Shown here in pieces: positions 1 to 64,000 of a DNA stretch of 64,000 nt. Location: IMG/VR virus record IMGVR_UViG_3300031787_000044, positions 1-64,000 of that record; one strand, given 5' to 3'. The DNA comes from a virus. The notes under the pieces were generated by a model that worked only from the letters and a program-made list of their open reading frames with translations, was not told where the DNA came from and did not search any database. The position numbers and the translations under genes are program-made. The first letter of the stretch is position 1. Each line of letters opens with the position of its first letter.

Positions 1-194
1 ATACAACTTATCTACATAAGGGAATTGCAGCAAGAAGCTTTACTCGTAAGTTTACTCTCGCCGATACGATCGAGGTAAAGGGTGTATCTCTAGAAAAAGG
101 TATGCTAACGATTGAATTGCTCAATGTTGTTCCTGAAGAAAAGAAACCAAAGAAAATTTCAATTGTAAAGAGTAAAGAACTTCTTTTAGAGTGA
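1..194 (+). CDS. hsp20: Small heat-shock protein Hsp20 (5' end outside the window)
   Basis: Only the C-terminal 63 codons are present, read in the frame starting at base 3 and ending with TGA at 192-194. The visible part has the features of the alpha-crystallin domain C-terminus of the IbpA/IbpB family: a YLHKGIAARSF segment followed by a FTLADTIEVKG strand, a GMLTIEL strand (the usual G-L-T-I position), and a KKISI tail resembling the I-x-I anchoring motif. Hsp20 proteins are ATP-independent holdases that bind unfolding proteins. Hsp20 genes are recurrent in marine T4-like phages, where a role in virion assembly or host stress is suspected but unproven. The gene converges on the tape measure gene, with a shared terminator between them. 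Family assignment is firm; the start and promoter cannot be seen. Confidence 0.88.
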   Translation, partial: TTYLHKGIAARSFTRKFTLADTIEVKGVSLEKGMLTIELLNVVPEEKKPKKISIVKSKELLLE

Positions 195-198
195 ACGA

Positions 199-227
199 AA
201 AAGGGGAGCGAAAGCTCCCCTTTTTTA
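199..227. terminator. Bidirectional rho-independent terminator
   Basis: A perfect GGGGAGC / GCTCCCC stem (203-209 with 214-220) is closed by a GAAA tetraloop and flanked by A-runs on the left and T-runs on the right, so it gives a U-tract transcript on both strands. It sits between the convergent hsp20 and tape measure genes; the tape measure stop codon (225-227) lies in its flank. Confidence 0.93.
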
Positions 228-2033
228 ATACACGCCACCCGGTCTAGACATAGCATCTAAACTGCTGCTTCCTCCAAATGAATTTATGATAGTCGACATG
301 GATCCGCCACTCGAGCTCAGATTCGTTTGACTATTATTTGGGGCATTTATAACAATCGGTTGTGTAGATCTTTGGTTTGTATTCTCAAGCGTATTAAGCT
401 TCATTCTCCAAGAGTCATCAAAGTTTTTTTCTAAGAATTTACCAGCTTCGGTGTTTCTAGGAACCACAGCTTCTAACCCGTGAAGAGTTGCTCTCGTTCC
501 AGAGCCAAAGTTTTCAAAACCGCGAGTTCCTTTCGCATAACCAGCAAACTCGTCAGCAGGATTTGTATAGTCGCTACGAGGTAGAGATCCTCTTCGTGTG
601 TCTCCACCAATTAAATCCTGCATCCACGTAGGAAGCGCGCTGTACACCATGTCTCCTAATTCTGTCACTGAAGGAATGAATGAAAACATTCCTTTTATAG
701 AATCTATTATACTGTTGAACTTTTCGGATATCCAGTCTTGTAACTTAAAAGGTTCTTCAGTCTCTTCAAATCCAAATATGCCTCTTACAAAATTAATTGC
801 CATGTTCACCGGGGCATACACCAAATCTGTTAGTTTACCTAGAGCGCCAAGAAGAGTCATATCTTCTTCTCCAAAGGTAAATAAGTCGGTAACCACGCTT
901 ACGGCAGAAGAGACTCCATTAAATAACGATCCTACGATCTGCTTAAATAGGTCAGCGAAGCTAAATGAATCTAGGACTTCTGCTACTCTATCAAATCCAA
1001 ACACACCGGCGACCCAAGAGACTACATTCTTAAGTAAGTCTAAAGGGGCTGCGATTAGTGACGTAAAGAAACCAGTGATAGCTCCTTCAAACGCGCCGAG
1101 TATTCCTCCTTCAGCGTAACCGGCTATAGCACCCTTTATAGTGTCAAAGACTGTCATGATAATCGCGATTGGGGCAAAGATCTTTCCTACAACCGAACCA
1201 ATTTTACCAATCTGTTTTCCAAGATCTCCTAACCACCCGGTTATTTGTCCAAATGTTGTAGATATTTTTCCAAATATCGTAGATATTTTACTAGGAGAAC
1301 CGGAACTTCCTGACAGGCCTTGGATAGTTTTAAGAGCTTCACTAAACGGCTCAATAAAAGTTTTTAAGGCAGCCTGTATAGCCACAAAAACTTTTGGTAA
1401 ACTAGAAGAACCGCTGCCTGATGAAAATATGCCTTTTAATGTGCCCGCAAAGTTATCAAAGAGTTTTACAAATCCTGCGGTGATTGACGCAAACTTTGTT
1501 GATAAGTTAACTTTAAAATCGTCAAACGCTTTAAATAATCCTGTTCTAATTGACGCGAGCCTCGCCGATAAGTTAGATTTGAAATCGTCAAATATTTTTG
1601 TTAATCCAGGAGCGAATACTTTAAAAACATTTGCGAATGCTTTAAAAAAGGTTTTTATAGCAATGATTTGTCCTCGAATAAGACCAATGGTAACTCCTAT
1701 TGAGGCAGCAAGAGCCGTTGCGCCTGCGGCTAAAACAGCAAATCTCTTAAGAAGGCCGCCTCCAAACAGAGCCGCCAATCCACCAAGAAGACCGCTCAGA
1801 GTGTTGTTTTCACCAGAATTCTGTCTATCACCGTCTCTGCTTCTAGGTGCGGGTGGTGCAGGCGGTGTAGGTGGAACAACATCACGATCTGCACTGGACA
1901 ACTGCCATCTTCTTTCTGCGACCGCAGCCTCTTTTGTCTGCAGTAATAGAATAGACTTTAATATACCGGTCTGTTCTTTAATCGAAACATCAACCGATTC
2001 CATTAGGTTTGCTAGGTCATTAATATCTGCCAT
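225..2033 (-). CDS. Tail tape measure protein (gp29-like)
   Basis: This 602-residue protein has a short N-terminal region, a Pro-rich linker (about residues 53-70), a Gly/Ala-rich hydrophobic stretch (about 80-125) and a long helical middle. The C-terminal part carries YAKGTRGFENFGSGT followed by LHGLEAVVP, a motif I recognise from many phage tape measure proteins. Residues roughly 145-205 hold three imperfect repeats built on F-D-D-F-K / N-L-S, with membrane-like amphipathic segments after them. Tape measure proteins fix tail length, template tube polymerisation and are ejected during infection. T4 gp29 is 590 residues, so a T4-like tail length is expected. It lies directly after the gp26 assembly genes, the position seen in lambda (G, T, then H). 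Sequence similarity to T4 gp29 itself was not tested; the role rests on size, composition, motif and position. Confidence 0.78.
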   Translation of the reverse strand: MADINDLANLMESVDVSIKEQTGILKSILLLQTKEAAVAERRWQLSSADRDVVPPTPPAPPAPRSRDGDRQNSGENNTLSGLLGGLAALFGGGLLKRFAVLAAGATALAASIGVTIGLIRGQIIAIKTFFKAFANVFKVFAPGLTKIFDDFKSNLSARLASIRTGLFKAFDDFKVNLSTKFASITAGFVKLFDNFAGTLKGIFSSGSGSSSLPKVFVAIQAALKTFIEPFSEALKTIQGLSGSSGSPSKISTIFGKISTTFGQITGWLGDLGKQIGKIGSVVGKIFAPIAIIMTVFDTIKGAIAGYAEGGILGAFEGAITGFFTSLIAAPLDLLKNVVSWVAGVFGFDRVAEVLDSFSFADLFKQIVGSLFNGVSSAVSVVTDLFTFGEEDMTLLGALGKLTDLVYAPVNMAINFVRGIFGFEETEEPFKLQDWISEKFNSIIDSIKGMFSFIPSVTELGDMVYSALPTWMQDLIGGDTRRGSLPRSDYTNPADEFAGYAKGTRGFENFGSGTRATLHGLEAVVPRNTEAGKFLEKNFDDSWRMKLNTLENTNQRSTQPIVINAPNNSQTNLSSSGGSMSTIINSFGGSSSLDAMSRPGGVY

Positions 2034-2035
2034 TA

Positions 2036-2206
2036 CTATTTCCTGTTTTGCTCTTCCTGTTTCTTAATAAAGTCTACTATCAAATCAAAATAAAGATCTC
2101 TTTCATACGGCAACATATTTTCTACTTCTGCTATCGAGTAGTTATGGTGTTGAGCCATCCCAAATATTTTTTGGTAATACACATATAGATTAGTATGACT
2201 CAACAT
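2036..2206 (-). CDS. Second ORF of the gp26 assembly gene, probably read by -1 frameshift
   Basis: A 56-codon ORF whose ATG (2204-2206) overlaps the gp26 stop codon as TAATG. It encodes an acidic, helical peptide with NYSIAEVENM and LPYERDLYF, ending two bases before the tape measure start codon. The short ERD-Y/F-rich pattern resembles the T portion of phage tail assembly chaperones such as lambda gpGT. No Shine-Dalgarno sequence precedes the ATG (the upstream bases are a T-run), whereas a T-TTT-TTT heptamer lies in the last gp26 codons. A -1 slip there enters this frame and would give a fusion of 290 residues (232 from gp26, two linker residues, then all 56 here). Re-initiation at TAATG is the alternative. 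The protein is likely a chaperone of tape measure and tube assembly rather than a virion part. Confidence 0.75.
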   Translation of the reverse strand: MLSHTNLYVYYQKIFGMAQHHNYSIAEVENMLPYERDLYFDLIVDFIKKQEEQNRK

Positions 2207-2907
2207 TAGATAAAAAAAGACTGCAGCCCTTCAACTACGAAAGACTTCTCTTTTCCTTCAGAGTTAACATACGGTATCTCATGACGAATCTTTGGAATCG
2301 TATCAAAAAAATCTTTCATCTTTTTAACAACATCCCCGTGAAGACTTTCGATAAATTCATCAACTTCTTTTTTGGTGAAGTCTTTAAAGTTAAACACCTC
2401 TTCTTCTGTTACTAACTTATCTATGCAAGAAGTAAGGACTTCAAACGTCTTTTCAGGAGTTACTGTTTCTGGGTCCAACATATCAGACAACATATCTAAA
2501 GATGGGTATTTTAGAATGAGAGTATAATCAGCACCTATCTTAATCTTATTCGTATGTCTTTCATCTTTTATGACTTTTACGTTCGAAAGATTCATACTCA
2601 ACTTAATTCTTTCTTTTGTATCAGGATCCTCAATCTCAAACTCGAGGTTATTATCAACTGATTTAGATCTAATATTAATCAATACGTATTCTATATCGAA
2701 TACTGCTAGATCGTCAACGCTGTAATCAACAAGACAGTTGTTTATGATCTGCATAATAGAAATAATCATCTGTGGTGTGTCTTTTGACTCTTGGGCAGTC
2801 AATAATATTTTTTCTTCTTTTACAGTAAAAGGTCTATACTTGACCTTCTTATTGTTTGAAGGAAGAACGAGCTCATATAAAGGTATGTCAATCTTTGGTA
2901 GTGGCAT
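2206..2907 (-). CDS. gp26: Baseplate hub / tail assembly chaperone gp26
   Basis: This 233-residue protein begins MPLPKIDIPLYEL and continues with KKVKYRPFTVKEEKILL, the typical opening of the T4 base-plate family represented by T4 gp26 (Pfam T4_baseplate). The remainder is acidic and mostly helical, without membrane segments. In T4, gp26 is needed for baseplate hub assembly; in this gene position it also looks like the G component of a lambda-type tail chaperone because it precedes an out-of-frame extension and the tape measure gene. A good ribosome site (AAGGAG) precedes the ATG. The gene ends at TAA, with a T7 slippery tract immediately before it. The family call is strong; whether it acts as hub subunit or chaperone is inferred. 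Confidence 0.85.
   Translation of the reverse strand: MPLPKIDIPLYELVLPSNNKKVKYRPFTVKEEKILLTAQESKDTPQMIISIMQIINNCLVDYSVDDLAVFDIEYVLINIRSKSVDNNLEFEIEDPDTKERIKLSMNLSNVKVIKDERHTNKIKIGADYTLILKYPSLDMLSDMLDPETVTPEKTFEVLTSCIDKLVTEEEVFNFKDFTKKEVDEFIESLHGDVVKKMKDFFDTIPKIRHEIPYVNSEGKEKSFVVEGLQSFFI
2212..2218 (-). promoter_or_regulatory. Predicted -1 ribosomal frameshift slippery site
   Basis: Seven consecutive T residues on the minus strand are read in the gp26 frame as TCT TTT TTT ATC TAA. The heptamer T-TTT-TTT permits both tRNAs to re-pair after a one-base backward slip. The -1 frame is open without interruption into the 56-codon ORF at 2036-2206. I see no strong downstream stem-loop. Confidence 0.72.
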
Positions 2908-2921
2908 AATTTAGCATCTCC

Positions 2922-3731
2922 TTATCTAAATATATTTCCAATGTTAGTCAATCCAGTTTTAATCTGGCTAAATCCTGATCTTATTCCGGCTATCGCAAGG
3001 TTCGCCCTCGTGAACGCATTTACCGAATCTTGTATAGTGAGTGGAAGAGTCCCTTGTGATATGTACTGGCCTGTTAACCCAACACCGTTAATCAATTCGA
3101 GAAGGCCAGTTCCTCTTGAGAATCTTTCTGTTGGCGATCCCTTTATGGATCCAGAAAATACAATGTGTGAATAGGAAAAGTTTACTGTTGCAGTCGCAAA
3201 AGAATCGTTGTCAGACCAAGCAACATCAACACCACTTATCTGAGTAGGAAATACGTCAAACAAATCATATTGATAGTATCCTTCAAACTCACCATTACTA
3301 TTTGTACTAAAATGTTTTATCGTGATCTTTGCAGCATAGTCGCTCTTATATCCTATTTCAAATGGCAACTGATCTCCAACTTGAGATAACGGGCCATCCG
3401 CATAGTTATAGTTTATTACCGTTTGCATCCACTGATGAAAGAAGCGAAGAACCATATGATCCGAATCCAACATGAACACCGCATTAAACGAATCTGGTTG
3501 GTATGAGGCCGGAATGGATTGTCTTACACCGAAACCGTTTGGAAAATAATCCGTGACTGCATAATTAAGACCTGGGATTGCTGCGCTCTGACAAAAGAAA
3601 CGAAGGTCTCTTACAGACATACCATCGTTAGCAACAGGAAGAGAGGATATCTCTACCAGATACAAGTTCTTTCTGACGGGCCCGCCATACTTGTTCATCG
3701 TGCTTTTAAATTCATTTATATTAAAAGCCAT
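2922..3731 (-). CDS. gp54: Baseplate tail-tube initiator, tail tube paralogue (gp54-like)
   Basis: This 269-residue protein starts with MAFNINEFKS, the same ten residues that open the tail tube protein gp19 at the right end of the window. The gp19/gp54-type beta-barrel pattern follows: RDLRFFCQSAAIPGL, then a long strand-rich core and a Gly/Ile-rich C-terminal helix region. In T4, gp54 and gp48 are tube-protein paralogues that form the first rings on the baseplate hub and start tube polymerisation. The size is close to the family (T4 gp54 is about 320 residues). GAGGAAG provides a ribosome site before the ATG. It lies between gp26 and an unassigned structural gene in one minus-strand operon. 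It could instead be another tube-like ring protein, but its neighbours favour gp54. Confidence 0.75.
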   Translation of the reverse strand: MAFNINEFKSTMNKYGGPVRKNLYLVEISSLPVANDGMSVRDLRFFCQSAAIPGLNYAVTDYFPNGFGVRQSIPASYQPDSFNAVFMLDSDHMVLRFFHQWMQTVINYNYADGPLSQVGDQLPFEIGYKSDYAAKITIKHFSTNSNGEFEGYYQYDLFDVFPTQISGVDVAWSDNDSFATATVNFSYSHIVFSGSIKGSPTERFSRGTGLLELINGVGLTGQYISQGTLPLTIQDSVNAFTRANLAIAGIRSGFSQIKTGLTNIGNIFR

Positions 3732-4340
3732 TTATCTTCCTCTTATGATCTTTCTTGAATCTTGCCAAACTTTAGTCTTTGACGCGCCTTCAAATCTTTC
3801 GGTTGGGAGAAACAAAGCTATATCCCATTCCGTTGGATTTATGTACACCAACCTAGTTCTTACATGATCAGTTAAGTAGTGTTTCACAGTTGGTTTAAAC
3901 TCTTTATATTTTGTTGCGCTGTTTAAAATGTTGTAAGACGTTCTAACCTTCGTCGTTTCATCAAAATTATCATTAGTGGTAACATCATATAAAGCATCCA
4001 TTAATCTTGCTCTTAGCTGTAATGGTAAGTAGTGAAAGTTCATACCAAGAAAGCCACCCTTAGCTCTATTTATTGGAAATATTAACGGAAATCTATCATA
4101 ATATGGTAATGTATCTTTATGCTTAGGATCGTATAGAAACATATACATATGGCCCAGTCTAAAACGATTTTCGTATCTGTCAGTTCCCATTTGACGAATA
4201 AAGCTATCCTCTTGAATCTTTGAGCGAGCAACTCCACTTGCTTGCTCGCGATACCAATCCCTCGCGGCACTAGTTCTCGCCGGAATCTGGCCGGATCTAA
4301 TACCTTTTAAGAGTATGTCGTCAAATATCTTCGCGGCCAT
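3732..4340 (-). CDS. Conserved T4-like structural protein, function unassigned
   Basis: This 202-residue basic protein has no signal peptide or membrane segment. Its central part reads LGHMYMFLYDPKH, then LPYYDRFPLIFPI and GMNFHYLPLQLRARLMDALYD, a pattern I associate with a conserved unnamed protein of marine T4-like phages. The C-terminus is strongly basic (SRKIIRGR). It lies directly downstream of gp4, one base separating the stop and start, where T4 carries its head/tail completion genes, so a role in head or tail completion is plausible. I could not match it to T4 gp2 or gp3 by eye. The preceding ribosome site is weak (AGGAAT), which suggests translational coupling with gp4. Confidence 0.7.
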   Translation of the reverse strand: MAAKIFDDILLKGIRSGQIPARTSAARDWYREQASGVARSKIQEDSFIRQMGTDRYENRFRLGHMYMFLYDPKHKDTLPYYDRFPLIFPINRAKGGFLGMNFHYLPLQLRARLMDALYDVTTNDNFDETTKVRTSYNILNSATKYKEFKPTVKHYLTDHVRTRLVYINPTEWDIALFLPTERFEGASKTKVWQDSRKIIRGR

Positions 4341-4799
4341 TTATTTTATTCCTAACTGATCTTCCGTAAACACTTCAAATTTCCATCCTCTTTCTATACA
4401 ATACTTTCTCGCTGCTATCCATTTTGCTTCATTTATTCCATATGTCTTAACTTCGTTGATATATCTTCTAGAAATTCTTCCAGTAGGTGTAGCGTTCTTT
4501 TTTCTTATGTCAGGTGGTTTCGTTTGTGCTTTAGGCTTTATCTCAATCATGATTGTTTCTATCGTGCCATCCGGTATCTTTTTTCTCATGACCACGTCGG
4601 GGAAATATCTGTGCATTCTTCCATCAATCGGAGACATGTATGGTACTACGTATTCTTCAGAAGCCCACCATATTACATCGGGGTGATCATCGAGATATTT
4701 AAAGAACTTAAACTCCCACAGAGAACGATATATAATTTTACTAGGATCGCCCTTATACTTGTCTGGATTCTTTGGACGAAACCTCCCTTTATAAGACAT
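4341..4799 (-). CDS. gp4: Head completion protein gp4
   Basis: From the preferred start the protein has 152 residues, about the length of T4 gp4 (150). It carries the family signature almost intact: NPDKYKGDPSKIIYRSLWE, then WWASEEYVVPY, a D-G-R-M-H-R-Y-F-P-D block and IEIKPKAQTKPP. The E-F/Y-F-P-D ... E-x-K arrangement is that of a TnsA/restriction-endonuclease-like fold. In T4 gp4 is required late in head maturation before tail joining, and heads lacking it fail to attach tails. An in-frame ATG ten codons upstream (4829) exists, but GAGGA lies just upstream of the ATG at 4799, so I use that start. It is the first gene of the minus-strand operon, about 40 bases downstream of a late promoter box. 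Confidence 0.92.
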   Translation of the reverse strand: MSYKGRFRPKNPDKYKGDPSKIIYRSLWEFKFFKYLDDHPDVIWWASEEYVVPYMSPIDGRMHRYFPDVVMRKKIPDGTIETIMIEIKPKAQTKPPDIRKKNATPTGRISRRYINEVKTYGINEAKWIAARKYCIERGWKFEVFTEDQLGIK

Positions 4800-4818
4800 T
4801 ATTTCCTCAATTTTTCGA

Positions 4819-4826
4819 TATAAATA
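4819..4826 (+). promoter_or_regulatory. T4-type late promoter for the baseplate operon
   Basis: An exact TATAAATA on the plus strand, 37 bases before the gp48 start. It points towards the minus-strand box at 4843-4850, so the two expected start sites fall within a few bases of one another. Confidence 0.82.
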
Positions 4827-4842
4827 CAATCAAACTACAATC

Positions 4843-4850
4843 TATTTATA
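4843..4850 (-). promoter_or_regulatory. T4-type late promoter for the gp4 to tape measure operon
   Basis: An exact TATAAATA on the minus strand, 44 bases before the gp4 start codon. By analogy with T4 the transcript would start about six bases beyond the box, near 4837. Confidence 0.82.
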
Positions 4851-4862
4851 AAGGAAATCGAT

Positions 4863-5816
4863 GTGGATAGAGCTCAAGACATAGTACGAGCGAGCAAGAG
4901 ACAGAGTGTAGCTGGAGTCACGCAGTTCCCTCGCGACCTTGGTGCTCACGCTACACTTTTGATTTTTGATAAGTATAAGTATTCACCTCCTGGAGAAAGA
5001 GCACTAAACAAAGTAGGAAGCACCGGTTTTAACTCGCAACTCGTTTCTGGAAGAGAAGCGATACTACTACCTCTTCCTTCGAACATAGAAGACTCTTACA
5101 ATATTAGAGTGCAGGGTTACGATGCGGAAATATCCGGCGAAGCTGTTTCTCGAGCTGCTTCAGGATTTGCTGGAGCTGGAGATTTAACTCTAGGTAATCT
5201 TGCATCCTCATTGAGCGCAGCTCTTCCAGGTTTTGATTTGGACTCCCTTCTTAATCCTGACACAGAAAATATTTCAAAGAATGTGGCATTTCTTGGTAGA
5301 AGAACGGCCGAAAAACTTCTTCCTGGATCCGCAAGAGCAATAAGTGCTGGTGTTGGAAACGCCGTAAACCCAAAGGCTTCTCTATATTTCGATGGAGTGA
5401 CTTTAAAGCAGCCCAACTTCGCGTGGAACCTCTCTCCACTGAACCCAGAGGATTCCGTATTACTAAAATCTATTATACAAACTATAAGAAAAAACATACT
5501 ACCTTCGTATAGTACTGCAGTAGGTCTTCCAAGGGCTCTCTTAAACTATCCTAGTACAGTTGATATTTTCTTTTTAGGCGTAGACCAATCTTATTTCTTA
5601 TATTACAAAACCTGCATGGTTCAAAGCTTTTCAACAAACTTCACACCAAATGGATTAACTATGTTAAGAGGCGGCAAGCCAGCTTCTATTACTATGAACA
5701 TGGGTCTGATTGAATCTGATATTCATACATCCGAAGATTATGGTGGGAGTTCAACCGAAAGTTTAGACGTAGCATCATTAACACAAGATACCAATGGACC
5801 TGGAGCTGGAAGATAA
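4863..5816 (+). CDS. gp48: Baseplate tail tube cap gp48
   Basis: This 317-residue protein uses a GTG start; an ATG two bases upstream is in another frame and stops quickly, and AAGGAAA lies at a suitable distance. Its features are an N-terminal LPLPSNIED strand region, a Gly/Ala-rich middle with PGFDLDSLL, and a C-terminal domain with SYFLYYKTCMVQSFSTNF and FTPNGLTMLRGGKPASI. This last pattern is characteristic of gp48/gp54-like tube-cap proteins of T4-like marine phages. In T4 gp48 forms the hexameric ring on the gp27-gp5 hub that, with gp54, seeds the tail tube. T4 gp48 is 364 residues. The stop overlaps the start of gp53, consistent with one operon. Assignment relies on remembered family patterns and position. 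Confidence 0.75.
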   Translation: MDRAQDIVRASKRQSVAGVTQFPRDLGAHATLLIFDKYKYSPPGERALNKVGSTGFNSQLVSGREAILLPLPSNIEDSYNIRVQGYDAEISGEAVSRAASGFAGAGDLTLGNLASSLSAALPGFDLDSLLNPDTENISKNVAFLGRRTAEKLLPGSARAISAGVGNAVNPKASLYFDGVTLKQPNFAWNLSPLNPEDSVLLKSIIQTIRKNILPSYSTAVGLPRALLNYPSTVDIFFLGVDQSYFLYYKTCMVQSFSTNFTPNGLTMLRGGKPASITMNMGLIESDIHTSEDYGGSSTESLDVASLTQDTNGPGAGR

Positions 5817-6199
5817 TGTCTGGAGAATATTTCGATAAAATTCCTGAGATAACATATAACAACGTCTTAGTAAGAGACGTATCTAGAAGAGTCGCGTTTC
5901 TTAAAAATTCTATACAAAATCCGTATGTATTTCTTCCTTATACTATCGAGGAAGGCGATCGCGCCGAAGACGTTGCTTTTCACTACTATGGTGATCCAAA
6001 CTATTCTTGGATGATATATCTCGCAAACGATATTATCGACCCATATAACGAATGGCCTATGGACGAATACACCTTCCATCAATATATTATTGAAAAGTAT
6101 AAAGATAGGGCTGGCGGAAGAACTGGATATGATGTTCTAGCTTGGGCACAAGACACTACTAGAACAGATAACGTAGCTTATTTTTATAAAGAGGTATAA
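5816..6199 (+). CDS. gp53: Baseplate wedge subunit gp53 (N-terminal part or complete)
   Basis: The 127 residues match the N-terminal gp53 domain: YFDKIPEITYNN at the start, FLPYTIEEGDRAEDVAFHYY, GDPNYSWMIYLANDIIDPY and NEWPMDEYTF. The W-x-I-Y-L-A-N-x-I-x-D-P-Y block is a gp53 signature, part of the LysM-like fold that clamps wedge heterotrimers in T4. T4 gp53 has 196 residues, so this ORF is short by about 70. The next ORF (82 residues) carries what looks like the missing C-terminal part. The ATG overlaps the last base of the gp48 stop. Confidence 0.88.
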   Translation: MSGEYFDKIPEITYNNVLVRDVSRRVAFLKNSIQNPYVFLPYTIEEGDRAEDVAFHYYGDPNYSWMIYLANDIIDPYNEWPMDEYTFHQYIIEKYKDRAGGRTGYDVLAWAQDTTRTDNVAYFYKEV

Positions 6200-6201
6200 T
6201 C

Positions 6202-6450
6202 GTGGCAGATTTTATTAAGCTGGCACCGGATAGTTTTAGAACTCTCTTTCTTCGTAAAGAAGATAGAGTCATATTAAGAACGGAAGCTGGCAGGCGTATT
6301 ATTATAAAAAGAATCATTCCCGAAGAATGGGCGCCGTATCGTTTCTATGAGTACGAACAGGCATTGAATGATAATAAAAGAAACATACAACTCATCGATC
6401 GCACGTATGTTTCGCAGATAGAGAAAGAACTTAGAGACAAGTTTAAATGA
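6202..6450 (+). CDS. Small baseplate protein, possibly the separated C-terminal part of gp53
   Basis: This 82-residue ORF starts with GTG three bases after the gp53 stop and overlaps the gp27 start (ATGA). It has a strand-rich N-terminal half (VILRTEAGRRIIIKR) and a C-terminal helical segment YEYEQALNDNKRNIQLID followed by V-S-Q-I-E-K-E-L. The pattern Y-E-x-x-L-N-x-x-K-R-x-I-x-L resembles the C-terminal end of gp53 in T4-like phages as I remember it. Summed with the upstream ORF the length is 209 residues against 196 in T4. The two-gene arrangement could be a genuine split. A sequencing frameshift is less likely because the junction has clean stop and start codons. If unrelated to gp53, it is a small unassigned wedge or hub protein. 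Confidence 0.7.
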   Translation: MADFIKLAPDSFRTLFLRKEDRVILRTEAGRRIIIKRIIPEEWAPYRFYEYEQALNDNKRNIQLIDRTYVSQIEKELRDKFK

Positions 6451-7745
6451 GTGATGAATACATCATACCAGGGCACTATAAGTTACTATCCGCAGTTATA
6501 ACAACACTGACGGGTAAGCAGATCGATATTGTCAACATGATACCGGTGTTTTCAATCGAGGAATCTATAAACAAAGATTCTATACGAGGGTTTGCGACTA
6601 TCTATGATAATATTGGTTTTATAGAAGATCTTCCTCTAAGAGGAGAAGAGACTCTTACTATAGAAGTTGAAGATGCTCTTAAGAAAAAAATAACATACGA
6701 TCTTAGACTTTATAAGATATCTGATGTGGAGATTAAAAAGACAAACGACGGTTTGATATATAAGATATTTTTTATGTCAAATTCTAGTTATAACGCGATG
6801 TTCAATAAGATCATACAATCATTTAATAACTCTATTTCAACTATAGCCAAAGAAATTTTTGACAAAAATTATCTAGGTCAAAGCCGTATAGTTGTAGAAC
6901 CTACTGTTGGTATGTTTAGATGTGTAATGCCGAACTATAATCCTATGCAAGCTTTAAACTTTCTTGCACAGCGTGCTTATAGCCCTGGAAATCCGTCTTC
7001 TTCATTTAGGTTTTTTGAAACATCTAACTCTTACTATTTTGTCACCGACGAGTATTTAATTAAGGAAGCGCGCGAAAACATAGATTCTGTAAAAGAATTT
7101 ACATATAGTGATGCTATCGAAAAAACTGGAAGCAATCTTGTTAGTCAAATGCAGAATCTTATTGAGATAAGAAATACTGATCGCATTAACACGGTGGAAG
7201 ATATTCTTAATGGAGCTTATCGTTCAAGAACTATAGAGATAGACATAAATTATAGAAGAGTCAATCTTCCTGGAAAATCAAATGAAAATGAATACATTTA
7301 TGAAAATGAGAAAACTAAGTACGCCAAGATGACTGAAAATTCTGTAGTGGATGTAAGTCAAGAGCGTCACTCTCCAGAATTTGTTGACGCGTATTTCACC
7401 GAACAGAATGAAAAGAGATATATTGTTATTAAAGATTGGGATGAAGGAAGCGCAGGACAGATAAGAGGTGATCAATTTCTTCCTGAGATAGTTATGAATA
7501 GAACCGCGTACCGCCATCACCTAGGAACAGTCACGGTGCATGCAAAAGCAAACGGAAGACTCGATATTAACGCTGGCAATATCGTAAACTTGAAGATACC
7601 TGAATTTAAATCATCGTCAAGTGTAGACTTAAATAAACAGTTATCAGGATATTACATAGTTAGTGATCTTACACATTATTTTGAAAGGGACAATCATCAG
7701 ACGATTATGAAATTAATCAAGTATGATTGGGATACTCGCGAATGA
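6447..7745 (+). CDS. gp27: Baseplate hub protein gp27
   Basis: This 432-residue protein is slightly longer than T4 gp27 (391). It opens with a tube-like domain: IDIVNMIPVFSIEESINKDS, then GFATIYDNIGFIEDLPLRGEE, which fits the gp27/gpD/VgrG hub fold in which a trimer mimics a tube hexamer. The C-terminal region has LGTVTVHAKANGRLDINAGNI and YYIVSDLTHYF, the typical second barrel and hub tail (the GYYIVSDLTH-type ending is common to hub proteins). It is followed without a gap by gp5, its partner in the T4 hub complex. The gene overlaps its neighbours at both ends (ATGA junctions), showing translational coupling. Confidence 0.85.
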   Translation: MSDEYIIPGHYKLLSAVITTLTGKQIDIVNMIPVFSIEESINKDSIRGFATIYDNIGFIEDLPLRGEETLTIEVEDALKKKITYDLRLYKISDVEIKKTNDGLIYKIFFMSNSSYNAMFNKIIQSFNNSISTIAKEIFDKNYLGQSRIVVEPTVGMFRCVMPNYNPMQALNFLAQRAYSPGNPSSSFRFFETSNSYYFVTDEYLIKEARENIDSVKEFTYSDAIEKTGSNLVSQMQNLIEIRNTDRINTVEDILNGAYRSRTIEIDINYRRVNLPGKSNENEYIYENEKTKYAKMTENSVVDVSQERHSPEFVDAYFTEQNEKRYIVIKDWDEGSAGQIRGDQFLPEIVMNRTAYRHHLGTVTVHAKANGRLDINAGNIVNLKIPEFKSSSSVDLNKQLSGYYIVSDLTHYFERDNHQTIMKLIKYDWDTRE

Positions 7746-9541
7746 GAGAAACTGGTGTAGGTATATACGATCCTCTATTCTTTATTGGCGTTGTGGAAAA
7801 TAACGTTGATGAGCGTTTAGAAAAGAGAGTACAAGTTAGAGCATTTGGTGTACACGGAACCGTTGACCAAATTCCAACTGAAGATCTTCCATGGGCAATA
7901 TTAGTATATGGAAGCTTTGATCCAAACTCTCCGCTGCCACGCATAAATCAATTCGTCTTTGGGATGTTTCTTGACGGAAGGGACGCTCAGCAACCATTGG
8001 TATTAGGTATAATACCTACACAGATGACTGAGGTTGTAAATCCTCAAGTTACTGGGTGGGGATACATTCCCGAAAAGAATGCAAGAATATTATCTGTAGG
8101 GTCTAATCCGGAAGATATAGGCCAGCCAATGAATTCTAAATTGGAAAGAGGCGAGAATATAGAAGAAACGTATGTTCTTAATCAAGAGTTAAGTAGAATT
8201 AAGAACATCCCAATAGCGAACGACGGCGATACTTTTGAAGAACCTGCTCCGGCATATAATTCAGAGTACCCGTTCAATAGAGTGATAGAAACTTCCAGTC
8301 ACTCGATCGAGTTAGATGACACGCCTGGTGCAGAAAGAATAACTATCTTTCATAAATCTGGGTCGTACATATCAATAGACACAAATGGTACAACAGTAAA
8401 TAAATCTATTGGTGATAAGTATGAGATAAACGATACACATCAGCACATTTATGTTGGCGGGAAAAATATAGTTACGATTGAAGGCGATAGTAAAGTTCTT
8501 GTAAAAGGTAACAAGATAGAAGAGATAGAAGGTGACTATCAGCAAATCGTTCACGGAAATCATATTCTTTCTGTCGGCGGGCAATTAAATCTAAATGGTA
8601 GTGATGAAGTTCAACTGAGAGCGGCTAAAGTTAGAATACACGCAAACGTTGAGAACGTTAATATTAAAGCAGCCACAAACGTAAACATTCAGTCCGCGGC
8701 AGACATTAATATTAAATCCGAGGGAATGTACATCACCGCGTCAGGAGACCTCGACCTTAAAGGAGATCACGTAAAGGCTGGCAGTGGTGCGAAGGTAAGC
8801 ATAAATGCAGCTCTAGTCGCGATAGACGATAGAGTTCATATGGCGATGGGCGAGGCGGATGATCCTGAACCGGCAGGCCCTGCCGAAGGAGCCGATCTTC
8901 CAGAACCAACCGCAAAGGGTACGAGTTCTACTCAACACAGAAACAGCAGTTCTAGTGGCAGCGCTGGATACACATCGCAAGACGATGGCGAATCAGACAC
9001 CGCAGCGAATAACGAAGCACAGAATACAACAAATCAAAAACTCACGAGCGCGGATGTTCAAGAAATACTACAAGGCGAGGAACCTCTTCAAGCTAGATCT
9101 CAGGCCGAAGCATTTCTTGGAAGAAAGCTTTCTGATAGCGAATGGAATAATCTAGTGGCTGCTACAGTTGCAGAGTCGCTTCCGAACAGTCCTCAGGAAC
9201 AAGCCGGAATCATGGCCGTCATTCTAAATAGAGTAAAAAGTTCTCAGTATCCAAACACAGTTAATGAAGTTCTGTTGCAACCAGGACAGTTCCAAGCCGT
9301 GACTGGAACAAGGAACAATCCTGGCCCCGTTAGAAACTTTACGAGCCCAGATGAAAGACAGATGGCAAGTACAATACGTGGAGTAAATCAATATCTTGGA
9401 ACTATGAGTCCAAATTGGTTAAACTTTACTTCGAATATTTCTGCCGCATACGGCCCAGGAACAAACATTGGCTTTAGAGATACTGTTAGAAACTCGAAAG
9501 ATTCCAGAGTTATAGGCGGAACAGTGTTTGGAACCGTTTAA
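7742..9541 (+). CDS. gp5: Baseplate central spike gp5 with C-terminal SleB-like hydrolase domain
   Basis: The ATG overlapping the gp27 stop gives 599 residues; an upstream TTG (7727) is less likely. Residues about 10-100 form the gp5 OB-fold (RVQVRAFGVHG, PWAILVYG, GMFLDGRDAQQPLVLG). Residues about 180-365 form the triple-stranded beta-helix with octapeptide V-x-G/I-x-I repeats (VTIEGDSKVLVKGN, VNIKAATNVNIQS). Then comes an acidic Ser/Gly/Asn linker (370-435) and a C-terminal domain (about 465-599) with VAESLPNSPQEQAGIMAVIL-NRV and QFQAVTG, the pattern of the SleB/CwlJ cell wall hydrolase family. E478 is the expected catalytic acid. T4 gp5 instead has a lysozyme domain between the OB-fold and the helix. 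Here the enzyme would sit at the spike tip and digest peptidoglycan at entry. Confidence 0.9.
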   Translation: MRETGVGIYDPLFFIGVVENNVDERLEKRVQVRAFGVHGTVDQIPTEDLPWAILVYGSFDPNSPLPRINQFVFGMFLDGRDAQQPLVLGIIPTQMTEVVNPQVTGWGYIPEKNARILSVGSNPEDIGQPMNSKLERGENIEETYVLNQELSRIKNIPIANDGDTFEEPAPAYNSEYPFNRVIETSSHSIELDDTPGAERITIFHKSGSYISIDTNGTTVNKSIGDKYEINDTHQHIYVGGKNIVTIEGDSKVLVKGNKIEEIEGDYQQIVHGNHILSVGGQLNLNGSDEVQLRAAKVRIHANVENVNIKAATNVNIQSAADINIKSEGMYITASGDLDLKGDHVKAGSGAKVSINAALVAIDDRVHMAMGEADDPEPAGPAEGADLPEPTAKGTSSTQHRNSSSSGSAGYTSQDDGESDTAANNEAQNTTNQKLTSADVQEILQGEEPLQARSQAEAFLGRKLSDSEWNNLVAATVAESLPNSPQEQAGIMAVILNRVKSSQYPNTVNEVLLQPGQFQAVTGTRNNPGPVRNFTSPDERQMASTIRGVNQYLGTMSPNWLNFTSNISAAYGPGTNIGFRDTVRNSKDSRVIGGTVFGTV

Positions 9542-9558
9542 TAAGGAGTTATTAAGAC

Positions 9559-11073
9559 ATGGCTATTACTAGTGGACTTTGTAAAGTAAGCGGAAGAGTT
9601 CTTAAAATAGGAACATCATCCGAAGTTCAAGAGATAGTTCTCCCAGATACAGTAGACTTCTCTCAGTTTGAGAGAGGAATTGTTGCGTTACCTAGTAACG
9701 ACCCGATTGCAAGACTTATTAAAGAATACGGTGAAACTCCCTTTTATTCGGCCGTAGCCGCAGTGAATTCGTTCTTTTTGCGCACTGAGGTTAGATCATT
9801 AATAAAAGAAGCGGATCAGCCTATACTTTATAACAGAATACAAACCGAAACGGTTTTTACTCCAATAGAAGTGGCAAACTTTATAATCGGAATAGGTTAT
9901 ACTCCATTTACGTTAAGCATAGCTACTACAGTTATTAGCATAAACCTTATAAATGAATTTGAGGGCTTTTACACTCAAAACTTTACAAAAAATACGATAG
10001 GAAGCTTTTGCTCGATACTTCCTAATATATTCGGAGCAGTGGGTGCGTTCTTTACAGCTTTACAAACTTTAGATACAACAATACAGAGTTTAAAAAACTT
10101 TGCGTTAAACTTTTCTCTAAGCTCATTATTGTCAACACTAAAGAATAGTATTTTAAGTATAATAGATAAAGTTGTATCTCAAGTAAAAAGCATTATTGAG
10201 AATTTTTCTTTAGCAAACGTGATTTCAAAAAGCATTCAACAGGTAGTAAAGATAAACGAAGCAGTATATGCAAATTTCCAAAAGTTAAAAACATCAGCTC
10301 TTGCTTTTTTTGACGAGCAGAACGTTGATAATTACAAATCCGGTATAGAAAAATTAATTGATTATGCAATGTCAATCTTCAAAAGCCCGACTATTCAAGA
10401 AGTGCAGTTTCTTTTATATCGCTTTTGCAGTTTTGCCGCTCTAATAGAAAATGCAATTTTCTCTCTTAAGAATCCACTAGAAGCATATGTTAATTCATAT
10501 ACGGAAACTGTTTCAATTCTTCAAAGTAATTCTTCAAGAAATACAACACGTGCAACTGCGGCGGGCGCTGTTCGTTATGATAACCAAGTTCGCCAAACCG
10601 GTATAAATACAGGTAACGAGTTATATGAGCAGGCTGGAAATCCACCACTCTTAAATGCTGAAGATTATGAAGATATCACTCCTTGGAACGATGGAAAAGG
10701 CGATAGCAGAATTACGTTTGATGGAAACAGTTTTAGAGATAAAAGACCTGGTCTTGGGCGAGCATGTTGGGATGAATTAAATCCTAAAGTAAAAGCTCAG
10801 CTAATGAGGGTTCAAAAACAATTTGAAAGACAACTGATACTAGTAAGTGCAGTCAGACCTAAATTTTATAATGATGAACTTAGAGCTAGAGGTGTTGGAG
10901 CGGCTAAGAATTCTCTTCATATAGCAAAGATAGCAGTTGATGTAAAGTGGAGCGGTTTTAATTATGACACTAAAGAAAAATTCATAAAAATAGCATTAAG
11001 CAACGGGTTTACTGGAATAGGAAGATACTCTAGTTTCGTTCACGTAGATATAGGGCCAAGAAGAGAATGGTAG
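9559..11073 (+). CDS. Baseplate-associated protein with C-terminal M15 (DD-peptidase-like) domain
   Basis: This 504-residue protein has an AAGGAG site before its ATG. Residues about 1-100 are strand-rich. Residues about 110-330 are helical and hydrophobic, with two segments that could be membrane-interacting (around 115-140 and 155-170). A Gly/Asn/Asp-rich linker follows, and residues about 400-504 form a Zn-peptidase domain of the M15/VanY-Hedgehog type: SAVRPKFYN, then NSLHIAKIAVDV and FVHVDIGPRREW. The expected zinc ligands H454, D461 and H495 are all present. Such domains cleave peptide cross-links of murein. Its position between gp5 and gp25 suggests it is a hub-associated virion enzyme. 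The domain call is good; the structural role is inferred. Confidence 0.8.
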   Translation: MAITSGLCKVSGRVLKIGTSSEVQEIVLPDTVDFSQFERGIVALPSNDPIARLIKEYGETPFYSAVAAVNSFFLRTEVRSLIKEADQPILYNRIQTETVFTPIEVANFIIGIGYTPFTLSIATTVISINLINEFEGFYTQNFTKNTIGSFCSILPNIFGAVGAFFTALQTLDTTIQSLKNFALNFSLSSLLSTLKNSILSIIDKVVSQVKSIIENFSLANVISKSIQQVVKINEAVYANFQKLKTSALAFFDEQNVDNYKSGIEKLIDYAMSIFKSPTIQEVQFLLYRFCSFAALIENAIFSLKNPLEAYVNSYTETVSILQSNSSRNTTRATAAGAVRYDNQVRQTGINTGNELYEQAGNPPLLNAEDYEDITPWNDGKGDSRITFDGNSFRDKRPGLGRACWDELNPKVKAQLMRVQKQFERQLILVSAVRPKFYNDELRARGVGAAKNSLHIAKIAVDVKWSGFNYDTKEKFIKIALSNGFTGIGRYSSFVHVDIGPRREW

Positions 11074-11483
11074 TACAGATTATAACACCAGTTAAGAAAA
11101 AGCTTAGCTTATTTTCTGACATTCATAAAGACATGACACAGAATCCGTTAACTGAGGATCTTTCTCTAAAGCGAGACGAAGAGGCTGTGAAGGAGTCTAT
11201 TAAGAACTTAATCCTAACGAATAGAGGCGAGCGATTAATGCAGCCGCTAATCGGTGGGAATGTTCAAGCTATGCTTTTTGAAAATAATACTCCGGCAATA
11301 ATTAAACTTATACAAGAACAGATTAAGACCGTAATTCGCGAATACGAGCCAAGGGCAACACTTATAGATGTATTAGTTCGTTCATCAATCGACGAAAGCA
11401 CAGTAGAAGTAGACGTGTACTTTTACATAAATAACGTTGCTGAGCCTATAGCAGTCACGGTATTCCTAGAGAGGATAAGATAA
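11067..11483 (+). CDS. gp25: Baseplate wedge subunit gp25
   Basis: This 138-residue protein belongs to the GpW/gp25 family: IKNLILTNRGERLMQPLIGGNVQAMLFEN is the usual core (seen here as consecutive short motifs LILTNRGER, PLIGG and LFEN), followed by IREYEPRATL and a V-E-V-D-V-Y-F-Y-I strand. T4 gp25 (132 residues) sits at the centre of the inner baseplate and provides the handshake that templates sheath assembly. The ATG overlaps the end of the M15-domain gene and the next gene starts two bases after its stop. Confidence 0.92.
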   Translation: MVVQIITPVKKKLSLFSDIHKDMTQNPLTEDLSLKRDEEAVKESIKNLILTNRGERLMQPLIGGNVQAMLFENNTPAIIKLIQEQIKTVIREYEPRATLIDVLVRSSIDESTVEVDVYFYINNVAEPIAVTVFLERIR

Positions 11484-11484
11484 A

Positions 11485-13269
11485 ATGGCTACAAGACCAA
11501 TAAACGAGCTAGATTTTGCCGCCGTAAAAGAACAGTTTATAGATTACTTAAAAGGCCAAACTCAATTCAAAGATTATAACTTTGCTGGCTCGAATATGAA
11601 CGTGCTGTTGGATGTCCTTTCTTATAACACGTATTTGAACAACTTCTATACGAACATGGCAATCAACGAGATGTTTCTTGACTCGGCAATTCTTAGAAAC
11701 TCTGTGGTATCTCATGCCAAAGAACTTAACTATCTTCCTAGATCAAGAGTTTCCGCAAAGGCAGTCGTGAACGTTAGTATAGTTAGTCCTTCAACTGTAG
11801 GAACTATCATTACGATACCTAAGTTTACGGAGTTTCAATCAAACTACGAGGGCACGTCATATACGTTTTTAACTAATCAAGCATACCTAGCAAAGAGAAC
11901 GAGTGGAAACACGTTTGTTGCTACTAACGTTGAAATTTTTGAAGGTGACATACTCACCGCGTTTGAAAAGGACGGTTTCTTTCTTGAAGAAAACAACAAC
12001 TTTAAGTGTACACTAACAAACGAAAACGTAGATACGAACTCTATAGAAGTGTATGTCGACGACGAAGCAACAGAAGGACAGAACCAATTCTTCTATACTC
12101 CGTCAGTGTATGGTGTCGAGCCAACGAGCAAGGTGTTTTATCTAGAGCCGTACTTTGATAATAAGTACTCGGTCTATTTTGGAAGAAACTTATTTGGTGA
12201 GCAGCCAGCAAGAGACATTGACATAAAGATACAGTATAGAGCTTGCAGTGGTACAGAACCAAATGGCGCAAGATCTTTTACTACAACTTTTATTCCAAAT
12301 ACTACAGTTACTACAGTAACACCCGCAAACGGTGGAGCTGAGAGAGAAAGTTTGTCGAGCATAAAATTTATCGCTCCTAAGTCTCTTCAAGTTCAAGAGA
12401 GAGCTATTACTGCCTCTGACTATGAAATACTACTAAAACAAAGATTTCCCGAGATAAGAAGTGTTTCTGCGTATGGCGGAGACGAGTTAGATCCGCCACA
12501 ATTCGGTAGAGTTGCAATTTCTGTTAACTTGCAAGGAGAAGGGTTCTTATCAGAAACGAGCAAAAGCTCGTATGTAAGATACTTATCAGATAAAACTCCA
12601 GTTACGATCGAACCTATTTTTATAGATCCAGAATTCATTTATGTTGAAACTGTAGTTGATGTAAAGTATTCAGCAAAACTAACGAATAAATCCGAGCAGG
12701 AACTCGAACAGTTAATAAGAGCTGCGATATCAACATATAATCAAAACTTCTTAGATGATTTTGGCGAAACTCTTAGATCTTCTAAGTTGTCGACTATAAT
12801 TGACGACGTTGATGGCGGTCTATTAGGCAACGAGCTATGCGTAAATCCAATCATTGAGTATAAGCCTACTCTAAATCTTGAGCTGAATCCAAAGTTTAAG
12901 TTTGAAACTCGTCTTGTAAAACCATATCCATACAAAGCCGTTAACGGGTTTACAGATTTTAAACCATCGGTCGTAAGTACAAACTTCGTGTACCGCGGAA
13001 TTACTTCTAAGCTTCAAGATGATGGAAGCGGCAATATGCAGGTTATAAGCTCAAACAACATTAGTATTGAAATTCTAAATCCAAGCATTGGAACTGTGAA
13101 TTATACTACCGGAGAAGTTAGACTAATCAACTTTGCCGTTGAATCATTTACCGGTAGCGCAATTAAAATATATGCTGCTTCTACATCAGCTGACGTAACC
13201 GCGCCAAAGAGCCGCATATTATCAATAAGAGATGAAGACATTTCAATTAACTTTATAGAGACAAACTAA
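11485..13269 (+). CDS. gp6: Baseplate wedge subunit gp6 (gpJ-like)
   Basis: This 594-residue protein is near the length of T4 gp6 (660). The N-terminal part has FKDYNFAGSNMNVLLDVLSYNT and NMAINEMFLDSAILRNSVVSHA, the signature that lines up with the gp6/baseplate J family, followed by LNYLPRSRVSA. The middle contains IKFIAPKSLQVQERAITASDYE, the conserved junction between the two J-type domains. In T4, two gp6 copies and one gp7 form the wedge core, and gp6 rings tie the wedges together during sheath contraction. It follows gp25 directly and precedes gp7, the standard order of contractile baseplates. Confidence 0.93.
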   Translation: MATRPINELDFAAVKEQFIDYLKGQTQFKDYNFAGSNMNVLLDVLSYNTYLNNFYTNMAINEMFLDSAILRNSVVSHAKELNYLPRSRVSAKAVVNVSIVSPSTVGTIITIPKFTEFQSNYEGTSYTFLTNQAYLAKRTSGNTFVATNVEIFEGDILTAFEKDGFFLEENNNFKCTLTNENVDTNSIEVYVDDEATEGQNQFFYTPSVYGVEPTSKVFYLEPYFDNKYSVYFGRNLFGEQPARDIDIKIQYRACSGTEPNGARSFTTTFIPNTTVTTVTPANGGAERESLSSIKFIAPKSLQVQERAITASDYEILLKQRFPEIRSVSAYGGDELDPPQFGRVAISVNLQGEGFLSETSKSSYVRYLSDKTPVTIEPIFIDPEFIYVETVVDVKYSAKLTNKSEQELEQLIRAAISTYNQNFLDDFGETLRSSKLSTIIDDVDGGLLGNELCVNPIIEYKPTLNLELNPKFKFETRLVKPYPYKAVNGFTDFKPSVVSTNFVYRGITSKLQDDGSGNMQVISSNNISIEILNPSIGTVNYTTGEVRLINFAVESFTGSAIKIYAASTSADVTAPKSRILSIRDEDISINFIETN

Positions 13270-13270
13270 T

Positions 13271-15397
13271 ATGTCTATAGATAGAATAATTTCCTTTCAT
13301 ATTGAAAAACAGTTCCCCGCGATATACAGAGAGCAGGGGCACGAGTTAGTCGACTTTGTAAAACAGTACTACAAATTCTTAGAAGAAAACTCAAGTCAGT
13401 CTATATACAATGGAAGAAGATTGTTTGAGTATAGGGATATAGATACTACTCTAGAAAGAATGTTAATCTTTTTTAAGAATAAGTATCTTGCAGACCTTCC
13501 GTTCAATGACGATACGGTCAGAATAATCGTTAAAAATATTCTTGCTCTCTATAGAAGAAAGGGTACTCCTGGTGGGCTGGAACTATTCTTTCGTCTATTC
13601 TATAATGAATCTATAAAAATATATTACCCAGCGCGAGATATTTTTAAACCATCAGACTCACAATGGAAGCAAGGTAGCTTTCTTCAGCTAGCACCGAATG
13701 CTGGAGTGTTTACATCAACAAAATTATCCGGCGAGTTTAGCTATAACGACATTGTGAATAGGCCAATCATCGGCGCAGCCTCAAGAGCTCGTGCTACCGT
13801 TGATAAAATTAACTTTATCATAATAAACAATTCTTTTACTCCAATCATATTCATTAACGATGTCACTGGAGTCTTTATTGGTCTCGAAAATATCATATGC
13901 GAGATAAACGGTGTACCAGTTAACTTTGGAATCATCAACGGTTCTCTTACGTCTATAGACATAGATTTCCCTGGACCTGGCGGTAACTCTCTTGGAGATT
14001 TGGTTACTATAAGTGGATCGCCCAATGGAATTGGCGCGACTGGTATCGTTACTGGTGTAACAGAAAGCACTACGGGTACGATAGAATATAACCTGTTAGA
14101 CGGCGGCTGGGGATACAGCATAGATAGCGGCAGGCTTCTAGTTTCGGATCAACTCATCTTCGTTGATAACGCTTCAAGAAACTTTAACCTTTTGGAAACC
14201 CTTGAAGACGACTCTGGAAACAGAGGGATTGTAGTCGCGCAGACCGATATTTTGGTTGCTGTGAAGATGGAAGCTAACTCTAGTTTTACAAACACTTCAA
14301 TCATAGAAACTGTAGATAGAAGCACAGTCATTGACATACAGACACTATCTTCGTTCCCTATAAGAGTGACTCCAAAGAATAGTACTTCTCCAGGGCCGCT
14401 ATACCCTGACACCGCGAATACAAGTAGCGTTATTGTGGGAGAGATTACAAATACTGAAAACGTAGCTCTCATATTTGATATCATTGGCGATTACGCAAAC
14501 GTGCATCTAGATTCTTCGAATTATAATGATGTTCCTCCTGCGTTATCACCCATGTCAGGAAATACGGATCCTGTAACCATTTCTACAACACTACAAGATG
14601 CGTTTAATCTGGAGAGGTTTGACATCGGAACGATCGTTAGATTTGAAAATATAGATCCTGGCATAAATTACGTAAACGACGCGTATGCTCTACCGTATGA
14701 CTCTAGAATTAATCTTCTTCAAAGAAAGAACCAGCTCGTAACTCTCCAGACAGTTCCTACGGCACTCAATATAGGTGACGAAATAACTCAGGGATCGTTT
14801 AGAGGAAAGGTTCTTGCAATTACCGATAAAACACTTACTGTAAGACCGTATAGGTATTATGGCTTTAACTCAACAACACCGATCACATTCGGCGGAACGA
14901 ATTTCAATGTAGTAGCAGTATCATATGATTTTTCAAGCAGTGATGTTGCCGGAAGAAATGCGGTGATGGAAGCTGAGACAGATTTTGCTGTTGGAAGAAT
15001 TAGCCGCGTAAACATTATTGATTCAGGCTACGGCTACGTTCATAACACGGTTGCGGATGTTTTAAAAAATGGTGAGCTCGTTTCTAGAGGAACTATTTCA
15101 GCAAGAGGGCAAGGATCCACTGGAGGATTCTGGTCCACGTATAATTCTCATTTAAGTGGATACGTTTCGAAAAATGAAAGTTTGGAATACTATTCACCTG
15201 GAAAATATATACAAGATAGCGATTACTATCAGGAATATTCTTACGAGATACAATCAAGACTTGATACACCAACTTATGAGCAATCGCTCAAAGAGACTGC
15301 TCACGTGGCTGGAACAAAAGTGTTCGGAAGATTTAATCTTGAAGAAGTTATTTCTACTCCAATATCTTCCAGAATAGAAATTATACCACCCGTGTGA
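13271..15397 (+). CDS. gp7: Baseplate wedge subunit gp7-like (gpI-type N-terminus)
   Basis: This 708-residue protein starts two bases after gp6. The N-terminal 120 residues (FPAIYREQGHELVDFVKQYY, then LADLPFNDD and LYRRKGTPGGLELFFRLFY) have the pattern of phage tail protein I, the gp7 counterpart in simpler contractile tails. The remainder is a chain of beta domains rich in Gly/Thr/Ser, with a repeated D-G-G-W-G-Y / S-G-Y-G-Y type motif (near residues 275 and 580), and ends in a helical C-terminus. T4 gp7 has 1032 residues, so this is a shorter version. gp7 is the long core subunit of the wedge that connects gp6 to gp10 and gp8. The gp7 label follows from position after gp6 and the N-terminal pattern. 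Confidence 0.75.
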   Translation: MSIDRIISFHIEKQFPAIYREQGHELVDFVKQYYKFLEENSSQSIYNGRRLFEYRDIDTTLERMLIFFKNKYLADLPFNDDTVRIIVKNILALYRRKGTPGGLELFFRLFYNESIKIYYPARDIFKPSDSQWKQGSFLQLAPNAGVFTSTKLSGEFSYNDIVNRPIIGAASRARATVDKINFIIINNSFTPIIFINDVTGVFIGLENIICEINGVPVNFGIINGSLTSIDIDFPGPGGNSLGDLVTISGSPNGIGATGIVTGVTESTTGTIEYNLLDGGWGYSIDSGRLLVSDQLIFVDNASRNFNLLETLEDDSGNRGIVVAQTDILVAVKMEANSSFTNTSIIETVDRSTVIDIQTLSSFPIRVTPKNSTSPGPLYPDTANTSSVIVGEITNTENVALIFDIIGDYANVHLDSSNYNDVPPALSPMSGNTDPVTISTTLQDAFNLERFDIGTIVRFENIDPGINYVNDAYALPYDSRINLLQRKNQLVTLQTVPTALNIGDEITQGSFRGKVLAITDKTLTVRPYRYYGFNSTTPITFGGTNFNVVAVSYDFSSSDVAGRNAVMEAETDFAVGRISRVNIIDSGYGYVHNTVADVLKNGELVSRGTISARGQGSTGGFWSTYNSHLSGYVSKNESLEYYSPGKYIQDSDYYQEYSYEIQSRLDTPTYEQSLKETAHVAGTKVFGRFNLEEVISTPISSRIEIIPPV

Positions 15398-15407
15398 CGA
15401 ACCTTAG

Positions 15408-15415
15408 TATAAATA
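15408..15415 (+). promoter_or_regulatory. T4-type late promoter upstream of gp8
   Basis: Exact TATAAATA in the 40-base gap between the gp7-like gene and gp8, 22 bases before the gp8 ATG; GAGGT provides the ribosome site. Confidence 0.82.
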
Positions 15416-15437
15416 AAACAAAAATCTAGAGGTAGTA

Positions 15438-17105
15438 ATGACAATAATCACTAGTAAGTATAGGACGGACACAACTCGTCGTTTTGTAGACGACGTTTAT
15501 TCGAACGATTACTATCTTTTTATCTCTAGTGTTTCAAACACTACATTTTCAAACACAAATGACTCAAAGTTAACTTTTTTAGAAAAGACTTTGTTTGGAA
15601 AACAAATATTGCCAGAAAATGTTTTTTATATGATAAAGAATCATATATGGGTAACTGGTACAGTATACGAACAGTATGACGATAAGCAAGAAATATCGAA
15701 TAAAAAATATTACGCGGTCGTGTATCCGCAGAACAATGAAACCGGTGATTATAAGATATATAAGTGTTTGTTTAATAACTACGGAGAGCCTTCAACAAAT
15801 CCGCCGAACTATAATACCTCAACACCAAATCAAGTGTATGAAATGCCAGATGGATACGTTTGGAAATATCTATACACGATTAGCGTTTCTGACTTTGATA
15901 AGTATAATTCTAGAGGTTACATTCCGATATTTTTGTCTGAAGCAAACTCTTCTGTATCAGACACAAGCTCAGTAGATCAAATATTTGTAGAGAACCCAGC
16001 GGAAAATTCTGGATACGAAAAAGTTTTAGGAACGATAGATGAAGTTCTTGGTGGCACGCAAAATACCGTAACTATTATTCCTTCTGCAGCCGGAACTCTA
16101 AGCGCGATTGAAAACTACTATTCAGGTTACACATTCTATGTAACTAACGCAATAAATGAATCGCAAGTGTATGAAGTAGATAAGTATGTGTTTAATCCTT
16201 CTACTGGAAAGGCGATTATTACTTTAGTAGAAGGAATTCCTGTAGACGGTGTTCTAGTGAATTCGGCTGGTTTCATCTTACTTCCTAGAGTAGAAATAAG
16301 AGGGGATGGAACCGGCGCCGTCGCAATACCAAACGTTTCGACGAACGGAGTCATCACAAGTATTACTATTCTAAATAAAGGTTCTGGATATACAAGAGCT
16401 GTCGCAAGAGTTCCTGATCCATTTGCATTCGATCCAACAACTTTAAATTCTTTAGATGAAAGAGTGATACTAAGACCTGTTATATCTACACCTGGCGGAC
16501 ATGGATCTGATTTGGTTGATGAGTTATCATGCCGTCACGTTTTATTATACACAGAAATAACTCAAAACGATAATCTACTAATACCAACTACAAATGAGTA
16601 TCGTAGTGTAGGCGTGGTTAGAAACCCTGATTTTAAAGTTTTTCCTTATCCAACGGTGTTCGATAATCGTATAGAAGTTGCTTTGGATACTAATCCGTTT
16701 TTTGTAAATGAAACTGTGACGCAGATAGAAACAAGTAACACGAGCAGTATTTTCTTTAATGAAACTCGTTTTTCAGCAAAAGTTCACGCTGTTTCTGGAA
16801 ACTTTGCTTACCTAGCAGAATATTCCGGCCCGTTTCCGAACGACGTAGGAACATACGCAAATAATGATTTTAGTGATATATCTTTGGATGCTACTTTACC
16901 ACTAGTTTCTTCTCTGAACCAATTAGTCACGATAAATATAGATAATAACCCAAGCTATGGAAGTGGGTATAGTTCTACTTATCCTGGATTTAAATTATCG
17001 CCATATATTCAAAGAACCGGTGAAGTTTACTATATAAGTCAATTTCCTCCTATCACTAGAACAGCAAACGCAAGAGAACAGTATAAAATCGTTCTTGAAT
17101 TTTAA
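15438..17105 (+). CDS. gp8: Baseplate wedge subunit gp8
   Basis: This 555-residue protein has the gp8 features at both ends: IITSKYRTDTTRRFVDDVY with YYLFISSVS near the N-terminus, EMPDGYVWKYLYTIS about residue 140, and the C-terminal block GEVYYISQFPPITR followed by E-Q-Y-K-I-V-L-E-F. The last block corresponds to the family ending G-E-x-x-Y-x-x-x-R-P-P-I in T4 gp8. T4 gp8 has 334 residues; the extra 220 are an insertion of beta-rich sequence between about residues 175 and 420, including IEIRGDG-like and GSGYT motifs that also occur in neighbouring tail proteins. gp8 dimers attach to gp7 and gp10 in the wedge. The gene has its own late promoter. Confidence 0.87.
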   Translation: MTIITSKYRTDTTRRFVDDVYSNDYYLFISSVSNTTFSNTNDSKLTFLEKTLFGKQILPENVFYMIKNHIWVTGTVYEQYDDKQEISNKKYYAVVYPQNNETGDYKIYKCLFNNYGEPSTNPPNYNTSTPNQVYEMPDGYVWKYLYTISVSDFDKYNSRGYIPIFLSEANSSVSDTSSVDQIFVENPAENSGYEKVLGTIDEVLGGTQNTVTIIPSAAGTLSAIENYYSGYTFYVTNAINESQVYEVDKYVFNPSTGKAIITLVEGIPVDGVLVNSAGFILLPRVEIRGDGTGAVAIPNVSTNGVITSITILNKGSGYTRAVARVPDPFAFDPTTLNSLDERVILRPVISTPGGHGSDLVDELSCRHVLLYTEITQNDNLLIPTTNEYRSVGVVRNPDFKVFPYPTVFDNRIEVALDTNPFFVNETVTQIETSNTSSIFFNETRFSAKVHAVSGNFAYLAEYSGPFPNDVGTYANNDFSDISLDATLPLVSSLNQLVTINIDNNPSYGSGYSSTYPGFKLSPYIQRTGEVYYISQFPPITRTANAREQYKIVLEF

Positions 17106-17116
17106 GAGAGAAGCAG

Positions 17117-20100
17117 ATGCCAATTAATACAGATCTTAATGTTGACCCATACTTTGACGATTTCAGAGTAGAAAAGCAATTCTACAAAGTGTTGTTTAAG
17201 CCATCTTTTGCAGTTCAGGCAAGAGAGCTTACGCAGATGCAGACTATTCTCCAAAATCAAATAGAACAGTTTGGCGACAACATCTTCAAAGAAGGGTCGA
17301 TCATAAAGGGATGTAACTTTTCAGAGCTAGGTGACTTGAACTTTGTTAAGTTAACAGATAAGCCAAATTTTAATGTTGAATCTTACGTAGGGTTTTCAGA
17401 TACGGTAACTATAACTGGGCAGACCTTTACGAGAGATAATACGTTTGAATTAAGAGGTGCGGTCTCTGGTGTTACTGCAAGTGTAATTGCTGCGACTAGA
17501 GGATTTGAAACAAGAAACCCAGATTTAAATACCTTCTACATCAACTATACAACAACTTCTGCAGGAAATAAGACGTTCCAAACCGGTGAGCTTCTTAATA
17601 TCTGGAAGATAAGCACAGTTGAAGTTGGCACGAATATTAACAGAACAGAACAACTTGTCGACTCAATAAACGTAACGTCATTCTCAGGCGCCTTAGGAAA
17701 CTCATTCGGCCTAAGATCTGCACCAGGCGTTATATTCCAAAAAGGACACTTCCTCTTTGCTGAAGAGCAGTTAGTTATCGTTTCAAAGTATACGAACATT
17801 CCGGACAATGTTTCTATTGGATACTTGGTTGAAGAAAGACTTATAAATTCGTTCCAAGACAGTTCACTTCTTGATAACGCAAACGGGTCGTTTAACCAAA
17901 ACGCGCCTGGAGCTGATCGTCTTAAACTCATACCAGTTCTTACTGCGCTTCCTACAGACGTAGCAGATGGAGACACTACGTTCTTCACACTTAGCCGCTA
18001 TACAAATGGCAACGCTGTTACTCTAAGAGACGTATCCCAATATAATGCTCTTGGCGAAGAGATGGCTCGCCGCACATATGAAGAGTCTGGCGATTACATA
18101 GTTCGTGACTTCAAAACGAAAATAGTTAGAAGAGATGACGGTCTAAAAGCTTCTGTCGGCACAGGTCTTGCTTACGTTAAAGGTTACAGAATTGAAAACT
18201 TAGGCGAAGTTCTTCTAAACATTGATGATATAGCAAATACTTCGTTTGACGAAAGAACGAACCAAGCAATATCATATAAGTACGGCGGATATCTAGATCT
18301 CCTTGACACTGCAACCTCAGGAACAATAACTCTTGGTGATTTTTCAACAGTTACACTTAAAGATGAGACTGGGTCTAATGCTGGTACCGCAAGAGTTAGA
18401 AACGTCACAAACGATAAGATCTTTCTCTTTGACACTCGTTTCGTTGGAAGCAACACGATTAGAGACGTAGAAAGAATAGTCGGAAATACTGGATATCTTA
18501 CTGTAGCGAACAACTCTTTAATTAAAGAGACCTCAAGTGCTTCAATGATATTTGATACTGGAATGATAAGTGTAAAATCAACTAGTGGACACGTAATACC
18601 AGTTAGAACATCCAGATCGTTGACTGGCCTTTCTGGAACAACTGTCACGATATCTCCAGCGTCAGGAGAAGATTTTAGTCTAAGTAACGATGACATACTA
18701 TTTGTAGACGGAACGAATGTTAAGATTGATGTTGTAAGCAGCACGATCGTCGGCGCCGATCTAGTCTTAACACTAGCAAGTGCTCCATCTTCAACGGCTA
18801 CAGTATATTTCAATAAGAGAGTAGTCAACGTAAATCCTTTCACGAAGATAAACGAAGATCTATATGTTAAGTGTACGTTTGCGAACAGTGATATCTCAAC
18901 GACGGCAAAATATAACCTAGGTTTCCCAGATGTTTACGAAGTGGTAAGTATTACGGACTCTGCAAATAACGATGTGACTACTAGCTTTAGATTAAGATCA
19001 AATCAAAAAGATAACTACTACGATCACTCATACATAGAATATATCCAGGGAAGACCCGCTCCTTCGGATGGGGATATGACTGTTCATATGAAGGCTTTTA
19101 AATTAAATGATACTTCAGGAAGTTATTTCTTTACTGTAGATAGTTACCCAGTATCGTTCCCTAGAAATAAGATACCTCTGTATGTTTCACCGTCAGGCGC
19201 ATCATACAATCTTAGGGACTCACTAGATTTCAGACCGCATGCAGAACCTCTATCTCCAGCAACATATGCTAACGCCGCTTCACTCGCGACAGCGCCAACG
19301 GTAAGCGATTCTTCAACTGGAGTTAACGTATCACCAACGTTCTCAGCGTCACACCAAATTATCACTCCGGCTCTAAATCAGTTCGGGTCACTAAACTATG
19401 AGTTTTTCTTTAACAGAACGGATCTTGTAACTGTAGACTCTTACGGATCTATAAGTATAGTAAAAGGCGTTGAAGCAGAAAAATCGCTTCCTCCAAGCGT
19501 GGTTAGCGACCAAATTGCTATAGCTGAAATATACGTGCCAGGAAATCCTGCACTAACTCCAGATGAAGCAGACTCAAGTAGTAAGCCACAGTATAGGGTT
19601 TCAACTCGTCTTAAAGGAACTAAATCCTATAAGATGAAAGATATCCAAAACATAGAAGAAAAATTAGATGCTCTAAAATACTACGTTCTTCTATCATCTC
19701 TCGAAGCTGAAACGAAAAATCTTAATGTAACTGATGAAAACGGCTTAACTAGATTTAAGAATGGAATTATAGTAGATCCGTTCAACGATCTTAATATTGC
19801 AAATCTTGAAGATACTGAATATAACGCAGCGTTGGACTTTACAGAAAAGTCTCTAATGCCGTCAGTGAAAACATTTCCTATTAATATGGTATATCATTCA
19901 TCGTCTTCGGCAACTCTCTTTCCATCAGAGTCAAATGTTAAGGTCGCGACTCTTCAGAGAAACGCAGATGTTTCGATCATAGCACAACCATACGCAACAG
20001 AATTTAGAAATTGCGTAAGTAACTTCTATAGTTACAAGGGTGTTGGTAATCTCGTTCCTGAGTTTGACACAGTGTATGATACGGTCACGAACCCTGTGAA

Positions 20101-22489
20101 TGCGGACATAGATCTTGTCACTCCATTCCAACAATTTTCTGATGCGATACAAGAGTTTATACCTTTAACATCTACAAGTAGTGAACTCATAGCTTCAGAA
20201 ACTTTAGATCCTGGTAGACGCGGATTCCTTGGAATCTTTGGCCGAAGAAATGCGGTAGTTGAAGACACCTTTAGAGACACAACTAGAACCGTCCAGGTTA
20301 CGGGTCAACAAGTAAACGAGCAGAGAGTTGGAGATTTTGTAACCAACTTTAGTTTCGAACCATATATGAGAGCAAGAGATGTTAACATATATGTCTCGGG
20401 TCTGAGACCAAACACACAACATTATTTCTTCTTTGATGAAAGAGATGTTAATATACACGTGTCTCCAGGAAGCGCGGTTGATGGCGCAGACAATGTTACT
20501 CGCCTTGGTGCTAAAGGCGACGCAGTATTATCTGATGCAAACGGTGTATTAAGAGCAGTGTTCAGCTTACCTGAAGCAACGTTCTTCGTCGGTGATAGAA
20601 AGCTAGAGATCGCTGACGTGGATCAATACGCATCTATCGAAAGTGGTGGAACCTCTTACTCTGTTTTAACATATAGAGCATATAACTTCTCTGTAGAAAA
20701 AGCATCGTTCACTCTAACGACTAGAACACCAGAATCCTTTGTAACCGAAGTTGTTACAGAGAGAAACGTGACTCGTAGAGGAAGACCTACTGGAGGAAAG
20801 GATCCAATTGCCCAAACATTCTTTACCAAAAAAGGTATGGGTCTAGGATCAAACACGGTGTTCATATCAAAAGTAGATCTGTACTTTAAGAGAAAGAGCA
20901 CTATCAACGGCGTCACCGTAGAACTTAGAGAAGTTGTAAATGGGTATCCATCATATACGGTTATACCTTTCTCAAAAGTACACCTTACTCCTGCTCAAGT
21001 TTCTACATCAGACGACGCTTCGGTCACAACTACAGTTACTTTCCCAGCACCAATAAGATTAGATGTAGAAAAAGAATACGCGCTTGTCATAATGCCAGAT
21101 GCATCGGATCCTGACTACCTAGTCTTTACTTCTAAGGTCGGCGGAACAAACCTAACACCTGGCGCAAACCTAGGTCTTCCTGTCGTTCAAGACTGGGGTG
21201 ACGGTGTTCTATTCACTTCTACAAATGGAACTGCATGGAAATCGTATCAAGATGAAGACCTTAAGTTTAATCTATACCGCCACAACTTTAATGCTCCTGC
21301 CGGATCAGTTACTTTTATAAATGACAATAACGAGTTTATTACAACGCAAAACAACATTGGAAGATTCCAAGTAGGTGAGGTGGTCTATAAGTTAGAGACC
21401 GCGGATGCGTCAACTTCAAATACTGTTAGTGTTGTAGCTGGCAATAATCAAATTACTGGAACTAACATGGACACCACGTACTCAAGCGGAGATTACATAC
21501 TGCTTGATAACGGATCTACGAACAAGCAGATCTTTAGAGTACAGAGCTCAAACACCACTGTTGTTGTATCTGATAGGCCGGCTGCGTTTACAGATTCTAT
21601 CGCCGCATACCCAATAACATTTGGAACTCTAACTCATTATGACTTCAGGTATCCGAATTTCATAATGCTTGAAAAATCAAGCGCGACATCCACTCGAAAG
21701 TTTGCCGCTGGAAATACTCTGTATGGGTTCGATAGCGGGACTGAGAGTACGGTCGTGTCTGTTGATAACGCAGAATATAGTTATATCCAGCCTATGATCA
21801 TGAGAACTGATGATAGTGTAACTAGAACTGCTCTAAGTGGAACATTCGTAGATCCAAACAATACTTCAAATATATACACAAAGAACATGCTGTTTAATGA
21901 TAAGGTCACGTTTGGCGAAAACGGCATGGTAGTATTTAGTAAGTCAAACGATCCTGATAGAAACAAAGGATTGAAACTTACGGTATCAATGACGAATGGC
22001 GGTAATACAACATCGTCGCCGTTCATAGATGTTGAAACCGCAACGTTACTTGCTTATCAGTGGAAGATAAGTAACAGCGCGGCTAATACTTCTAAGTATG
22101 TTTCAAAAACCGTTCAGCTGGCCGAAAATCTCGACGCAGAAGATTTTAAACTCTACGTTACTGGTTATAGACCAAACGGAACTAATATAAAAGCTTTTAT
22201 TAAAGTTCAGTCTCCAACAGACCCCGCTGTTTTTGAAACTAACGATTGGATAGAATTAGAACTCGTAAGTGGTGTTAATACATTCTCGTCGTTAAGCAAT
22301 ACTTCAGACTTTAGAGAGTTTGAATTTGGAGTTTCAGACGCGAATAAAACACTAGGAGTGCTAACTTATACCAATTCGTTTGGAACGTTTGAAGGATATA
22401 GAAAGTTTGCTATTAAGATAGAGCTATATTCAGAAAATATATTTAAAGCACCAAGACTTCTTGATTACAGAGGGATATCACTAACATGA
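17117..22489 (+). CDS. Very large virion structural protein with DUF4815 N-terminus
   Basis: At 1790 residues this is the largest gene in the window. The N-terminus (NTDLNVDPYFDDFRVEKQFY, then KVLFKPSFAVQARELTQMQ and ILQNQIEQFGDNIF) is the recognisable start of DUF4815, found in large structural proteins of marine T4-like phages. The rest is a succession of Thr/Ser/Asn-rich beta domains. Around residues 1040-1330 there is a fibre-like segment with FEPYMRARDVNIYVSGLRPN and PIAQTFFTKKGMGLGS, a second motif common to these proteins. No membrane segment or signal peptide is present. It follows gp8, where T4 carries gp9-gp12, and is the best candidate for a peripheral baseplate or fibre-bearing protein replacing those genes. 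No enzymatic motif is visible. Confidence 0.85.
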   Translation: MPINTDLNVDPYFDDFRVEKQFYKVLFKPSFAVQARELTQMQTILQNQIEQFGDNIFKEGSIIKGCNFSELGDLNFVKLTDKPNFNVESYVGFSDTVTITGQTFTRDNTFELRGAVSGVTASVIAATRGFETRNPDLNTFYINYTTTSAGNKTFQTGELLNIWKISTVEVGTNINRTEQLVDSINVTSFSGALGNSFGLRSAPGVIFQKGHFLFAEEQLVIVSKYTNIPDNVSIGYLVEERLINSFQDSSLLDNANGSFNQNAPGADRLKLIPVLTALPTDVADGDTTFFTLSRYTNGNAVTLRDVSQYNALGEEMARRTYEESGDYIVRDFKTKIVRRDDGLKASVGTGLAYVKGYRIENLGEVLLNIDDIANTSFDERTNQAISYKYGGYLDLLDTATSGTITLGDFSTVTLKDETGSNAGTARVRNVTNDKIFLFDTRFVGSNTIRDVERIVGNTGYLTVANNSLIKETSSASMIFDTGMISVKSTSGHVIPVRTSRSLTGLSGTTVTISPASGEDFSLSNDDILFVDGTNVKIDVVSSTIVGADLVLTLASAPSSTATVYFNKRVVNVNPFTKINEDLYVKCTFANSDISTTAKYNLGFPDVYEVVSITDSANNDVTTSFRLRSNQKDNYYDHSYIEYIQGRPAPSDGDMTVHMKAFKLNDTSGSYFFTVDSYPVSFPRNKIPLYVSPSGASYNLRDSLDFRPHAEPLSPATYANAASLATAPTVSDSSTGVNVSPTFSASHQIITPALNQFGSLNYEFFFNRTDLVTVDSYGSISIVKGVEAEKSLPPSVVSDQIAIAEIYVPGNPALTPDEADSSSKPQYRVSTRLKGTKSYKMKDIQNIEEKLDALKYYVLLSSLEAETKNLNVTDENGLTRFKNGIIVDPFNDLNIANLEDTEYNAALDFTEKSLMPSVKTFPINMVYHSSSSATLFPSESNVKVATLQRNADVSIIAQPYATEFRNCVSNFYSYKGVGNLVPEFDTVYDTVTNPVNADIDLVTPFQQFSDAIQEFIPLTSTSSELIASETLDPGRRGFLGIFGRRNAVVEDTFRDTTRTVQVTGQQVNEQRVGDFVTNFSFEPYMRARDVNIYVSGLRPNTQHYFFFDERDVNIHVSPGSAVDGADNVTRLGAKGDAVLSDANGVLRAVFSLPEATFFVGDRKLEIADVDQYASIESGGTSYSVLTYRAYNFSVEKASFTLTTRTPESFVTEVVTERNVTRRGRPTGGKDPIAQTFFTKKGMGLGSNTVFISKVDLYFKRKSTINGVTVELREVVNGYPSYTVIPFSKVHLTPAQVSTSDDASVTTTVTFPAPIRLDVEKEYALVIMPDASDPDYLVFTSKVGGTNLTPGANLGLPVVQDWGDGVLFTSTNGTAWKSYQDEDLKFNLYRHNFNAPAGSVTFINDNNEFITTQNNIGRFQVGEVVYKLETADASTSNTVSVVAGNNQITGTNMDTTYSSGDYILLDNGSTNKQIFRVQSSNTTVVVSDRPAAFTDSIAAYPITFGTLTHYDFRYPNFIMLEKSSATSTRKFAAGNTLYGFDSGTESTVVSVDNAEYSYIQPMIMRTDDSVTRTALSGTFVDPNNTSNIYTKNMLFNDKVTFGENGMVVFSKSNDPDRNKGLKLTVSMTNGGNTTSSPFIDVETATLLAYQWKISNSAANTSKYVSKTVQLAENLDAEDFKLYVTGYRPNGTNIKAFIKVQSPTDPAVFETNDWIELELVSGVNTFSSLSNTSDFREFEFGVSDANKTLGVLTYTNSFGTFEGYRKFAIKIELYSENIFKAPRLLDYRGISLT

Positions 22490-22668
22490 ATCTTGTAAGA
22501 GACGAAAAAACTGGAGCTCTCCTAAACAACGATGTTACATCTCTTAATAAATATAAATTAGAAAGAGATAGAATTCGAAAAATGGACTTACTTTCAAAAG
22601 AAGTTAAAGAGATAAGAAAAATTTTGAGTTCAGTTTGCGAAAGACTCGATAAGATAGAAAGCGTGTAA
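22486..22668 (+). CDS. Small coiled-coil protein
   Basis: A 60-residue ORF whose ATG overlaps the stop of the giant DUF4815 gene (ATGA). The N-terminal part MNLVRDEKTGALLNND is followed by one charged helix (KYKLERDRIRKMDLLSKEVK onward) ending ERLDKIESV with a heptad-like spacing of Leu/Ile. Comparable small proteins in this position occur in related marine phages, as far as I remember, but no function is known. Overlap on the left and a four-base gap to the next fibre gene show it is translated with them, so it may be a fibre assembly helper or joining peptide. Confidence 0.75.
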   Translation: MNLVRDEKTGALLNNDVTSLNKYKLERDRIRKMDLLSKEVKEIRKILSSVCERLDKIESV

Positions 22669-22671
22669 GAC

Positions 22672-23853
22672 ATGGCAAAACCAGGTTTAAGTAATATAGT
22701 AACTACGCAAACTTTTCAAACGTGGTTGGATACAACCAACGATATGGTTGACATAATGAAAGCAGACGCCATGACAGCGTCTGCTCTAGGCGATACCGCA
22801 TCAGGAAACTCAACGCTAATAGGAAGTTTTACCGCTAACAATATAATAGCATTCGACTTGCTGAGAGTTGATTCCATATCTCCAAAATTAGGATCTTCCA
22901 CTGTAGGTTTTAATAATCCAATTTCCGTCACATCTTCAACGCAGACCGCCGCAACTGTAATCAGTACAAACGGTGCCAGAATAAACTACTCTTCTGGTTC
23001 TTCAACGTGGAGAACTGGATTTGAAGATACAACTACGAATAATTTTATTATTGATAACGGTGCTGGTACTACAAAACTATCTTTAACTCCAACTGGAAAT
23101 CTTACAATCGCAGGAACCTTTAATGCGGTTGGCGGTATAGTTGCGGGAGCAGGAGGCCTAGTTGGAAATCTAACTGGCAACGTAACTGGAAACGTAACCG
23201 GTAATTTAACTGGCAACGTAACTGGAACTGTTAGCTCGCTAAGTAATCATACGACCGATAACTTGACTGAAGGAACAAACAGTTTATACTTCACAAACGC
23301 GCGCGCAAGAAATGCTATAAGCGCTAGTGGTATTCTATCTTATGATTCATCGACTGGCGTTATGACTCTAACGAATTCTACCGTGCGAGGGCTGCTGAGC
23401 GCAGGAACTGGCGTAACGTATGATAACACAACTGGAATCATATCCATAGGTCAGGCCGTAGCTACAACGAGCAACGTTACCTTTGCAAACCTAACCACGA
23501 CAGGTACTATTACATCTACTGGTGCTATATCTTCAAACGGCGACGTTACTGCATTTGCGTCTTCTTCTGATATACGTAAGAAAGAAAACATAAACAGAAT
23601 TGACAACGCATTAGAAAGAGTACTAAGCGTAGGCGGTTACACGTATAATTTTATTGGCGACGATAGACGCATAACCGGTGTCATAGCCCAAGAGATCGAA
23701 ACAATATTGCCTGAGGCGGTATATGAGATAGACGATCCAAAATTTGGTTCAAAAACAAAAGCAGTACGTTATGGAAACATAGTTGGTCTTCTAATAGAAG
23801 CAATAAAAGAACTTAAGAGTGAACTCGACAGTATAAAGGAAAGTTCCAAATGA
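22672..23853 (+). CDS. Tail fibre with C-terminal S74 intramolecular chaperone
   Basis: This 393-residue fibre has an N-terminal helical attachment region (TFQTWLDTTNDMVDIMKAD), a beta-strand shaft with low-complexity N-L-T-G-N-V-T-G repeats (about residues 165-190), a DNLTEGTNSLYFTNARAR motif frequent in phage fibres, and a C-terminal S74 domain. The last has SSDIRKKENINRIDNALE with the expected Ser and Lys of the self-cleaving dyad, then GVIAQEIETILPEAV and a terminal coiled coil (IEAIKELKSELDSI). S74 domains trimerise the fibre, then cut themselves off. It closes the operon that starts at gp8. Confidence 0.88.
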   Translation: MAKPGLSNIVTTQTFQTWLDTTNDMVDIMKADAMTASALGDTASGNSTLIGSFTANNIIAFDLLRVDSISPKLGSSTVGFNNPISVTSSTQTAATVISTNGARINYSSGSSTWRTGFEDTTTNNFIIDNGAGTTKLSLTPTGNLTIAGTFNAVGGIVAGAGGLVGNLTGNVTGNVTGNLTGNVTGTVSSLSNHTTDNLTEGTNSLYFTNARARNAISASGILSYDSSTGVMTLTNSTVRGLLSAGTGVTYDNTTGIISIGQAVATTSNVTFANLTTTGTITSTGAISSNGDVTAFASSSDIRKKENINRIDNALERVLSVGGYTYNFIGDDRRITGVIAQEIETILPEAVYEIDDPKFGSKTKAVRYGNIVGLLIEAIKELKSELDSIKESSK

Positions 23854-24031
23854 TGATTACTGCTACGATCTATTAGTACAATATGACAATTAGTTGGCTG
23901 AGTAAAAATAAAAAAGTGCATGATCGTAAATTTATGAAAAAAGTGTCTAAGAATCGGGTGTATCTTATAATTCATCAAGCTTTTCGTAATAGGGCTTAAA
24001 ATTATAACTCTTAAACCATCCTGCATCTTTT
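23854..24031 (+). other. Noncoding gap between two fibre operons
   Basis: I see no clear gene or terminator in this AT-rich gap. A 38-codon plus-strand ORF (23883-23999) lacks a ribosome site, and an overlapping minus-strand ORF is a hydrophobic low-quality frame. The gap ends in the late promoter at 24032. Confidence 0.5.
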
Positions 24032-24039
24032 TATAAATA
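24032..24039 (+). promoter_or_regulatory. T4-type late promoter of the first fibre cassette
   Basis: Exact TATAAATA preceded by T-rich sequence, 24 bases before the ATG of the beta-helix fibre gene, with an AAAGAGG ribosome site between. Confidence 0.85.
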
Positions 24040-24063
24040 GAAAGAAAAAGAGGTTAAACGAAT

Positions 24064-27000
24064 ATGACAAAAATTTCAGATCTTGATGGGATTTCAGGCG
24101 ATAAGACGAAATCAAGAGATCTCTTTGTCGTTGTTAACTTGGATCAAGGTGATGATGGCACAAAGAACATCACCCGCGCAGAACTCATAAATTCTTTAGA
24201 AGAAGAAGTATTTGATAATATCAAGATAGAAGGCGGTTATATTAGAGATATTCCTATAACCGATCCAAACATAACGGTTACCGAAACTCTATCTGGCGAT
24301 ATAGCTCCTACTGATTATTTCTACTTAAAGGACATATCTTCAGGAACTACTGTTGCGTTTTCTTACTCGCAGCTATACAACGAGATCGCAAAGTCTTCAA
24401 AGAAGGCTAGAAAGATATATGTAAGCGTTGAAGGTGATGACGATAACATAGGTAGTTATCTAGCTCCGGTAGCAACTCTTGAAAGAGCCGTTCGTATTGC
24501 TCAGGAAGCTTCCGAAGAAGTTGCACCAGGTTTATTAGGAAGACGAATAGTCAACATCACGGTTCATCCAGGAACGTATTATACAAACGGTGAGTTAGCG
24601 TTACCGGACTTCTGTTCAATAGTTTCATCGACTGGCCAGTACACTACAAATATTGTAATGAACCCTGGATACGAGTCAAAGAATTGCATTCTCTTAGGAT
24701 CTGGGTGCTATGCGCAAGGATTTTCTTTCTTTAATCTTAAAGTAGATAACTTTGATTATCCTAGTTCTGGTTTTGCGTATGCGTTTAGACCTGGCGCAAG
24801 AATTACTAGATCACCTTACGTTAGAGACTCAAGCCAGATCTCAAACTACTTTGAAAGAGAGATACCACCTCTCTTAAATCCGTTTAACAGCCGAGGAACG
24901 ATTGAAGACCTCGGATTCGAACTTACAGTTTCAAACGTTTCATCGAATACTGATTTCCAAGTTGGAGACTCGATAGAAACTAGCGATGGCGTAACTGGAT
25001 TTATTTCAAGAGTTGAAGAGATTGGAACTGGAACTATATATGTTAGAAATAATAATGTAGATTTCACGGCCAATACAACAATCACGACATCGTCGGGCGG
25101 CACCGCAACAATAACTGTCGTTGGAGAAGAAGACTTTCCAAACAAGAACGTAGGTCGTGGAGGTGGGACGATACTCGCCGACCGAGCAGTTGTTGACCCA
25201 GATTCTATATTTCCATATATACTATGCTTTGGCGCTACTCCTCGTACTCAGAACGGTCTAGGATACGTTGCAAAGAACGGCGCTGGCATTAATGGTATCT
25301 CTTCTCTATCTATATTTTCTAGATGCGCGTTCTATGCGTTAGACGGTGGACAGATAACACTTAACAACTCCGGAACTCAGTTCGGCGACATCTCTATGAG
25401 AGCAAAGGGAACCACTCCTGTGTTCAATCCTAGAGAGACATCAGTAACTAGAGTTGCGAACGTAGAGCTAGCCGATACAATTATAAACTCATCAAACACC
25501 GTGATAGACGACCTATGGGAGTATTTAACGGACACTCTAGGATTCCAGGGGTACGACTCCGAAAAATGTAAGAGAGACACCAGATACATTCTAGAGGGTG
25601 TAGGGAACGATCTCGTACTAGGAACAAACTATTGGGCGGTTGTAAATGGAATTTCTTATAGAAGAGCAAGTTCTAGCATTGTAATTAGCAGCCAGCTCAC
25701 AGAAACATCTGGAGCAATATCTTTTCTAAAATCTTCGGTTCAGAACCTTCTCGAGGATGCAACTAGCGTTTCTAGAACAAACGCTGCTTTTGATGAAATT
25801 ATAGATATCCTGACGAATGGAACCGGAAACGCGAATGCTCTTACATTCACGAATACCGGAGTCACAAACCACGCAATAGCCAGAGATCTGTTGGTAGCTA
25901 ATAAAACTAAAATACAAAACGATCTGATTACTTGGATAAACACAAATTATCCTTCTCTTGTGTATAACCAAACGACTTGCAGAAGAGACACCGGGTACGT
26001 AATAGACGCGTTAACACACGATTTAAACTATAACACAAACACTGCTACTATACTCAATGCTGAGGCTTATTTTGTTGGTACATCAAGCCAACTTCCTTTA
26101 AACCAAAGAGAACCAACCGCCGCGGCATGGAACAGACTTGGTGAGATATGCTCATCAATAATGTTGGGTACGTATACAGGACAGAGCACGGCCCCAGGTA
26201 TTGCTTCTCAGAACGAAGCAAACAGATGTATAGAACTAGCTAATATCTTAAGAAATGTTATAAAGTATAACTCTCTTACTTATTTACCAGCTGCTGAGGA
26301 ACCGGATCTGTCTTGGGTAAATAATACTTTCTCCAACAGCCGAGAAATAATAAACGATAATATCACAAATCTGCAGAAAACCACGATCGCATATGTAAAT
26401 TCTGAGTATGACTTTATCGATGAAAATCTTACAAGAAGAGACGCTCTGAACTTCTTACGTTCCATCACTAATGACTTTAGAGAAGGAACACAAACAGGTA
26501 CTCGCATCTTTACAGCTGGGCTCTTTAATTATAGAGGAAGACATGTTTTCTCTGTATTTAATCCAACTACCATTGGATTGAACTACATTGGAAGTGTGGC
26601 CGGGCCAAATACAACGAATTTACCGGCCGGATCTACAGTCGAGATTAATGACGCATATATCGTATATTCTAGCATAGCAAATATATACGATGGAACCATT
26701 TACTATTGGAACGGTTCTGCTTGGACTTCTGATGGTGCAAATGATATATCTCTCTTAAACGCTTTCACAAATTCGTGGGATCGTATGAGAGATACTATTA
26801 AGAGCCAGTTCTCTCTAACTGCTGGCGAAGAAGCGATGCTTGACGGTCTTATCGATGATGTTCTAATAGCAAGTGTAAGAAATCCTCTTATCATTAACTT
26901 TGGAAGCTTAGTAGAAAGTCTATCTCACCAGTTTAACCTTGCTAGCGCTGGTGTTAACGTAAACGCGCTTCCTCTAAACTTTAGAAGACTAGGACAGCCG

Positions 27001-27195
27001 ATATCTGCTGCTGCGTCCGTTCTCCAAGAAGACGGAGGACGAGTAAGATGGTCCGGCGCGGACGAGTTGAACAACCAGTATTTTGCAAGAGGTCTTAGAA
27101 TCAACGGTAGAACCGGAAGAATCGAAGGTCGCCCATTTACATCTTCAGTTAGGAAATTAGCTCGCAGAGCCGCAAATAGTAGGACATCAACATGA
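24064..27195 (+). CDS. Beta-helix tail fibre/spike protein (cassette A)
   Basis: This 1043-residue protein begins with an attachment-type segment (KISDLDGISGDKTKSRDLFV) and a helical stretch. Residues about 115-470 follow the right-handed beta-helix (pectate-lyase-like) pattern: KIYVSVEGDDDNIGSYLAP, a VHPGTYY motif, LGSGCYAQGF and GGQITLNNSGTQFGDISMRA. Residues about 260-355 hold an inserted beta domain (VGDSIETSDGVTGFISR). The long helical second half (about 480-950) contains repeated R-R-D-x-x-Y/N-x-I/L motifs. The C-terminus is GLRINGRTGRIEGRPF plus R-R-A-A-N-S-R. A shorter paralogue at 46658-48280 shares helix, R-R-D motifs and C-terminus. Likely a proximal fibre or tailspike; no catalytic residues can be assigned. 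Confidence 0.8.
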   Translation: MTKISDLDGISGDKTKSRDLFVVVNLDQGDDGTKNITRAELINSLEEEVFDNIKIEGGYIRDIPITDPNITVTETLSGDIAPTDYFYLKDISSGTTVAFSYSQLYNEIAKSSKKARKIYVSVEGDDDNIGSYLAPVATLERAVRIAQEASEEVAPGLLGRRIVNITVHPGTYYTNGELALPDFCSIVSSTGQYTTNIVMNPGYESKNCILLGSGCYAQGFSFFNLKVDNFDYPSSGFAYAFRPGARITRSPYVRDSSQISNYFEREIPPLLNPFNSRGTIEDLGFELTVSNVSSNTDFQVGDSIETSDGVTGFISRVEEIGTGTIYVRNNNVDFTANTTITTSSGGTATITVVGEEDFPNKNVGRGGGTILADRAVVDPDSIFPYILCFGATPRTQNGLGYVAKNGAGINGISSLSIFSRCAFYALDGGQITLNNSGTQFGDISMRAKGTTPVFNPRETSVTRVANVELADTIINSSNTVIDDLWEYLTDTLGFQGYDSEKCKRDTRYILEGVGNDLVLGTNYWAVVNGISYRRASSSIVISSQLTETSGAISFLKSSVQNLLEDATSVSRTNAAFDEIIDILTNGTGNANALTFTNTGVTNHAIARDLLVANKTKIQNDLITWINTNYPSLVYNQTTCRRDTGYVIDALTHDLNYNTNTATILNAEAYFVGTSSQLPLNQREPTAAAWNRLGEICSSIMLGTYTGQSTAPGIASQNEANRCIELANILRNVIKYNSLTYLPAAEEPDLSWVNNTFSNSREIINDNITNLQKTTIAYVNSEYDFIDENLTRRDALNFLRSITNDFREGTQTGTRIFTAGLFNYRGRHVFSVFNPTTIGLNYIGSVAGPNTTNLPAGSTVEINDAYIVYSSIANIYDGTIYYWNGSAWTSDGANDISLLNAFTNSWDRMRDTIKSQFSLTAGEEAMLDGLIDDVLIASVRNPLIINFGSLVESLSHQFNLASAGVNVNALPLNFRRLGQPISAAASVLQEDGGRVRWSGADELNNQYFARGLRINGRTGRIEGRPFTSSVRKLARRAANSRTST

Positions 27196-27614
27196 CAACT
27201 ATCATATCAACAAGTCAAGCGCCTGACGCAAAACCAATAGGTCTTAGTGTTGCGTTGACAACGAACTGGCAACCAATTATAGAAGTTCCTAGTTATGAAA
27301 TACCAGAACTTGTCTTTGGAGGCAGCACGGTAGTAGTTCCAGGTGTTGCCGAGATCATAACTCCACTTCTTATTGCAAACAGAGACATACAGACTGTAGA
27401 CGTAAGTGTAAGGATATATCGCGCAAGTTCAAACACTACGTTCTGGCTAGCGAATGAAATTCCGGTGCCTAAATTCGATGTCATTGCGTATCCTATGAAT
27501 GGTCAGTTCATATATACTGGCGATATACTCGAAGTAAAAGCCACGACCAACAATACAGTCGATGTGACTATATCATATACGTTGGGTCAGGCGGAGGAAG
27601 ACGATGTCTCTTAA
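27192..27614 (+). CDS. Small beta-rich fibre-associated protein (cassette A)
   Basis: A 140-residue protein overlapping both neighbours (ATGA with the upstream stop; 11 bases with the downstream start). Strand-rich with an alternating pattern (VDVSVRIYRA, NNTVDVTISYTLG), no membrane segment, acidic tail EEDD. A protein of similar size and position (48284-48748) exists in the second cassette, which suggests a connector or capping role between beta-helix and collagen-like fibre. No family recognised. Confidence 0.75.
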   Translation: MTTIISTSQAPDAKPIGLSVALTTNWQPIIEVPSYEIPELVFGGSTVVVPGVAEIITPLLIANRDIQTVDVSVRIYRASSNTTFWLANEIPVPKFDVIAYPMNGQFIYTGDILEVKATTNNTVDVTISYTLGQAEEDDVS

Positions 27615-30303
27615 AAGTATACGCGGAGCACAATTAACTCCGACTCGTTTATTTGACACTCCAGTCCCTATCACACTGGATCCAGTTGCGTTCCAGTTTA
27701 CGGTAGTATATGGGCAGGATGGAAATCTTTATACTTCTGATGGAATTACCTGGAACATAGCTACAGCCACGCAAGGTATTCAGGGTATTCAGGGTAGCCA
27801 AGGTGTTCAGGGTAACTATGGCCCATCTCTCGTTGTGATTGGGACGATCGCTACTGTAGGTGCAACACCTCAGACCGCGCTAAATGCTGCGTTTCCAGGA
27901 GCTGCAGTCGGTGAAGGTGTTATTGATGAAACTACTCAAGATTTTTGGGTATACAACGGTACAAATTGGATTAATGCAGGCCCAATCGCTGGTGTTCAAG
28001 GTGTTCAAGGTGTTCAGGGTGTTCAGGGTACGCAGGGAACGCAAGGCCGCCAAGGTATTCAGGGTATTCAAGGTACAGTTGGGCAGGGTACACAGGGTTT
28101 CCAAGGTATTCAGGGAAATCAAGGCGTTCAGGGTATTCAAGGTACTGCTATCCAAGGTATTCAGGGTATCCAAGGTATTCAGGGTAGCCAAGGTGTTCAA
28201 GGTATCCAAGGTATAGATGGAACTCTTGGCGCAAAAGGCGATCAGGGTATTCAAGGTATTACAGGATCACAAGGTATCCAAGGTAGCCAAGGCATTCAAG
28301 GTATTCAGGGTACTTCTATCCAAGGTATTCAGGGTATTCAAGGTAACCAAGGCGTTCAGGGCATTCAGGGTACTGCCATCCAAGGTATTCAGGGTATCCA
28401 AGGTATTCAGGGTATCACTGGCGAACAAGGTATTCAGGGTGCGATGGCTGCTCGCGCATCTGTCGAAATTAGCGCTACTCCACCGTCTAGCCCAGGAATT
28501 GGTGACCTTTGGTGGGATCCGGAAAGCGGTGAACTCTATGTTTATTACGATGACGGCGATACTATTCAATGGGTAGAATCTACAAGCGTATTTGGCGTCC
28601 AAGGTAGTCAAGGTGTTCAGGGTATTCAGGGTACTGCCATCCAAGGTATTCAGGGTATAGCTGGAACTGGATCGCAGGGCGTTCAAGGTAACGCAGGTTC
28701 TCAGGGTGTTCAGGGTATTACTGGAGCGCAGGGTATCCAAGGTATTACCGGATCGCAAGGTGTTCAGGGTATCTCTGGATCGCAAGGTATCCAAGGTATC
28801 CAGGGTATTGAAGGAGAAGGTGTTCAGGGTATCCAAGGCATCGCTGGATCTCAAGGTGTTCAAGGTATTACTGGAGCACAGGGTATCCAAGGTATTGAAG
28901 GAGAAGGTGTTCAGGGTATCCAAGGCATCGCTGGATCACAAGGTGTTCAGGGTATCACTGGAGAAGGTACACAAGGTTCTCAAGGTATCACTGGATCGCA
29001 AGGTGTTCAGGGTATCTCTGGATCGCAAGGTATCCAAGGTATTGAAGGAGAAGGTGTTCAAGGTATTCAGGGTATCGTTGGCGAACAAGGTGTTCAGGGT
29101 ATCACTGGAGCAGGTACACAAGGTTCTCAAGGTATCACTGGATCGCAAGGTGTTCAAGGTATTCAGGGTATCGTTGGCGAACAAGGCGTTCAGGGTACTG
29201 GTGGCGCCGGTGAACAGGGCGTACAAGGTATTACCGGATCGCAAGGCATACAAGGTATCACTGGAGATCAAGGTGTTCAAGGTACAGGTGGCGCCGGCGA
29301 ACAAGGCGTTCAAGGTATCACTGGCGAACAGGGTATCCAAGGTATTACTGGCGAACAGGGTGTTCAGGGTATAACTGGATCTCAAGGCGTTCAAGGTATT
29401 ACTGGAGAACAGGGTATCCAAGGTATCGCTGGAACTGGTTCTCAAGGTGTTCAGGGTATATCTGGTGAACAGGGAATACAGGGTATCACTGGTGAACAGG
29501 GCATCCAAGGTATCACTGGAGCACAAGGTGTTCAGGGTATCCAAGGTATCACTGGTGAACAGGGAATACAGGGTATCACTGGAGATCAAGGTGTTCAAGG
29601 TACTGGGGGTGCTGGAGAGCAAGGTGTCCAAGGTATCACTGGATCTCAAGGCATTCAGGGTATTACTGGCGCAGGATCACAAGGTGTTCAGGGTATCACT
29701 GGTGAACAAGGCATTCAGGGTATCACTGGTGAACAAGGTGTTCAGGGTATCACTGGTGAACAAGGCGTACAGGGTATCACCGGATCTCAAGGTACGCAAG
29801 GAACCGGAGCTCAAGGTATTCAGGGTATCACAGGCTCTCAAGGAGTTCAGGGTATTCAAGGCCCGGAGTCTGCTTCTGCTTCAGCAACAGATCTTCAAGC
29901 AACAAATGATACTTCGACGAACGCAAGCTTCTATCCTGTGTTTGTAGCTAACGTTGGCTCCGTTCAGACTGTTAATGCGGCCGATAGTAAGTTATATTTC
30001 AATCCAAGCACTGGAACACTCAACGCGACAAACTTTAACTCTCTTTCTGATATTGCGCATAAGAAGAATCTCAACCCAATTTCTGAAAGCCTGGACATCT
30101 TAAGTAAGATAAACACGTACGAATTTAATTGGAAGAGCAACGATATAAAGAGTTACGGTGTAATCGCTCAAGAGTTTGAAAAGATTATGCCTGAACTCGT
30201 AGAAACAAATGGAAATGGAGATAAGACGGTGGCTTATATACCGCTCATTGCTATCATGATTGATGCAATAAAGAAATTAGGAGAGAGAAATGGCAGCATT
30301 TGA
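27604..30303 (+). CDS. Collagen-like tail fibre with S74 chaperone domain (cassette A)
   Basis: This 899-residue protein has a short N-terminal head, a first G-x-y run near residue 57, a small globular insert (GVIDETTQDFWVYNGTNWIN, about 105-125), then long Gly-X-Y arrays (about 130-280 and 330-755) dominated by [12 protein letters not shown] and G-E-Q, with no proline in them. A second globular insert (SPGIGDLWWDPESGELYVYYDD, in two pieces about 295-325) is a common phage-fibre motif. Interruptions such as T-A-I-Q-G break the triplet. The C-terminus is an S74 domain (LSDIAHKKNL, then YGVIAQEFEKIMPELV). The triple helix would form a flexible rod and the S74 domain would align its three chains. 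Thr at the Y position is frequent and could be modified by neighbouring enzymes. Confidence 0.88.
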   Translation: MSLKSIRGAQLTPTRLFDTPVPITLDPVAFQFTVVYGQDGNLYTSDGITWNIATATQGIQGIQGSQGVQGNYGPSLVVIGTIATVGATPQTALNAAFPGAAVGEGVIDETTQDFWVYNGTNWINAGPIAGVQGVQGVQGVQGTQGTQGRQGIQGIQGTVGQGTQGFQGIQGNQGVQGIQGTAIQGIQGIQGIQGSQGVQGIQGIDGTLGAKGDQGIQGITGSQGIQGSQGIQGIQGTSIQGIQGIQGNQGVQGIQGTAIQGIQGIQGIQGITGEQGIQGAMAARASVEISATPPSSPGIGDLWWDPESGELYVYYDDGDTIQWVESTSVFGVQGSQGVQGIQGTAIQGIQGIAGTGSQGVQGNAGSQGVQGITGAQGIQGITGSQGVQGISGSQGIQGIQGIEGEGVQGIQGIAGSQGVQGITGAQGIQGIEGEGVQGIQGIAGSQGVQGITGEGTQGSQGITGSQGVQGISGSQGIQGIEGEGVQGIQGIVGEQGVQGITGAGTQGSQGITGSQGVQGIQGIVGEQGVQGTGGAGEQGVQGITGSQGIQGITGDQGVQGTGGAGEQGVQGITGEQGIQGITGEQGVQGITGSQGVQGITGEQGIQGIAGTGSQGVQGISGEQGIQGITGEQGIQGITGAQGVQGIQGITGEQGIQGITGDQGVQGTGGAGEQGVQGITGSQGIQGITGAGSQGVQGITGEQGIQGITGEQGVQGITGEQGVQGITGSQGTQGTGAQGIQGITGSQGVQGIQGPESASASATDLQATNDTSTNASFYPVFVANVGSVQTVNAADSKLYFNPSTGTLNATNFNSLSDIAHKKNLNPISESLDILSKINTYEFNWKSNDIKSYGVIAQEFEKIMPELVETNGNGDKTVAYIPLIAIMIDAIKKLGERNGSI
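27771..29865 (+). repeat. Collagen-like coding repeat array A
   Basis: Direct repeats with a nine-base unit of the type GGT-ATT-CAG, encoding Gly-X-Y triplets, interrupted by globular inserts at about 27810-27990 and 28440-28600. The near-identical units create long spurious reading frames on both strands. Confidence 0.9.
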
Positions 30304-31126
30304 TTTTCCTACGTCTCCAACGAACGGCCAGCTCTATGCTTTAAACGGTAGAACCTATCAATACAACGCAGCTAAGCAAAGATGGGATGGTTTTACAGTA
30401 AATGGCGCGCAAGGTATCCAAGGTATCACTGGTGAGCAAGGCATCCAAGGCATTTCCGGAAATCAGGGCGTCCAAGGTATTCAGGGTACCGGGGGTGCAG
30501 GTGAACAGGGTGTTCAAGGCATTACTGGATCTCAAGGTATCCAAGGTATCGCCGGTTCTATAGCTTCGCAAGGCGTGCAAGGCATTCAGGGTATCGAAGG
30601 CGCGGGCGGGCAGGGTGTTCAAGGTACTACTGGATCTCAAGGTATCCAAGGCATCGCGGGTGCCGTAGCTTCACAGGGTGTACAAGGTATTCAAGGAACC
30701 AGTGGGGCAGGATCTCAAGGCGTTCAGGGTATTACCGGATCTCAAGGTACGCAAGGAACCGGAGCTCAAGGTATTCAGGGTATCACCGGATCTCAAGGTA
30801 TAACTGGTGTATCCGGTGCAAACACGGTTCCTGCTGCAGGAACCAAGACGTCTTCTTACACATTAGCAGCTGGAGATGTAGGAGATTTTGTTGCTATAGG
30901 ATCCGGCGGTAGCATCGTAATACCAAGCGGTGTGTTTTCAACTGGCGATATAATTTCAATTTTCAATAATACTTCATCAAATGCGACAATTACTTCTTCT
31001 GCAGTAACTTCATATATTTCTGGTGCTGACACTGACGTTTCTAGTATCACCTTGTTTACAAGAGGTCTCTGCACGATCTTGTTCGTAGGTACAAACATCT
31101 GTGTAGTCTCTGGTGCAGTTTCGTAA
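30290..31126 (+). CDS. Second collagen-like fibre protein (cassette A)
   Basis: A 278-residue protein overlapping the previous gene by 14 bases. Residues 1-36 (FDFPTSPTNGQLYALNGRTY, then Q-R-W-D-G-F) are the short beta module seen at the head of many phage fibre proteins. Residues about 40-175 are Gly-X-Y repeats that share stretches of identical DNA with the upstream gene (about 53 bases around 30735-30787 match 29779-29832). Residues about 180-278 are a C-terminal beta domain (GDVGDFVAIGSGGSIVIPSG) likely to trimerise. There is no S74 domain. A truncated copy of its N-terminal module survives at 50733-50864. Confidence 0.83.
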   Translation: MAAFDFPTSPTNGQLYALNGRTYQYNAAKQRWDGFTVNGAQGIQGITGEQGIQGISGNQGVQGIQGTGGAGEQGVQGITGSQGIQGIAGSIASQGVQGIQGIEGAGGQGVQGTTGSQGIQGIAGAVASQGVQGIQGTSGAGSQGVQGITGSQGTQGTGAQGIQGITGSQGITGVSGANTVPAAGTKTSSYTLAAGDVGDFVAIGSGGSIVIPSGVFSTGDIISIFNNTSSNATITSSAVTSYISGADTDVSSITLFTRGLCTILFVGTNICVVSGAVS

Positions 31127-33144
31127 TGTCAATTGGAAATCTAAATATGCTCTTGGGAACGACTGCTTATCTTAGTAGTTATAGTATTAGTTCCTCGGCC
31201 GCTTCTATCAATGAAGGAAATACCGTCACTGTTACCGTAAGCGCAAGGGTCCCGGATAGTACTACTGTAGGATATACGGTCACTGGAGTAAATGCAGAAG
31301 ATCTATCACGGAGTACAACAGGTACATTTACGCTTACAAGTAATCAAGGCATATTAGATTTCCCAACACTAATAAACGACGATATGGAAATATTCCTAGC
31401 CGTTGAGCCACTCAGTGGTTCTAATCTTAGTGTTGTTAAGTATAGAACAACGGCAGATCTGCAAAGCCCAGTACTTGAAGGGCAATACTTTTACCCGGTC
31501 GGTAGCAGTCAAAGAGCTAGTTCGATATTTTTTAAACCAGACGGTGAAAAATTTTGGTTACTAGACAATAATAATGATGAAATTGCTGAGTTCAGTATGA
31601 CACCCGAACCAAGCGTGGATCAATGGGATCTCAGCACGGTTGTTGCTGGACCAGTTGATCCCTACAGTACACTTGGAACGAATCACCAAGGTCTTTGGAT
31701 TTCGAGTAGCGGTACACAACTATTTCAAACTGATCGTGCTTTAAGCAGAATAATACAAGATACAATAACTGCGTGGAATCCAACCTTTTCACTTGGCCCA
31801 CAGAGTCCAGAGAGAACCTTGGACATATCGGCAACCGCAAGCCTTCCTACTGGAATACACGTAAAACCGGATGGAACGAAGGCATTCGTAGCAGACGTAT
31901 CAAATCCGACACTAGGTTCTCCTGGTGCAATTTTAGCATACTCTGGTACTGCGTTTCAGTGTAACACTTGGACATTTTCTACATCGTTAGCAGTAGGTTA
32001 TTTTCCGCTTGATGTGCGCGTGAATGATACTGGTACTAAAATGTACACGGTTGGAGACAATAGAATAATATATTACTATACGTTAAGTACTCCTTGGGAC
32101 TTAAGCACGGCGACGTTAGTATCGTCTCTAAATCTATCCGCATCGTATAGTCTAATTCAAGGAATTTATATTGCAAATCCTGCATCAGAAACATTTAGAC
32201 TTACACTCGACGCAACGGACAGTATAGGTAATCAAACCGGATCGAAGTTCGTAGATGTAGTCATAAATGATTATGTTACGCCAGGATTTCAACTTTTTTC
32301 TACTCCTGGTACCACAACATTTACTGTCCCTAATGACGTTACTAGTGTAAACGTGGTTGCTATCGGTGGGGGCGGTGGCGGACAGATTAGCCGAGGAACA
32401 TCTGGTGGTGGTGAAGTACCTGCTAGCGGCGGCGGCGGGGGCGGTCTCGGCTGGAAAAACAATATTGCTGTTACACCTGGAAGTACTTATACAGTCCTCG
32501 TTGGGCAAGGTGGTGCTGGGGCCACTATAGTTGGAGACCAGCTTTCGACTACCGTAAACGGTAGTCCTGGATTTGATAGTTATTTTATAAGCTCCGGCAC
32601 GGTTAAGGGTGGATTCGGTGGCGGCGGCGATTCTGATGGAGGATCTGCCGGGACGTTTACTGGCGATGGGGGCGGGAATGGCGGTGTAGGGCAGACTCGA
32701 TCTTCTGGTTATGATGGCGGGGGCGGCGGCGGGGCGGGCGGTTATTCTGGAAACGGCGGCGGCGCAACTAGCGGTCAAGGAAATAATCCAGCAACAAATT
32801 CTGGAGGAGGGGGTGCCGGTGCGAGTAGAGAATATAGCCCAGACATTTCCGGCGGATTTATTTCGGAAGGCGGTGACGGCGGCGGAGTAGGTGCTCACGG
32901 TAAGGGCTCTGACGGAGTAGGAGGCGGGGCGACACAGATTAGTGGAGGTACAACAGCTCCTAGCGGAACTGCCGGCAGTTTTGGTTCTAGTCAAACTTAT
33001 GGGGGCGGCGGCGGCGGAGCTATGTACGCTTACTTTGACAGTGGTGCTACACGAACTGCTTCTTCAGGAAGCCCTGGCGCTGTTCTTATAAGATGGGGCA
33101 CCGGCACGACGTTCCCTGATTATAAAAATCCTGCATCATACTAA
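31126..33144 (+). CDS. Candidate receptor-binding adhesin with Gly-rich domain
   Basis: The 672 residues fall into three parts. Residues about 20-105 are an Ig/cadherin-like beta domain (SINEGNTVTVTVSARVPDST). Residues about 115-370 have propeller-like repeats of the SIFFKPDGEKFWLLD / GIHVKPDGTKAFVAD type (F/V-K-P-D-G-x-K, at least four). Residues about 385-672 are a Gly-rich domain introduced by FTVPNDVTSVNVVAIGGGGG, with many GGGG runs and ending in PGAVLIRWG. Gly-rich domains of this kind occur at phage fibre tips; in phage S16 gp38 polyglycine helices form the receptor-binding head. The gene ends cassette A, consistent with a distal adhesin. Its GC-rich glycine codons contrast with neighbours. 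Confidence 0.8.
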   Translation: MSIGNLNMLLGTTAYLSSYSISSSAASINEGNTVTVTVSARVPDSTTVGYTVTGVNAEDLSRSTTGTFTLTSNQGILDFPTLINDDMEIFLAVEPLSGSNLSVVKYRTTADLQSPVLEGQYFYPVGSSQRASSIFFKPDGEKFWLLDNNNDEIAEFSMTPEPSVDQWDLSTVVAGPVDPYSTLGTNHQGLWISSSGTQLFQTDRALSRIIQDTITAWNPTFSLGPQSPERTLDISATASLPTGIHVKPDGTKAFVADVSNPTLGSPGAILAYSGTAFQCNTWTFSTSLAVGYFPLDVRVNDTGTKMYTVGDNRIIYYYTLSTPWDLSTATLVSSLNLSASYSLIQGIYIANPASETFRLTLDATDSIGNQTGSKFVDVVINDYVTPGFQLFSTPGTTTFTVPNDVTSVNVVAIGGGGGGQISRGTSGGGEVPASGGGGGGLGWKNNIAVTPGSTYTVLVGQGGAGATIVGDQLSTTVNGSPGFDSYFISSGTVKGGFGGGGDSDGGSAGTFTGDGGGNGGVGQTRSSGYDGGGGGGAGGYSGNGGGATSGQGNNPATNSGGGGAGASREYSPDISGGFISEGGDGGGVGAHGKGSDGVGGGATQISGGTTAPSGTAGSFGSSQTYGGGGGGAMYAYFDSGATRTASSGSPGAVLIRWGTGTTFPDYKNPASY

Positions 33145-33170
33145 ATGGATTTAAGTATTCGAGATCAATT

Positions 33171-33178
33171 TATAAATA
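33171..33178 (+). promoter_or_regulatory. T4-type late promoter before the propeller gene cluster
   Basis: Exact TATAAATA, 28 bases before the start of the 29-codon miniature ORF and about 120 bases before the first propeller gene. Confidence 0.83.
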
Positions 33179-33206
33179 GTTAAGATACACAAGGGAGATC
33201 TTGAGA

Positions 33207-33296
33207 ATGTTGTTTAATACGAACGGATCTGTTAACAAAACGCGCTTGTGTGATCTTACTCAAATAATAGGACGCTCTGGCGAGCAACGGGTGTAA
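33207..33296 (+). pseudogene. 29-codon miniature relic of a propeller-repeat gene
   Basis: This short ORF (ATG 33207, TAA 33294-33296) encodes MLFNTNGSVNKTR, then LCDLTQIIGRSGEQRV. Its start resembles the MAFKINGSD opening of the gene at 34339 and its end resembles the universal propeller C-terminus GDLTQAR-x-x-AGQQV. It therefore looks like a paralogue reduced to both ends by deletion of all repeats. AAGGGAG lies upstream, and the first propeller gene starts three bases after its stop, so it may still be translated as a leader peptide. Too short to assign a function. Confidence 0.55.
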
Positions 33297-33298
33297 AC

Positions 33299-34306
33299 AT
33301 GGCATACATAATAAAAGGCACTACTGTTATAAGTGATGCGGGCGCGATTGATTCCGCACAGAGTAAGATAATTGCAAACAGTTCGTTGGCGCTCGAAGAA
33401 GCTATAGTATATTCACCAGTGCAAGGTAGTACGAGTGGATATACATCAGGTGGAGAAATTGCAAGCCTTAACTATGTGAATACTATCGACAAGTTTCCGT
33501 TTGCGGCAGACGGAAATGCTACCGATGTTGGTGATCTAACAGCACCAGCTCGTCGAGCAGCAGCAGGTCAATCAAGCGCTGAGTCTGGGTATACTTCAGG
33601 CGGTCAATCGCCAATACTTAACACAATTGATAAGTTTCCGTTTGCAGCTAATGCTAATGCCACTGACGTCGGTGATCTTACACAAGCAAGAGCCGCCCCT
33701 GCCGGCCAATCTAGTGACGTAAGCGGTTATACATCTGGCGGAGTGACTGGGCCTACTTACGTTAACACTATAGATAAGTTTCCTTTTGCTGCAAATGCCA
33801 ACGCAACAGACGTTGGTGATCTTACACAAGAAAGAGTAAACGTTGCCGGCCAATCTAGTGACGTAAGCGGTTATACATCTGGGGGATTTAATCTTTCTAC
33901 TCTTGTTAACACTATATTCAAGTTTCCTTTTGCATCTAACGGTAATGCCACAGACGTTGGTGATCTTACACAAGCAAGACTAAGCTCTGCCGGCCAATCT
34001 AGTGACGTAAGCGGTTATACTTCTGGAGGACTTGACCCAGGAATTACTCCTCCTCCTACTCTTGTTAACACTATAGACAAGTTTCCCTTTGCGACAGACG
34101 CCAATGCTACTGACGTGGGTGATCTTACACAATCAAGGTTTGGCCCGGCAGGTCAATCAAGTACAGAATCTGGCTACAATTCAGGCGGGGTCTTGCCTGC
34201 GTACGCAAACACTATTGACAAATTTTCATTCGCGGCAAACGCCAATGCTACTGACGTAGGAGACCTTACACAAGCAAGACTTTACGCAGCAGGTCAACAG
34301 GTATAA
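33299..34306 (+). CDS. Six-repeat propeller protein 1
   Basis: This 335-residue protein has an N-terminal arm of about 45 residues (IIKGTTVISDAGAID ...) followed by exactly six repeats of about 45-52 residues. The consensus is S-G-Y-T-S-G-G, variable loop, N-T-I-D-K-F-P-F-A, A-N-A-T-D-V-G-D-L-T, variable R-x3-AGQSS. The last repeat ends AGQQV at the stop. Kelch/NHL-like G-G and aromatic positions and repeat number suggest a closed six-bladed beta-propeller. Variation concentrates in the loop after S-G-G (longest here in repeat 5, with LDPGITPPPTL) and after the Arg. Expressed late; probably a virion surface or receptor-binding protein, by inference from location among fibre genes. Confidence 0.78.
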   Translation: MAYIIKGTTVISDAGAIDSAQSKIIANSSLALEEAIVYSPVQGSTSGYTSGGEIASLNYVNTIDKFPFAADGNATDVGDLTAPARRAAAGQSSAESGYTSGGQSPILNTIDKFPFAANANATDVGDLTQARAAPAGQSSDVSGYTSGGVTGPTYVNTIDKFPFAANANATDVGDLTQERVNVAGQSSDVSGYTSGGFNLSTLVNTIFKFPFASNGNATDVGDLTQARLSSAGQSSDVSGYTSGGLDPGITPPPTLVNTIDKFPFATDANATDVGDLTQSRFGPAGQSSTESGYNSGGVLPAYANTIDKFSFAANANATDVGDLTQARLYAAGQQV

Positions 34307-34309
34307 ATA
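34302..34309 (+). promoter_or_regulatory. Late promoter built on the stop codon of propeller gene 1
   Basis: TATAAATA formed by the last two bases of the Val codon, the TAA stop and the next three bases; 30 bases before the ATG of propeller gene 2. Confidence 0.8.
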
Positions 34310-34338
34310 AACTAGAGTAGAGTTGGAGAAAGTAAGTC

Positions 34339-35439
34339 ATGGCATTTAAGATAAACGGATCTGATGTTATAGGTGCTGCTAGATCGTATGCCAGTACCGC
34401 AAACGTATCCGTCACAGATTCCATCATCATCGCAAATAACGATTCGTTGGATGCCGTGAGTGGATCGGCTGCCGGATATACTTTCTCGGATGGTACCGTT
34501 GTGATTGGAGAAGACGGTCTAGCGTTAAATGATATTACTCTACGAGATGCTTCGATAGAGGTGACTGGGCCGCTGTTTCAAGGAACGATAAGCGGATATG
34601 CTTCTGGGGGAGGCGACGGTCCCCCGGCGGGTCTCACAATAGAGAAGTTTTCATTTACGTCAGATGGAAATGCCACAGATGTTGGAGACTTAACTGTCCA
34701 AAGAGGATACGCCTCAGGTCAAAGCAGTTCTGTTTCAGGATACACTTCTGGAGGACTCGCCGGCGGTGCTCTCAATACGATCGACAAGTTTCCATTTGCT
34801 TCAAATGCGAATGCCACAGATGTAGGAGACTTAACGCAAGCTAGAAGGAGTATCGGCGGCGGGGGCCAGACTTCTACTGTAAGCGGTTATACTTCAGGAG
34901 GCTTTGTTCCTGCAGCTGTTAATACCATAGATAAATTTCCGTTTGCTGTAAATGCAAACGCCACAGATGTTGGGGACTTAACTGTAGGAAGGTATAACAT
35001 TGCAGGACAATCGAGTACTGAATATGGTTATACCGCCGGTGGATCACCTTCGAATATAATTGACAAGTTTCCATTCGCTGCCGATGGCAATGCTACAGAT
35101 GTAGGCGATTTATCAATAGGAAAATTGGGGCCAGCTGGACAGTCTAGCACCGTGTCTGGCTATACTTCCGGATCATTCCCAGGTAGCAACGTAATAGATA
35201 AATTTCCATTTGCTTCAAATGCTAACGCGACGGACGTGGGTGACCTTAGCCAAGCAAGAGGGTCTAACGCTGGACAGAGTTCTACTACGAATGGTTATAC
35301 TTCTGGCGGGACGTACCAGTTCCTGCCTACTGCGGTCAAAAACACAATAGATAAGTTCCCATTTGCGGCGGATGCTAACGCTACGGACGTAGGTGATCTT
35401 ACGGTTACAAGATCCTCCCCGACAGGACAACAGGTATAA
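34339..35439 (+). CDS. Six-repeat propeller protein 2
   Basis: A 366-residue paralogue with the longest N-terminal arm of the set, about 84 residues (KINGSDVIGAARSYAST, SIIIANNDSLDAV and DGTVVIGEDGLALND), then six repeats. The first repeat is the most divergent (GLTIEKFSFTSDG) and the fourth is short (Y-G-Y-T-A-G-G-S-P-S-N). One repeat has an expanded RRSIGGGGQTS segment. The arm combines the I-I-A-N-N-x-S-L element also present in propeller 1 with a strand pair seen in propellers 3, 4 and 5, so it may be a hybrid. The stop region reads GTATAAAAC, so the late-box pattern is degenerate, and the next gene starts three bases later, suggesting coupled translation. Confidence 0.78.
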   Translation: MAFKINGSDVIGAARSYASTANVSVTDSIIIANNDSLDAVSGSAAGYTFSDGTVVIGEDGLALNDITLRDASIEVTGPLFQGTISGYASGGGDGPPAGLTIEKFSFTSDGNATDVGDLTVQRGYASGQSSSVSGYTSGGLAGGALNTIDKFPFASNANATDVGDLTQARRSIGGGGQTSTVSGYTSGGFVPAAVNTIDKFPFAVNANATDVGDLTVGRYNIAGQSSTEYGYTAGGSPSNIIDKFPFAADGNATDVGDLSIGKLGPAGQSSTVSGYTSGSFPGSNVIDKFPFASNANATDVGDLSQARGSNAGQSSTTNGYTSGGTYQFLPTAVKNTIDKFPFAADANATDVGDLTVTRSSPTGQQV

Positions 35440-35442
35440 AAC

Positions 35443-36435
35443 ATGGCAAAAGTAATTACAGAAAATTTCGCGTTTACACAGTATGCTGATGGTATAGAAT
35501 TTAACGGTAAAGCCGTTGCGACTGCGTTTGATGTTCCACCAATATTTCAAGGAACTGTAAGCGGTTACGCAACGGGCGGGAGCTATCCTAGCGGAACAAC
35601 TGCAATTAGAAAATTTTCCTTTGCGTCAAATGGAAATTCTGTAAGTGTAGGCAACTTGACGAACGCCCTGAGTGGAGGTGCAGGACAATCTAGTTCTACA
35701 TCTGGTTATACAACAGGATCCGGCACCGGCTCTATCAATATGATTAATAAGTTTCCATTTTCTGTTGACGCAAACGCAACGGATGTTGGTGATCTTACAC
35801 AATTAAGGGTAAATCCGGCCGGTCAATCGAGTCCCGTATCTGGTTATGGTTATTCGTCTGGCGGCACGGGCGGCTCACCTTATTCAAATGTAATAGATAA
35901 GTTTCCTTTTTCAGCAGACGCCAATGCAACAGATGTAGGAGATCTTACGCAATTAAGAGAGTATCCGGCTGGACAATCTAGTGTTACATCAGGTTATTCT
36001 TCTGGTGGATATTCACCTCCATTTAGAAATACTATAGACAAGTTTCCGTTTGCTTCTGACGCAAACGCAACTGATGTTGGAGACCTTACTGTATCTAGGT
36101 CTAGAGCAGCAGGACAGTCTAGTGATGTGTCAGGATATTCGTCTGGAGGCAGAGAAATTCCTACTCTTCTAAATGTAATAGACAAGTTTCCATTTGCCTC
36201 AAACGCAAACGCAACTGATGTCGGAGATCTTACACAGAGCCGTAACGCGGCTTCAGGTCAATCTAGTACTGTTTCAGGTTATTCGTCTGGAGGCGATGGC
36301 ACCCCGTCCCCCGCCTTTTCAAATGTAATAGATAAGTTTCCTTTTGCCTCAAACGCAAACGCAACTGATGTAGGCGATTTAGCTCAAGGAAATGTAGGTG
36401 GGGTAACTGGACAAACCGCAGGCCAACAGGTATAA
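35443..36435 (+). CDS. Six-repeat propeller protein 3
   Basis: A 330-residue paralogue with a short arm of about 39 residues (ENFAFTQYADGIEFNGKAV) joined through I-F-Q-G-T-V to six repeats. The first repeat has lost the canonical A-T-D-V-G-D and reads SVSVGNLTNAL, the most degenerate blade in the family. Repeat 3 carries a duplicated G-Y (SGYGYSSGG). The last repeat has an insertion (GNVGGVTGQTAGQQV) before the shared C-terminus. The loop after S-G-G varies from 6 to 11 residues. It has no recognisable promoter of its own and is probably cotranscribed with propeller 2. Confidence 0.78.
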   Translation: MAKVITENFAFTQYADGIEFNGKAVATAFDVPPIFQGTVSGYATGGSYPSGTTAIRKFSFASNGNSVSVGNLTNALSGGAGQSSSTSGYTTGSGTGSINMINKFPFSVDANATDVGDLTQLRVNPAGQSSPVSGYGYSSGGTGGSPYSNVIDKFPFSADANATDVGDLTQLREYPAGQSSVTSGYSSGGYSPPFRNTIDKFPFASDANATDVGDLTVSRSRAAGQSSDVSGYSSGGREIPTLLNVIDKFPFASNANATDVGDLTQSRNAASGQSSTVSGYSSGGDGTPSPAFSNVIDKFPFASNANATDVGDLAQGNVGGVTGQTAGQQV

Positions 36436-36438
36436 ATA
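36431..36438 (+). promoter_or_regulatory. Late promoter built on the stop codon of propeller gene 3
   Basis: TATAAATA spanning the Val-stop junction (TA-TAA-ATA), 24 bases before the propeller 4 ATG. Confidence 0.8.
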
Positions 36439-36461
36439 AATGAAAATGTCAAGGATTTAAT

Positions 36462-37427
36462 ATGCCTATTACGTTAAACAAAGACTCGATTAACTTCGGT
36501 AACTACAGCATATCTCTGCATCCTAACGGCATTGAGATCGACGGTAAGTTTAAGTATGCGTCGAGTGATATATACGTGAGACCATTTCAAGGTACGATAA
36601 GTGGATATACTTCTGGCGGAACAATACCACCAAATAATAGTACTAACACAATTGATAAGTTTCCATTCTCGTCCAATGCTAACGCAACTGACGTGGGTGA
36701 TTTGACGCAAGCAAGGCGCGAGAGCGCAGGCCAATCAAGTGCCGAATCTGGTTATACTTCTGGTGGTTATGGATCAGGAAACTCAAACGTAATAGATAAG
36801 TTTCCGTTTGCCGCGAATGGCAACGCAACGGATGTTGGCGATCTTACACAAGCAAGAAATTCGCTTTCCGGAACTTCTAGTTCCGCATCAGGCTATTCAG
36901 CTGGAGGTTTTGGTCCTCTAAATACTGTTGACAAGTTTCCGTTTGCCGCGAATGGCAACGCAACGGATGTTGGCGATCTTACACAATCAAGGTATGGCCC
37001 GGCAGGTCAATCAAGTACATCATCAGGTTATGCGTCTGGTGGTTTTACAACTGCAAACTCTAATGTAATTGATAAGTTTCCTTTTTCTTCTGATGCCAAC
37101 GCGACGGACGTCGGTGATTTGACTCTGGCAAGAAACCTTGTAACTGGTCAATCTAGTTCTGAATCAGGTTATGCGTCTGGAGGAGGAACCTCAAACGTAA
37201 TAGACAAGTTTCCATTTGCATCTAATGCAAACGCAACAGACGTCGGAGATCTTACACAAGCAAGAACTGGATCGGCGGGTCAAAGCTCTACAGAATCTGG
37301 TTACACTTCTGGTGGAAGCCCATTTCTTAACACAATCGACAAGTTTCCATTTGCTGCAAATGCTAACGCAACAGACGTGGGTGATTTAACTCAAGGTAGA
37401 CAATCTTCGGCTGGTCAACAGATATAA
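36462..37427 (+). CDS. Six-repeat propeller protein 4
   Basis: A 321-residue paralogue with a 46-residue arm (NFGNYSISLHPNGIEIDGKF) that closely resembles the arm of propeller 5 (NFGDYTLTFTNDGFEFDGAI), then P-F-Q-G-T-I and six repeats. Repeats 2 and 3 contain the same DNA sequence for about 55 bases, and repeat 5 contains a 121-base tract (37163-37283) identical to the last repeat of propeller 6. The protein ends AGQQI instead of AGQQV, with ATA TAA ATA forming the next late box. Confidence 0.78.
   Translation: MPITLNKDSINFGNYSISLHPNGIEIDGKFKYASSDIYVRPFQGTISGYTSGGTIPPNNSTNTIDKFPFSSNANATDVGDLTQARRESAGQSSAESGYTSGGYGSGNSNVIDKFPFAANGNATDVGDLTQARNSLSGTSSSASGYSAGGFGPLNTVDKFPFAANGNATDVGDLTQSRYGPAGQSSTSSGYASGGFTTANSNVIDKFPFSSDANATDVGDLTLARNLVTGQSSSESGYASGGGTSNVIDKFPFASNANATDVGDLTQARTGSAGQSSTESGYTSGGSPFLNTIDKFPFAANANATDVGDLTQGRQSSAGQQI
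37163..37283 (+). repeat. 121-base exact repeat shared with propeller gene 6
   Basis: Identical base for base to 44707-44827, covering most of one propeller repeat including its variable loop. Matches stop at both ends within three bases of the repeat boundary, as expected for a recent recombination tract. Confidence 0.93.
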
Positions 37428-37430
37428 ATA
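37423..37430 (+). promoter_or_regulatory. Late promoter built on the stop codon of propeller gene 4
   Basis: TATAAATA from ATA-TAA-ATA at the 3' end of propeller 4, 28 bases before the sulfotransferase ATG. Confidence 0.8.
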
Positions 37431-37457
37431 ATCTTGTGAAACAACGAGAGTTATATT

Positions 37458-38285
37458 ATGAAACAATTGAATTTTTGCGCAGGTCTTCCAAGAACCGGAT
37501 CGACCGTGCTTATGAATATCCTACAACAGAACCCAGAAATCTTTACAACCGCCACGGATCCCTTTCCTGAGATACTCAGCGAACAGATCCTCATTAAATC
37601 TCGTTATCGAGAATCCTTTCAGGCAATGAGCTGCGAACAAGCAGACGATGCCGTTTACGGAATGGCGATTGGTGCTACGAAGGGTTGGTACGAAGGACTC
37701 ACAAAGAAACCAGTCGTGATCTCAAAGTCAAGAACTTGGTCGAACCTTCATCATCTCTTTCCAAACAACAAGATACTCGTCACAGTAAGAGACCTTCGAG
37801 ACATCGTCGAGAGTTTTGATCGTGTCAACGATAAGATTAAAGCCCTTCATACCTTCGGTGATGGTAACATTCTCTACGGCTCTATGACTGAGACCGAGAA
37901 GTATCACTATCACTTTAAAGAATCAAACGCGTTTTCAGGCAATCTGAGACACGAGATACTCAAGTACATTGAACTCTTTAAGACCAATCCGGAAAGAGTT
38001 AAGTTTGTTCGATACGAGGATCTGCTTAAGGAACCAGTCTACATGCTTCGAAGAATATACGACTTCTTAGGTCTTGAATACTTTGAGCACGATTTGAACA
38101 ACATAGAGCAGTCTGCATTATTCGAACACGACAACGCGTACTTTCGTGAGAAGACGGATCATCATACGAAGCCTTCTCTTCTACCTTGGAAGGAACCAAA
38201 GAGAGTACTCTCAGAAAGTTTTCACGAAAAAGTCGTGAGCGAAAACACCTGGTTCTATAAATCCTTTTATCCTGACGCGATATAA
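37458..38285 (+). CDS. Sulfotransferase
   Basis: This 275-residue protein has both PAPS-binding motifs of the sulfotransferase superfamily: the 5'-phosphosulfate loop GLPRTGSTVLMN at residues 9-20 and the 3'-phosphate motif TVRDLRDIVESF with R111 and S119. A further helix (VRYEDLLKEP) matches the usual C-terminal signature. The enzyme would transfer sulfate from PAPS to a hydroxyl or amine on a glycan or protein. It has its own late box and a GC-richer, more codon-biased sequence than the propeller genes around it, which suggests a separate origin. Being expressed late and adjacent to fibre genes, a virion protein or surface glycan is a plausible acceptor; this is inference. Confidence 0.85.
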   Translation: MKQLNFCAGLPRTGSTVLMNILQQNPEIFTTATDPFPEILSEQILIKSRYRESFQAMSCEQADDAVYGMAIGATKGWYEGLTKKPVVISKSRTWSNLHHLFPNNKILVTVRDLRDIVESFDRVNDKIKALHTFGDGNILYGSMTETEKYHYHFKESNAFSGNLRHEILKYIELFKTNPERVKFVRYEDLLKEPVYMLRRIYDFLGLEYFEHDLNNIEQSALFEHDNAYFREKTDHHTKPSLLPWKEPKRVLSESFHEKVVSENTWFYKSFYPDAI

Positions 38286-38288
38286 ATA
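38281..38288 (+). promoter_or_regulatory. Late promoter built on the sulfotransferase stop codon
   Basis: TATAAATA overlapping the TAA (38283-38285), 28 bases before the next ATG. Confidence 0.78.
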
Positions 38289-38315
38289 ATACTATATGAT
38301 GATACGGAGTACATT

Positions 38316-38873
38316 ATGAACGAACACGCGACTAACATTTTTAATGTTCCAATATGGGGATACGTTCTTACGAACGAAAAGTATCAAGCAGAAGATTATC
38401 TCGACAGAGTTCTAGAACTATACGCTCAGGAACCGTCGGTATCAAAGAGTAACTCGGGCGGTGCCTGGCAGTCGAGAGACGATCTTCACGAGGATCCGAT
38501 CTTTCGAGAGTTTGTAAAAAACATTCTACTCAAATCGATCGCATCAAACATTCTCAAGGACTACGGCATCACCGAGTTCAAGCTACAGAGCATGTGGGCA
38601 AACGTAAACGGTAAGCACTCTTTCAATCACCATCACACGCACGAGGGTTATCTCTCGGGTGTATTCTATCTTAGAGTACCGCAGAACTCTGGTCGTCTCG
38701 TATTTACGAACCCAGCCATTCGCAGCGAGAGACATCCAATTCGTGATAAGAACTATCCAATTCAACCACAACCTCTTGCGTGTATTGTCTTTCCGAGTTG
38801 GCTCGAACACTATGTCGAACCAAATCAGTCGGACGATACGAGAGTAAGTATCAGCTTTAACATAGGTGTTTGA
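38316..38873 (+). CDS. 2-oxoglutarate/Fe(II) oxygenase, 2OG-FeII_Oxy_5 type
   Basis: The 185 residues match the putative 2OG-Fe(II) oxygenase group I know as 2OG-FeII_Oxy_5: IFNVPIWGY at the N-terminus, SMWANVNGKHSFNHHHTHEG, then LSGVFYLRVPQNSGRLVFTN and FPSWLEHYVEPN followed by RVSISFNI. The His cluster 105-109 supplies the first metal ligands, H165 the distal one, and R176 is suited to bind 2-oxoglutarate. Such enzymes hydroxylate proteins, nucleic acids or small molecules; substrate unknown. Related genes are common in T4-like cyanophages. The downstream oxygenase follows at once, so the two are probably co-translated. Confidence 0.85.
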   Translation: MNEHATNIFNVPIWGYVLTNEKYQAEDYLDRVLELYAQEPSVSKSNSGGAWQSRDDLHEDPIFREFVKNILLKSIASNILKDYGITEFKLQSMWANVNGKHSFNHHHTHEGYLSGVFYLRVPQNSGRLVFTNPAIRSERHPIRDKNYPIQPQPLACIVFPSWLEHYVEPNQSDDTRVSISFNIGV

Positions 38874-38875
38874 TT

Positions 38876-39448
38876 ATGAACCATAAAAAGTTACACATTA
38901 ACGGCCGTGAAGTAGATATCTATGACGATCTGTTTACGTTTGAAGAGATCTCAAAGATGTTCATCGCGGTTCGTAATTTTCCCTACACAGCTACTAATTT
39001 TAGCGACGGGTTTAGATCGCACATCTACGGCGAAAAGCACAAGCTCAAGTACGTGTTTGGATCGCGTGAAGAAGCAACTAACTTTGGCATTATAAATAGA
39101 CTCAATCAGGTCAATCCACATTTTGCTAAGAATTATATCGTTCACCGACAATATGTAAATCTTGCTACGACGAGCGACTTCGATACGATTCACATAGACG
39201 ACAATCATCTAGAAAAGCCTAAGACGGCGCTATACTATCCTCACCCGGATTGGAACATTCATTGGGGAGGTCATACATTCTTCTTCAACGAAAAGTTGGA
39301 TAGTATAGAATACACAGCAGCGTATAAACCTGGAAGGCTTGTCATCTTTGATGGTTCGATACCTCACTGTGGTTCGCCGCCATACGCATCTGCTCAAGAT
39401 AAAAGATACGTTGTGACCTGCAAGTTTCAATATACGAATGGAGAATAA
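38876..39448 (+). CDS. 2-oxoglutarate/Fe(II) oxygenase
   Basis: Starting at ATG 38876 (an upstream TTG at 38870 is less likely; AGGTG precedes), the protein has 190 residues. The double-stranded beta-helix metal triad is clear: H106-I-D108 in TIHIDDNH and H164 in DGSIPHCGSPP, with the basic residues DKRYVVTCKF near the end for 2-oxoglutarate. GGHTFFFNEKLDSIEY and YKPGRLVIFDG are typical strands. The substrate cannot be told from sequence. It sits between two other oxygenase genes, a concentration unusual outside modification loci. Confidence 0.85.
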   Translation: MNHKKLHINGREVDIYDDLFTFEEISKMFIAVRNFPYTATNFSDGFRSHIYGEKHKLKYVFGSREEATNFGIINRLNQVNPHFAKNYIVHRQYVNLATTSDFDTIHIDDNHLEKPKTALYYPHPDWNIHWGGHTFFFNEKLDSIEYTAAYKPGRLVIFDGSIPHCGSPPYASAQDKRYVVTCKFQYTNGE

Positions 39449-39451
39449 ATT

Positions 39452-40768
39452 ATGAAAGACACGGTAAGTTACTTTGAAGAAAATGGTTATGTAGTTTTAC
39501 AGAACGTCCTACCTAAAGAAAAGTGCGACGAATTAGTAGCGCATATGTTTAAGCTACACGAAGAAGGTAAACTGGTTCAGGATGATCAGTGCCCTCTTTC
39601 TGATGCCATCTACGGAGATCCGGTTTTTGATAACCTTCTTCAGAACGTAGCAGAACCTCTCGGTAAAGCCGTTGGCAGAAAGCTGCTTCCTACGTATTCG
39701 TATGCAAGGATCTATCGTCCTGGCGACGTTTTAAAGAAACACCTCGATCGCCCTGCCTGTGAGATTAGTACAACGCTTACTCTTGGATACGACGCAAAGG
39801 TCAACTGGCCAATTCATTTTGCAAACCAAGACGGAACGAAAGAAACAGCAGTGACTATGGAACCCGGTGAGATGGCTGCGTATAAGGGAACCGAGATGGT
39901 TCACTGGAGAAAGCCGTTTAAGGGTAACTGGCACGTTCAGGTCTTCCTACACTTCGTAGATGCTAACGGTCCTCATGCAAACCAAGCAATGGATGGAAGA
40001 CAGTCTCTTGGTGTTGACAAGACTGCGCAGACCATGACTCAAGCAGCGCAGCCGCCACAAAAGCAACAGGAAAATGTAGTAAACCAACCAAGAACGGACA
40101 ACCTCAGTCTAAAGAAGAATAACGAGATGTTAATTCCGGATCCAATCTTTGGCGGTGTGATCCTACCGAGCACTGATAATACTCTTCCTGGTTATTTTCC
40201 AGTCAATAGCGAAACGTTTCCTACGATGATGTTCACAAACCAGGAGTGTGATCGTATCATTCAGATCGCGAAGGACTCGTATTCTTCTGCTGCGAGCGTT
40301 GGTAGTGGAAAGAGCGGAAGTGTTGCGAAACAAATCAGATCTGCCGAGATCTATCCGATAGAGAACAACGAAGAGAATCGTTGGATCTTTAAAAAGATCG
40401 CGAGTGTTGTTTCAGTAGTAAACACCGTACACTTTGAATACGACATCTCGGCTATCGAGTACGCGCTTCAACTCATTCACTATCCTTCGGATGCGGAAGT
40501 TCCTGGCCACTATAACTGGCACGTGGATGCCGGTCCTGGCGTAGTAGCAACGAGAAAGATCTCGTTTACTGCACAGCTCTCGGACCCGAATAGTTATACC
40601 GGTTGCGATCTCATTGTAGACGATCACGGCAATAAAATTCAAGCATCTCGTGAGAGAGGATCGTTCTCGCTATTTCCGAGTTATATGCCACACGTAGTTA
40701 CTCCAATCGAGACGGGAGATCGTTATGCTCTCGTCATTTGGATACATGGATCAAGGAGGTTCAGATAA
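39452..40768 (+). CDS. Two-domain 2-oxoglutarate/Fe(II) oxygenase
   Basis: This 438-residue protein contains two complete oxygenase domains joined by a Gln-rich linker (about residues 180-225, AAQPPQKQQENV). The N-terminal domain (about 5-175) has H97-L-D99 (KKHLDRPA) and H151 (EMVHWRKPF). The C-terminal domain (about 245-438) is of the prolyl-hydroxylase/PKHD type with H357-V-D359 (YNWHVDAGPG), H414 (YMPHVVTP) and R424 (DRYALVIW). Both triads look intact, so both could be active. An early reading frame of the next gene overlaps its end, but that gene's preferred start lies after the stop. Fe(II), 2-oxoglutarate and O2 are the expected cosubstrates; substrate unknown. Confidence 0.85.
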   Translation: MKDTVSYFEENGYVVLQNVLPKEKCDELVAHMFKLHEEGKLVQDDQCPLSDAIYGDPVFDNLLQNVAEPLGKAVGRKLLPTYSYARIYRPGDVLKKHLDRPACEISTTLTLGYDAKVNWPIHFANQDGTKETAVTMEPGEMAAYKGTEMVHWRKPFKGNWHVQVFLHFVDANGPHANQAMDGRQSLGVDKTAQTMTQAAQPPQKQQENVVNQPRTDNLSLKKNNEMLIPDPIFGGVILPSTDNTLPGYFPVNSETFPTMMFTNQECDRIIQIAKDSYSSAASVGSGKSGSVAKQIRSAEIYPIENNEENRWIFKKIASVVSVVNTVHFEYDISAIEYALQLIHYPSDAEVPGHYNWHVDAGPGVVATRKISFTAQLSDPNSYTGCDLIVDDHGNKIQASRERGSFSLFPSYMPHVVTPIETGDRYALVIWIHGSRRFR

Positions 40769-40769
40769 T

Positions 40770-41723
40770 ATGGAAGAAGAAAAGAAAACAACAGCGCGTG
40801 AACTCGCAGTATTCGAAGAGATCCGTAAGAGCGATATCGTAACAGCCGAGGATGCGGAGAGAATGAAGGTGCCTATGGCCATGGTCTTTGGTCATGGTAC
40901 TACTGGAAATCTTCCTAGCTTTGGCGGTAAGACACTTAATGAAAACTCTCAGTTGGTAGACGTTGCTCTCAAGAACGTCGGCGAGCTACAGAATATTTGG
41001 AACCACAGCCACACTCAATGGATGTGGAAGCATATCAACTTTAGCTATCACAGCCCGCATAAAAATATGCGCCAGATTGCAGCAGAACTTGCGAAGAAAA
41101 AATCTGCTTTGAATGAAGCAAAGTGGCGTCATATCAAGAAGGAAGCAAGAATTCGTAAGATCCAAGAAGAACTGCAAAACGCAGAAAATATGGATTACTG
41201 GCGTGAGGTCGACCTGAAGATTAAGCTTGCTGAGTATCAAGAAGGTGCGATCGAAGGCATGTCGTATATCGAAGGGGCCATGAAGGACGTTCTCGCACTT
41301 CAGGAAGTCTTTGAGGATCTAAAGAAAACAGTTAGCGATTTCAGTGAGCACGACATCGAGAAAGAGGAATCGATATCACACCTAAAGAGAAGTATAGTCC
41401 AGTGTATTCGTGACGTTCGCCAATCTGGACGCATTACAAAGGGTGAGCAGGAGTATATGGAGCAGATCGGGGTGAACCCAGGTAAGATGCAACGTATCCT
41501 TCAGTTATACGTAGAAAAAGAGATCGAACAGGACTCTTGGGATAGCGAAGGCCTCTTTGAGTTTGTCGATGGATTGGCTCGCGAACTCGTCGAGAAACAT
41601 AAGGTCGACGTGAAGAGAATGGAACTACTCGGTTACGATCCAGAATCAAGAGAGGACATTACATACTCTACGAAGGTCGCTCTCTTAGATAACTTTATGG
41701 ACGAGGAGTCGAATGAAGACTGA
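40770..41723 (+). CDS. Coiled-coil protein of unknown function
   Basis: Starting at ATG 40770, preceded by an ideal AGGAGG, the protein has 317 residues; an upstream ATG at 40725 lies inside the oxygenase gene and is rejected. It is highly charged and mostly helical: after an N-terminal segment with MVFGHGTTGNLPSFGGKTL it has long heptad-like stretches (about residues 95-190), then acidic helices to an EESNED tail. Similar hypothetical proteins with the GHGTTGN-like segment occur in marine T4-like phages, to my memory without function. It sits between oxygenase and methyltransferase genes with overlapping ends, so it may be a scaffold or adaptor for this modification locus. Confidence 0.75.
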   Translation: MEEEKKTTARELAVFEEIRKSDIVTAEDAERMKVPMAMVFGHGTTGNLPSFGGKTLNENSQLVDVALKNVGELQNIWNHSHTQWMWKHINFSYHSPHKNMRQIAAELAKKKSALNEAKWRHIKKEARIRKIQEELQNAENMDYWREVDLKIKLAEYQEGAIEGMSYIEGAMKDVLALQEVFEDLKKTVSDFSEHDIEKEESISHLKRSIVQCIRDVRQSGRITKGEQEYMEQIGVNPGKMQRILQLYVEKEIEQDSWDSEGLFEFVDGLARELVEKHKVDVKRMELLGYDPESREDITYSTKVALLDNFMDEESNED

Positions 41724-42456
41724 GTTCTATAACAGACTCATAGAAGCAAAGAAGTATACCGACAGGATTGGTTCTATCTACGGAACTGAGGATCTGTCGG
41801 TATACCTTTATTCCGTGATACGAATGATGAAGCCAAAGACCGTTGTAGAACTTGGTACGGGTCTCGGATCCACGATGTTATGGAGTGCTCTTGCTCTTGA
41901 AGAGAACGATGAAGGAATGCTCTACACCGTTGATGACGGAAGCGAGTGGAAGAGAATTAGTACTGCGAAGGAAATGATCGGCGATCACTTTCGCATAGAC
42001 TATGATCGATTTGTGAAGGATCTTATTCTAGAGTTTCAGATATACGAAAGAGTAGAGTTTATAAACGAGAAGATCTCAATCGTTGATGTAAATGATATCG
42101 ACATACTCTTTAGTGACTTTGCTCACGGAGTCTTCGATGTAACAAAGTTGCTCGCTGATTATCTACCAAAGATGAACGAACACGCTAGGATCTACATCGA
42201 CAGCGCGAGTACTCACTACGGATCCTACAGCACGATCGAGCGTATCGTTCAGATACTTAACAATGGAAAGATACCGCGATCTTTCGAAGAAATTTCAAAT
42301 CTGGATTGCGACTCGTTCCTAAGAAAAGTGCAGAGAAGTTCTTTTTCGATAGAGCACATCATTGAGAATAAAGATCGTAATCAAAACAGCACGTGCTGTA
42401 TCACAATCTCTCCAATTGATATTTTTCCGTATCCTAGGAAAAACATGAGAGTATAA
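41713..42456 (+). CDS. Class I SAM-dependent methyltransferase
   Basis: This 247-residue protein overlaps the coiled-coil gene by 11 bases. The Rossmann motif I is TVVELGTGLGSTML at about residues 39-52, the acidic end of strand 2 is YTVDDGSEW (about 76-84), and motif IV is DILFSDFAHG (about 134-143). The order is that of the Methyltransf_24-like O-methyltransferases associated with glycan or cephalosporin-hydroxylase-type proteins. Acceptor unknown. The TAA stop is embedded in the next late promoter. Confidence 0.78.
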   Translation: MKTEFYNRLIEAKKYTDRIGSIYGTEDLSVYLYSVIRMMKPKTVVELGTGLGSTMLWSALALEENDEGMLYTVDDGSEWKRISTAKEMIGDHFRIDYDRFVKDLILEFQIYERVEFINEKISIVDVNDIDILFSDFAHGVFDVTKLLADYLPKMNEHARIYIDSASTHYGSYSTIERIVQILNNGKIPRSFEEISNLDCDSFLRKVQRSSFSIEHIIENKDRNQNSTCCITISPIDIFPYPRKNMRV

Positions 42457-42459
42457 ATA
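42452..42459 (+). promoter_or_regulatory. Late promoter built on the methyltransferase stop codon
   Basis: TATAAATA from TA-TAA-ATA at the gene end, 25 bases before the next ATG, with AGGAGG in the leader. Confidence 0.82.
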
Positions 42460-42484
42460 GAATAAACTAAACTAGGAGGCAATC

Positions 42485-42817
42485 ATGGCAGTAATAGAAT
42501 ATATGCTACACAGAATCAACGGAAGTTCTCGCGCTGAGATACCAGGATGGGTTGGAGACCGCGGTCACTGGTTTAATTCTGCAGATAACACATTCATCGG
42601 ATGGATTGACGACGTTCGCGACTACTACGTTCCAGACACCGTAGTTTCTCTGACGAAAGCAGATCTCGTTACTCGTCAGCTCGCAATGCACGCCAACACT
42701 CCGTTCATGACAATGCAGGATGATCCAAGCGCAGAGCCGGTAGCAATGACCGACGCAGAAGTTACGACTATGACCGAAGCATGGTATGATGATTTTGTTG
42801 CTAAGAATAGCGCGTAA
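42485..42817 (+). CDS. Conserved small phage protein
   Basis: A 110-residue acidic protein behind an ideal ribosome site (AGGAGG). It has VIEYMLHRINGSSRAEIPGW and HWFNSADNTFIGWID near the N-terminus and a Thr/Asp-rich C-terminus (MTDAEVTTMTEAWYDDF). The Trp/aromatic-rich first half resembles small hypothetical proteins found next to tail fibre genes in marine T4-like phages, as I recall. No enzymatic motif or membrane segment. Strong expression is suggested by the late box and ribosome site. Confidence 0.75.
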   Translation: MAVIEYMLHRINGSSRAEIPGWVGDRGHWFNSADNTFIGWIDDVRDYYVPDTVVSLTKADLVTRQLAMHANTPFMTMQDDPSAEPVAMTDAEVTTMTEAWYDDFVAKNSA

Positions 42818-42822
42818 TAATC

Positions 42823-42951
42823 ATGGAATTAATTTTAGCGAAAAAGATCGAAGAACTCGAGTTTAACGAACTTCTTGAAGTACTTAGAAAGTTTCAGACG
42901 GAAGATCGTGACGCATTTCAATTGTTACAGGAATTGGTAGAAGATATCTGA
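42823..42951 (+). CDS. Very small acidic helical protein
   Basis: A 42-codon ORF between two genes, starting five bases after the upstream stop and ending in TGATG, where its stop overlaps the start of propeller gene 5. The product (LILAKKIEELEFNELLEVLR, then F-Q-T-E-D-R-D-A-F) is an amphipathic acidic helix. The tight spacing on both sides and lack of any other use of the gap support translation. Function unknown. Confidence 0.6.
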   Translation: MELILAKKIEELEFNELLEVLRKFQTEDRDAFQLLQELVEDI

Positions 42952-43928
42952 TGGCACAGATTCAGTTCAACGCGGATGGAACGATAAACTTTGGTGACTA
43001 CACACTCACGTTTACGAACGATGGGTTTGAATTCGACGGTGCTATCTTGGCTACTGAGCATGTAGAAGCTTATAGTTTTCAAGGAAGTGTGAGCGGATAT
43101 ACTTCTGGCGGGTTTTCTATGAACACGATTGATAAATTTCCTTTTTCTGCAAGTGCTAACGCGACGGATGTTGGCGATCTTACACAAGCAAGATATAAAA
43201 CAGCGGGTCAATCGAGTTCTGAATCTGGCTACACATCTGGAGGAAATTACACCGTTAATATAATTGATAAATTTCCGTTTGCTGTTGATGCTAATGCTAC
43301 GGACGTTGGCGATTTAACTCAAGGGCGGCATATGGTGGCAGGGCAGTCAAATGCTGAGTCTGGTTATACTTCGGGGGGGAGTATATCAAATCCATCATAT
43401 ATCAATGTCATTGACAAGTTTCCCTTTTCGGCAAGCGCGAATGCAACCGATGTCGGCGATTTGACGCAAGCAAGGCGCGAGAGCGCAGGCCAAAGCTCTA
43501 CTGTATCAGGTTATACTTCTGGCGGATTTGTCCCACCAGCAATTGATACAATTGACAAGTTTCCCTTTGCGACTAATGCTAACGCAACTGACGTAGGCAA
43601 TCTTACGCGTGGAAGATATAGAACTTCAGGACAATCAAGCGCAGATTCTGGTTATACTTCAGGCGGAAGCCCACCGCTATTTGACACAATTGATAAATTT
43701 TCGTTTGCGTCTGACGCAAACGCAACAAACGTAGGACTATTATTTTCAGGAAGTAGAAATGGTGCGGGTCAGTCGAGTATGGAGTCTGGCTACGTTTCTG
43801 GCGGGGCAAATCCGGGAGGTAGTTATAGCGATGTTATACAAAAGTTTTCATTTGCATCTGATGGAAATGCAACGGATGTCAGCAACTTGACACAAGCGCG
43901 GTTGCAGGCAGCAGGTCAACAGGTGTAA
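42951..43928 (+). CDS. Six-repeat propeller protein 5
   Basis: A 325-residue paralogue, separated from propellers 1-4 by the enzyme block. The arm (about 47 residues) resembles that of propeller 4. Six repeats follow; the fifth and sixth are divergent (ANATNVGLLFSGSRNG and SDVIQKFSFASDGNATDVSNL). The fourth-repeat boundary shares 36 bases with propeller 4 around GCAAGGCGCGAGAGCG (43451-43486 against 36699-36734), another sign of exchange. It starts on the TGATG of the 42-codon ORF and ends AGQQV with GTG-TAA, so the late box is not formed. Confidence 0.78.
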   Translation: MAQIQFNADGTINFGDYTLTFTNDGFEFDGAILATEHVEAYSFQGSVSGYTSGGFSMNTIDKFPFSASANATDVGDLTQARYKTAGQSSSESGYTSGGNYTVNIIDKFPFAVDANATDVGDLTQGRHMVAGQSNAESGYTSGGSISNPSYINVIDKFPFSASANATDVGDLTQARRESAGQSSTVSGYTSGGFVPPAIDTIDKFPFATNANATDVGNLTRGRYRTSGQSSADSGYTSGGSPPLFDTIDKFSFASDANATNVGLLFSGSRNGAGQSSMESGYVSGGANPGGSYSDVIQKFSFASDGNATDVSNLTQARLQAAGQQV

Positions 43929-43930
43929 AC

Positions 43931-44836
43931 ATGGCAATACGTATAACAAAAGATAAACTTGAAAGTATTGACATTACAGACACGTTTCAAGGTGAAGTAA
44001 GCGGTTATACTTCAGGGGGAGCAGACCCCGGCAACGTTAATACAATTGATAAATTTTCTTTTTCCGCTGATGCTAATGCAACTGACGTAGGAGATCTCAC
44101 GCAAGCTCGCCGAGGCCCCGGCGGCCAATCAAGTACCATATCTGGTTATACTTCTGGTGGTTATACACCGTCTCGCGTAAACACTATTGATAAATTTCCA
44201 TTCGCAGCAGACGCAAATGCCACTGACGTCGGTGATCTTACACAAGCAAGAGATAGAGTGGTAGGTCAATCAAGTACCATATCAGGTTACTCTTCAGGGG
44301 GAACAAACCCCGCCGCTGTTAATACAATTGACAAATTTCCATTTGCATCTAATGCAAACGCCACTGACGTAGGCGATTTAACTCAAGCTAGGTCTAGAGC
44401 AGCAGGACAGTCAAGCGACGTATCAGGTTATACATCTGGAGATGGCGCAGCGCCGCTATATAACGTAATTGATAAATTTCCCTTTGCTTCAAATGCAAAT
44501 GCTACTGACGTAGGAGATCTCACACAAGGAAGATTTAATGGTATTGCAGGCCAATCAAGTACCATATCAGGTTACGCTTCAGGGGGAGGAAACCCCACCA
44601 ACGTTAATACAATTGATAAATTTTCTTTTTCCGCTGATGCAAATGCCACTGACGTCGGTGATTTAACTCAAGCAAGAAGTTTTGTAGCAGGTCAATCAAG
44701 TACATCATCAGGTTATGCGTCTGGAGGAGGAACCTCAAACGTAATAGACAAGTTTCCATTTGCATCTAATGCAAACGCAACAGACGTCGGAGATCTTACA
44801 CAAGCAAGAACTGGATCGGCGGGTCAACAGGTGTAA
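43931..44836 (+). CDS. Six-repeat propeller protein 6
   Basis: The shortest paralogue (301 residues) has a 23-residue arm (MAIRITKDKLESIDITDTFQ) and six repeats that are the most regular of the family. The last repeat is a 121-base exact match to one in propeller 4. The repeat-1 and repeat-5 blocks also resemble each other closely at DNA level. It starts three bases after propeller 5 ends, so the two are probably translated together. Confidence 0.78.
   Translation: MAIRITKDKLESIDITDTFQGEVSGYTSGGADPGNVNTIDKFSFSADANATDVGDLTQARRGPGGQSSTISGYTSGGYTPSRVNTIDKFPFAADANATDVGDLTQARDRVVGQSSTISGYSSGGTNPAAVNTIDKFPFASNANATDVGDLTQARSRAAGQSSDVSGYTSGDGAAPLYNVIDKFPFASNANATDVGDLTQGRFNGIAGQSSTISGYASGGGNPTNVNTIDKFSFSADANATDVGDLTQARSFVAGQSSTSSGYASGGGTSNVIDKFPFASNANATDVGDLTQARTGSAGQQV
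44707..44827 (+). repeat. 121-base exact repeat shared with propeller gene 4
   Basis: Partner of 37163-37283. In this gene the tract runs to the AGQQV end, in the other it continues into another repeat. Confidence 0.93.
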
Positions 44837-44906
44837 AACACCTACTACTTTCTTTTATGACAGCACGAGAGTACTCAAACGATTACCAAGGAAGAGTACT
44901 CCGCAT
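44837..44906 (+). other. Short leader with two palindromic octamers
   Basis: This gap contains GAGTACTC twice (44869-44876 and 44894-44901), 25 bases apart, just upstream of the late box. No gene is seen. Confidence 0.5.
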
Positions 44907-44914
44907 TATAAATA
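44907..44914 (+). promoter_or_regulatory. T4-type late promoter of the dehydratase gene
   Basis: Exact TATAAATA, 35 bases before the ATG at 44950. Confidence 0.83.
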
Positions 44915-44949
44915 AATGTACTGAAACACTTTTATTATGAGGTTAAATT

Positions 44950-45975
44950 ATGAAAAGAATTTTGATTACCGGTGGTGCTGGGTTTATCGCACATCATCTT
45001 GTCAATAAGGTGCTGAAAGAGACTGATTGGGAGGTCGTGACTCTCGATAGATTGGACTACAGCGGAAACCTTAACCGCCTCCACGACTCACTACAGGAGT
45101 TCGACGCAGAGACTCGTAAGAGAGTAAAGGTAGTCTTTCACGACCTAAAGGCGGACATGAATCCGCTCGTTCGAGCCGAAGTAGGGCGCGTGGACTACAT
45201 TGCCCATCTTGCTGCTGGATCTCACGTGGATCGTTCGATAGATTATCCTATGGAATTTGTCCTTGACAATGTTGTAGGAACCTGCAATATTCTCGAATTC
45301 GCAAGGTCACAGAAGGATCATCTTGCTCGCTTTATCTACTTTAGTACGGATGAGGTCTTTGGACCAGCACCCGATGGTATTAAGTATAAAGAGAACGATC
45401 GTTACAACTCAACGAATCCTTACAGTGCGTCAAAAGCCGGTGGTGAAGAACTCGCTGTAGCCTACGAGAACACATACGGTCTTCCTATCTATATCACACA
45501 TACGATGAACGTGTTTGGCCAGAGACAGCATCCTGAGAAGTACATTCCCATGTGTATTAAGAGAGCGAGGGATGGAGAAAGGATCACCATTCACAGCGAT
45601 AGAACAAAGACGATCGCCGGATCTCGTCACTATATACACGCAGAGGACGTAGCAGACGCAGTTCTATTCCTACTCAATAACGAGTTTGATCTAAAGAGCG
45701 AGTGGGGTGGAGCTAAGTGCCCAAAGTTCAATATCGTTGGAGCAGAAGAGATCGACAACTACGAGCTCGCAAAGATCATCGCTGATGCGCAGGGTAAGGA
45801 ATTGGTCTACGAGTTTGTTGATTTTCACTCGAGCCGACCAGGACACGATCTTCGTTATGCGTTGGATGGAAATAAGATGAAGGAACTTGGTTGGGAACCA
45901 TCAAAGTCCGTTCGTGAAAGAATTGCAGAAGTTGTAAACTGGACTCTCGAGAACGATAGATGGCTCGTGTCTTAA
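44950..45975 (+). CDS. NAD-dependent nucleotide-sugar epimerase/dehydratase (RmlB-like)
   Basis: This 341-residue extended short-chain dehydrogenase has the Rossmann motif TGGAGFIAHH at residues 7-16, the catalytic Y158-x3-K162 (YSASKAGGEE) and the T133-D134-E135 triad (FSTDEVFGP), which is the signature of dTDP-glucose 4,6-dehydratase rather than of 4-epimerases. DRLDYSGNL and HLAAGSHVDRSI support RmlB-like substrate binding. The length is normal (RmlB about 350). It would make a 4-keto-6-deoxy sugar nucleotide, the precursor of rhamnose and many amino/methyl sugars. The rest of a rhamnose pathway is not in the window, so the host may supply later steps or the phage redirects host precursors. 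Confidence 0.88.
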   Translation: MKRILITGGAGFIAHHLVNKVLKETDWEVVTLDRLDYSGNLNRLHDSLQEFDAETRKRVKVVFHDLKADMNPLVRAEVGRVDYIAHLAAGSHVDRSIDYPMEFVLDNVVGTCNILEFARSQKDHLARFIYFSTDEVFGPAPDGIKYKENDRYNSTNPYSASKAGGEELAVAYENTYGLPIYITHTMNVFGQRQHPEKYIPMCIKRARDGERITIHSDRTKTIAGSRHYIHAEDVADAVLFLLNNEFDLKSEWGGAKCPKFNIVGAEEIDNYELAKIIADAQGKELVYEFVDFHSSRPGHDLRYALDGNKMKELGWEPSKSVRERIAEVVNWTLENDRWLVS

Positions 45976-46025
45976 CGCATTAAAATATTACCGACTCTAT
46001 ATGAAAGTTGAGGACTTATTTTTTT

Positions 46026-46033
46026 TATAAATA
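46026..46033 (+). promoter_or_regulatory. T4-type late promoter
   Basis: Exact TATAAATA after a T-run, 29 bases before the ATG at 46063. Confidence 0.82.
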
Positions 46034-46062
46034 AGGTAAACAACAGTTAGAGCTCGGTTAGT

Positions 46063-46404
46063 ATGCCTACGCAAGCAAACTTATATGTAGATCATGGAAC
46101 AGATTTTGGAATAAATCTAGAATTAACTGCTGAAGTTAATCAAGGTGATGTGTTTGTTATAAACGACAAATCTTTCTTCTGCAATATCAGAAAGCATTAT
46201 TCTACGAGTATCGTGGCAAATGCTGAGATAACGATACTCGAATCTGCAACGAACTCTATAGAATTCTTTTTATCCGGCGAGTCGACTAGCAACCTGGATA
46301 CTGGAAATTATGTTTATGATGTTATGATGGTAAGTCCATCTGGTGCAAGAACAAAAATTCTTGAAAGTCTATTAAAGATAGTTCCAACGGTAACAGAAAC
46401 ATGA
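46063..46404 (+). CDS. Small Ig-like tail fibre protein
   Basis: A 113-residue strand-rich protein beginning with NLYVDHGTDFGINLEL, followed by DKSFFCNIRKHY and a C-terminal LDTGNYVYDVMM strand. Proteins of this Y-V-D-x-G-T-D-F type occur near fibre genes of marine T4-like phages. No catalytic motif. Overlaps the next gene by ATGA, suggesting joint translation of a structural pair. Confidence 0.7.
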   Translation: MPTQANLYVDHGTDFGINLELTAEVNQGDVFVINDKSFFCNIRKHYSTSIVANAEITILESATNSIEFFLSGESTSNLDTGNYVYDVMMVSPSGARTKILESLLKIVPTVTET

Positions 46405-46613
46405 TCACGAACAGAGAAGACATAAAGATTTTTGTAAACCAAAAGACAGGTATTGTTACTAGGTCTATATTTGATCTCGCGGACGTGAATTTAATAGGCA
46501 TAGCAAACAATGAAGTATTAGTTTACGATGGTGCTTCAGGAAAAATAGTTCCTTCGGATATATCCACAATTCTGTCTGTCGGTTTAGAACAAGTTGATGG
46601 CGGTGTATTTTAA
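46401..46613 (+). CDS. Small fibre-associated protein
   Basis: A 70-residue protein with REDIKIFVNQKTGIVTRSI, then LIGIANNEVLVYDGASGKIVP and a short tail. The V-x-Y-D-G-A-S-G-K-x-V-P pattern is a common repeat-type element at the head of phage fibre proteins (N-x-V-L-x-Y-D-x-x-x-G-x-W/F). It may be a connector for the neighbouring fibre cassette. It is followed by a late box three bases after the stop. Confidence 0.7.
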   Translation: MITNREDIKIFVNQKTGIVTRSIFDLADVNLIGIANNEVLVYDGASGKIVPSDISTILSVGLEQVDGGVF

Positions 46614-46615
46614 TT

Positions 46616-46623
46616 TATAAATA
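46616..46623 (+). promoter_or_regulatory. T4-type late promoter of the second fibre cassette
   Basis: Exact TATAAATA, 34 bases before the GTG start of the cassette B beta-helix gene; GAGGT serves as ribosome site. Confidence 0.83.
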
Positions 46624-46657
46624 TCAGAGTATTTAAAAACTTCGAGGTATAAGAACA

Positions 46658-48280
46658 GTGGCTACAATAAAGCACAAAAGATCTAGTGAACCAGGTAGAG
46701 TTCCTACGCTAAATCAACTCGAGTTTGGTGAACTTGCGATCAATACCTATGACGGTAATATCTACACCAAGATAGAGCGCGAAGGTGTAGCTGAAATAGT
46801 AAAGTACACCTCGACAAATCCAGTCGAAAACGTGTACTATGTTCAAAAGAACGGAAGCGACGCGAATAATGTAACTGGTACGACTTGGGATGACGCATTT
46901 CTTACGGTAGAAAGAGCTATTGAAGCTGCTAACGAAAGAGACGGAGCTTTAACTCTCATTGACGTTGGTCCAGGCGAGTACATAACTCAAGGTCATATCG
47001 ACGTTCCTGATAACTGCTTACTACGCACCGTTCACAGGGCTGCTATTTTTAAGCCAGCATCAGGATACGAAGAAAGAAACGTTCTCAGATTAGGATCTGG
47101 CTGTTTCATTGAAGGATTCGTCTTTGAAGGTTGGAGACTCAACAGCCTCGACAACCCAACTGAAGGATTTGCAGTATCATTTAGACCAGGTGCGGTCATT
47201 CGTAGAGCTCCATACGTCCATAAGTGCGTGGTTAGAACCACACCTTTCTGGGATACTGTAGCACCACCGTTGGATAGAGATAACGCTAACCCGCTCGTTG
47301 GAAGAGGAGCTGGAGTTATCCTAGCTGACGGTTCGGTTTGTTCTCAGTACAGCATATATCCAAACATCATGGCATGGGGTGCAACACCAGTTTCTCACAA
47401 CGGTATTGGATACTGTGCTAAAAATGGCGCGCTAATTAACGCGGTAAACGCGATTAGTCTCTGGGCTCATAAACATTTTCTCGCTCTTGCTGGCGGACAG
47501 ATCATTCTGTCTGCGTGCTCCACGCAGTTTGGTGATTATACGATGGTCGCAAGCGGAACTAGAAATATTGTAGTTCCAACTGAAGTAGCTGATGGAACTC
47601 TATCGATACAGACCGCTGCGTATCAAGCTATCGACGCTTCGGCTAATACTATCATTGATGCGATGTGGACAGATCTACAGTCAAACGGGTACACTACTGG
47701 GTGGAACGCAGAAGATGAAGTATTTACAAGAAGAGACGCGAGAAACGTTCTTCAATCTGTAGAGTGGGTTCTACAAACAGCAAACGAAAAGCCTATGCTC
47801 GACTTTGCTAAAGGATTATTTACAACAACTGGAACGAAAGCATATTCTATCGATAAAGAACCAGCATTCATACGTTCGTTTCAGTTCATGAGAGATGCAA
47901 TCATCGCACTTCCTAATGTGAATTCTACTGCGGATGGTATTGTTTCAGCATTGTTCGCAGCATTAATTAATACGATTCAAAATACCGTTACAATCGCAGA
48001 ACCTTCTACGATTACTGCGATAGGTCATACGTGGTCTGCTCTTATGTCCGGTGTTGCTTTGACTAAGATACCACCAGCAAGAAACGCAACTACGATAGAA
48101 GAAAGCATATTAGAATTAAATAACGGTCAAGTTATTGCATCGGGGCAAGACGACCAGGGTTCAGCATTGTTCGTTGGAGGAATGAGAATCGACGCAGACA
48201 CTGGAGAGCTATCGGGCCCGCCATTCGATCAAGCAGTAAATAGAATTGCCACAAGAGCAGCAATCGCAAGGAGTTTTTAA
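46658..48280 (+). CDS. Beta-helix tail fibre/spike protein (cassette B)
   Basis: This 540-residue protein starts at GTG. Residues 1-45 form the fibre-head module (IKHKRSSEPGRVPTLNQLEF, then G-E-L-A-I-N-T-Y-D-G). Residues about 65-310 follow the beta-helix pattern: VYYVQKNGSDANN, VGPGEYITQG, RLGSGCFIEGF, FAVSFRPGAVIRRAPYVH and GGQIILSACSTQFGDYTMVA. The helical part has one R-R-D motif (VFTRRDARNVLQSVE), and the C-terminus is FVGGMRIDADTGELSGPPF with A-T-R-A-A-I-A-R-S. Each block has a counterpart in the larger cassette A protein, which carries extra insertions. Likely a proximal fibre or spike. Confidence 0.82.
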   Translation: MATIKHKRSSEPGRVPTLNQLEFGELAINTYDGNIYTKIEREGVAEIVKYTSTNPVENVYYVQKNGSDANNVTGTTWDDAFLTVERAIEAANERDGALTLIDVGPGEYITQGHIDVPDNCLLRTVHRAAIFKPASGYEERNVLRLGSGCFIEGFVFEGWRLNSLDNPTEGFAVSFRPGAVIRRAPYVHKCVVRTTPFWDTVAPPLDRDNANPLVGRGAGVILADGSVCSQYSIYPNIMAWGATPVSHNGIGYCAKNGALINAVNAISLWAHKHFLALAGGQIILSACSTQFGDYTMVASGTRNIVVPTEVADGTLSIQTAAYQAIDASANTIIDAMWTDLQSNGYTTGWNAEDEVFTRRDARNVLQSVEWVLQTANEKPMLDFAKGLFTTTGTKAYSIDKEPAFIRSFQFMRDAIIALPNVNSTADGIVSALFAALINTIQNTVTIAEPSTITAIGHTWSALMSGVALTKIPPARNATTIEESILELNNGQVIASGQDDQGSALFVGGMRIDADTGELSGPPFDQAVNRIATRAAIARSF

Positions 48281-48283
48281 ATA

Positions 48284-48748
48284 ATGGCACGCATTACATG
48301 TAGAACACCGTCTACAGGAAAACCATTAAGAATTATTCAGAGTAACGTATCAAATACGTATATAACGATAGCCGAAGCACCCGACTTTTCAGTTCCAGAC
48401 GCTTCGAGTAAGTTTCCTGACCGCGACCCAACGAATGCAACACGAGCAATACGCCCAGGAGAAATATTTTTCTTAACGCCAATGGCCGCAAAAAATAAAG
48501 ACACCGAGGACAGATGGATCGAAACCATTCTTGTCACCGAGGATGACGAAACAATAGAAGTTGCAACGGTTACGGTTCCAGCTGGTGATACCGCTCTTAT
48601 TCCACTACAAGGTAGAAGCCTACTTAAAAGGACGGCAAACAACTCATCTGGTGATACACTGCAGATAAGAGCAGAGATCTCAGGCGTATTCGATATATGG
48701 ATATCTGCAGAAGAAAAACTATCAAACGAACACGTTGGGGTTGAATAA
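48284..48748 (+). CDS. Small beta-rich fibre-associated protein (cassette B)
   Basis: A 154-residue strand-rich protein three bases after the beta-helix gene, in the same position as the 140-residue protein of cassette A. It has [34 protein letters not shown] and [17 protein letters not shown], typical of a small beta-sandwich connector. Sequence similarity to the cassette A protein is not obvious by eye. No enzyme motif. Confidence 0.72.
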
Positions 48749-48750
48749 AA

Positions 48751-50733
48751 ATGGTAAAATTAGTATCCGATTATACCGTATCTAATAGGATAGTAAAAAC
48801 TCCTTCTACTGAAGTGTCTCCTGAAAGATATAGGTACGTTAATTTAGCTGAAACGGAGCCGGATCTTGGTGTTCCTCAGGCAAACGGATATATTCTTACA
48901 TCGAATACTATTGGAACCAGAGCTTGGATAGACGGTTCTACAATATTTGGGCAACAGGGTATTCAGGGTATACAGGGTATTCAAGGAAGCTTTGGTCAGC
49001 AAGGTATACAAGGTCTTCAGGGTACAAAGGGAGATCCATTTAAGGTTCTTGGATCCGTTCCTGACGTAAATGTGAATCCACCAAACAATCCTCAGACTAC
49101 ATTAAGCGCGGCCTTTCCAAGTCCATCTCTTGCAGATGGTGTTATTGATGAGGCGACATTTGATCTTTGGGTTTGGAATGGTACATCTTGGATAAACACA
49201 GGAGATATCGTTGGACCTCAGGGTATTCAAGGTATTCAGGGTCGTCAAGGTATCACCGGATCTCAAGGTGTACAAGGTATTCAGGGATCTCAGGGTGATC
49301 AGGGTATTCAAGGTACTACTGGTGACCAAGGTATTCAAGGTACTGGAGGACTCGGTACACAGGGTGTTCAGGGTATCACTGGATCTCAAGGTGTTCAGGG
49401 TATTACCGGCGAACAAGGTATACAAGGCACTCAAGGTGCTCAGGGCACTACTGGTGAACAAGGTATACAAGGTATTAGTGGTACTGGGAACCAAGGGCCA
49501 CAGGGCACTCAAGGCACTACTGGTGAACAGGGTATACAAGGTGTTCAGGGCGTCCAGGGTATTCAGGGTACTTCAATCCAGGGTATCCAGGGTATCGCTG
49601 GATCTCAAGGCGTTCAAGGTATCCAAGGTATAGACGGTACACTAGGATCTCAAGGCGAGCAGGGTATCCAGGGTATTCAGGGTATCACTGGTTCGCAAGG
49701 TATACAAGGTATTCAGGGTACTGCTATTCAGGGCATTCAAGGTATCCAGGGTATCACTGGATCTCAAGGCGTTCAAGGTATCCAAGGTATAGACGGTACA
49801 CTAGGATCTCAAGGCGAGCAGGGTATCCAGGGTATCACCGGATCTCAAGGTGTACAAGGTATCCAAGGTATAGACGGTACACTAGGATCTCAAGGTGTTC
49901 AAGGTATCCAAGGTATAGACGGTACACTAGGATCTCAAGGCGTTCAAGGTATTCAGGGTATTCAGGGTACTGCTATTCAAGGTATTCAGGGTATCCAGGG
50001 TATCACTGGATCTCAAGGTGTTCAAGGTATTCAAGGTATAGACGGTACGCTTGGTTCTCAAGGCATTCAAGGTATCCAGGGTATCACTGGATCTCAAGGC
50101 GAGCAGGGTATCCAGGGTATCACTGGATCTCAAGGCGTTCAAGGCATTCAAGGTATCCAGGGTATCACTGGATCTCAAGGTGTTCAAGGTATTCAAGGAA
50201 CCCAAGGTATCCAAGGTATTCAAGGTATTCAGGGTCGTCAAGGTATCACCGGATCTCAAGGCGTTCAAGGTATTCAAGGTATTCAAGGGCCGGCGTCTGC
50301 TTCTGCTTCAGCAACAGATCTTCAAGCAACAAATAATACTTCTACGAACGCAAGCTTCTACCCAGTCTTCGTTGCAAACGTTGGATCTGTTCAAACAGTC
50401 AATGCTGCCGATACAAAACTTTATTTCAATCCAAGTACCGGAACACTCAACGCGACAAACTTTAACTCTCTATCAGACATTACTTATAAAGAAAATATCG
50501 AAAAGATACCAAACAGTATAGAGATGCTAAATGCAATACAGACATATTCGTTCAACTGGAAAGATAATAAGAACAAGAGCTACGGGGTAATCGCGCAAGA
50601 GTTAGAAAAGGTTATGCCAGAACTCGTAGAAAAAAACGCTAACGGCGATAAGACAGTTTCTTATATGCCTTTGATCGCAATCGTTATTGAAGCAATAAAG
50701 AAGTTAGATGATAAGATCGAAGGTAAAATATAA
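48751..50733 (+). CDS. Collagen-like tail fibre with S74 chaperone domain (cassette B)
   Basis: A 660-residue protein with an N-terminal fibre-head segment, a globular insert ([20 protein letters not shown], about residues 130-150) almost matching that of cassette A, Gly-X-Y repeats (about 70-95 and 155-515) and the S74 domain ([26 protein letters not shown]). The linker before the S74 domain contains 40 bases (50295-50334) identical to 29868-29907. Repeats include a distinctive block G-I-D-G-T-L-G-S-Q occurring five times, absent at this frequency in cassette A. Y-position Thr is common (G-I-T). The two fibres may form homotrimers at different tail positions or be alternative receptor-binding modules. 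Confidence 0.88.
48951..50289 (+). repeat. Collagen-like coding repeat array B
   Basis: Gly-X-Y-encoding direct repeats (GGT-ATT-CAG type units) split by one globular insert at about 49040-49215. Confidence 0.9.
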
Positions 50734-50864
50734 TGGCGCTTAACTTTTCAACATCTCAGAGTTTAGATCTAATACACCACCAAGATGGCACGTCCTATGA
50801 GTGGACCGGTTCAAAGTGGCGTAGAATCGATACTTTTGAAACGCGATATACAGACAAGCTCTGA
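50733..50864 (+). pseudogene. Truncated copy of the second collagen-like protein
   Basis: A 43-codon ORF whose ATG overlaps the upstream stop (TAATG). The product ALNFSTSQSLDLIHHQDG, then TSYEWTGSKWRRIDTF, aligns with the N-terminal module of the 278-residue protein at 30290 (F-D-F-P-T-S-P, G-R-T-Y-Q-Y, Q-R-W-D-G-F). The Gly-X-Y and C-terminal parts are missing. A -1 shift near 50858 would extend it by 22 residues (ALRDVTTQDGFSYTVTWP...) to a TAA before the next late box, so a degraded or frameshifted remnant is likely. It may still be translated. Confidence 0.6.
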
Positions 50865-50937
50865 GAGACGTTACAACTCAAGATGGATTTTCTTACACTG
50901 TTACTTGGCCTACGAAACCTTAACACTGTTCTAAACG

Positions 50938-50945
50938 TATAAATA
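50938..50945 (+). promoter_or_regulatory. T4-type late promoter of the glycan-modification operon
   Basis: Exact TATAAATA, 54 bases before the ATG at 50992; GAGGTGA serves as ribosome site. Confidence 0.83.
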
Positions 50946-50991
50946 ATATTAAGAAAGATGATGATAATTTGAAGTGAGGTGAAACTATATA

Positions 50992-52062
50992 ATGTCTTTT
51001 TTTGAAAACACCAAGAACGGAACAGAAGTAGAAAATATATACAATTACGAAAACGATCGTAGTTTTGCAAAAACAGTACTAGAGGATGGTGGAGACATAC
51101 ATCCTCTTATAATTCCATCAAATCTTACGAATGGTACAGGGTTGATGAATCCGTCTATATTGAATATAGACGGCAAACTCATTGTCAACATTCGTCACGT
51201 GAACTATACGTTCTATCACTCAGAGAGAAAACTATTTCAGCACCCTTGGGGTCCTCTTACTTATCTGCATCCTGAAAACGATATGCATTTAAGAACTGAA
51301 AACTATTACTGCGAACTAAACGATTCCTTTGAGATCTCTCGGTTTAATAAGATAGACACAAGTAAGTTTGACACATACTCACCTATGTGGGACTTCGTTG
51401 GTCTTGAGGATGCTCGTCTAATGCATTGGAATGGTAAGATCTTTACTTCTGGAGTTCGTAGAGATACGACGACGAACGGCCAGGGTAGAATGGAACTCTG
51501 TGAGATAGAAGTTCGTAACGACTCAGTAGTAGAAGTAGCGCGCTGGAGAATTCATCCACCGAAGGATAGAAATTCTTATTGCGAAAAGAACTGGATGCCG
51601 GTTCTAGATCAACCTTACACATACGTAAAGTGGTGTAACCCAGTTGAGATCGTAAAGGTTGACGAAACGCCGTTGGACGATAAAGTATTCGAGTCAAATT
51701 GGGTAGACTCAAAAACGATCCACCTCGGAGAACGTTTAAACTTTTCTCACAAGGATCCACGCGGTGGATCGCAACTCATACCTTTCGGAGATAACTATCT
51801 CGCGCTTACTCACGAGGTCGATCTATTTAAGAGCGAAGTTGGTAGAAAGGATGGGGTGTATCGTCATAGATTCGTTCTGTTCGATAAAGATTGGAACGTG
51901 CTAAAATCTTCAAAAGACTTTTCATTAATGAATGGACATACGGAATTTGCATGCGGTATGTGCCACTATAAAGATAAGATACTTATTACATTTGGATTTC
52001 AGGACAATGCTGCGTACATACTCGAAGTAAATCCTAAATCTATTGAAGACCTATTACTGTGA
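50992..52062 (+). CDS. GH130/GH43-like five-bladed propeller glycan enzyme (predicted)
   Basis: This 356-residue protein shows the five-bladed glycosidase/phosphorylase pattern: LMNPSILNIDGKLIVNIRHV, then DFVGLEDARLMHWNGKIF, EKNWMPV, RGGSQLIPFGDNYLALTHEV and FACGMCHYKDKILITFG. The G-L-E-D-A-R and E-K-N-W-M-P blocks with H-R-F-V-L-F-D are those of a family often found beside glycosyltransferases in phage and bacterial surface-polysaccharide clusters. The Asp/Glu residues in L-E-D-A-R are candidate catalytic or substrate-binding groups. It may trim or phosphorolyse a glycan, or simply bind one. It opens the operon that runs to 56928. Confidence 0.65.
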   Translation: MSFFENTKNGTEVENIYNYENDRSFAKTVLEDGGDIHPLIIPSNLTNGTGLMNPSILNIDGKLIVNIRHVNYTFYHSERKLFQHPWGPLTYLHPENDMHLRTENYYCELNDSFEISRFNKIDTSKFDTYSPMWDFVGLEDARLMHWNGKIFTSGVRRDTTTNGQGRMELCEIEVRNDSVVEVARWRIHPPKDRNSYCEKNWMPVLDQPYTYVKWCNPVEIVKVDETPLDDKVFESNWVDSKTIHLGERLNFSHKDPRGGSQLIPFGDNYLALTHEVDLFKSEVGRKDGVYRHRFVLFDKDWNVLKSSKDFSLMNGHTEFACGMCHYKDKILITFGFQDNAAYILEVNPKSIEDLLL

Positions 52063-52077
52063 GAGGACGCATACATT

Positions 52078-53931
52078 ATGAACAGAACTGAAATTATTCA
52101 AACTCTCATCGATAAGATAGATGCGAAGAGCTATCTTGAAATTGGAATTTCCGCTGGAGACAACTGGAAAAAGATACGCTGCGATCGCAAGTTGAGCGTA
52201 GATCCAGAACCTCTATCAAAGGCAGATCGCGTTCTTACTTCAGACGAGTTCTTTGAAAAGAACGAAGAAACGTTTGACGTCATATTCATAGACGGCCTTC
52301 ATCACGCGGATCAAGTACACAGAGACATAAAGAACTCGCTAGATGTGTTAAACGATGGCGGTTACATCGTATGTCACGATTTAAATCCACAGAAGAAGGA
52401 ACATCAGGTCATACCGTTTACTGGCGGTACTTGGAACGGAGACTGTTGGAGATCCTTCGTAAGCTTGCGTCGAGATCGAGAAGATCTAGAAATGTTTACT
52501 ATTGACACCGACCACGGATGTGGCGTTATACGTAAGGGTACTCAAGAAACGTTGGATATACATCCTAGCACCGACGTAACATATGAAGACTTTGATAAGA
52601 ATCGTAAAGAATGGTTAAACCTAATTAGCCCAGGTCAATTTAGAAAGATGTTTGGTATGAAAGATCTCAAGTCTATGATTAAGACATACATCATGGATCC
52701 TAGCAATCCCGAGAATAACTGGGACCTTGCTCTACACTACGATGGTCTAGGACAGACAGCATCAGCAGTTTCATTCTATATTCGCACGGCCGAAAGAACG
52801 AAAGACGATCTGCTAAAGTACGAGTGTTTAATTCGCGCGGCAATGTGTTTTGAAAAGCAAGGGACGCGCAGGTTTACCGTGAAGGGTATCATACAGCACG
52901 CGATCGCAACGAAGCCGCATCGCCCAGAAGGGTACTACCTCCTGAGCCGTTTACACGAAAACGATCCTGGAGATGGAAAGTGGTTCGATTCGTTTACGAT
53001 GGCCTCTATCGGCTATTCATTTGCCGATGGCGAACTCGAACCTCTTAGAACTGAGATAGACTATCCTGGAAAATACGCGCTTCTTTTCCAAAAAGCTCAT
53101 TCTGCATGGTGGTGTGGCCTCGGCGAAGATTCAAGAAGTATTCTAATGGATCTATATCAAAACTATGATCTAAATGAATACTATCGCAATGCAGTATACC
53201 AAAATCTCCTAAGACTCGGTGCGTTTTCTTCTAAGAGTCTTACTCTATACAAGAAAGAGAAACATAAAGATCTTGCAGTTCAATTCGATGGTTCTGAAAA
53301 AATTAGCCAAAATTATTCCGAGGCGTATCAGGATATGTTCGTTCTTACTCTGTTAAAAGGTAAGAGAAACGGATCGTATGTTGAGGTTGGATCTGGCCAC
53401 CCAACTTATGGAAACAACACGTACCTCTTGGAAAAAGACTTTGGCTGGAACGGTGTATCGCTAGATATTAGTGAGGAGTTCGTAGCGGCGCATAATCAAG
53501 AAAGAAAGCATACTTGTGTACTTAAGGACGCAACGACTGTTAACTACGACAAGTTTTTAAACGGTCTTGGATTTGGTAAGGACATAGACTACCTTCAGAT
53601 AGATTGCGATCCTCCTGAGATAAGCTTTAAGGTTCTTCTTTCGATACCATTCGACTCAAGAAGATTTGGTGTCATTACGTTTGAACACGATCACTACGCG
53701 GATCCAACCGGTGGATATAGAGAGAAGGCTAGAAAATACTTAGAGTCATACGGCTACGTTTTGTTCGCGAGTAATATTTCTCCAGATGAAGATAGACCAT
53801 ATGAAGATTGGTTCGTTCACCCAGATATGATAAATATTAATGAATTTAGTATTCTAATGGATCAAACTGATTCTACGAAAAAAGCTGAAGATTATATAAT
53901 GGGTAAGATCAAGAATGGTGAAGCAGCTTAA
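52078..53931 (+). CDS. Double methyltransferase with central TPR-like region
   Basis: The 617 residues have three parts. Residues about 1-160 are a class I methyltransferase of the Methyltransf_24 type (SYLEIGISAGDNWKKIR, VIFIDGLHHADQV, VCHDLNP). Residues about 200-400 are helical with TPR-like repeats (NPENNWDLALHYDGLGQTA and YECLIRAAMCFEKQG). Residues about 405-617 are a second methyltransferase resembling FkbM (SYVEVGSGHPTYGNNTYLLE, YLQIDCDPP). The two active sites may act on sugars or polypeptides; TPRs probably bind the acceptor or partner proteins. It overlaps the following glycosyltransferase by 17 bases. Confidence 0.8.
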   Translation: MNRTEIIQTLIDKIDAKSYLEIGISAGDNWKKIRCDRKLSVDPEPLSKADRVLTSDEFFEKNEETFDVIFIDGLHHADQVHRDIKNSLDVLNDGGYIVCHDLNPQKKEHQVIPFTGGTWNGDCWRSFVSLRRDREDLEMFTIDTDHGCGVIRKGTQETLDIHPSTDVTYEDFDKNRKEWLNLISPGQFRKMFGMKDLKSMIKTYIMDPSNPENNWDLALHYDGLGQTASAVSFYIRTAERTKDDLLKYECLIRAAMCFEKQGTRRFTVKGIIQHAIATKPHRPEGYYLLSRLHENDPGDGKWFDSFTMASIGYSFADGELEPLRTEIDYPGKYALLFQKAHSAWWCGLGEDSRSILMDLYQNYDLNEYYRNAVYQNLLRLGAFSSKSLTLYKKEKHKDLAVQFDGSEKISQNYSEAYQDMFVLTLLKGKRNGSYVEVGSGHPTYGNNTYLLEKDFGWNGVSLDISEEFVAAHNQERKHTCVLKDATTVNYDKFLNGLGFGKDIDYLQIDCDPPEISFKVLLSIPFDSRRFGVITFEHDHYADPTGGYREKARKYLESYGYVLFASNISPDEDRPYEDWFVHPDMININEFSILMDQTDSTKKAEDYIMGKIKNGEAA

Positions 53932-55474
53932 TAACTTTCCTACTGTATACTACCTTTCTCTAAAGGATTCAACAGGTAGACAGCGCGACATTGAGTCTCA
54001 GCTCTGTGCGCGCGGCGTAAACTTTCGTATGATAGAAGGATACGACGGCAGAAGAGTTGATATTCGCGATCAGCTAAACATATCTGGGCCGCACATAGGA
54101 TCGAACCAAATTACGTCTGAAGTTCTTTCCGTTGCAGTATCTCACATAAATATGATACGCCAATGGTATAAAGACACAGACGAAGAGATTGGATTCTTTT
54201 GTGAGGACGATATCAATTTTTCTCTCGTTGATTATTGGAATTTTAACTTTCAAGATTTTATCTCAGAACTACCATCGGATTGGAAAGTAATTCAGCTATC
54301 TCTCATAAAAGAAACTCCTGTGAATTGGAGTGACATGAGAATGCGAAGAAAGAGATGGAACGATTGGTCGTGCTGTGCTTATATCGTTAATAGAAAGTAT
54401 GCAAAGCAGATAGTAGAAGATTACTATGATGAAGAAAAGAATGAATTCACACTAGACATTAAGGGTACCGTTCATCACCCATTACCAGAAAACGTTGTGT
54501 ATCCCTCAAATTATAAACAGTGTTATGTGTTTCCTTTCTTTACAGAAAACAGAGACCACGTTTCAACTCTTATGAGAGAAACGAATAAAGAAACGATAGA
54601 TAACATTCAGAATCAAAGCAGTAATTTCATAACAAATTGGTGGAAAGAAAATGGCCACAAAGTTAACATAAAGGAGTTAGTAAGTATGATAGATAAAATA
54701 CCAGTGATTGGAGCTCCAGTAGTAAATAGCACGTACTGGATATCCAGACTTATTATGAGTGTTGATTATCCAGTCGAGAACTTCGTCATTATTAATAACA
54801 ACGGGCGCGGAGAGTTGGACGAAGAACTGGACCGTCTTGCGAAAATGAATCACAAGTTCATTGATAACATCAAGGTAGTTCATATGCCAGCAAACATTGG
54901 TTGCGCCGGTGCATGGAACCTTATCATTAAGTGTTACATGTTAGCACCGTACTGGATTATCGCGAACGACGATGTTGCATTTGGTCCTGGCCTCTTAAAA
55001 GAGATGGCAGATAATATAAACTCAGATCCAATGCTTGGTATGATTCATCCAAACGCTGGTGACTTTGGAATCGGCGCGTGGGACTTATTCCTCATTCGCG
55101 AAAACGTAGTAAAGATCTTTGGTCTGTTTGACGAAAACACGTATCCAGCATACTGCGAAGATGCAGACTATATCATGAGAATGCATCATAGACCAATTCG
55201 CAAGATCATTGGTCTAGAGTCTAAGTATATGCATGGCCACGGTGATAGTACGATGTATTATGAAACCGGCAGTCAGACAGAGAAAAATGAAGCTGGTTTG
55301 AAAGTAAAATTGGATCATGCAAACAACCTAAATATAGAGTATCTTAGCAAAAAGTGGGGAGCTGGCTGGAGAAAAATTTCTCCGAATAAGGATCCCTTTG
55401 CAGGACAAGAAACACCAATTTCAATCACAACATATGATCTCGAATTCGTGAGACAGAAACACCTGGGGTTTTGA
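53915..55474 (+). CDS. Two-domain glycosyltransferase (GT25-like plus GT2-like)
   Basis: This 519-residue protein has an N-terminal domain (about 8-240) of the GT25 family: VYYLSLKDSTGRQRDIESQL, the V-S-H-I-N-M-I-R-Q-W helix, and G-F-F-C-E-D-D-I near residue 95 with the metal-binding E-D-D. The C-terminal domain (about 262-470) is GT2-like: WISRLIMSVDYPVENFVIIN, then NIGCAGAWNLIIK and IIANDDVAFGPG, ending with a D-A-D-Y-I-M-R region and HGHGDS. The GT25 family includes bacterial LPS glycosyltransferases and animal collagen galactosyltransferases. The second domain could add the next sugar. The acceptor is not shown; location between fibre genes makes a fibre acceptor possible. Confidence 0.82.
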   Translation: MVKQLNNFPTVYYLSLKDSTGRQRDIESQLCARGVNFRMIEGYDGRRVDIRDQLNISGPHIGSNQITSEVLSVAVSHINMIRQWYKDTDEEIGFFCEDDINFSLVDYWNFNFQDFISELPSDWKVIQLSLIKETPVNWSDMRMRRKRWNDWSCCAYIVNRKYAKQIVEDYYDEEKNEFTLDIKGTVHHPLPENVVYPSNYKQCYVFPFFTENRDHVSTLMRETNKETIDNIQNQSSNFITNWWKENGHKVNIKELVSMIDKIPVIGAPVVNSTYWISRLIMSVDYPVENFVIINNNGRGELDEELDRLAKMNHKFIDNIKVVHMPANIGCAGAWNLIIKCYMLAPYWIIANDDVAFGPGLLKEMADNINSDPMLGMIHPNAGDFGIGAWDLFLIRENVVKIFGLFDENTYPAYCEDADYIMRMHHRPIRKIIGLESKYMHGHGDSTMYYETGSQTEKNEAGLKVKLDHANNLNIEYLSKKWGAGWRKISPNKDPFAGQETPISITTYDLEFVRQKHLGF

Positions 55475-55475
55475 T

Positions 55476-56168
55476 ATGAAGAACTGGATTGTAAATGAAG
55501 AAGAACACGTAGAACAAACCTACGTTCAGGATAAGATTGACGAAGGAAGAATTAGAATAAATCCTTCCTTACAAAAAAACAAGAGAGCATTCGTAATTGA
55601 TAATTTCTATGAGGATCCATATGCAGTGCGAGAATTCGCATTACAGCAAGAATTCTTTGACGATCCTGGATACATAGGAAGAAGAACGCGAACTCAGCAT
55701 CTCTTTCCTGGCCTAAAAGAAACTTTCGAAAGCATAATCGGAGAAAAGATAAGCGAGTGGGAAACCTACGGAATGAACGGAAGGTTTCAGCACAATTGGG
55801 CCGGAGAAAAATTAGTCTATCACTGCGATCAACAGAGATGGGCAGGCATGATTTATCTGTCTCCTGATGCACCACCTGAAACTGGAACAACGATGTATCG
55901 TCACAAAGAGACTAAAATACATCACAACACTCAGATTGATTGGAATTCCGGTCAAGGTATGAAGGTATTCAATCAAAAGACATTCCTTGATAGAACTCCA
56001 TACGAACCGGTTGATGTGTTTGGAAATATATTCAATAGACTCGTGATTTTTGACGGCGGCTGTATTCACGCAGCATCTGAATACTTTGGTAGCGACATTA
56101 ACGATTGCAGACTGTGGCAAATGTTCTTCTTTGACGGAGAAAAATCAAACATTCATCTTGGGAGTTAA
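55476..56168 (+). CDS. DUF6445-like 2-oxoglutarate/Fe(II) oxygenase
   Basis: A 230-residue protein starting right after the glycosyltransferase. The pattern RAFVIDNFYEDPYAVREFAL at about residue 37, then YHCDQQRWAGMIYLSPDAPP, GTTMYRHKET and FNRLVIFDGGCIHAASEYFG is that of the DUF6445 family, a branch of the 2OG-Fe(II) oxygenase fold. H115-C-D117 in Y-H-C-D and the distal His in C-I-H-A-A are the likely metal ligands, and the R in C-R-L-W-Q-M-F-F-F suits 2-oxoglutarate binding. Substrate unknown. With the oxygenases at 38316-40768 this makes five such domains in four genes here. Confidence 0.8.
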   Translation: MKNWIVNEEEHVEQTYVQDKIDEGRIRINPSLQKNKRAFVIDNFYEDPYAVREFALQQEFFDDPGYIGRRTRTQHLFPGLKETFESIIGEKISEWETYGMNGRFQHNWAGEKLVYHCDQQRWAGMIYLSPDAPPETGTTMYRHKETKIHHNTQIDWNSGQGMKVFNQKTFLDRTPYEPVDVFGNIFNRLVIFDGGCIHAASEYFGSDINDCRLWQMFFFDGEKSNIHLGS

Positions 56169-56169
56169 A

Positions 56170-56928
56170 ATGAAAATAGTTTTGGTTACTGGTGGTTTTG
56201 ATCCAATTCATTCTGGTCATATCGCATACTTTAAGGAAGCAAAGAAACTTGGAGATATGTTAGTCGTTGGAGTAAACAGCAACGAGTGGCTTACTCGTAA
56301 AAAAGGACAACCCTTTATGGATGTCAACGAGAGAGTAGAGATAGTGAAGAACTTATCCATGGTGGACTCAGTGATCGTGTTTGATGATAGTGATGGAGGG
56401 GCATCTCAGGCGATCTATCACTGCCTTAACGCGTATCCAGACTCGGAAGTTATTTTCGCGAATGGTGGCGATAGAACAAACGATAATATCCCTGAGATGT
56501 CAATCCAAAACGAAAGACTATCCTTTGTGTTCGGCGTTGGTGGTACTCATAAGATGAACTCAAGCAGTAAGATTCTTACAGAGTGGAAGACACCAAAGAC
56601 TGAGAGAAAATGGGGATACTATCGTATCCTCCATTCCGATGGACCTTCTACCAAAGTAAAGGAACTCGTAGTCGAACCAGGAAAGTCTCTTAGTCTACAA
56701 AGACACGAACTTCGTAGTGAGTACTGGATCGTAAGCTATGGTGTAGCAACTGTCAATCATGGAGACAGTATAGAAAACATTCAAACTTCAGTACTTGAAA
56801 AACACGAGGAGATTGATATTCCAGTCGGTACTTGGCATCAACTTGTAAATTACACGAGTGATGAGCTACGTATCGTAGAAGTACAATACGGTAAGAACTG
56901 CATTGAAGAGGATATTGAAAGAATCTAG
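56170..56928 (+). CDS. Nucleotidyltransferase-cupin fusion
   Basis: From ATG 56170 (an upstream in-frame ATG at 56050 lies inside the preceding gene and is rejected) the protein has 252 residues. Residues 1-135 form a cytidylyltransferase-like domain with GGFDPIHSGHIAY, the H14-x-G-H17 motif, and a FMDVNERVEIV helix. Residues about 145-245 form a cupin like the C-terminus of type II mannose-6-phosphate isomerase/ManC (KELVVEPGKSLSLQRHELRS, then EYWIVSYG and IPVGTWHQLVN). The fusion suggests activation of a phosphorylated sugar or alcohol as CDP- or NDP-derivative with an isomerase or binding function in the same chain. It closes the operon. Confidence 0.82.
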   Translation: MKIVLVTGGFDPIHSGHIAYFKEAKKLGDMLVVGVNSNEWLTRKKGQPFMDVNERVEIVKNLSMVDSVIVFDDSDGGASQAIYHCLNAYPDSEVIFANGGDRTNDNIPEMSIQNERLSFVFGVGGTHKMNSSSKILTEWKTPKTERKWGYYRILHSDGPSTKVKELVVEPGKSLSLQRHELRSEYWIVSYGVATVNHGDSIENIQTSVLEKHEEIDIPVGTWHQLVNYTSDELRIVEVQYGKNCIEEDIERI

Positions 56929-57010
56929 ATTCCACCACTGCAAGAATATTAATTCTTATTATATCAGCGCTACAAGAAATGTCAACAAAAAAATGATAGT
57001 TGCATGTTTT

Positions 57011-57018
57011 TATAAATA
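57011..57018 (+). promoter_or_regulatory. T4-type late promoter of the neck and packaging operon
   Basis: Exact TATAAATA preceded by a T-run, 32 bases before the gp13 ATG. The 114-base gap since the previous gene contains an AAGAAT/ATTCTT short stem at 56939-56957 region but no convincing terminator. Confidence 0.85.
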
Positions 57019-57042
57019 GAAATAAAAATAAAGGGTTTTCTT

Positions 57043-57786
57043 ATGGCGTTACCAACTACAAGAGAAGAGTTCAAAGATTATGTTCTTCGCAAGATAGGAG
57101 CCCCGGTTATCCAGATCAACGTCTCGGAAGAACAAGTGGATGACCGTATCGATGAAGCTATATCTTTTTGGCGAGACTATCACTATGATGGGAGCCAGAT
57201 GGTATATCTCAAGCACGCTCTAACTCAAGAAGAGATTGATGATGGGTACATAGAAGTACCAGACAGCCTTCTAGGTATCACTCGTATTTTTGATCTGAGT
57301 TCATCTATCTCTACCGGAACTGGTTTCTTTAACGTCCAGTATCAGTTCGTTCTCAACAACCTAGAGGACATTACTGGTTATAACATTCAACACTATTACA
57401 TGGCACTGTCACATCTTCAGTTTCTACAAGAGATCCTTGTAGGTCGACCTCTTATAAGATACAATCGTCATATAAACCGTCTCTATCTTGATGTTACGAA
57501 ATCAATTCTAAATCCTGGATCATACATTATCATCGAGGGATACGATATCATAGATGGTGAAACATACTCGGACGTGTGGCAGGATCGTTTTCTTCAGAAC
57601 TATGCATCCGCTCTCATTCGTGAGCAGTGGGGTATGAATCTTACGAAGTTTACAAATATGCAACTCGTTGGCGGGGTTCAATTCAATGGAGAACAGATCC
57701 TCTCTGAAGCTAAGAACGATCGTAAAGAGATGGAAGACACCGCAAAGACGTCTCTTCAACCGCTCGTATATAACTGGATTGGATAA
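57043..57786 (+). CDS. gp13: Neck protein gp13
   Basis: The 247 residues have the gp13 pattern: FKDYVLRKIGAPVIQINVSE near the N-terminus, DRIDEAISFWRDYHYDGS, VYLKHALTQ, and a C-terminal region ending KTSLQPLVYNWIG. T4 gp13 has 309 residues; the marine homologues are shorter. gp13 and gp14 form the neck that closes the filled head and joins the tail. Its stop is directly followed by the start of a homing endonuclease, so the normal gp13-gp14 junction is interrupted. Confidence 0.88.
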   Translation: MALPTTREEFKDYVLRKIGAPVIQINVSEEQVDDRIDEAISFWRDYHYDGSQMVYLKHALTQEEIDDGYIEVPDSLLGITRIFDLSSSISTGTGFFNVQYQFVLNNLEDITGYNIQHYYMALSHLQFLQEILVGRPLIRYNRHINRLYLDVTKSILNPGSYIIIEGYDIIDGETYSDVWQDRFLQNYASALIREQWGMNLTKFTNMQLVGGVQFNGEQILSEAKNDRKEMEDTAKTSLQPLVYNWIG

Positions 57787-58455
57787 ATGTTTATAGAAAA
57801 CAAATATACTAGATGGTATTATTCTATAATCAATAATAGGATGAATAACCCGCACGATAAAGGGTCTTACACTGAAAGGCATCACATAATACCAAAATCG
57901 TTTGGCGGTCCTAATAAAAATGAAAACTTAGTAAGACTCAGCGCAAGAGAACATTTCTTAGTGCACTGGTTATTAACAAAAATGTGCAAATCTTTAGATC
58001 ATAAAATAAAAATGAATCACGCTCTGCTAAGATTAATGAGCGCTTCAGAGTCGTTAGAATTGTACAAATGGTCTAAATGGCAATATGAAATCGCAAAAAA
58101 CAAAAAAACAGTAGCACTTAAAGAAGCAAGAATGAATGGTAAAGATCCGAGATTGGGCAAAAAACATTCTTTAGAAGCAAAAGAAAAAATGAGAAAGGCA
58201 AAACTTGGAGTTAAAAGGGATCCTTCCAAAATAAGCTATCTAAAAGAAAGAAGACACACAGAAGAAACAAAACAAAAAATAAGTGCATCTTTATATGGAA
58301 GATTTTTTTCTGAAGAATCTAGAAAAAAATCTAGTGAAACACAAAAGGGAAAATCGCAAAATAAAACTGTATTAGTTTGTGATAAGTGTGGCCATGAAAA
58401 TTATGCAACACAAATAAAAAGATATCACAATGATAATTGCAGATTGGCAGGATGA
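57787..58455 (+). CDS. HNH homing endonuclease inserted between gp13 and gp14
   Basis: A 222-residue free-standing homing endonuclease. The HNH motif runs from TERHHIIPKSFGGPNKN (H32, H33) to LSAREHFLVHWLL (H56, H60). The C-terminal part has NUMOD3-like DNA-binding repeats of the GKKHSLEAKEKMRKAKLG type (three), then a C-x2-C ... H-x4-C finger (VCDKCGHENY). Codon use is A-rich and unlike gp13 and gp14, and the ORF fills the gap exactly, with gp13 TAA-ATG on the left and its own end (GCAGGATGATTG) supplying an AGGA site for gp14. Such endonucleases cut homing sites in related phages lacking the insertion. Activity is inferred. Confidence 0.9.
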   Translation: MFIENKYTRWYYSIINNRMNNPHDKGSYTERHHIIPKSFGGPNKNENLVRLSAREHFLVHWLLTKMCKSLDHKIKMNHALLRLMSASESLELYKWSKWQYEIAKNKKTVALKEARMNGKDPRLGKKHSLEAKEKMRKAKLGVKRDPSKISYLKERRHTEETKQKISASLYGRFFSEESRKKSSETQKGKSQNKTVLVCDKCGHENYATQIKRYHNDNCRLAG

Positions 58456-58458
58456 TTG

Positions 58459-59133
58459 ATGGCGACAAATGTCTTCTTTAACAACTATGACTATATAAAC
58501 GAACAGCGACTGATTGACGATCTCGTCATTGAGTCCATTCAGATGTATGGTCTAGACACCTTTTATCTCACGCGTAGTTTACAAGCGGTGGATAACATAC
58601 TCAACGAGGATGATCTTTCGATCTTTAATACAGCGTATGAGATGGAAGTATATGTTAAGAGCGTGGATGGATTTCAAGGAGAGGGCGACTTTCTTAGCAG
58701 ATTCGGTCTTCAGATTCGTGATCAAGCTGTCTTTACAGTGGCTATTCGAACCTTTGAGAGAAACGTTACAAATATAAATCCAAGTATCTTAAGACCAAAA
58801 GAAGGCGATCTTATTTACTTTCCTTTAAACAACAAGTTCTTTAAGATAATGCACGTTGAACACGAGAGTGTTTTCTATCAAAGTGGTGCATTACAAGTAT
58901 TCGATCTTAAGACAGAACTATTTGAATACTCGAATGAAAGATTCAATACAGGAGTAATTGATATTGATACTTTCTTTGACTCATATAAAACTTCTAACGT
59001 AACATCTCTTACAACTCTTAAGGCTAGGGATCCTATTGCTAAGAACATAGACTTTGAAGATGAAAAGACCGACATTATAGACTTCACAGAGATAGATCCG
59101 TTTAGCGAGACTATCACGAACCCAACGGATTAA
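58459..59133 (+). CDS. gp14: Neck protein gp14
   Basis: From ATG 58459 (TTG 58456 possible) the protein has 224 residues, near T4 gp14 (256). VFFNNYDYINEQRLIDDLVI and IQMYGLDTFYLTRSL at the N-terminus, GDLIYFPLNNKFFKIMHVEH in the middle, and an acidic C-terminus are the gp14 features. It works with gp13 at the head-tail connector. Its ribosome site lies inside the end of the endonuclease gene. Confidence 0.9.
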   Translation: MATNVFFNNYDYINEQRLIDDLVIESIQMYGLDTFYLTRSLQAVDNILNEDDLSIFNTAYEMEVYVKSVDGFQGEGDFLSRFGLQIRDQAVFTVAIRTFERNVTNINPSILRPKEGDLIYFPLNNKFFKIMHVEHESVFYQSGALQVFDLKTELFEYSNERFNTGVIDIDTFFDSYKTSNVTSLTTLKARDPIAKNIDFEDEKTDIIDFTEIDPFSETITNPTD

Positions 59134-59135
59134 TC

Positions 59136-59954
59136 ATGGCATTTGTAAATCATTTTTATAACGCTAGCACTAGAAAATATGTTGCTCTCTTTGGCATGCT
59201 GTTTAATAAGATAAGAATTACACGCAACGCTAACAATGGAACTCAAGTTCAAAGTATCATTGTTCCAATAGCATACGGACCGTTTCAGAAATTCTTAGCT
59301 AGAATTACACAAGACCCAAACTTAAGTAATCCGTCAGCAATCACTCTTCCAAGAATGTCTTTTGAAATGACAAACATGGTATACGATGGCACCAGAAAAT
59401 TTTTGTCAAAACAAAAGGTTGTTAAGAATACAGATGAATCTAACGATCAAAGATTTTATGCTTGGTCTGCGGCACCGTATAATATAGACTTTTCTCTTTA
59501 CATCATGACAAAATATTCAGAAGATGCTACAAAAATTGTAGAACAAATTATTCCGTTCTTTAAACCAGAATGGACGTCTACTGTTAAGTTAATAGACGGC
59601 ATAGAACCAATAGACATACCGCTGATCCTAAATGGAATTACGAATGAAGAGTTATACGAAGGCGCTTTTGAAGAAAGAAGATCTGTCCTATGGACTCTTA
59701 ATTTTACAATGAAAGTATGGTACTTTGGGCCAGAGCAAGCAAAACCAGTGATTAAGCTTATTGACACCGACCTATGGACCAGTTCAGATACTTCAAAGGA
59801 TCCTGAAGTAGGTGTAAATGTATATCCAGGACTAAGCGCAAATGGTACGCCTGAAACTGACCCAGATCTAACTATCCCATACTCGGATATTGAATATAAC
59901 GATGATTGGGGAGTTGTAAAGGTAGTCACTGAAGATCCAGAGGCAGAAGTATGA
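59136..59954 (+). CDS. gp15: Tail sheath stabiliser / tail completion protein gp15
   Basis: The 272 residues equal T4 gp15 in length. The N-terminus NHFYNASTRKYVALFGMLFN, then IIVPIAYGPFQKFLAR and LPRMSFEMTNMVYDG are family signatures. gp15 hexamers cap the tail and bind the neck after sheath completion. It overlaps gp16 by four bases. Confidence 0.93.
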   Translation: MAFVNHFYNASTRKYVALFGMLFNKIRITRNANNGTQVQSIIVPIAYGPFQKFLARITQDPNLSNPSAITLPRMSFEMTNMVYDGTRKFLSKQKVVKNTDESNDQRFYAWSAAPYNIDFSLYIMTKYSEDATKIVEQIIPFFKPEWTSTVKLIDGIEPIDIPLILNGITNEELYEGAFEERRSVLWTLNFTMKVWYFGPEQAKPVIKLIDTDLWTSSDTSKDPEVGVNVYPGLSANGTPETDPDLTIPYSDIEYNDDWGVVKVVTEDPEAEV

Positions 59955-60382
59955 ATGATGATAAATTATCAGAAGCTCTTGGCCTAAGGACATTGCTCGA
60001 AGCTAAAAAAGACGAACTCCCTGTGGTTGTCGAAGAAATAGAAGTTCTTCCTGTGCAAGTGACTGCTGAAGAAGATGATACTATACGCGACATAGAACAG
60101 GCTCGTGGAAACATTAAAAACATTATTGAACAAGGTGATGACGCTCTTAAAGAAATGATCTCTCTTGCAAAACAATCTGAGTCACCTCGAGCATTTGAGG
60201 TTGCTTCTACACTAATGAAGACTCTTCTTGACGCAAATAAAGATTTTGTTGAGATGTCGACTAAAAAGAAGTACGCGAAAGAAGAACTTATGGGTCCTAA
60301 AGAAGCGGCACAGACTAACATAACTAATAATAATCTAATACTTTCCACGGCAGATCTTCTTAAAATGATAAAGGGTGAATGA
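59951..60382 (+). CDS. gp16: Small terminase subunit gp16
   Basis: A 143-residue acidic protein with a coiled-coil core (ARGNIKNIIEQGDDALKEMI and LAKQSESPRAFEVASTLMK), then LLDANKDFVEMSTKKKY, the conserved centre of T4 gp16 (164 residues). The small terminase forms rings that regulate the motor and select concatemer DNA. Overlaps gp15 and gp17 (ATGATG) in the standard order. Confidence 0.93.
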   Translation: MNDDKLSEALGLRTLLEAKKDELPVVVEEIEVLPVQVTAEEDDTIRDIEQARGNIKNIIEQGDDALKEMISLAKQSESPRAFEVASTLMKTLLDANKDFVEMSTKKKYAKEELMGPKEAAQTNITNNNLILSTADLLKMIKGE

Positions 60383-61980
60383 TGGGCGATGGGTATCTTG
60401 GTAATATTCATTTAAAGAAAACTGGAGAACCTATAGAGTGGAGTCCAGAACTCATTCGTGAGTATCTCAAGTGTGCAGAAGATCCTGTCTATTTTGCAAA
60501 GAAGTATATTAAGATCGTTCACGTCGATCATGGTCTTATACCTCTAGATATGTACGAGTATCAGAAAGAGATCGTTGAAAAGATAACGAACAACCGTCGA
60601 CTCGCTGTTCTGACCGCTCGCCAGTCCGGTAAGACTACGACTGCGGTTGCCGTGATCCTCCACTATATTCTCTTTAACGAGTTTAAGACTGTTGCGATCC
60701 TTGCAAATAAAGGTGATGCCGCAAGAGAAGTTCTTGCTCGTATAAAGCTAGCATACGAAGCTCTACCTAAGTGGCTTCAGCAGGGTATTGAGGAATGGAA
60801 CAAAGGTAACATTGCATTGGAAAATGGATGCAACGTTCTTGCTGGTACAACATCTTCTTCCGCTATTCGTGGTAAGTCTGTGAACTTCCTCTATCTAGAC
60901 GAAGTTGCGTTCATCGAGGGATACGACGAGTTCTTCGCGTCGGTATATCCTACCATCTCGTCGGGCGAGTCTACAAAGCTTCTCATGACCTCTACACCAA
61001 ACGGATTGAACCACTTTTGGAAGACGTGTAAGGGAGCCGAAGAACAAACTAACGGTTACGAATTTGTTAAGGTTATGTGGTATGACGTTCCTGGAAGAGA
61101 TGAAAAGTGGAGACAAGAAACTATCGAGTCGTTGGATCACGATGAAGAGAAGTTCAACCAGGAATATTGCTGTCAGTTCCTTGGTTCTTCAGGTACTCTC
61201 ATATCCGGCGCAAAACTAAAGGATCTTGCTTACTCAATACCACTATATGCAAACGAAGGTCTATATCAATACGAAAAGCCGATTGAAAACCACATATACA
61301 TAATGACGGTCGACGTATCGCGTGGTAAGGGTCTTGACTACTCTACGTTTAATATGATAGACGTTACATCCATGCCTTATAAACAGGTGTGTACCTTTAG
61401 AGATAACTATATATCTCCGGTTGACTTCGCTGCCGTCATATATAGAGTTGGAACTGCATATAACGGTGCGCTGTGTCTTACTGAAATTAATGACATCGGC
61501 GCTCAAGTATCTGACACGCTCGTCATGGATTTTGGTTATGAAAATATGCTATACACAGAGAATAATGGCCGTGAAGGAAAGAGAATTTCTAACGGCTTTG
61601 GAAAAGTAACCGACACCGGAATTAGAACTACAAAATCTGTAAAATCGGTTGGGTGTTCTATGCTTAAACTTTTAATTGAGCAGGATCAGTTACTCATTAG
61701 CGATTTCGAGACAATACAAGAGTTGTCGCGTTTCTCTAAGAAACGCAACTCATACGAAGCAGAACCTGGGGCTCACGACGACTTGGTTATGAACCTTGTT
61801 CTTTTTGCATGGTTAACGAGTCAGGGATACTTTAAAGAAGTCACAGATATAAATACACTGAGTAAGCTGAGAGATAAGACAGAAGAACAACTCAACGACG
61901 ATCTTCTTCCGTTCGGCTTTATTGACATCGGTGATGAACTGCAAACTTCTCAGTGGAACCCAGTGAAGAGTTGGATGTAA
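60379..61980 (+). CDS. gp17: Large terminase subunit gp17
   Basis: This 533-residue packaging motor has an ATPase domain with Walker A TARQSGKTT (K85), Walker B FLYLDEVAF and a SGESTKLLMTSTP coupling motif, then an RNase H-type nuclease domain with acidic residues in MTVDVSRGKG, LCLTEINDIG and PGAHDDLVMN. T4 gp17 is 610 residues. The gene starts at ATGATG overlapping the gp16 stop; the second ATG (60382) is a possible start. It translocates DNA into the head and cuts concatemers. Confidence 0.97.
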   Translation: MMGDGYLGNIHLKKTGEPIEWSPELIREYLKCAEDPVYFAKKYIKIVHVDHGLIPLDMYEYQKEIVEKITNNRRLAVLTARQSGKTTTAVAVILHYILFNEFKTVAILANKGDAAREVLARIKLAYEALPKWLQQGIEEWNKGNIALENGCNVLAGTTSSSAIRGKSVNFLYLDEVAFIEGYDEFFASVYPTISSGESTKLLMTSTPNGLNHFWKTCKGAEEQTNGYEFVKVMWYDVPGRDEKWRQETIESLDHDEEKFNQEYCCQFLGSSGTLISGAKLKDLAYSIPLYANEGLYQYEKPIENHIYIMTVDVSRGKGLDYSTFNMIDVTSMPYKQVCTFRDNYISPVDFAAVIYRVGTAYNGALCLTEINDIGAQVSDTLVMDFGYENMLYTENNGREGKRISNGFGKVTDTGIRTTKSVKSVGCSMLKLLIEQDQLLISDFETIQELSRFSKKRNSYEAEPGAHDDLVMNLVLFAWLTSQGYFKEVTDINTLSKLRDKTEEQLNDDLLPFGFIDIGDELQTSQWNPVKSWM

Positions 61981-61991
61981 ATCATTGTTTT

Positions 61992-61999
61992 TATAAATA
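61992..61999 (+). promoter_or_regulatory. T4-type late promoter of the tail sheath gene
   Basis: Exact TATAAATA after a T-run, 46 bases before gp18, with AAAGGAGAAAA as a strong ribosome site. Confidence 0.87.
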
Positions 62000-62045
62000 G
62001 ACTAAGAACCTGATTGAAACATCTAATCACACAAAGGAGAAAAAT

Positions 62046-63905
62046 ATGGTTTTTTCTGTAAGTCCATCTGTCATAGTTAGAGAAGTGGACGCCACCGCAG
62101 TAATTCCAGCAGTTGCGACTCCTCCTGCCGCAATCGCTGGTGTATTTCGCTGGGGTCCAACTAACGAACGCATCTTAGTTACATCAGAAGACGAGCTTGC
62201 TGCTCGTTTTGGAAAACCTTTCGCAAACACAACGTGGCAGAACCACGAAACATTTTTTGCCGCAGCTGACTTCCTATCATATTCGAACGCGCTCTATGTG
62301 ACTCGCGTATCTTCGGTGTCAGCGGCCACAGCAACTGATACTTACTTCTCCGCGAAACACGCCGGCGAAATTGGTAACAGCATTGAAGTTGCTATTACTT
62401 CATCAGCTTCTTTTTCTGACGTGCTTGCAGAAGTTGGCGACGCAACTGGTACATTTGCGTTTAATTCGAACTCATTAAATCTATCACTCAATCTTGCAAT
62501 TACGACAGCTCCACAAATAAATGACATCATTCGTGTTGGTAATCCTACGATAGGTTATCAAGATCTCGTCGTGTCTAACTATGTGGACAACGCCGCGAAT
62601 AGCGCTCCATTTACTTACGATATAAGTTTTGAAAACAGATATACTCTAGCTGAAACTGATATGGAAGAACTTAGCTTTGAAAGAAGATGGGGATATTCTA
62701 ATCAAGTAAGCGCGGCACCTGCAAACAACACTCTTGTTCATATCGCAGTTGTTGATAGGCTAGGCGGGTTTAGCGGTACCGTAGGATCTATTCTTGAACT
62801 ATACGAGAACGTATCAATTTCTCCATCCGCAAAACTTCCAGACGGAACTACAAACTACTACGTTGACATATTGGCAAACCGTTCCGCATATATCAAAGCA
62901 ATTGGGACCGATGCTGCACTAGGTGATAACATCCCATCCGCTGCGCTCACAGGAACGTTTGCATCTCCAATATATGAAGAATTCGCTGGCGGTAATGACG
63001 GCGATGGAGAAGCAGCAATTTCTCTTGGAAGAATTAGCCAAGGTTATGATCTTTACAAGGATCCTAATGAAGTTGATATCTCCGCACTTATAACAGGTAA
63101 GTCAACAAGTTCTAACCTTGCAAACTATCTAACGCAGAACATAGCAGAGTCACGTAAAGACTGTGTCGTGTATGCATCTCCAACCTATGCCAACGTCGTA
63201 ACTCCTGCCAATCCAACGGATAAGATGAATAACGCTATTACATTTAGAAATAGCTGCACATCGTCATCCTATCTTGTGATTGATACTGGATATAAGTATC
63301 GTTACGACAAGTATAACGATACATACCGCTGGGTTCCGCTTAACGGTGACATCGCAGGTCTTTCAGCACGTATAGAATCTTGGGAATCTCCAGCAGGATA
63401 CAAACGTGGTGTTATCAAGAATGTTGTAAAGCTTGCGTTCAATCCAAATAAAGCACAGAGAGATCAGCTATACGGAAACGACATCAATCCAGTTATTTCT
63501 CAGGTTGGCCAAGGTGTTCTTCTATTCGGTGATAAGACTGCTCTTGGAACTGCAACAGGAAGCGCATTCACTCGCATCAACGTTCGTAGACTCTTTATCA
63601 CCGTTGAGAAAGCAATCGCAACTGTGGCTGCTTCGTTCCTCTTTGACTTCAACGACGAATTCACTCAGACTCAGTTTAAAAACTTGGTCGAGCCATTCCT
63701 TCGTGACATTCAAGGAAGAAGAGGTATCATAGACTTTAGAGTCGTCTCTGATGCTACAGTAAATACACCAGACGTAATCGACCGTAACATCTTTAGAGGC
63801 AACATCTTCATTAAGCCAGCGCGTTCAATCAACGTTATCGAGCTTACATTTGTTGCAACTAGAACTGGTGTAGAATTCGATGAAATCGTTGGTCAGCCAC
63901 TCTAA
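62046..63905 (+). CDS. gp18: Tail sheath protein gp18
   Basis: The 619 residues (T4 gp18: 659) have the sheath pattern: VSPSVIVREVDATAVIPAVA, GVFRWGPTNERILVTSEDEL, FFAAADFLSYSNALYVTRV at the N-terminus, and the C-terminal domain with RINVRRLFITVEKAIATVAA, FEFND-type segments and GRRGIIDFRVVSD ending in VELTFVATRTGVEFDEIVG. The C-terminal domain makes the handshake contacts that carry contraction. Strong late promoter and ribosome site fit the high copy number required. Confidence 0.97.
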   Translation: MVFSVSPSVIVREVDATAVIPAVATPPAAIAGVFRWGPTNERILVTSEDELAARFGKPFANTTWQNHETFFAAADFLSYSNALYVTRVSSVSAATATDTYFSAKHAGEIGNSIEVAITSSASFSDVLAEVGDATGTFAFNSNSLNLSLNLAITTAPQINDIIRVGNPTIGYQDLVVSNYVDNAANSAPFTYDISFENRYTLAETDMEELSFERRWGYSNQVSAAPANNTLVHIAVVDRLGGFSGTVGSILELYENVSISPSAKLPDGTTNYYVDILANRSAYIKAIGTDAALGDNIPSAALTGTFASPIYEEFAGGNDGDGEAAISLGRISQGYDLYKDPNEVDISALITGKSTSSNLANYLTQNIAESRKDCVVYASPTYANVVTPANPTDKMNNAITFRNSCTSSSYLVIDTGYKYRYDKYNDTYRWVPLNGDIAGLSARIESWESPAGYKRGVIKNVVKLAFNPNKAQRDQLYGNDINPVISQVGQGVLLFGDKTALGTATGSAFTRINVRRLFITVEKAIATVAASFLFDFNDEFTQTQFKNLVEPFLRDIQGRRGIIDFRVVSDATVNTPDVIDRNIFRGNIFIKPARSINVIELTFVATRTGVEFDEIVGQPL

Positions 63906-63930
63906 TAAATAAAGAAAAAGGAGTATAAAC

Positions 63931-64000
63931 ATGGCCTTCAATATAAACGAATTCAAATCACAACTAGTAGGAGGAGGAGCGAGACCATCGCTCTTCCAAG
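63931..64000 (+). CDS. gp19: Tail tube protein gp19 (3' end outside the window)
   Basis: The first 23 codons are visible, beginning MAFNINEFKSQLVGGGARPS. The gene follows gp18 after 25 bases with a GGAG site, the invariable T4 order. The opening ten residues equal those of the gp54-like gene at 2922-3731, showing their common origin. A weak AATAAATA box (63904-63911) may be a variant late promoter. Confidence 0.9.
   Translation, partial: MAFNINEFKSQLVGGGARPSLFQ

Follow-up and report, generated by a model that had tools for sequence, protein, structure and literature searches.

Six genes in the 64,000-nucleotide stretch of viral DNA analysed here (the window) encode proteins built from one shared repeat, which raises the question of what these proteins form and what a phage gains from several versions of them. 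The source record, an IMG/VR contig of 89.6 kb, comes from a T4-like phage and has genes for a gp23-type capsid protein, baseplate wedge and hub, sheath and terminase. The array lies between the baseplate genes and the terminase, amid collagen-like and S74-type fibre genes (Table 1). A cyanophage host gained no support, as ten records contained no psbA-type gene.

The repeat array and its surroundings

A sequence-only reading of this DNA had described six paralogues with exactly six repeats each, a common C-terminus, distinct N-terminal arms and one relic gene. All six open reading frames are present on the + strand where that reading placed them. Each contains six repeats of 42-53 residues (about 47; 36 repeats in total), and all six proteins end in GQQV or GQQI. 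The distinctness of the arms, which range from 23 to 84 residues, holds for most of them, but those of genes D and E are alike. The relic was not recovered: neither the protein nor the DNA repeat profile detects a seventh gene or a credible remnant in the six frames of the window. The best candidate, a short frame near 33180-33293 ending in LTQIIGRSGEQRV, reaches only E = 6.8 with the repeat HMM, which matches genes A-F at E values of about 1e-135 to 1e-151 each and has no other convincing match in the window. A relic is also ruled out for the small ORF 42485-42817, because its family recurs across 20 related loci.

Table 1. Location of the propeller genes, their identical blades and neighbouring features in the window
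Feature	Position	Strand	Evidence or remark
Gene with C-terminal Gly_rich_2 domain, directly upstream of array	31126..33144	+	Pfam
Propeller gene A: 45-aa arm and six blades, 335 aa	33299..34306	+	ORF, repeat HMM
Propeller gene B: 84-aa arm and six blades, 366 aa	34339..35439	+	ORF, repeat HMM
Propeller gene C: 39-aa arm and six blades, 330 aa	35443..36435	+	ORF, repeat HMM
Propeller gene D: 46-aa arm and six blades, 321 aa	36462..37427	+	ORF, AF2, Foldseek
Gene D blade 5, matching F blade 6 over 121 identical bp	37163..37283	+	
Companion block between D and E	37458..42817	+	recurs beside propeller heads in relatives
Propeller gene E: 47-aa arm (D-like) and six blades, 325 aa	42951..43928	+	ORF, repeat HMM
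Propeller gene F: 23-aa arm and six blades, 301 aa	43931..44836	+	ORF, repeat HMM
Gene F blade 6, matching D blade 5 over 121 identical bp	44707..44827	+	

The other five proteins are 59-68% identical to that of gene D. The profile phrog_19111, annotated as 'unknown function', matches all six (E 1.3e-14 to 1.3e-25). Pfam hits to THDPS_M and DNase_NucA_NucB above the cut-off were discarded as repeat artefacts; they differ among paralogues, and no single stretch passes alone. Searched by sequence, the PDB gave nothing but a fortuitous hit to a tail tube, and whole-protein profile searches matched no anchor domain in the window's own proteins, whose arms are short. An otherwise near-identical sister contig (L003) lacks 15 bp of gene D at the boundary of blades 4 and 5 (37148-37162) and 81 bp (33116-33196) across the 3' end of the gene directly upstream of the array.

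The companion block that separates genes D and E encodes a sulfotransferase, three 2OG-Fe(II) oxygenases, a methyltransferase, a coiled 332-aa protein (40725) and a 110-aa protein (42485). Near propeller heads, the family of 39452 is found in 33 loci, that of 40725 in 27, that of 42485 in 20 and the sulfotransferase in 19. A possible role of the block is modification of host glycans or of fibre proteins. A nucleotide-sugar epimerase/dehydratase (44950-45975) stands immediately past the array, and positions 46063-46404 match the L-shaped tail fibre assembly family phrog_3304 (E 5e-13), which is consistent with a fibre module.

A predicted Kelch-type propeller with one variable face

The sequence-only reading had proposed a closed six-bladed propeller, and structure prediction bears this out. 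The AF2 model of gene D, a single-chain model computed from 95 family sequences, has a pLDDT of 94.7 and a pTM of 0.86, with four strands in each repeat: strand A corresponds to AGQSS, B to SGYTSGG, C to NTIDKFPFA and D to ATDVGDL. In Foldseek comparisons its nearest solved structures are the designed six-fold Kelch propeller SAKe6AC (TM 0.80/0.92) and the six-bladed Kelch domains of human KLHL12 and Keap1. A divergent relative (L035:1721), in which the HMM sees only four repeats, is modelled at moderate confidence (pLDDT 77.7) as six four-stranded blades, and its best structural matches are again to KLHL12 Kelch. The propeller fold of the family is thus well supported as a prediction: the gene D model, its Foldseek matches and the divergent relative all point to a closed ring of six blades, each with four antiparallel strands.

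The family shares with Keap1, KLHL12, KLHL20 and SAKe6 the six four-stranded blades, the double glycine ending strand B (GG in 93-95% of 793 distinct blades), the C-terminal strand A that closes blade 1 and the variable face formed by BC and DA loops. In the gene D model the first blade opens with strand B at 47-51, and its strand A is completed by the C-terminal strand at 317-320. The Kelch signature residues are absent, strand C reading KFPF with Phe in place of Tyr and strand D reading DVGDL with Val/Leu in place of Trp. No Kelch profile is matched in Pfam at E <= 1 or in NCBIfam. Because of the missing Trp/Tyr signature and the lack of profile matches, the family can be called Kelch-like by structure only. 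It also differs from natural Kelch domains in that blades within one protein are far more similar to each other.

Across the 793 blades the core positions are almost invariant, and the turn between strands C and D has six residues in 630 of 633 blades. Entropy peaks in the BC loop, which follows SGG and varies from 0 to 19 residues, and in three DA-loop residues following Arg. The hypervariable, length-variable surface loops of the sequence-only reading are thus confirmed, with variation almost confined to these two loops. In Keap1 and KLHL20 ligands bind to the face that the BC and DA loops make up, and blade I is closed by a beta-A strand from the C-terminus (PMC4668279, PMC6720452). Strand topology, read against this published anatomy, places the BC and DA loops of the phage proteins on one predicted face, the counterpart of the ligand-binding face of Kelch. 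A dN/dS-like test of the loops was not usable, as too few changes separate close orthologues.

Constancy of six blades and exchange of heads and blades

Related stretches number at least 259 in the viral collection, and 65 loci were fetched, almost all of them metagenome contigs. Six repeats are counted by the HMM in 143 of 155 distinct complete relatives, and in 152 of 163 complete ORFs by an iterated, more sensitive profile after the addition of five MAG loci. Repeat numbers varying freely among relatives, which would have spoken against the proposed propellers, were not seen in this family, and the constancy of six is far from chance. Most exceptions reflect decay of the repeats; in several of them six degenerate copies can be made out by eye. 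Among the exceptions are L054:1863, with five clean blades and a sister gene that has six, and one fragment with a single blade. A 75-aa ORF in L042 (5941-6168), directly upstream of a full head, consists of an arm and one intact blade ending in AGQQYL, and is possibly a deletion remnant. In L070 a propeller fragment (111-839) lies at the end of a contig from a Glaciecola MAG. The rest of that contig resembles bacterial chromosome, with thrB/thrC/ung-like ORFs; host copy and chimera are the alternatives.

Named phages gave no match in a first tblastn search with gene D; homologues in Synechococcus phage S-SKS1 were found with gene F at a looser limit. These distant proteins carry GYFGGG repeats at about 30% identity. 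They resemble the window family in their homology and in their sulfotransferase and 2OG-Fe(II) oxygenase neighbours, but differ in consensus and in repeat count: they are not clean sixes, one ORF having at least eight repeats and others being short or frame-broken. The GYFGGG-type genes at 29784-35941 of locus L066, taken from the S-SKS1 record NC_020851, look frame-broken. A long homologous stretch at 202272-203129 of that record lacks annotation and is next to the sulfotransferase and the 2OG-Fe(II) oxygenase.

The propeller is always the C-terminal module, and the arms that precede it span 23-709 residues across relatives. Fibre-type anchors and shafts are found N-terminal to the head in relatives: arm domains include Mtd_N (E 1.8e-15), collagen together with the T7 tail-fibre N-terminal domain, and TIG, and PHROG matches of the arms are largely to tail fibre. 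Mtd_N occurs on the propeller proteins of L041 and, by sequence, L071. Arms of the propeller type also occur on proteins that have no propeller, including proteins with Gly_rich_2 heads in L040 and L048, where this head type stands in for the propeller on similar arms.

Modularity is most evident between closely related phages. Two loci from different metagenomes (L050 and L032) are 98-100% identical over 4.8 kb and 0.5 kb of nonpropeller DNA, and the arms in their shared slots are 88-99% identical. Four of the heads are at roughly 46-84% per blade, while two are still 94-100% identical. In one replaced head, blade 1 is 84% identical and blades 2-6 are 57-63% identical, with identities of 1.00 upstream and 0.97 downstream. 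Between near-identical phages, replaced heads show about 60% DNA identity against 82-100% in stalks and flanks. Gene pairs whose arms share at least 80% identity number 18; the head is replaced in 10 of them and retained in 8, with no intermediate case. Since the divergence at synonymous sites of replaced heads equals that between unrelated members, the change reflects recombinational replacement and not fast point change. Head swapping between phages is, on these alignments, a well-supported interpretation.

Exchange reaches single blades as well. Blades of different window genes have a mean DNA identity of 0.62; against this background, the match of D blade 5 to F blade 6 over 121 of 121 positions is evidently a blade transfer between paralogues, out of register. 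Long identical blade matches are far commoner between members of one phage group than across groups, but the within-group matches include some orthologous pairs. Similar blades occupy equal positions in about 20% of same-phage pairs, against 17% expected, which is no enrichment, and a bias towards exchange between blades 1 and 6 in one BLAST list was gone after a de-duplicated count. Repeat-driven chimeric assembly of the relatives is unlikely, because blades are only about 62% identical in DNA. No reverse transcriptase (RVT_1) was found in ten related records, which are possibly incomplete, and diversification by a DGR was rejected on this ground. The sequence-only reading had sought the source of diversity in changeable loops; the loops do vary, but diversity arises mainly through whole-head replacement and blade shuffling, not through loop change alone.

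Function of the heads and comparison with known systems

These observations are probably best explained by tail-fibre-type adhesins with six-bladed Kelch-type heads that are diversified by recombination. Each protein would consist of an N-terminal anchor arm and a C-terminal closed head, in which the terminal AGQQV would serve as strand A of blade 1 and zip the ring shut, and this role would account for both the invariant end and the fixed number of six. The BC loops after SGG and the DA loops, with three variable residues around Arg, would project together and touch host surface molecules. Several heads would be held simultaneously by one phage, and homologous recombination would diversify them through replacement of whole heads on conserved arms and out-of-register moves of single blades. 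We infer virion location, fibre mounting, trimerisation and receptor binding for the proteins of the window. The indications of a receptor-binding head are indirect: the domains fused to it in relatives, the genes around it and the swapping of heads. The exposed surface is hypervariable through both its BC and DA loops and head replacement.

Kelch domains act inside cells too, which counts against an adhesin. The proteins might then be intracellular adaptors for host or defence proteins during infection, in the manner of cellular and poxvirus Kelch proteins, which are binding adaptors; given the Mtd_N, collagen and T7-fibre fusions in relatives and the location in the tail-fibre region, such a role is extremely unlikely. 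The heads might instead remain on the virion but decorate its capsid, sheath or fibre shafts, providing weak particle, polysaccharide or surface binding, or shielding, and not specificity tips. The many copies per genome and the unrelated arms would suit this, as would the BFVD neighbours of the family, among them Kelch-like structural proteins from jumbo phage virions. Phage CBB, too, has a Kelch protein in its virion (CBB_552) and tail whiskers that have no assigned composition (PMC5259590). Head replacement on conserved arms, variation confined to the ligand loops and the tail-fibre type of the arms favour a specificity determinant, and we regard decoration or shielding as unlikely.

Glycan degradation offers another use for a propeller, the six-bladed propeller being a frequent annotation of phage depolymerase domains (PMC11448410), and sugar-active genes are close by. 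The best structural matches, however, are binding Kelch domains and not sialidase-type propellers, and a conserved catalytic set is not visible, because the conserved residues repeat in every blade and are structural, while both the length and the sequence of the loop face are hypervariable. That the heads are depolymerases is consequently very improbable.

Phage tracking of host surfaces is usually credited to point mutation, DGRs or exchange of tail-fibre tips. The adhesin interpretation suggests that the array equips the phage with interchangeable means of holding on to host cells. The propeller heads account for almost all of the difference between near-identical natural phages, and either a whole head or a single blade can be exchanged. 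A more specific proposal, which we advance tentatively and consider somewhat short of an even chance, is a combinatorial repertoire that operates independently of reverse transcription: interchangeable blade cassettes would be shuffled among paralogues and among phages, with selection holding their number at exactly six, and heads would be swapped onto a panel of arms, so that each phage carries several recognition rings. If the heads bind receptors, the evolution of host range could be read from environmental sequence alone, and designed Kelch scaffolds for the presentation of binding loops would have a natural counterpart in the near-symmetric ring of six blades.

No earlier description of this propeller family or its function was found in open-licence papers. 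A Kelch-repeat gene has been noted as unique to one of two co-isolated cyanophages, P-HM2 and not P-HM1 (PMC3037559). Propeller receptor-binding proteins known from phages have other blade numbers: five in phi11 Gp45, a distorted five in PRD1 P2 and seven in PhiKZ gp131C (PMC4901313). They share with the proposed architecture a propeller head on a virion attachment stalk and a proposed binding to the host surface, but differ in propeller type and are described as single proteins, whereas the window family forms arrays with swappable heads and shuffled blades. The T2-type adhesin gp38 is likewise an unvarying scaffold that presents hypervariable loops for receptor contact at the tip of a T4-like fibre, though its fold is a polyglycine-II sandwich and not a propeller (PMC12892980); the glycine-rich heads found here are an alternative on similar arms. 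Mtd of Bordetella phage shares its Mtd_N anchor with the propeller proteins of two relatives. Unlike Mtd and other DGR adhesins, the propeller family lacks a C-type lectin head, the ten records searched contain no reverse transcriptase, and diversification is by recombination instead.
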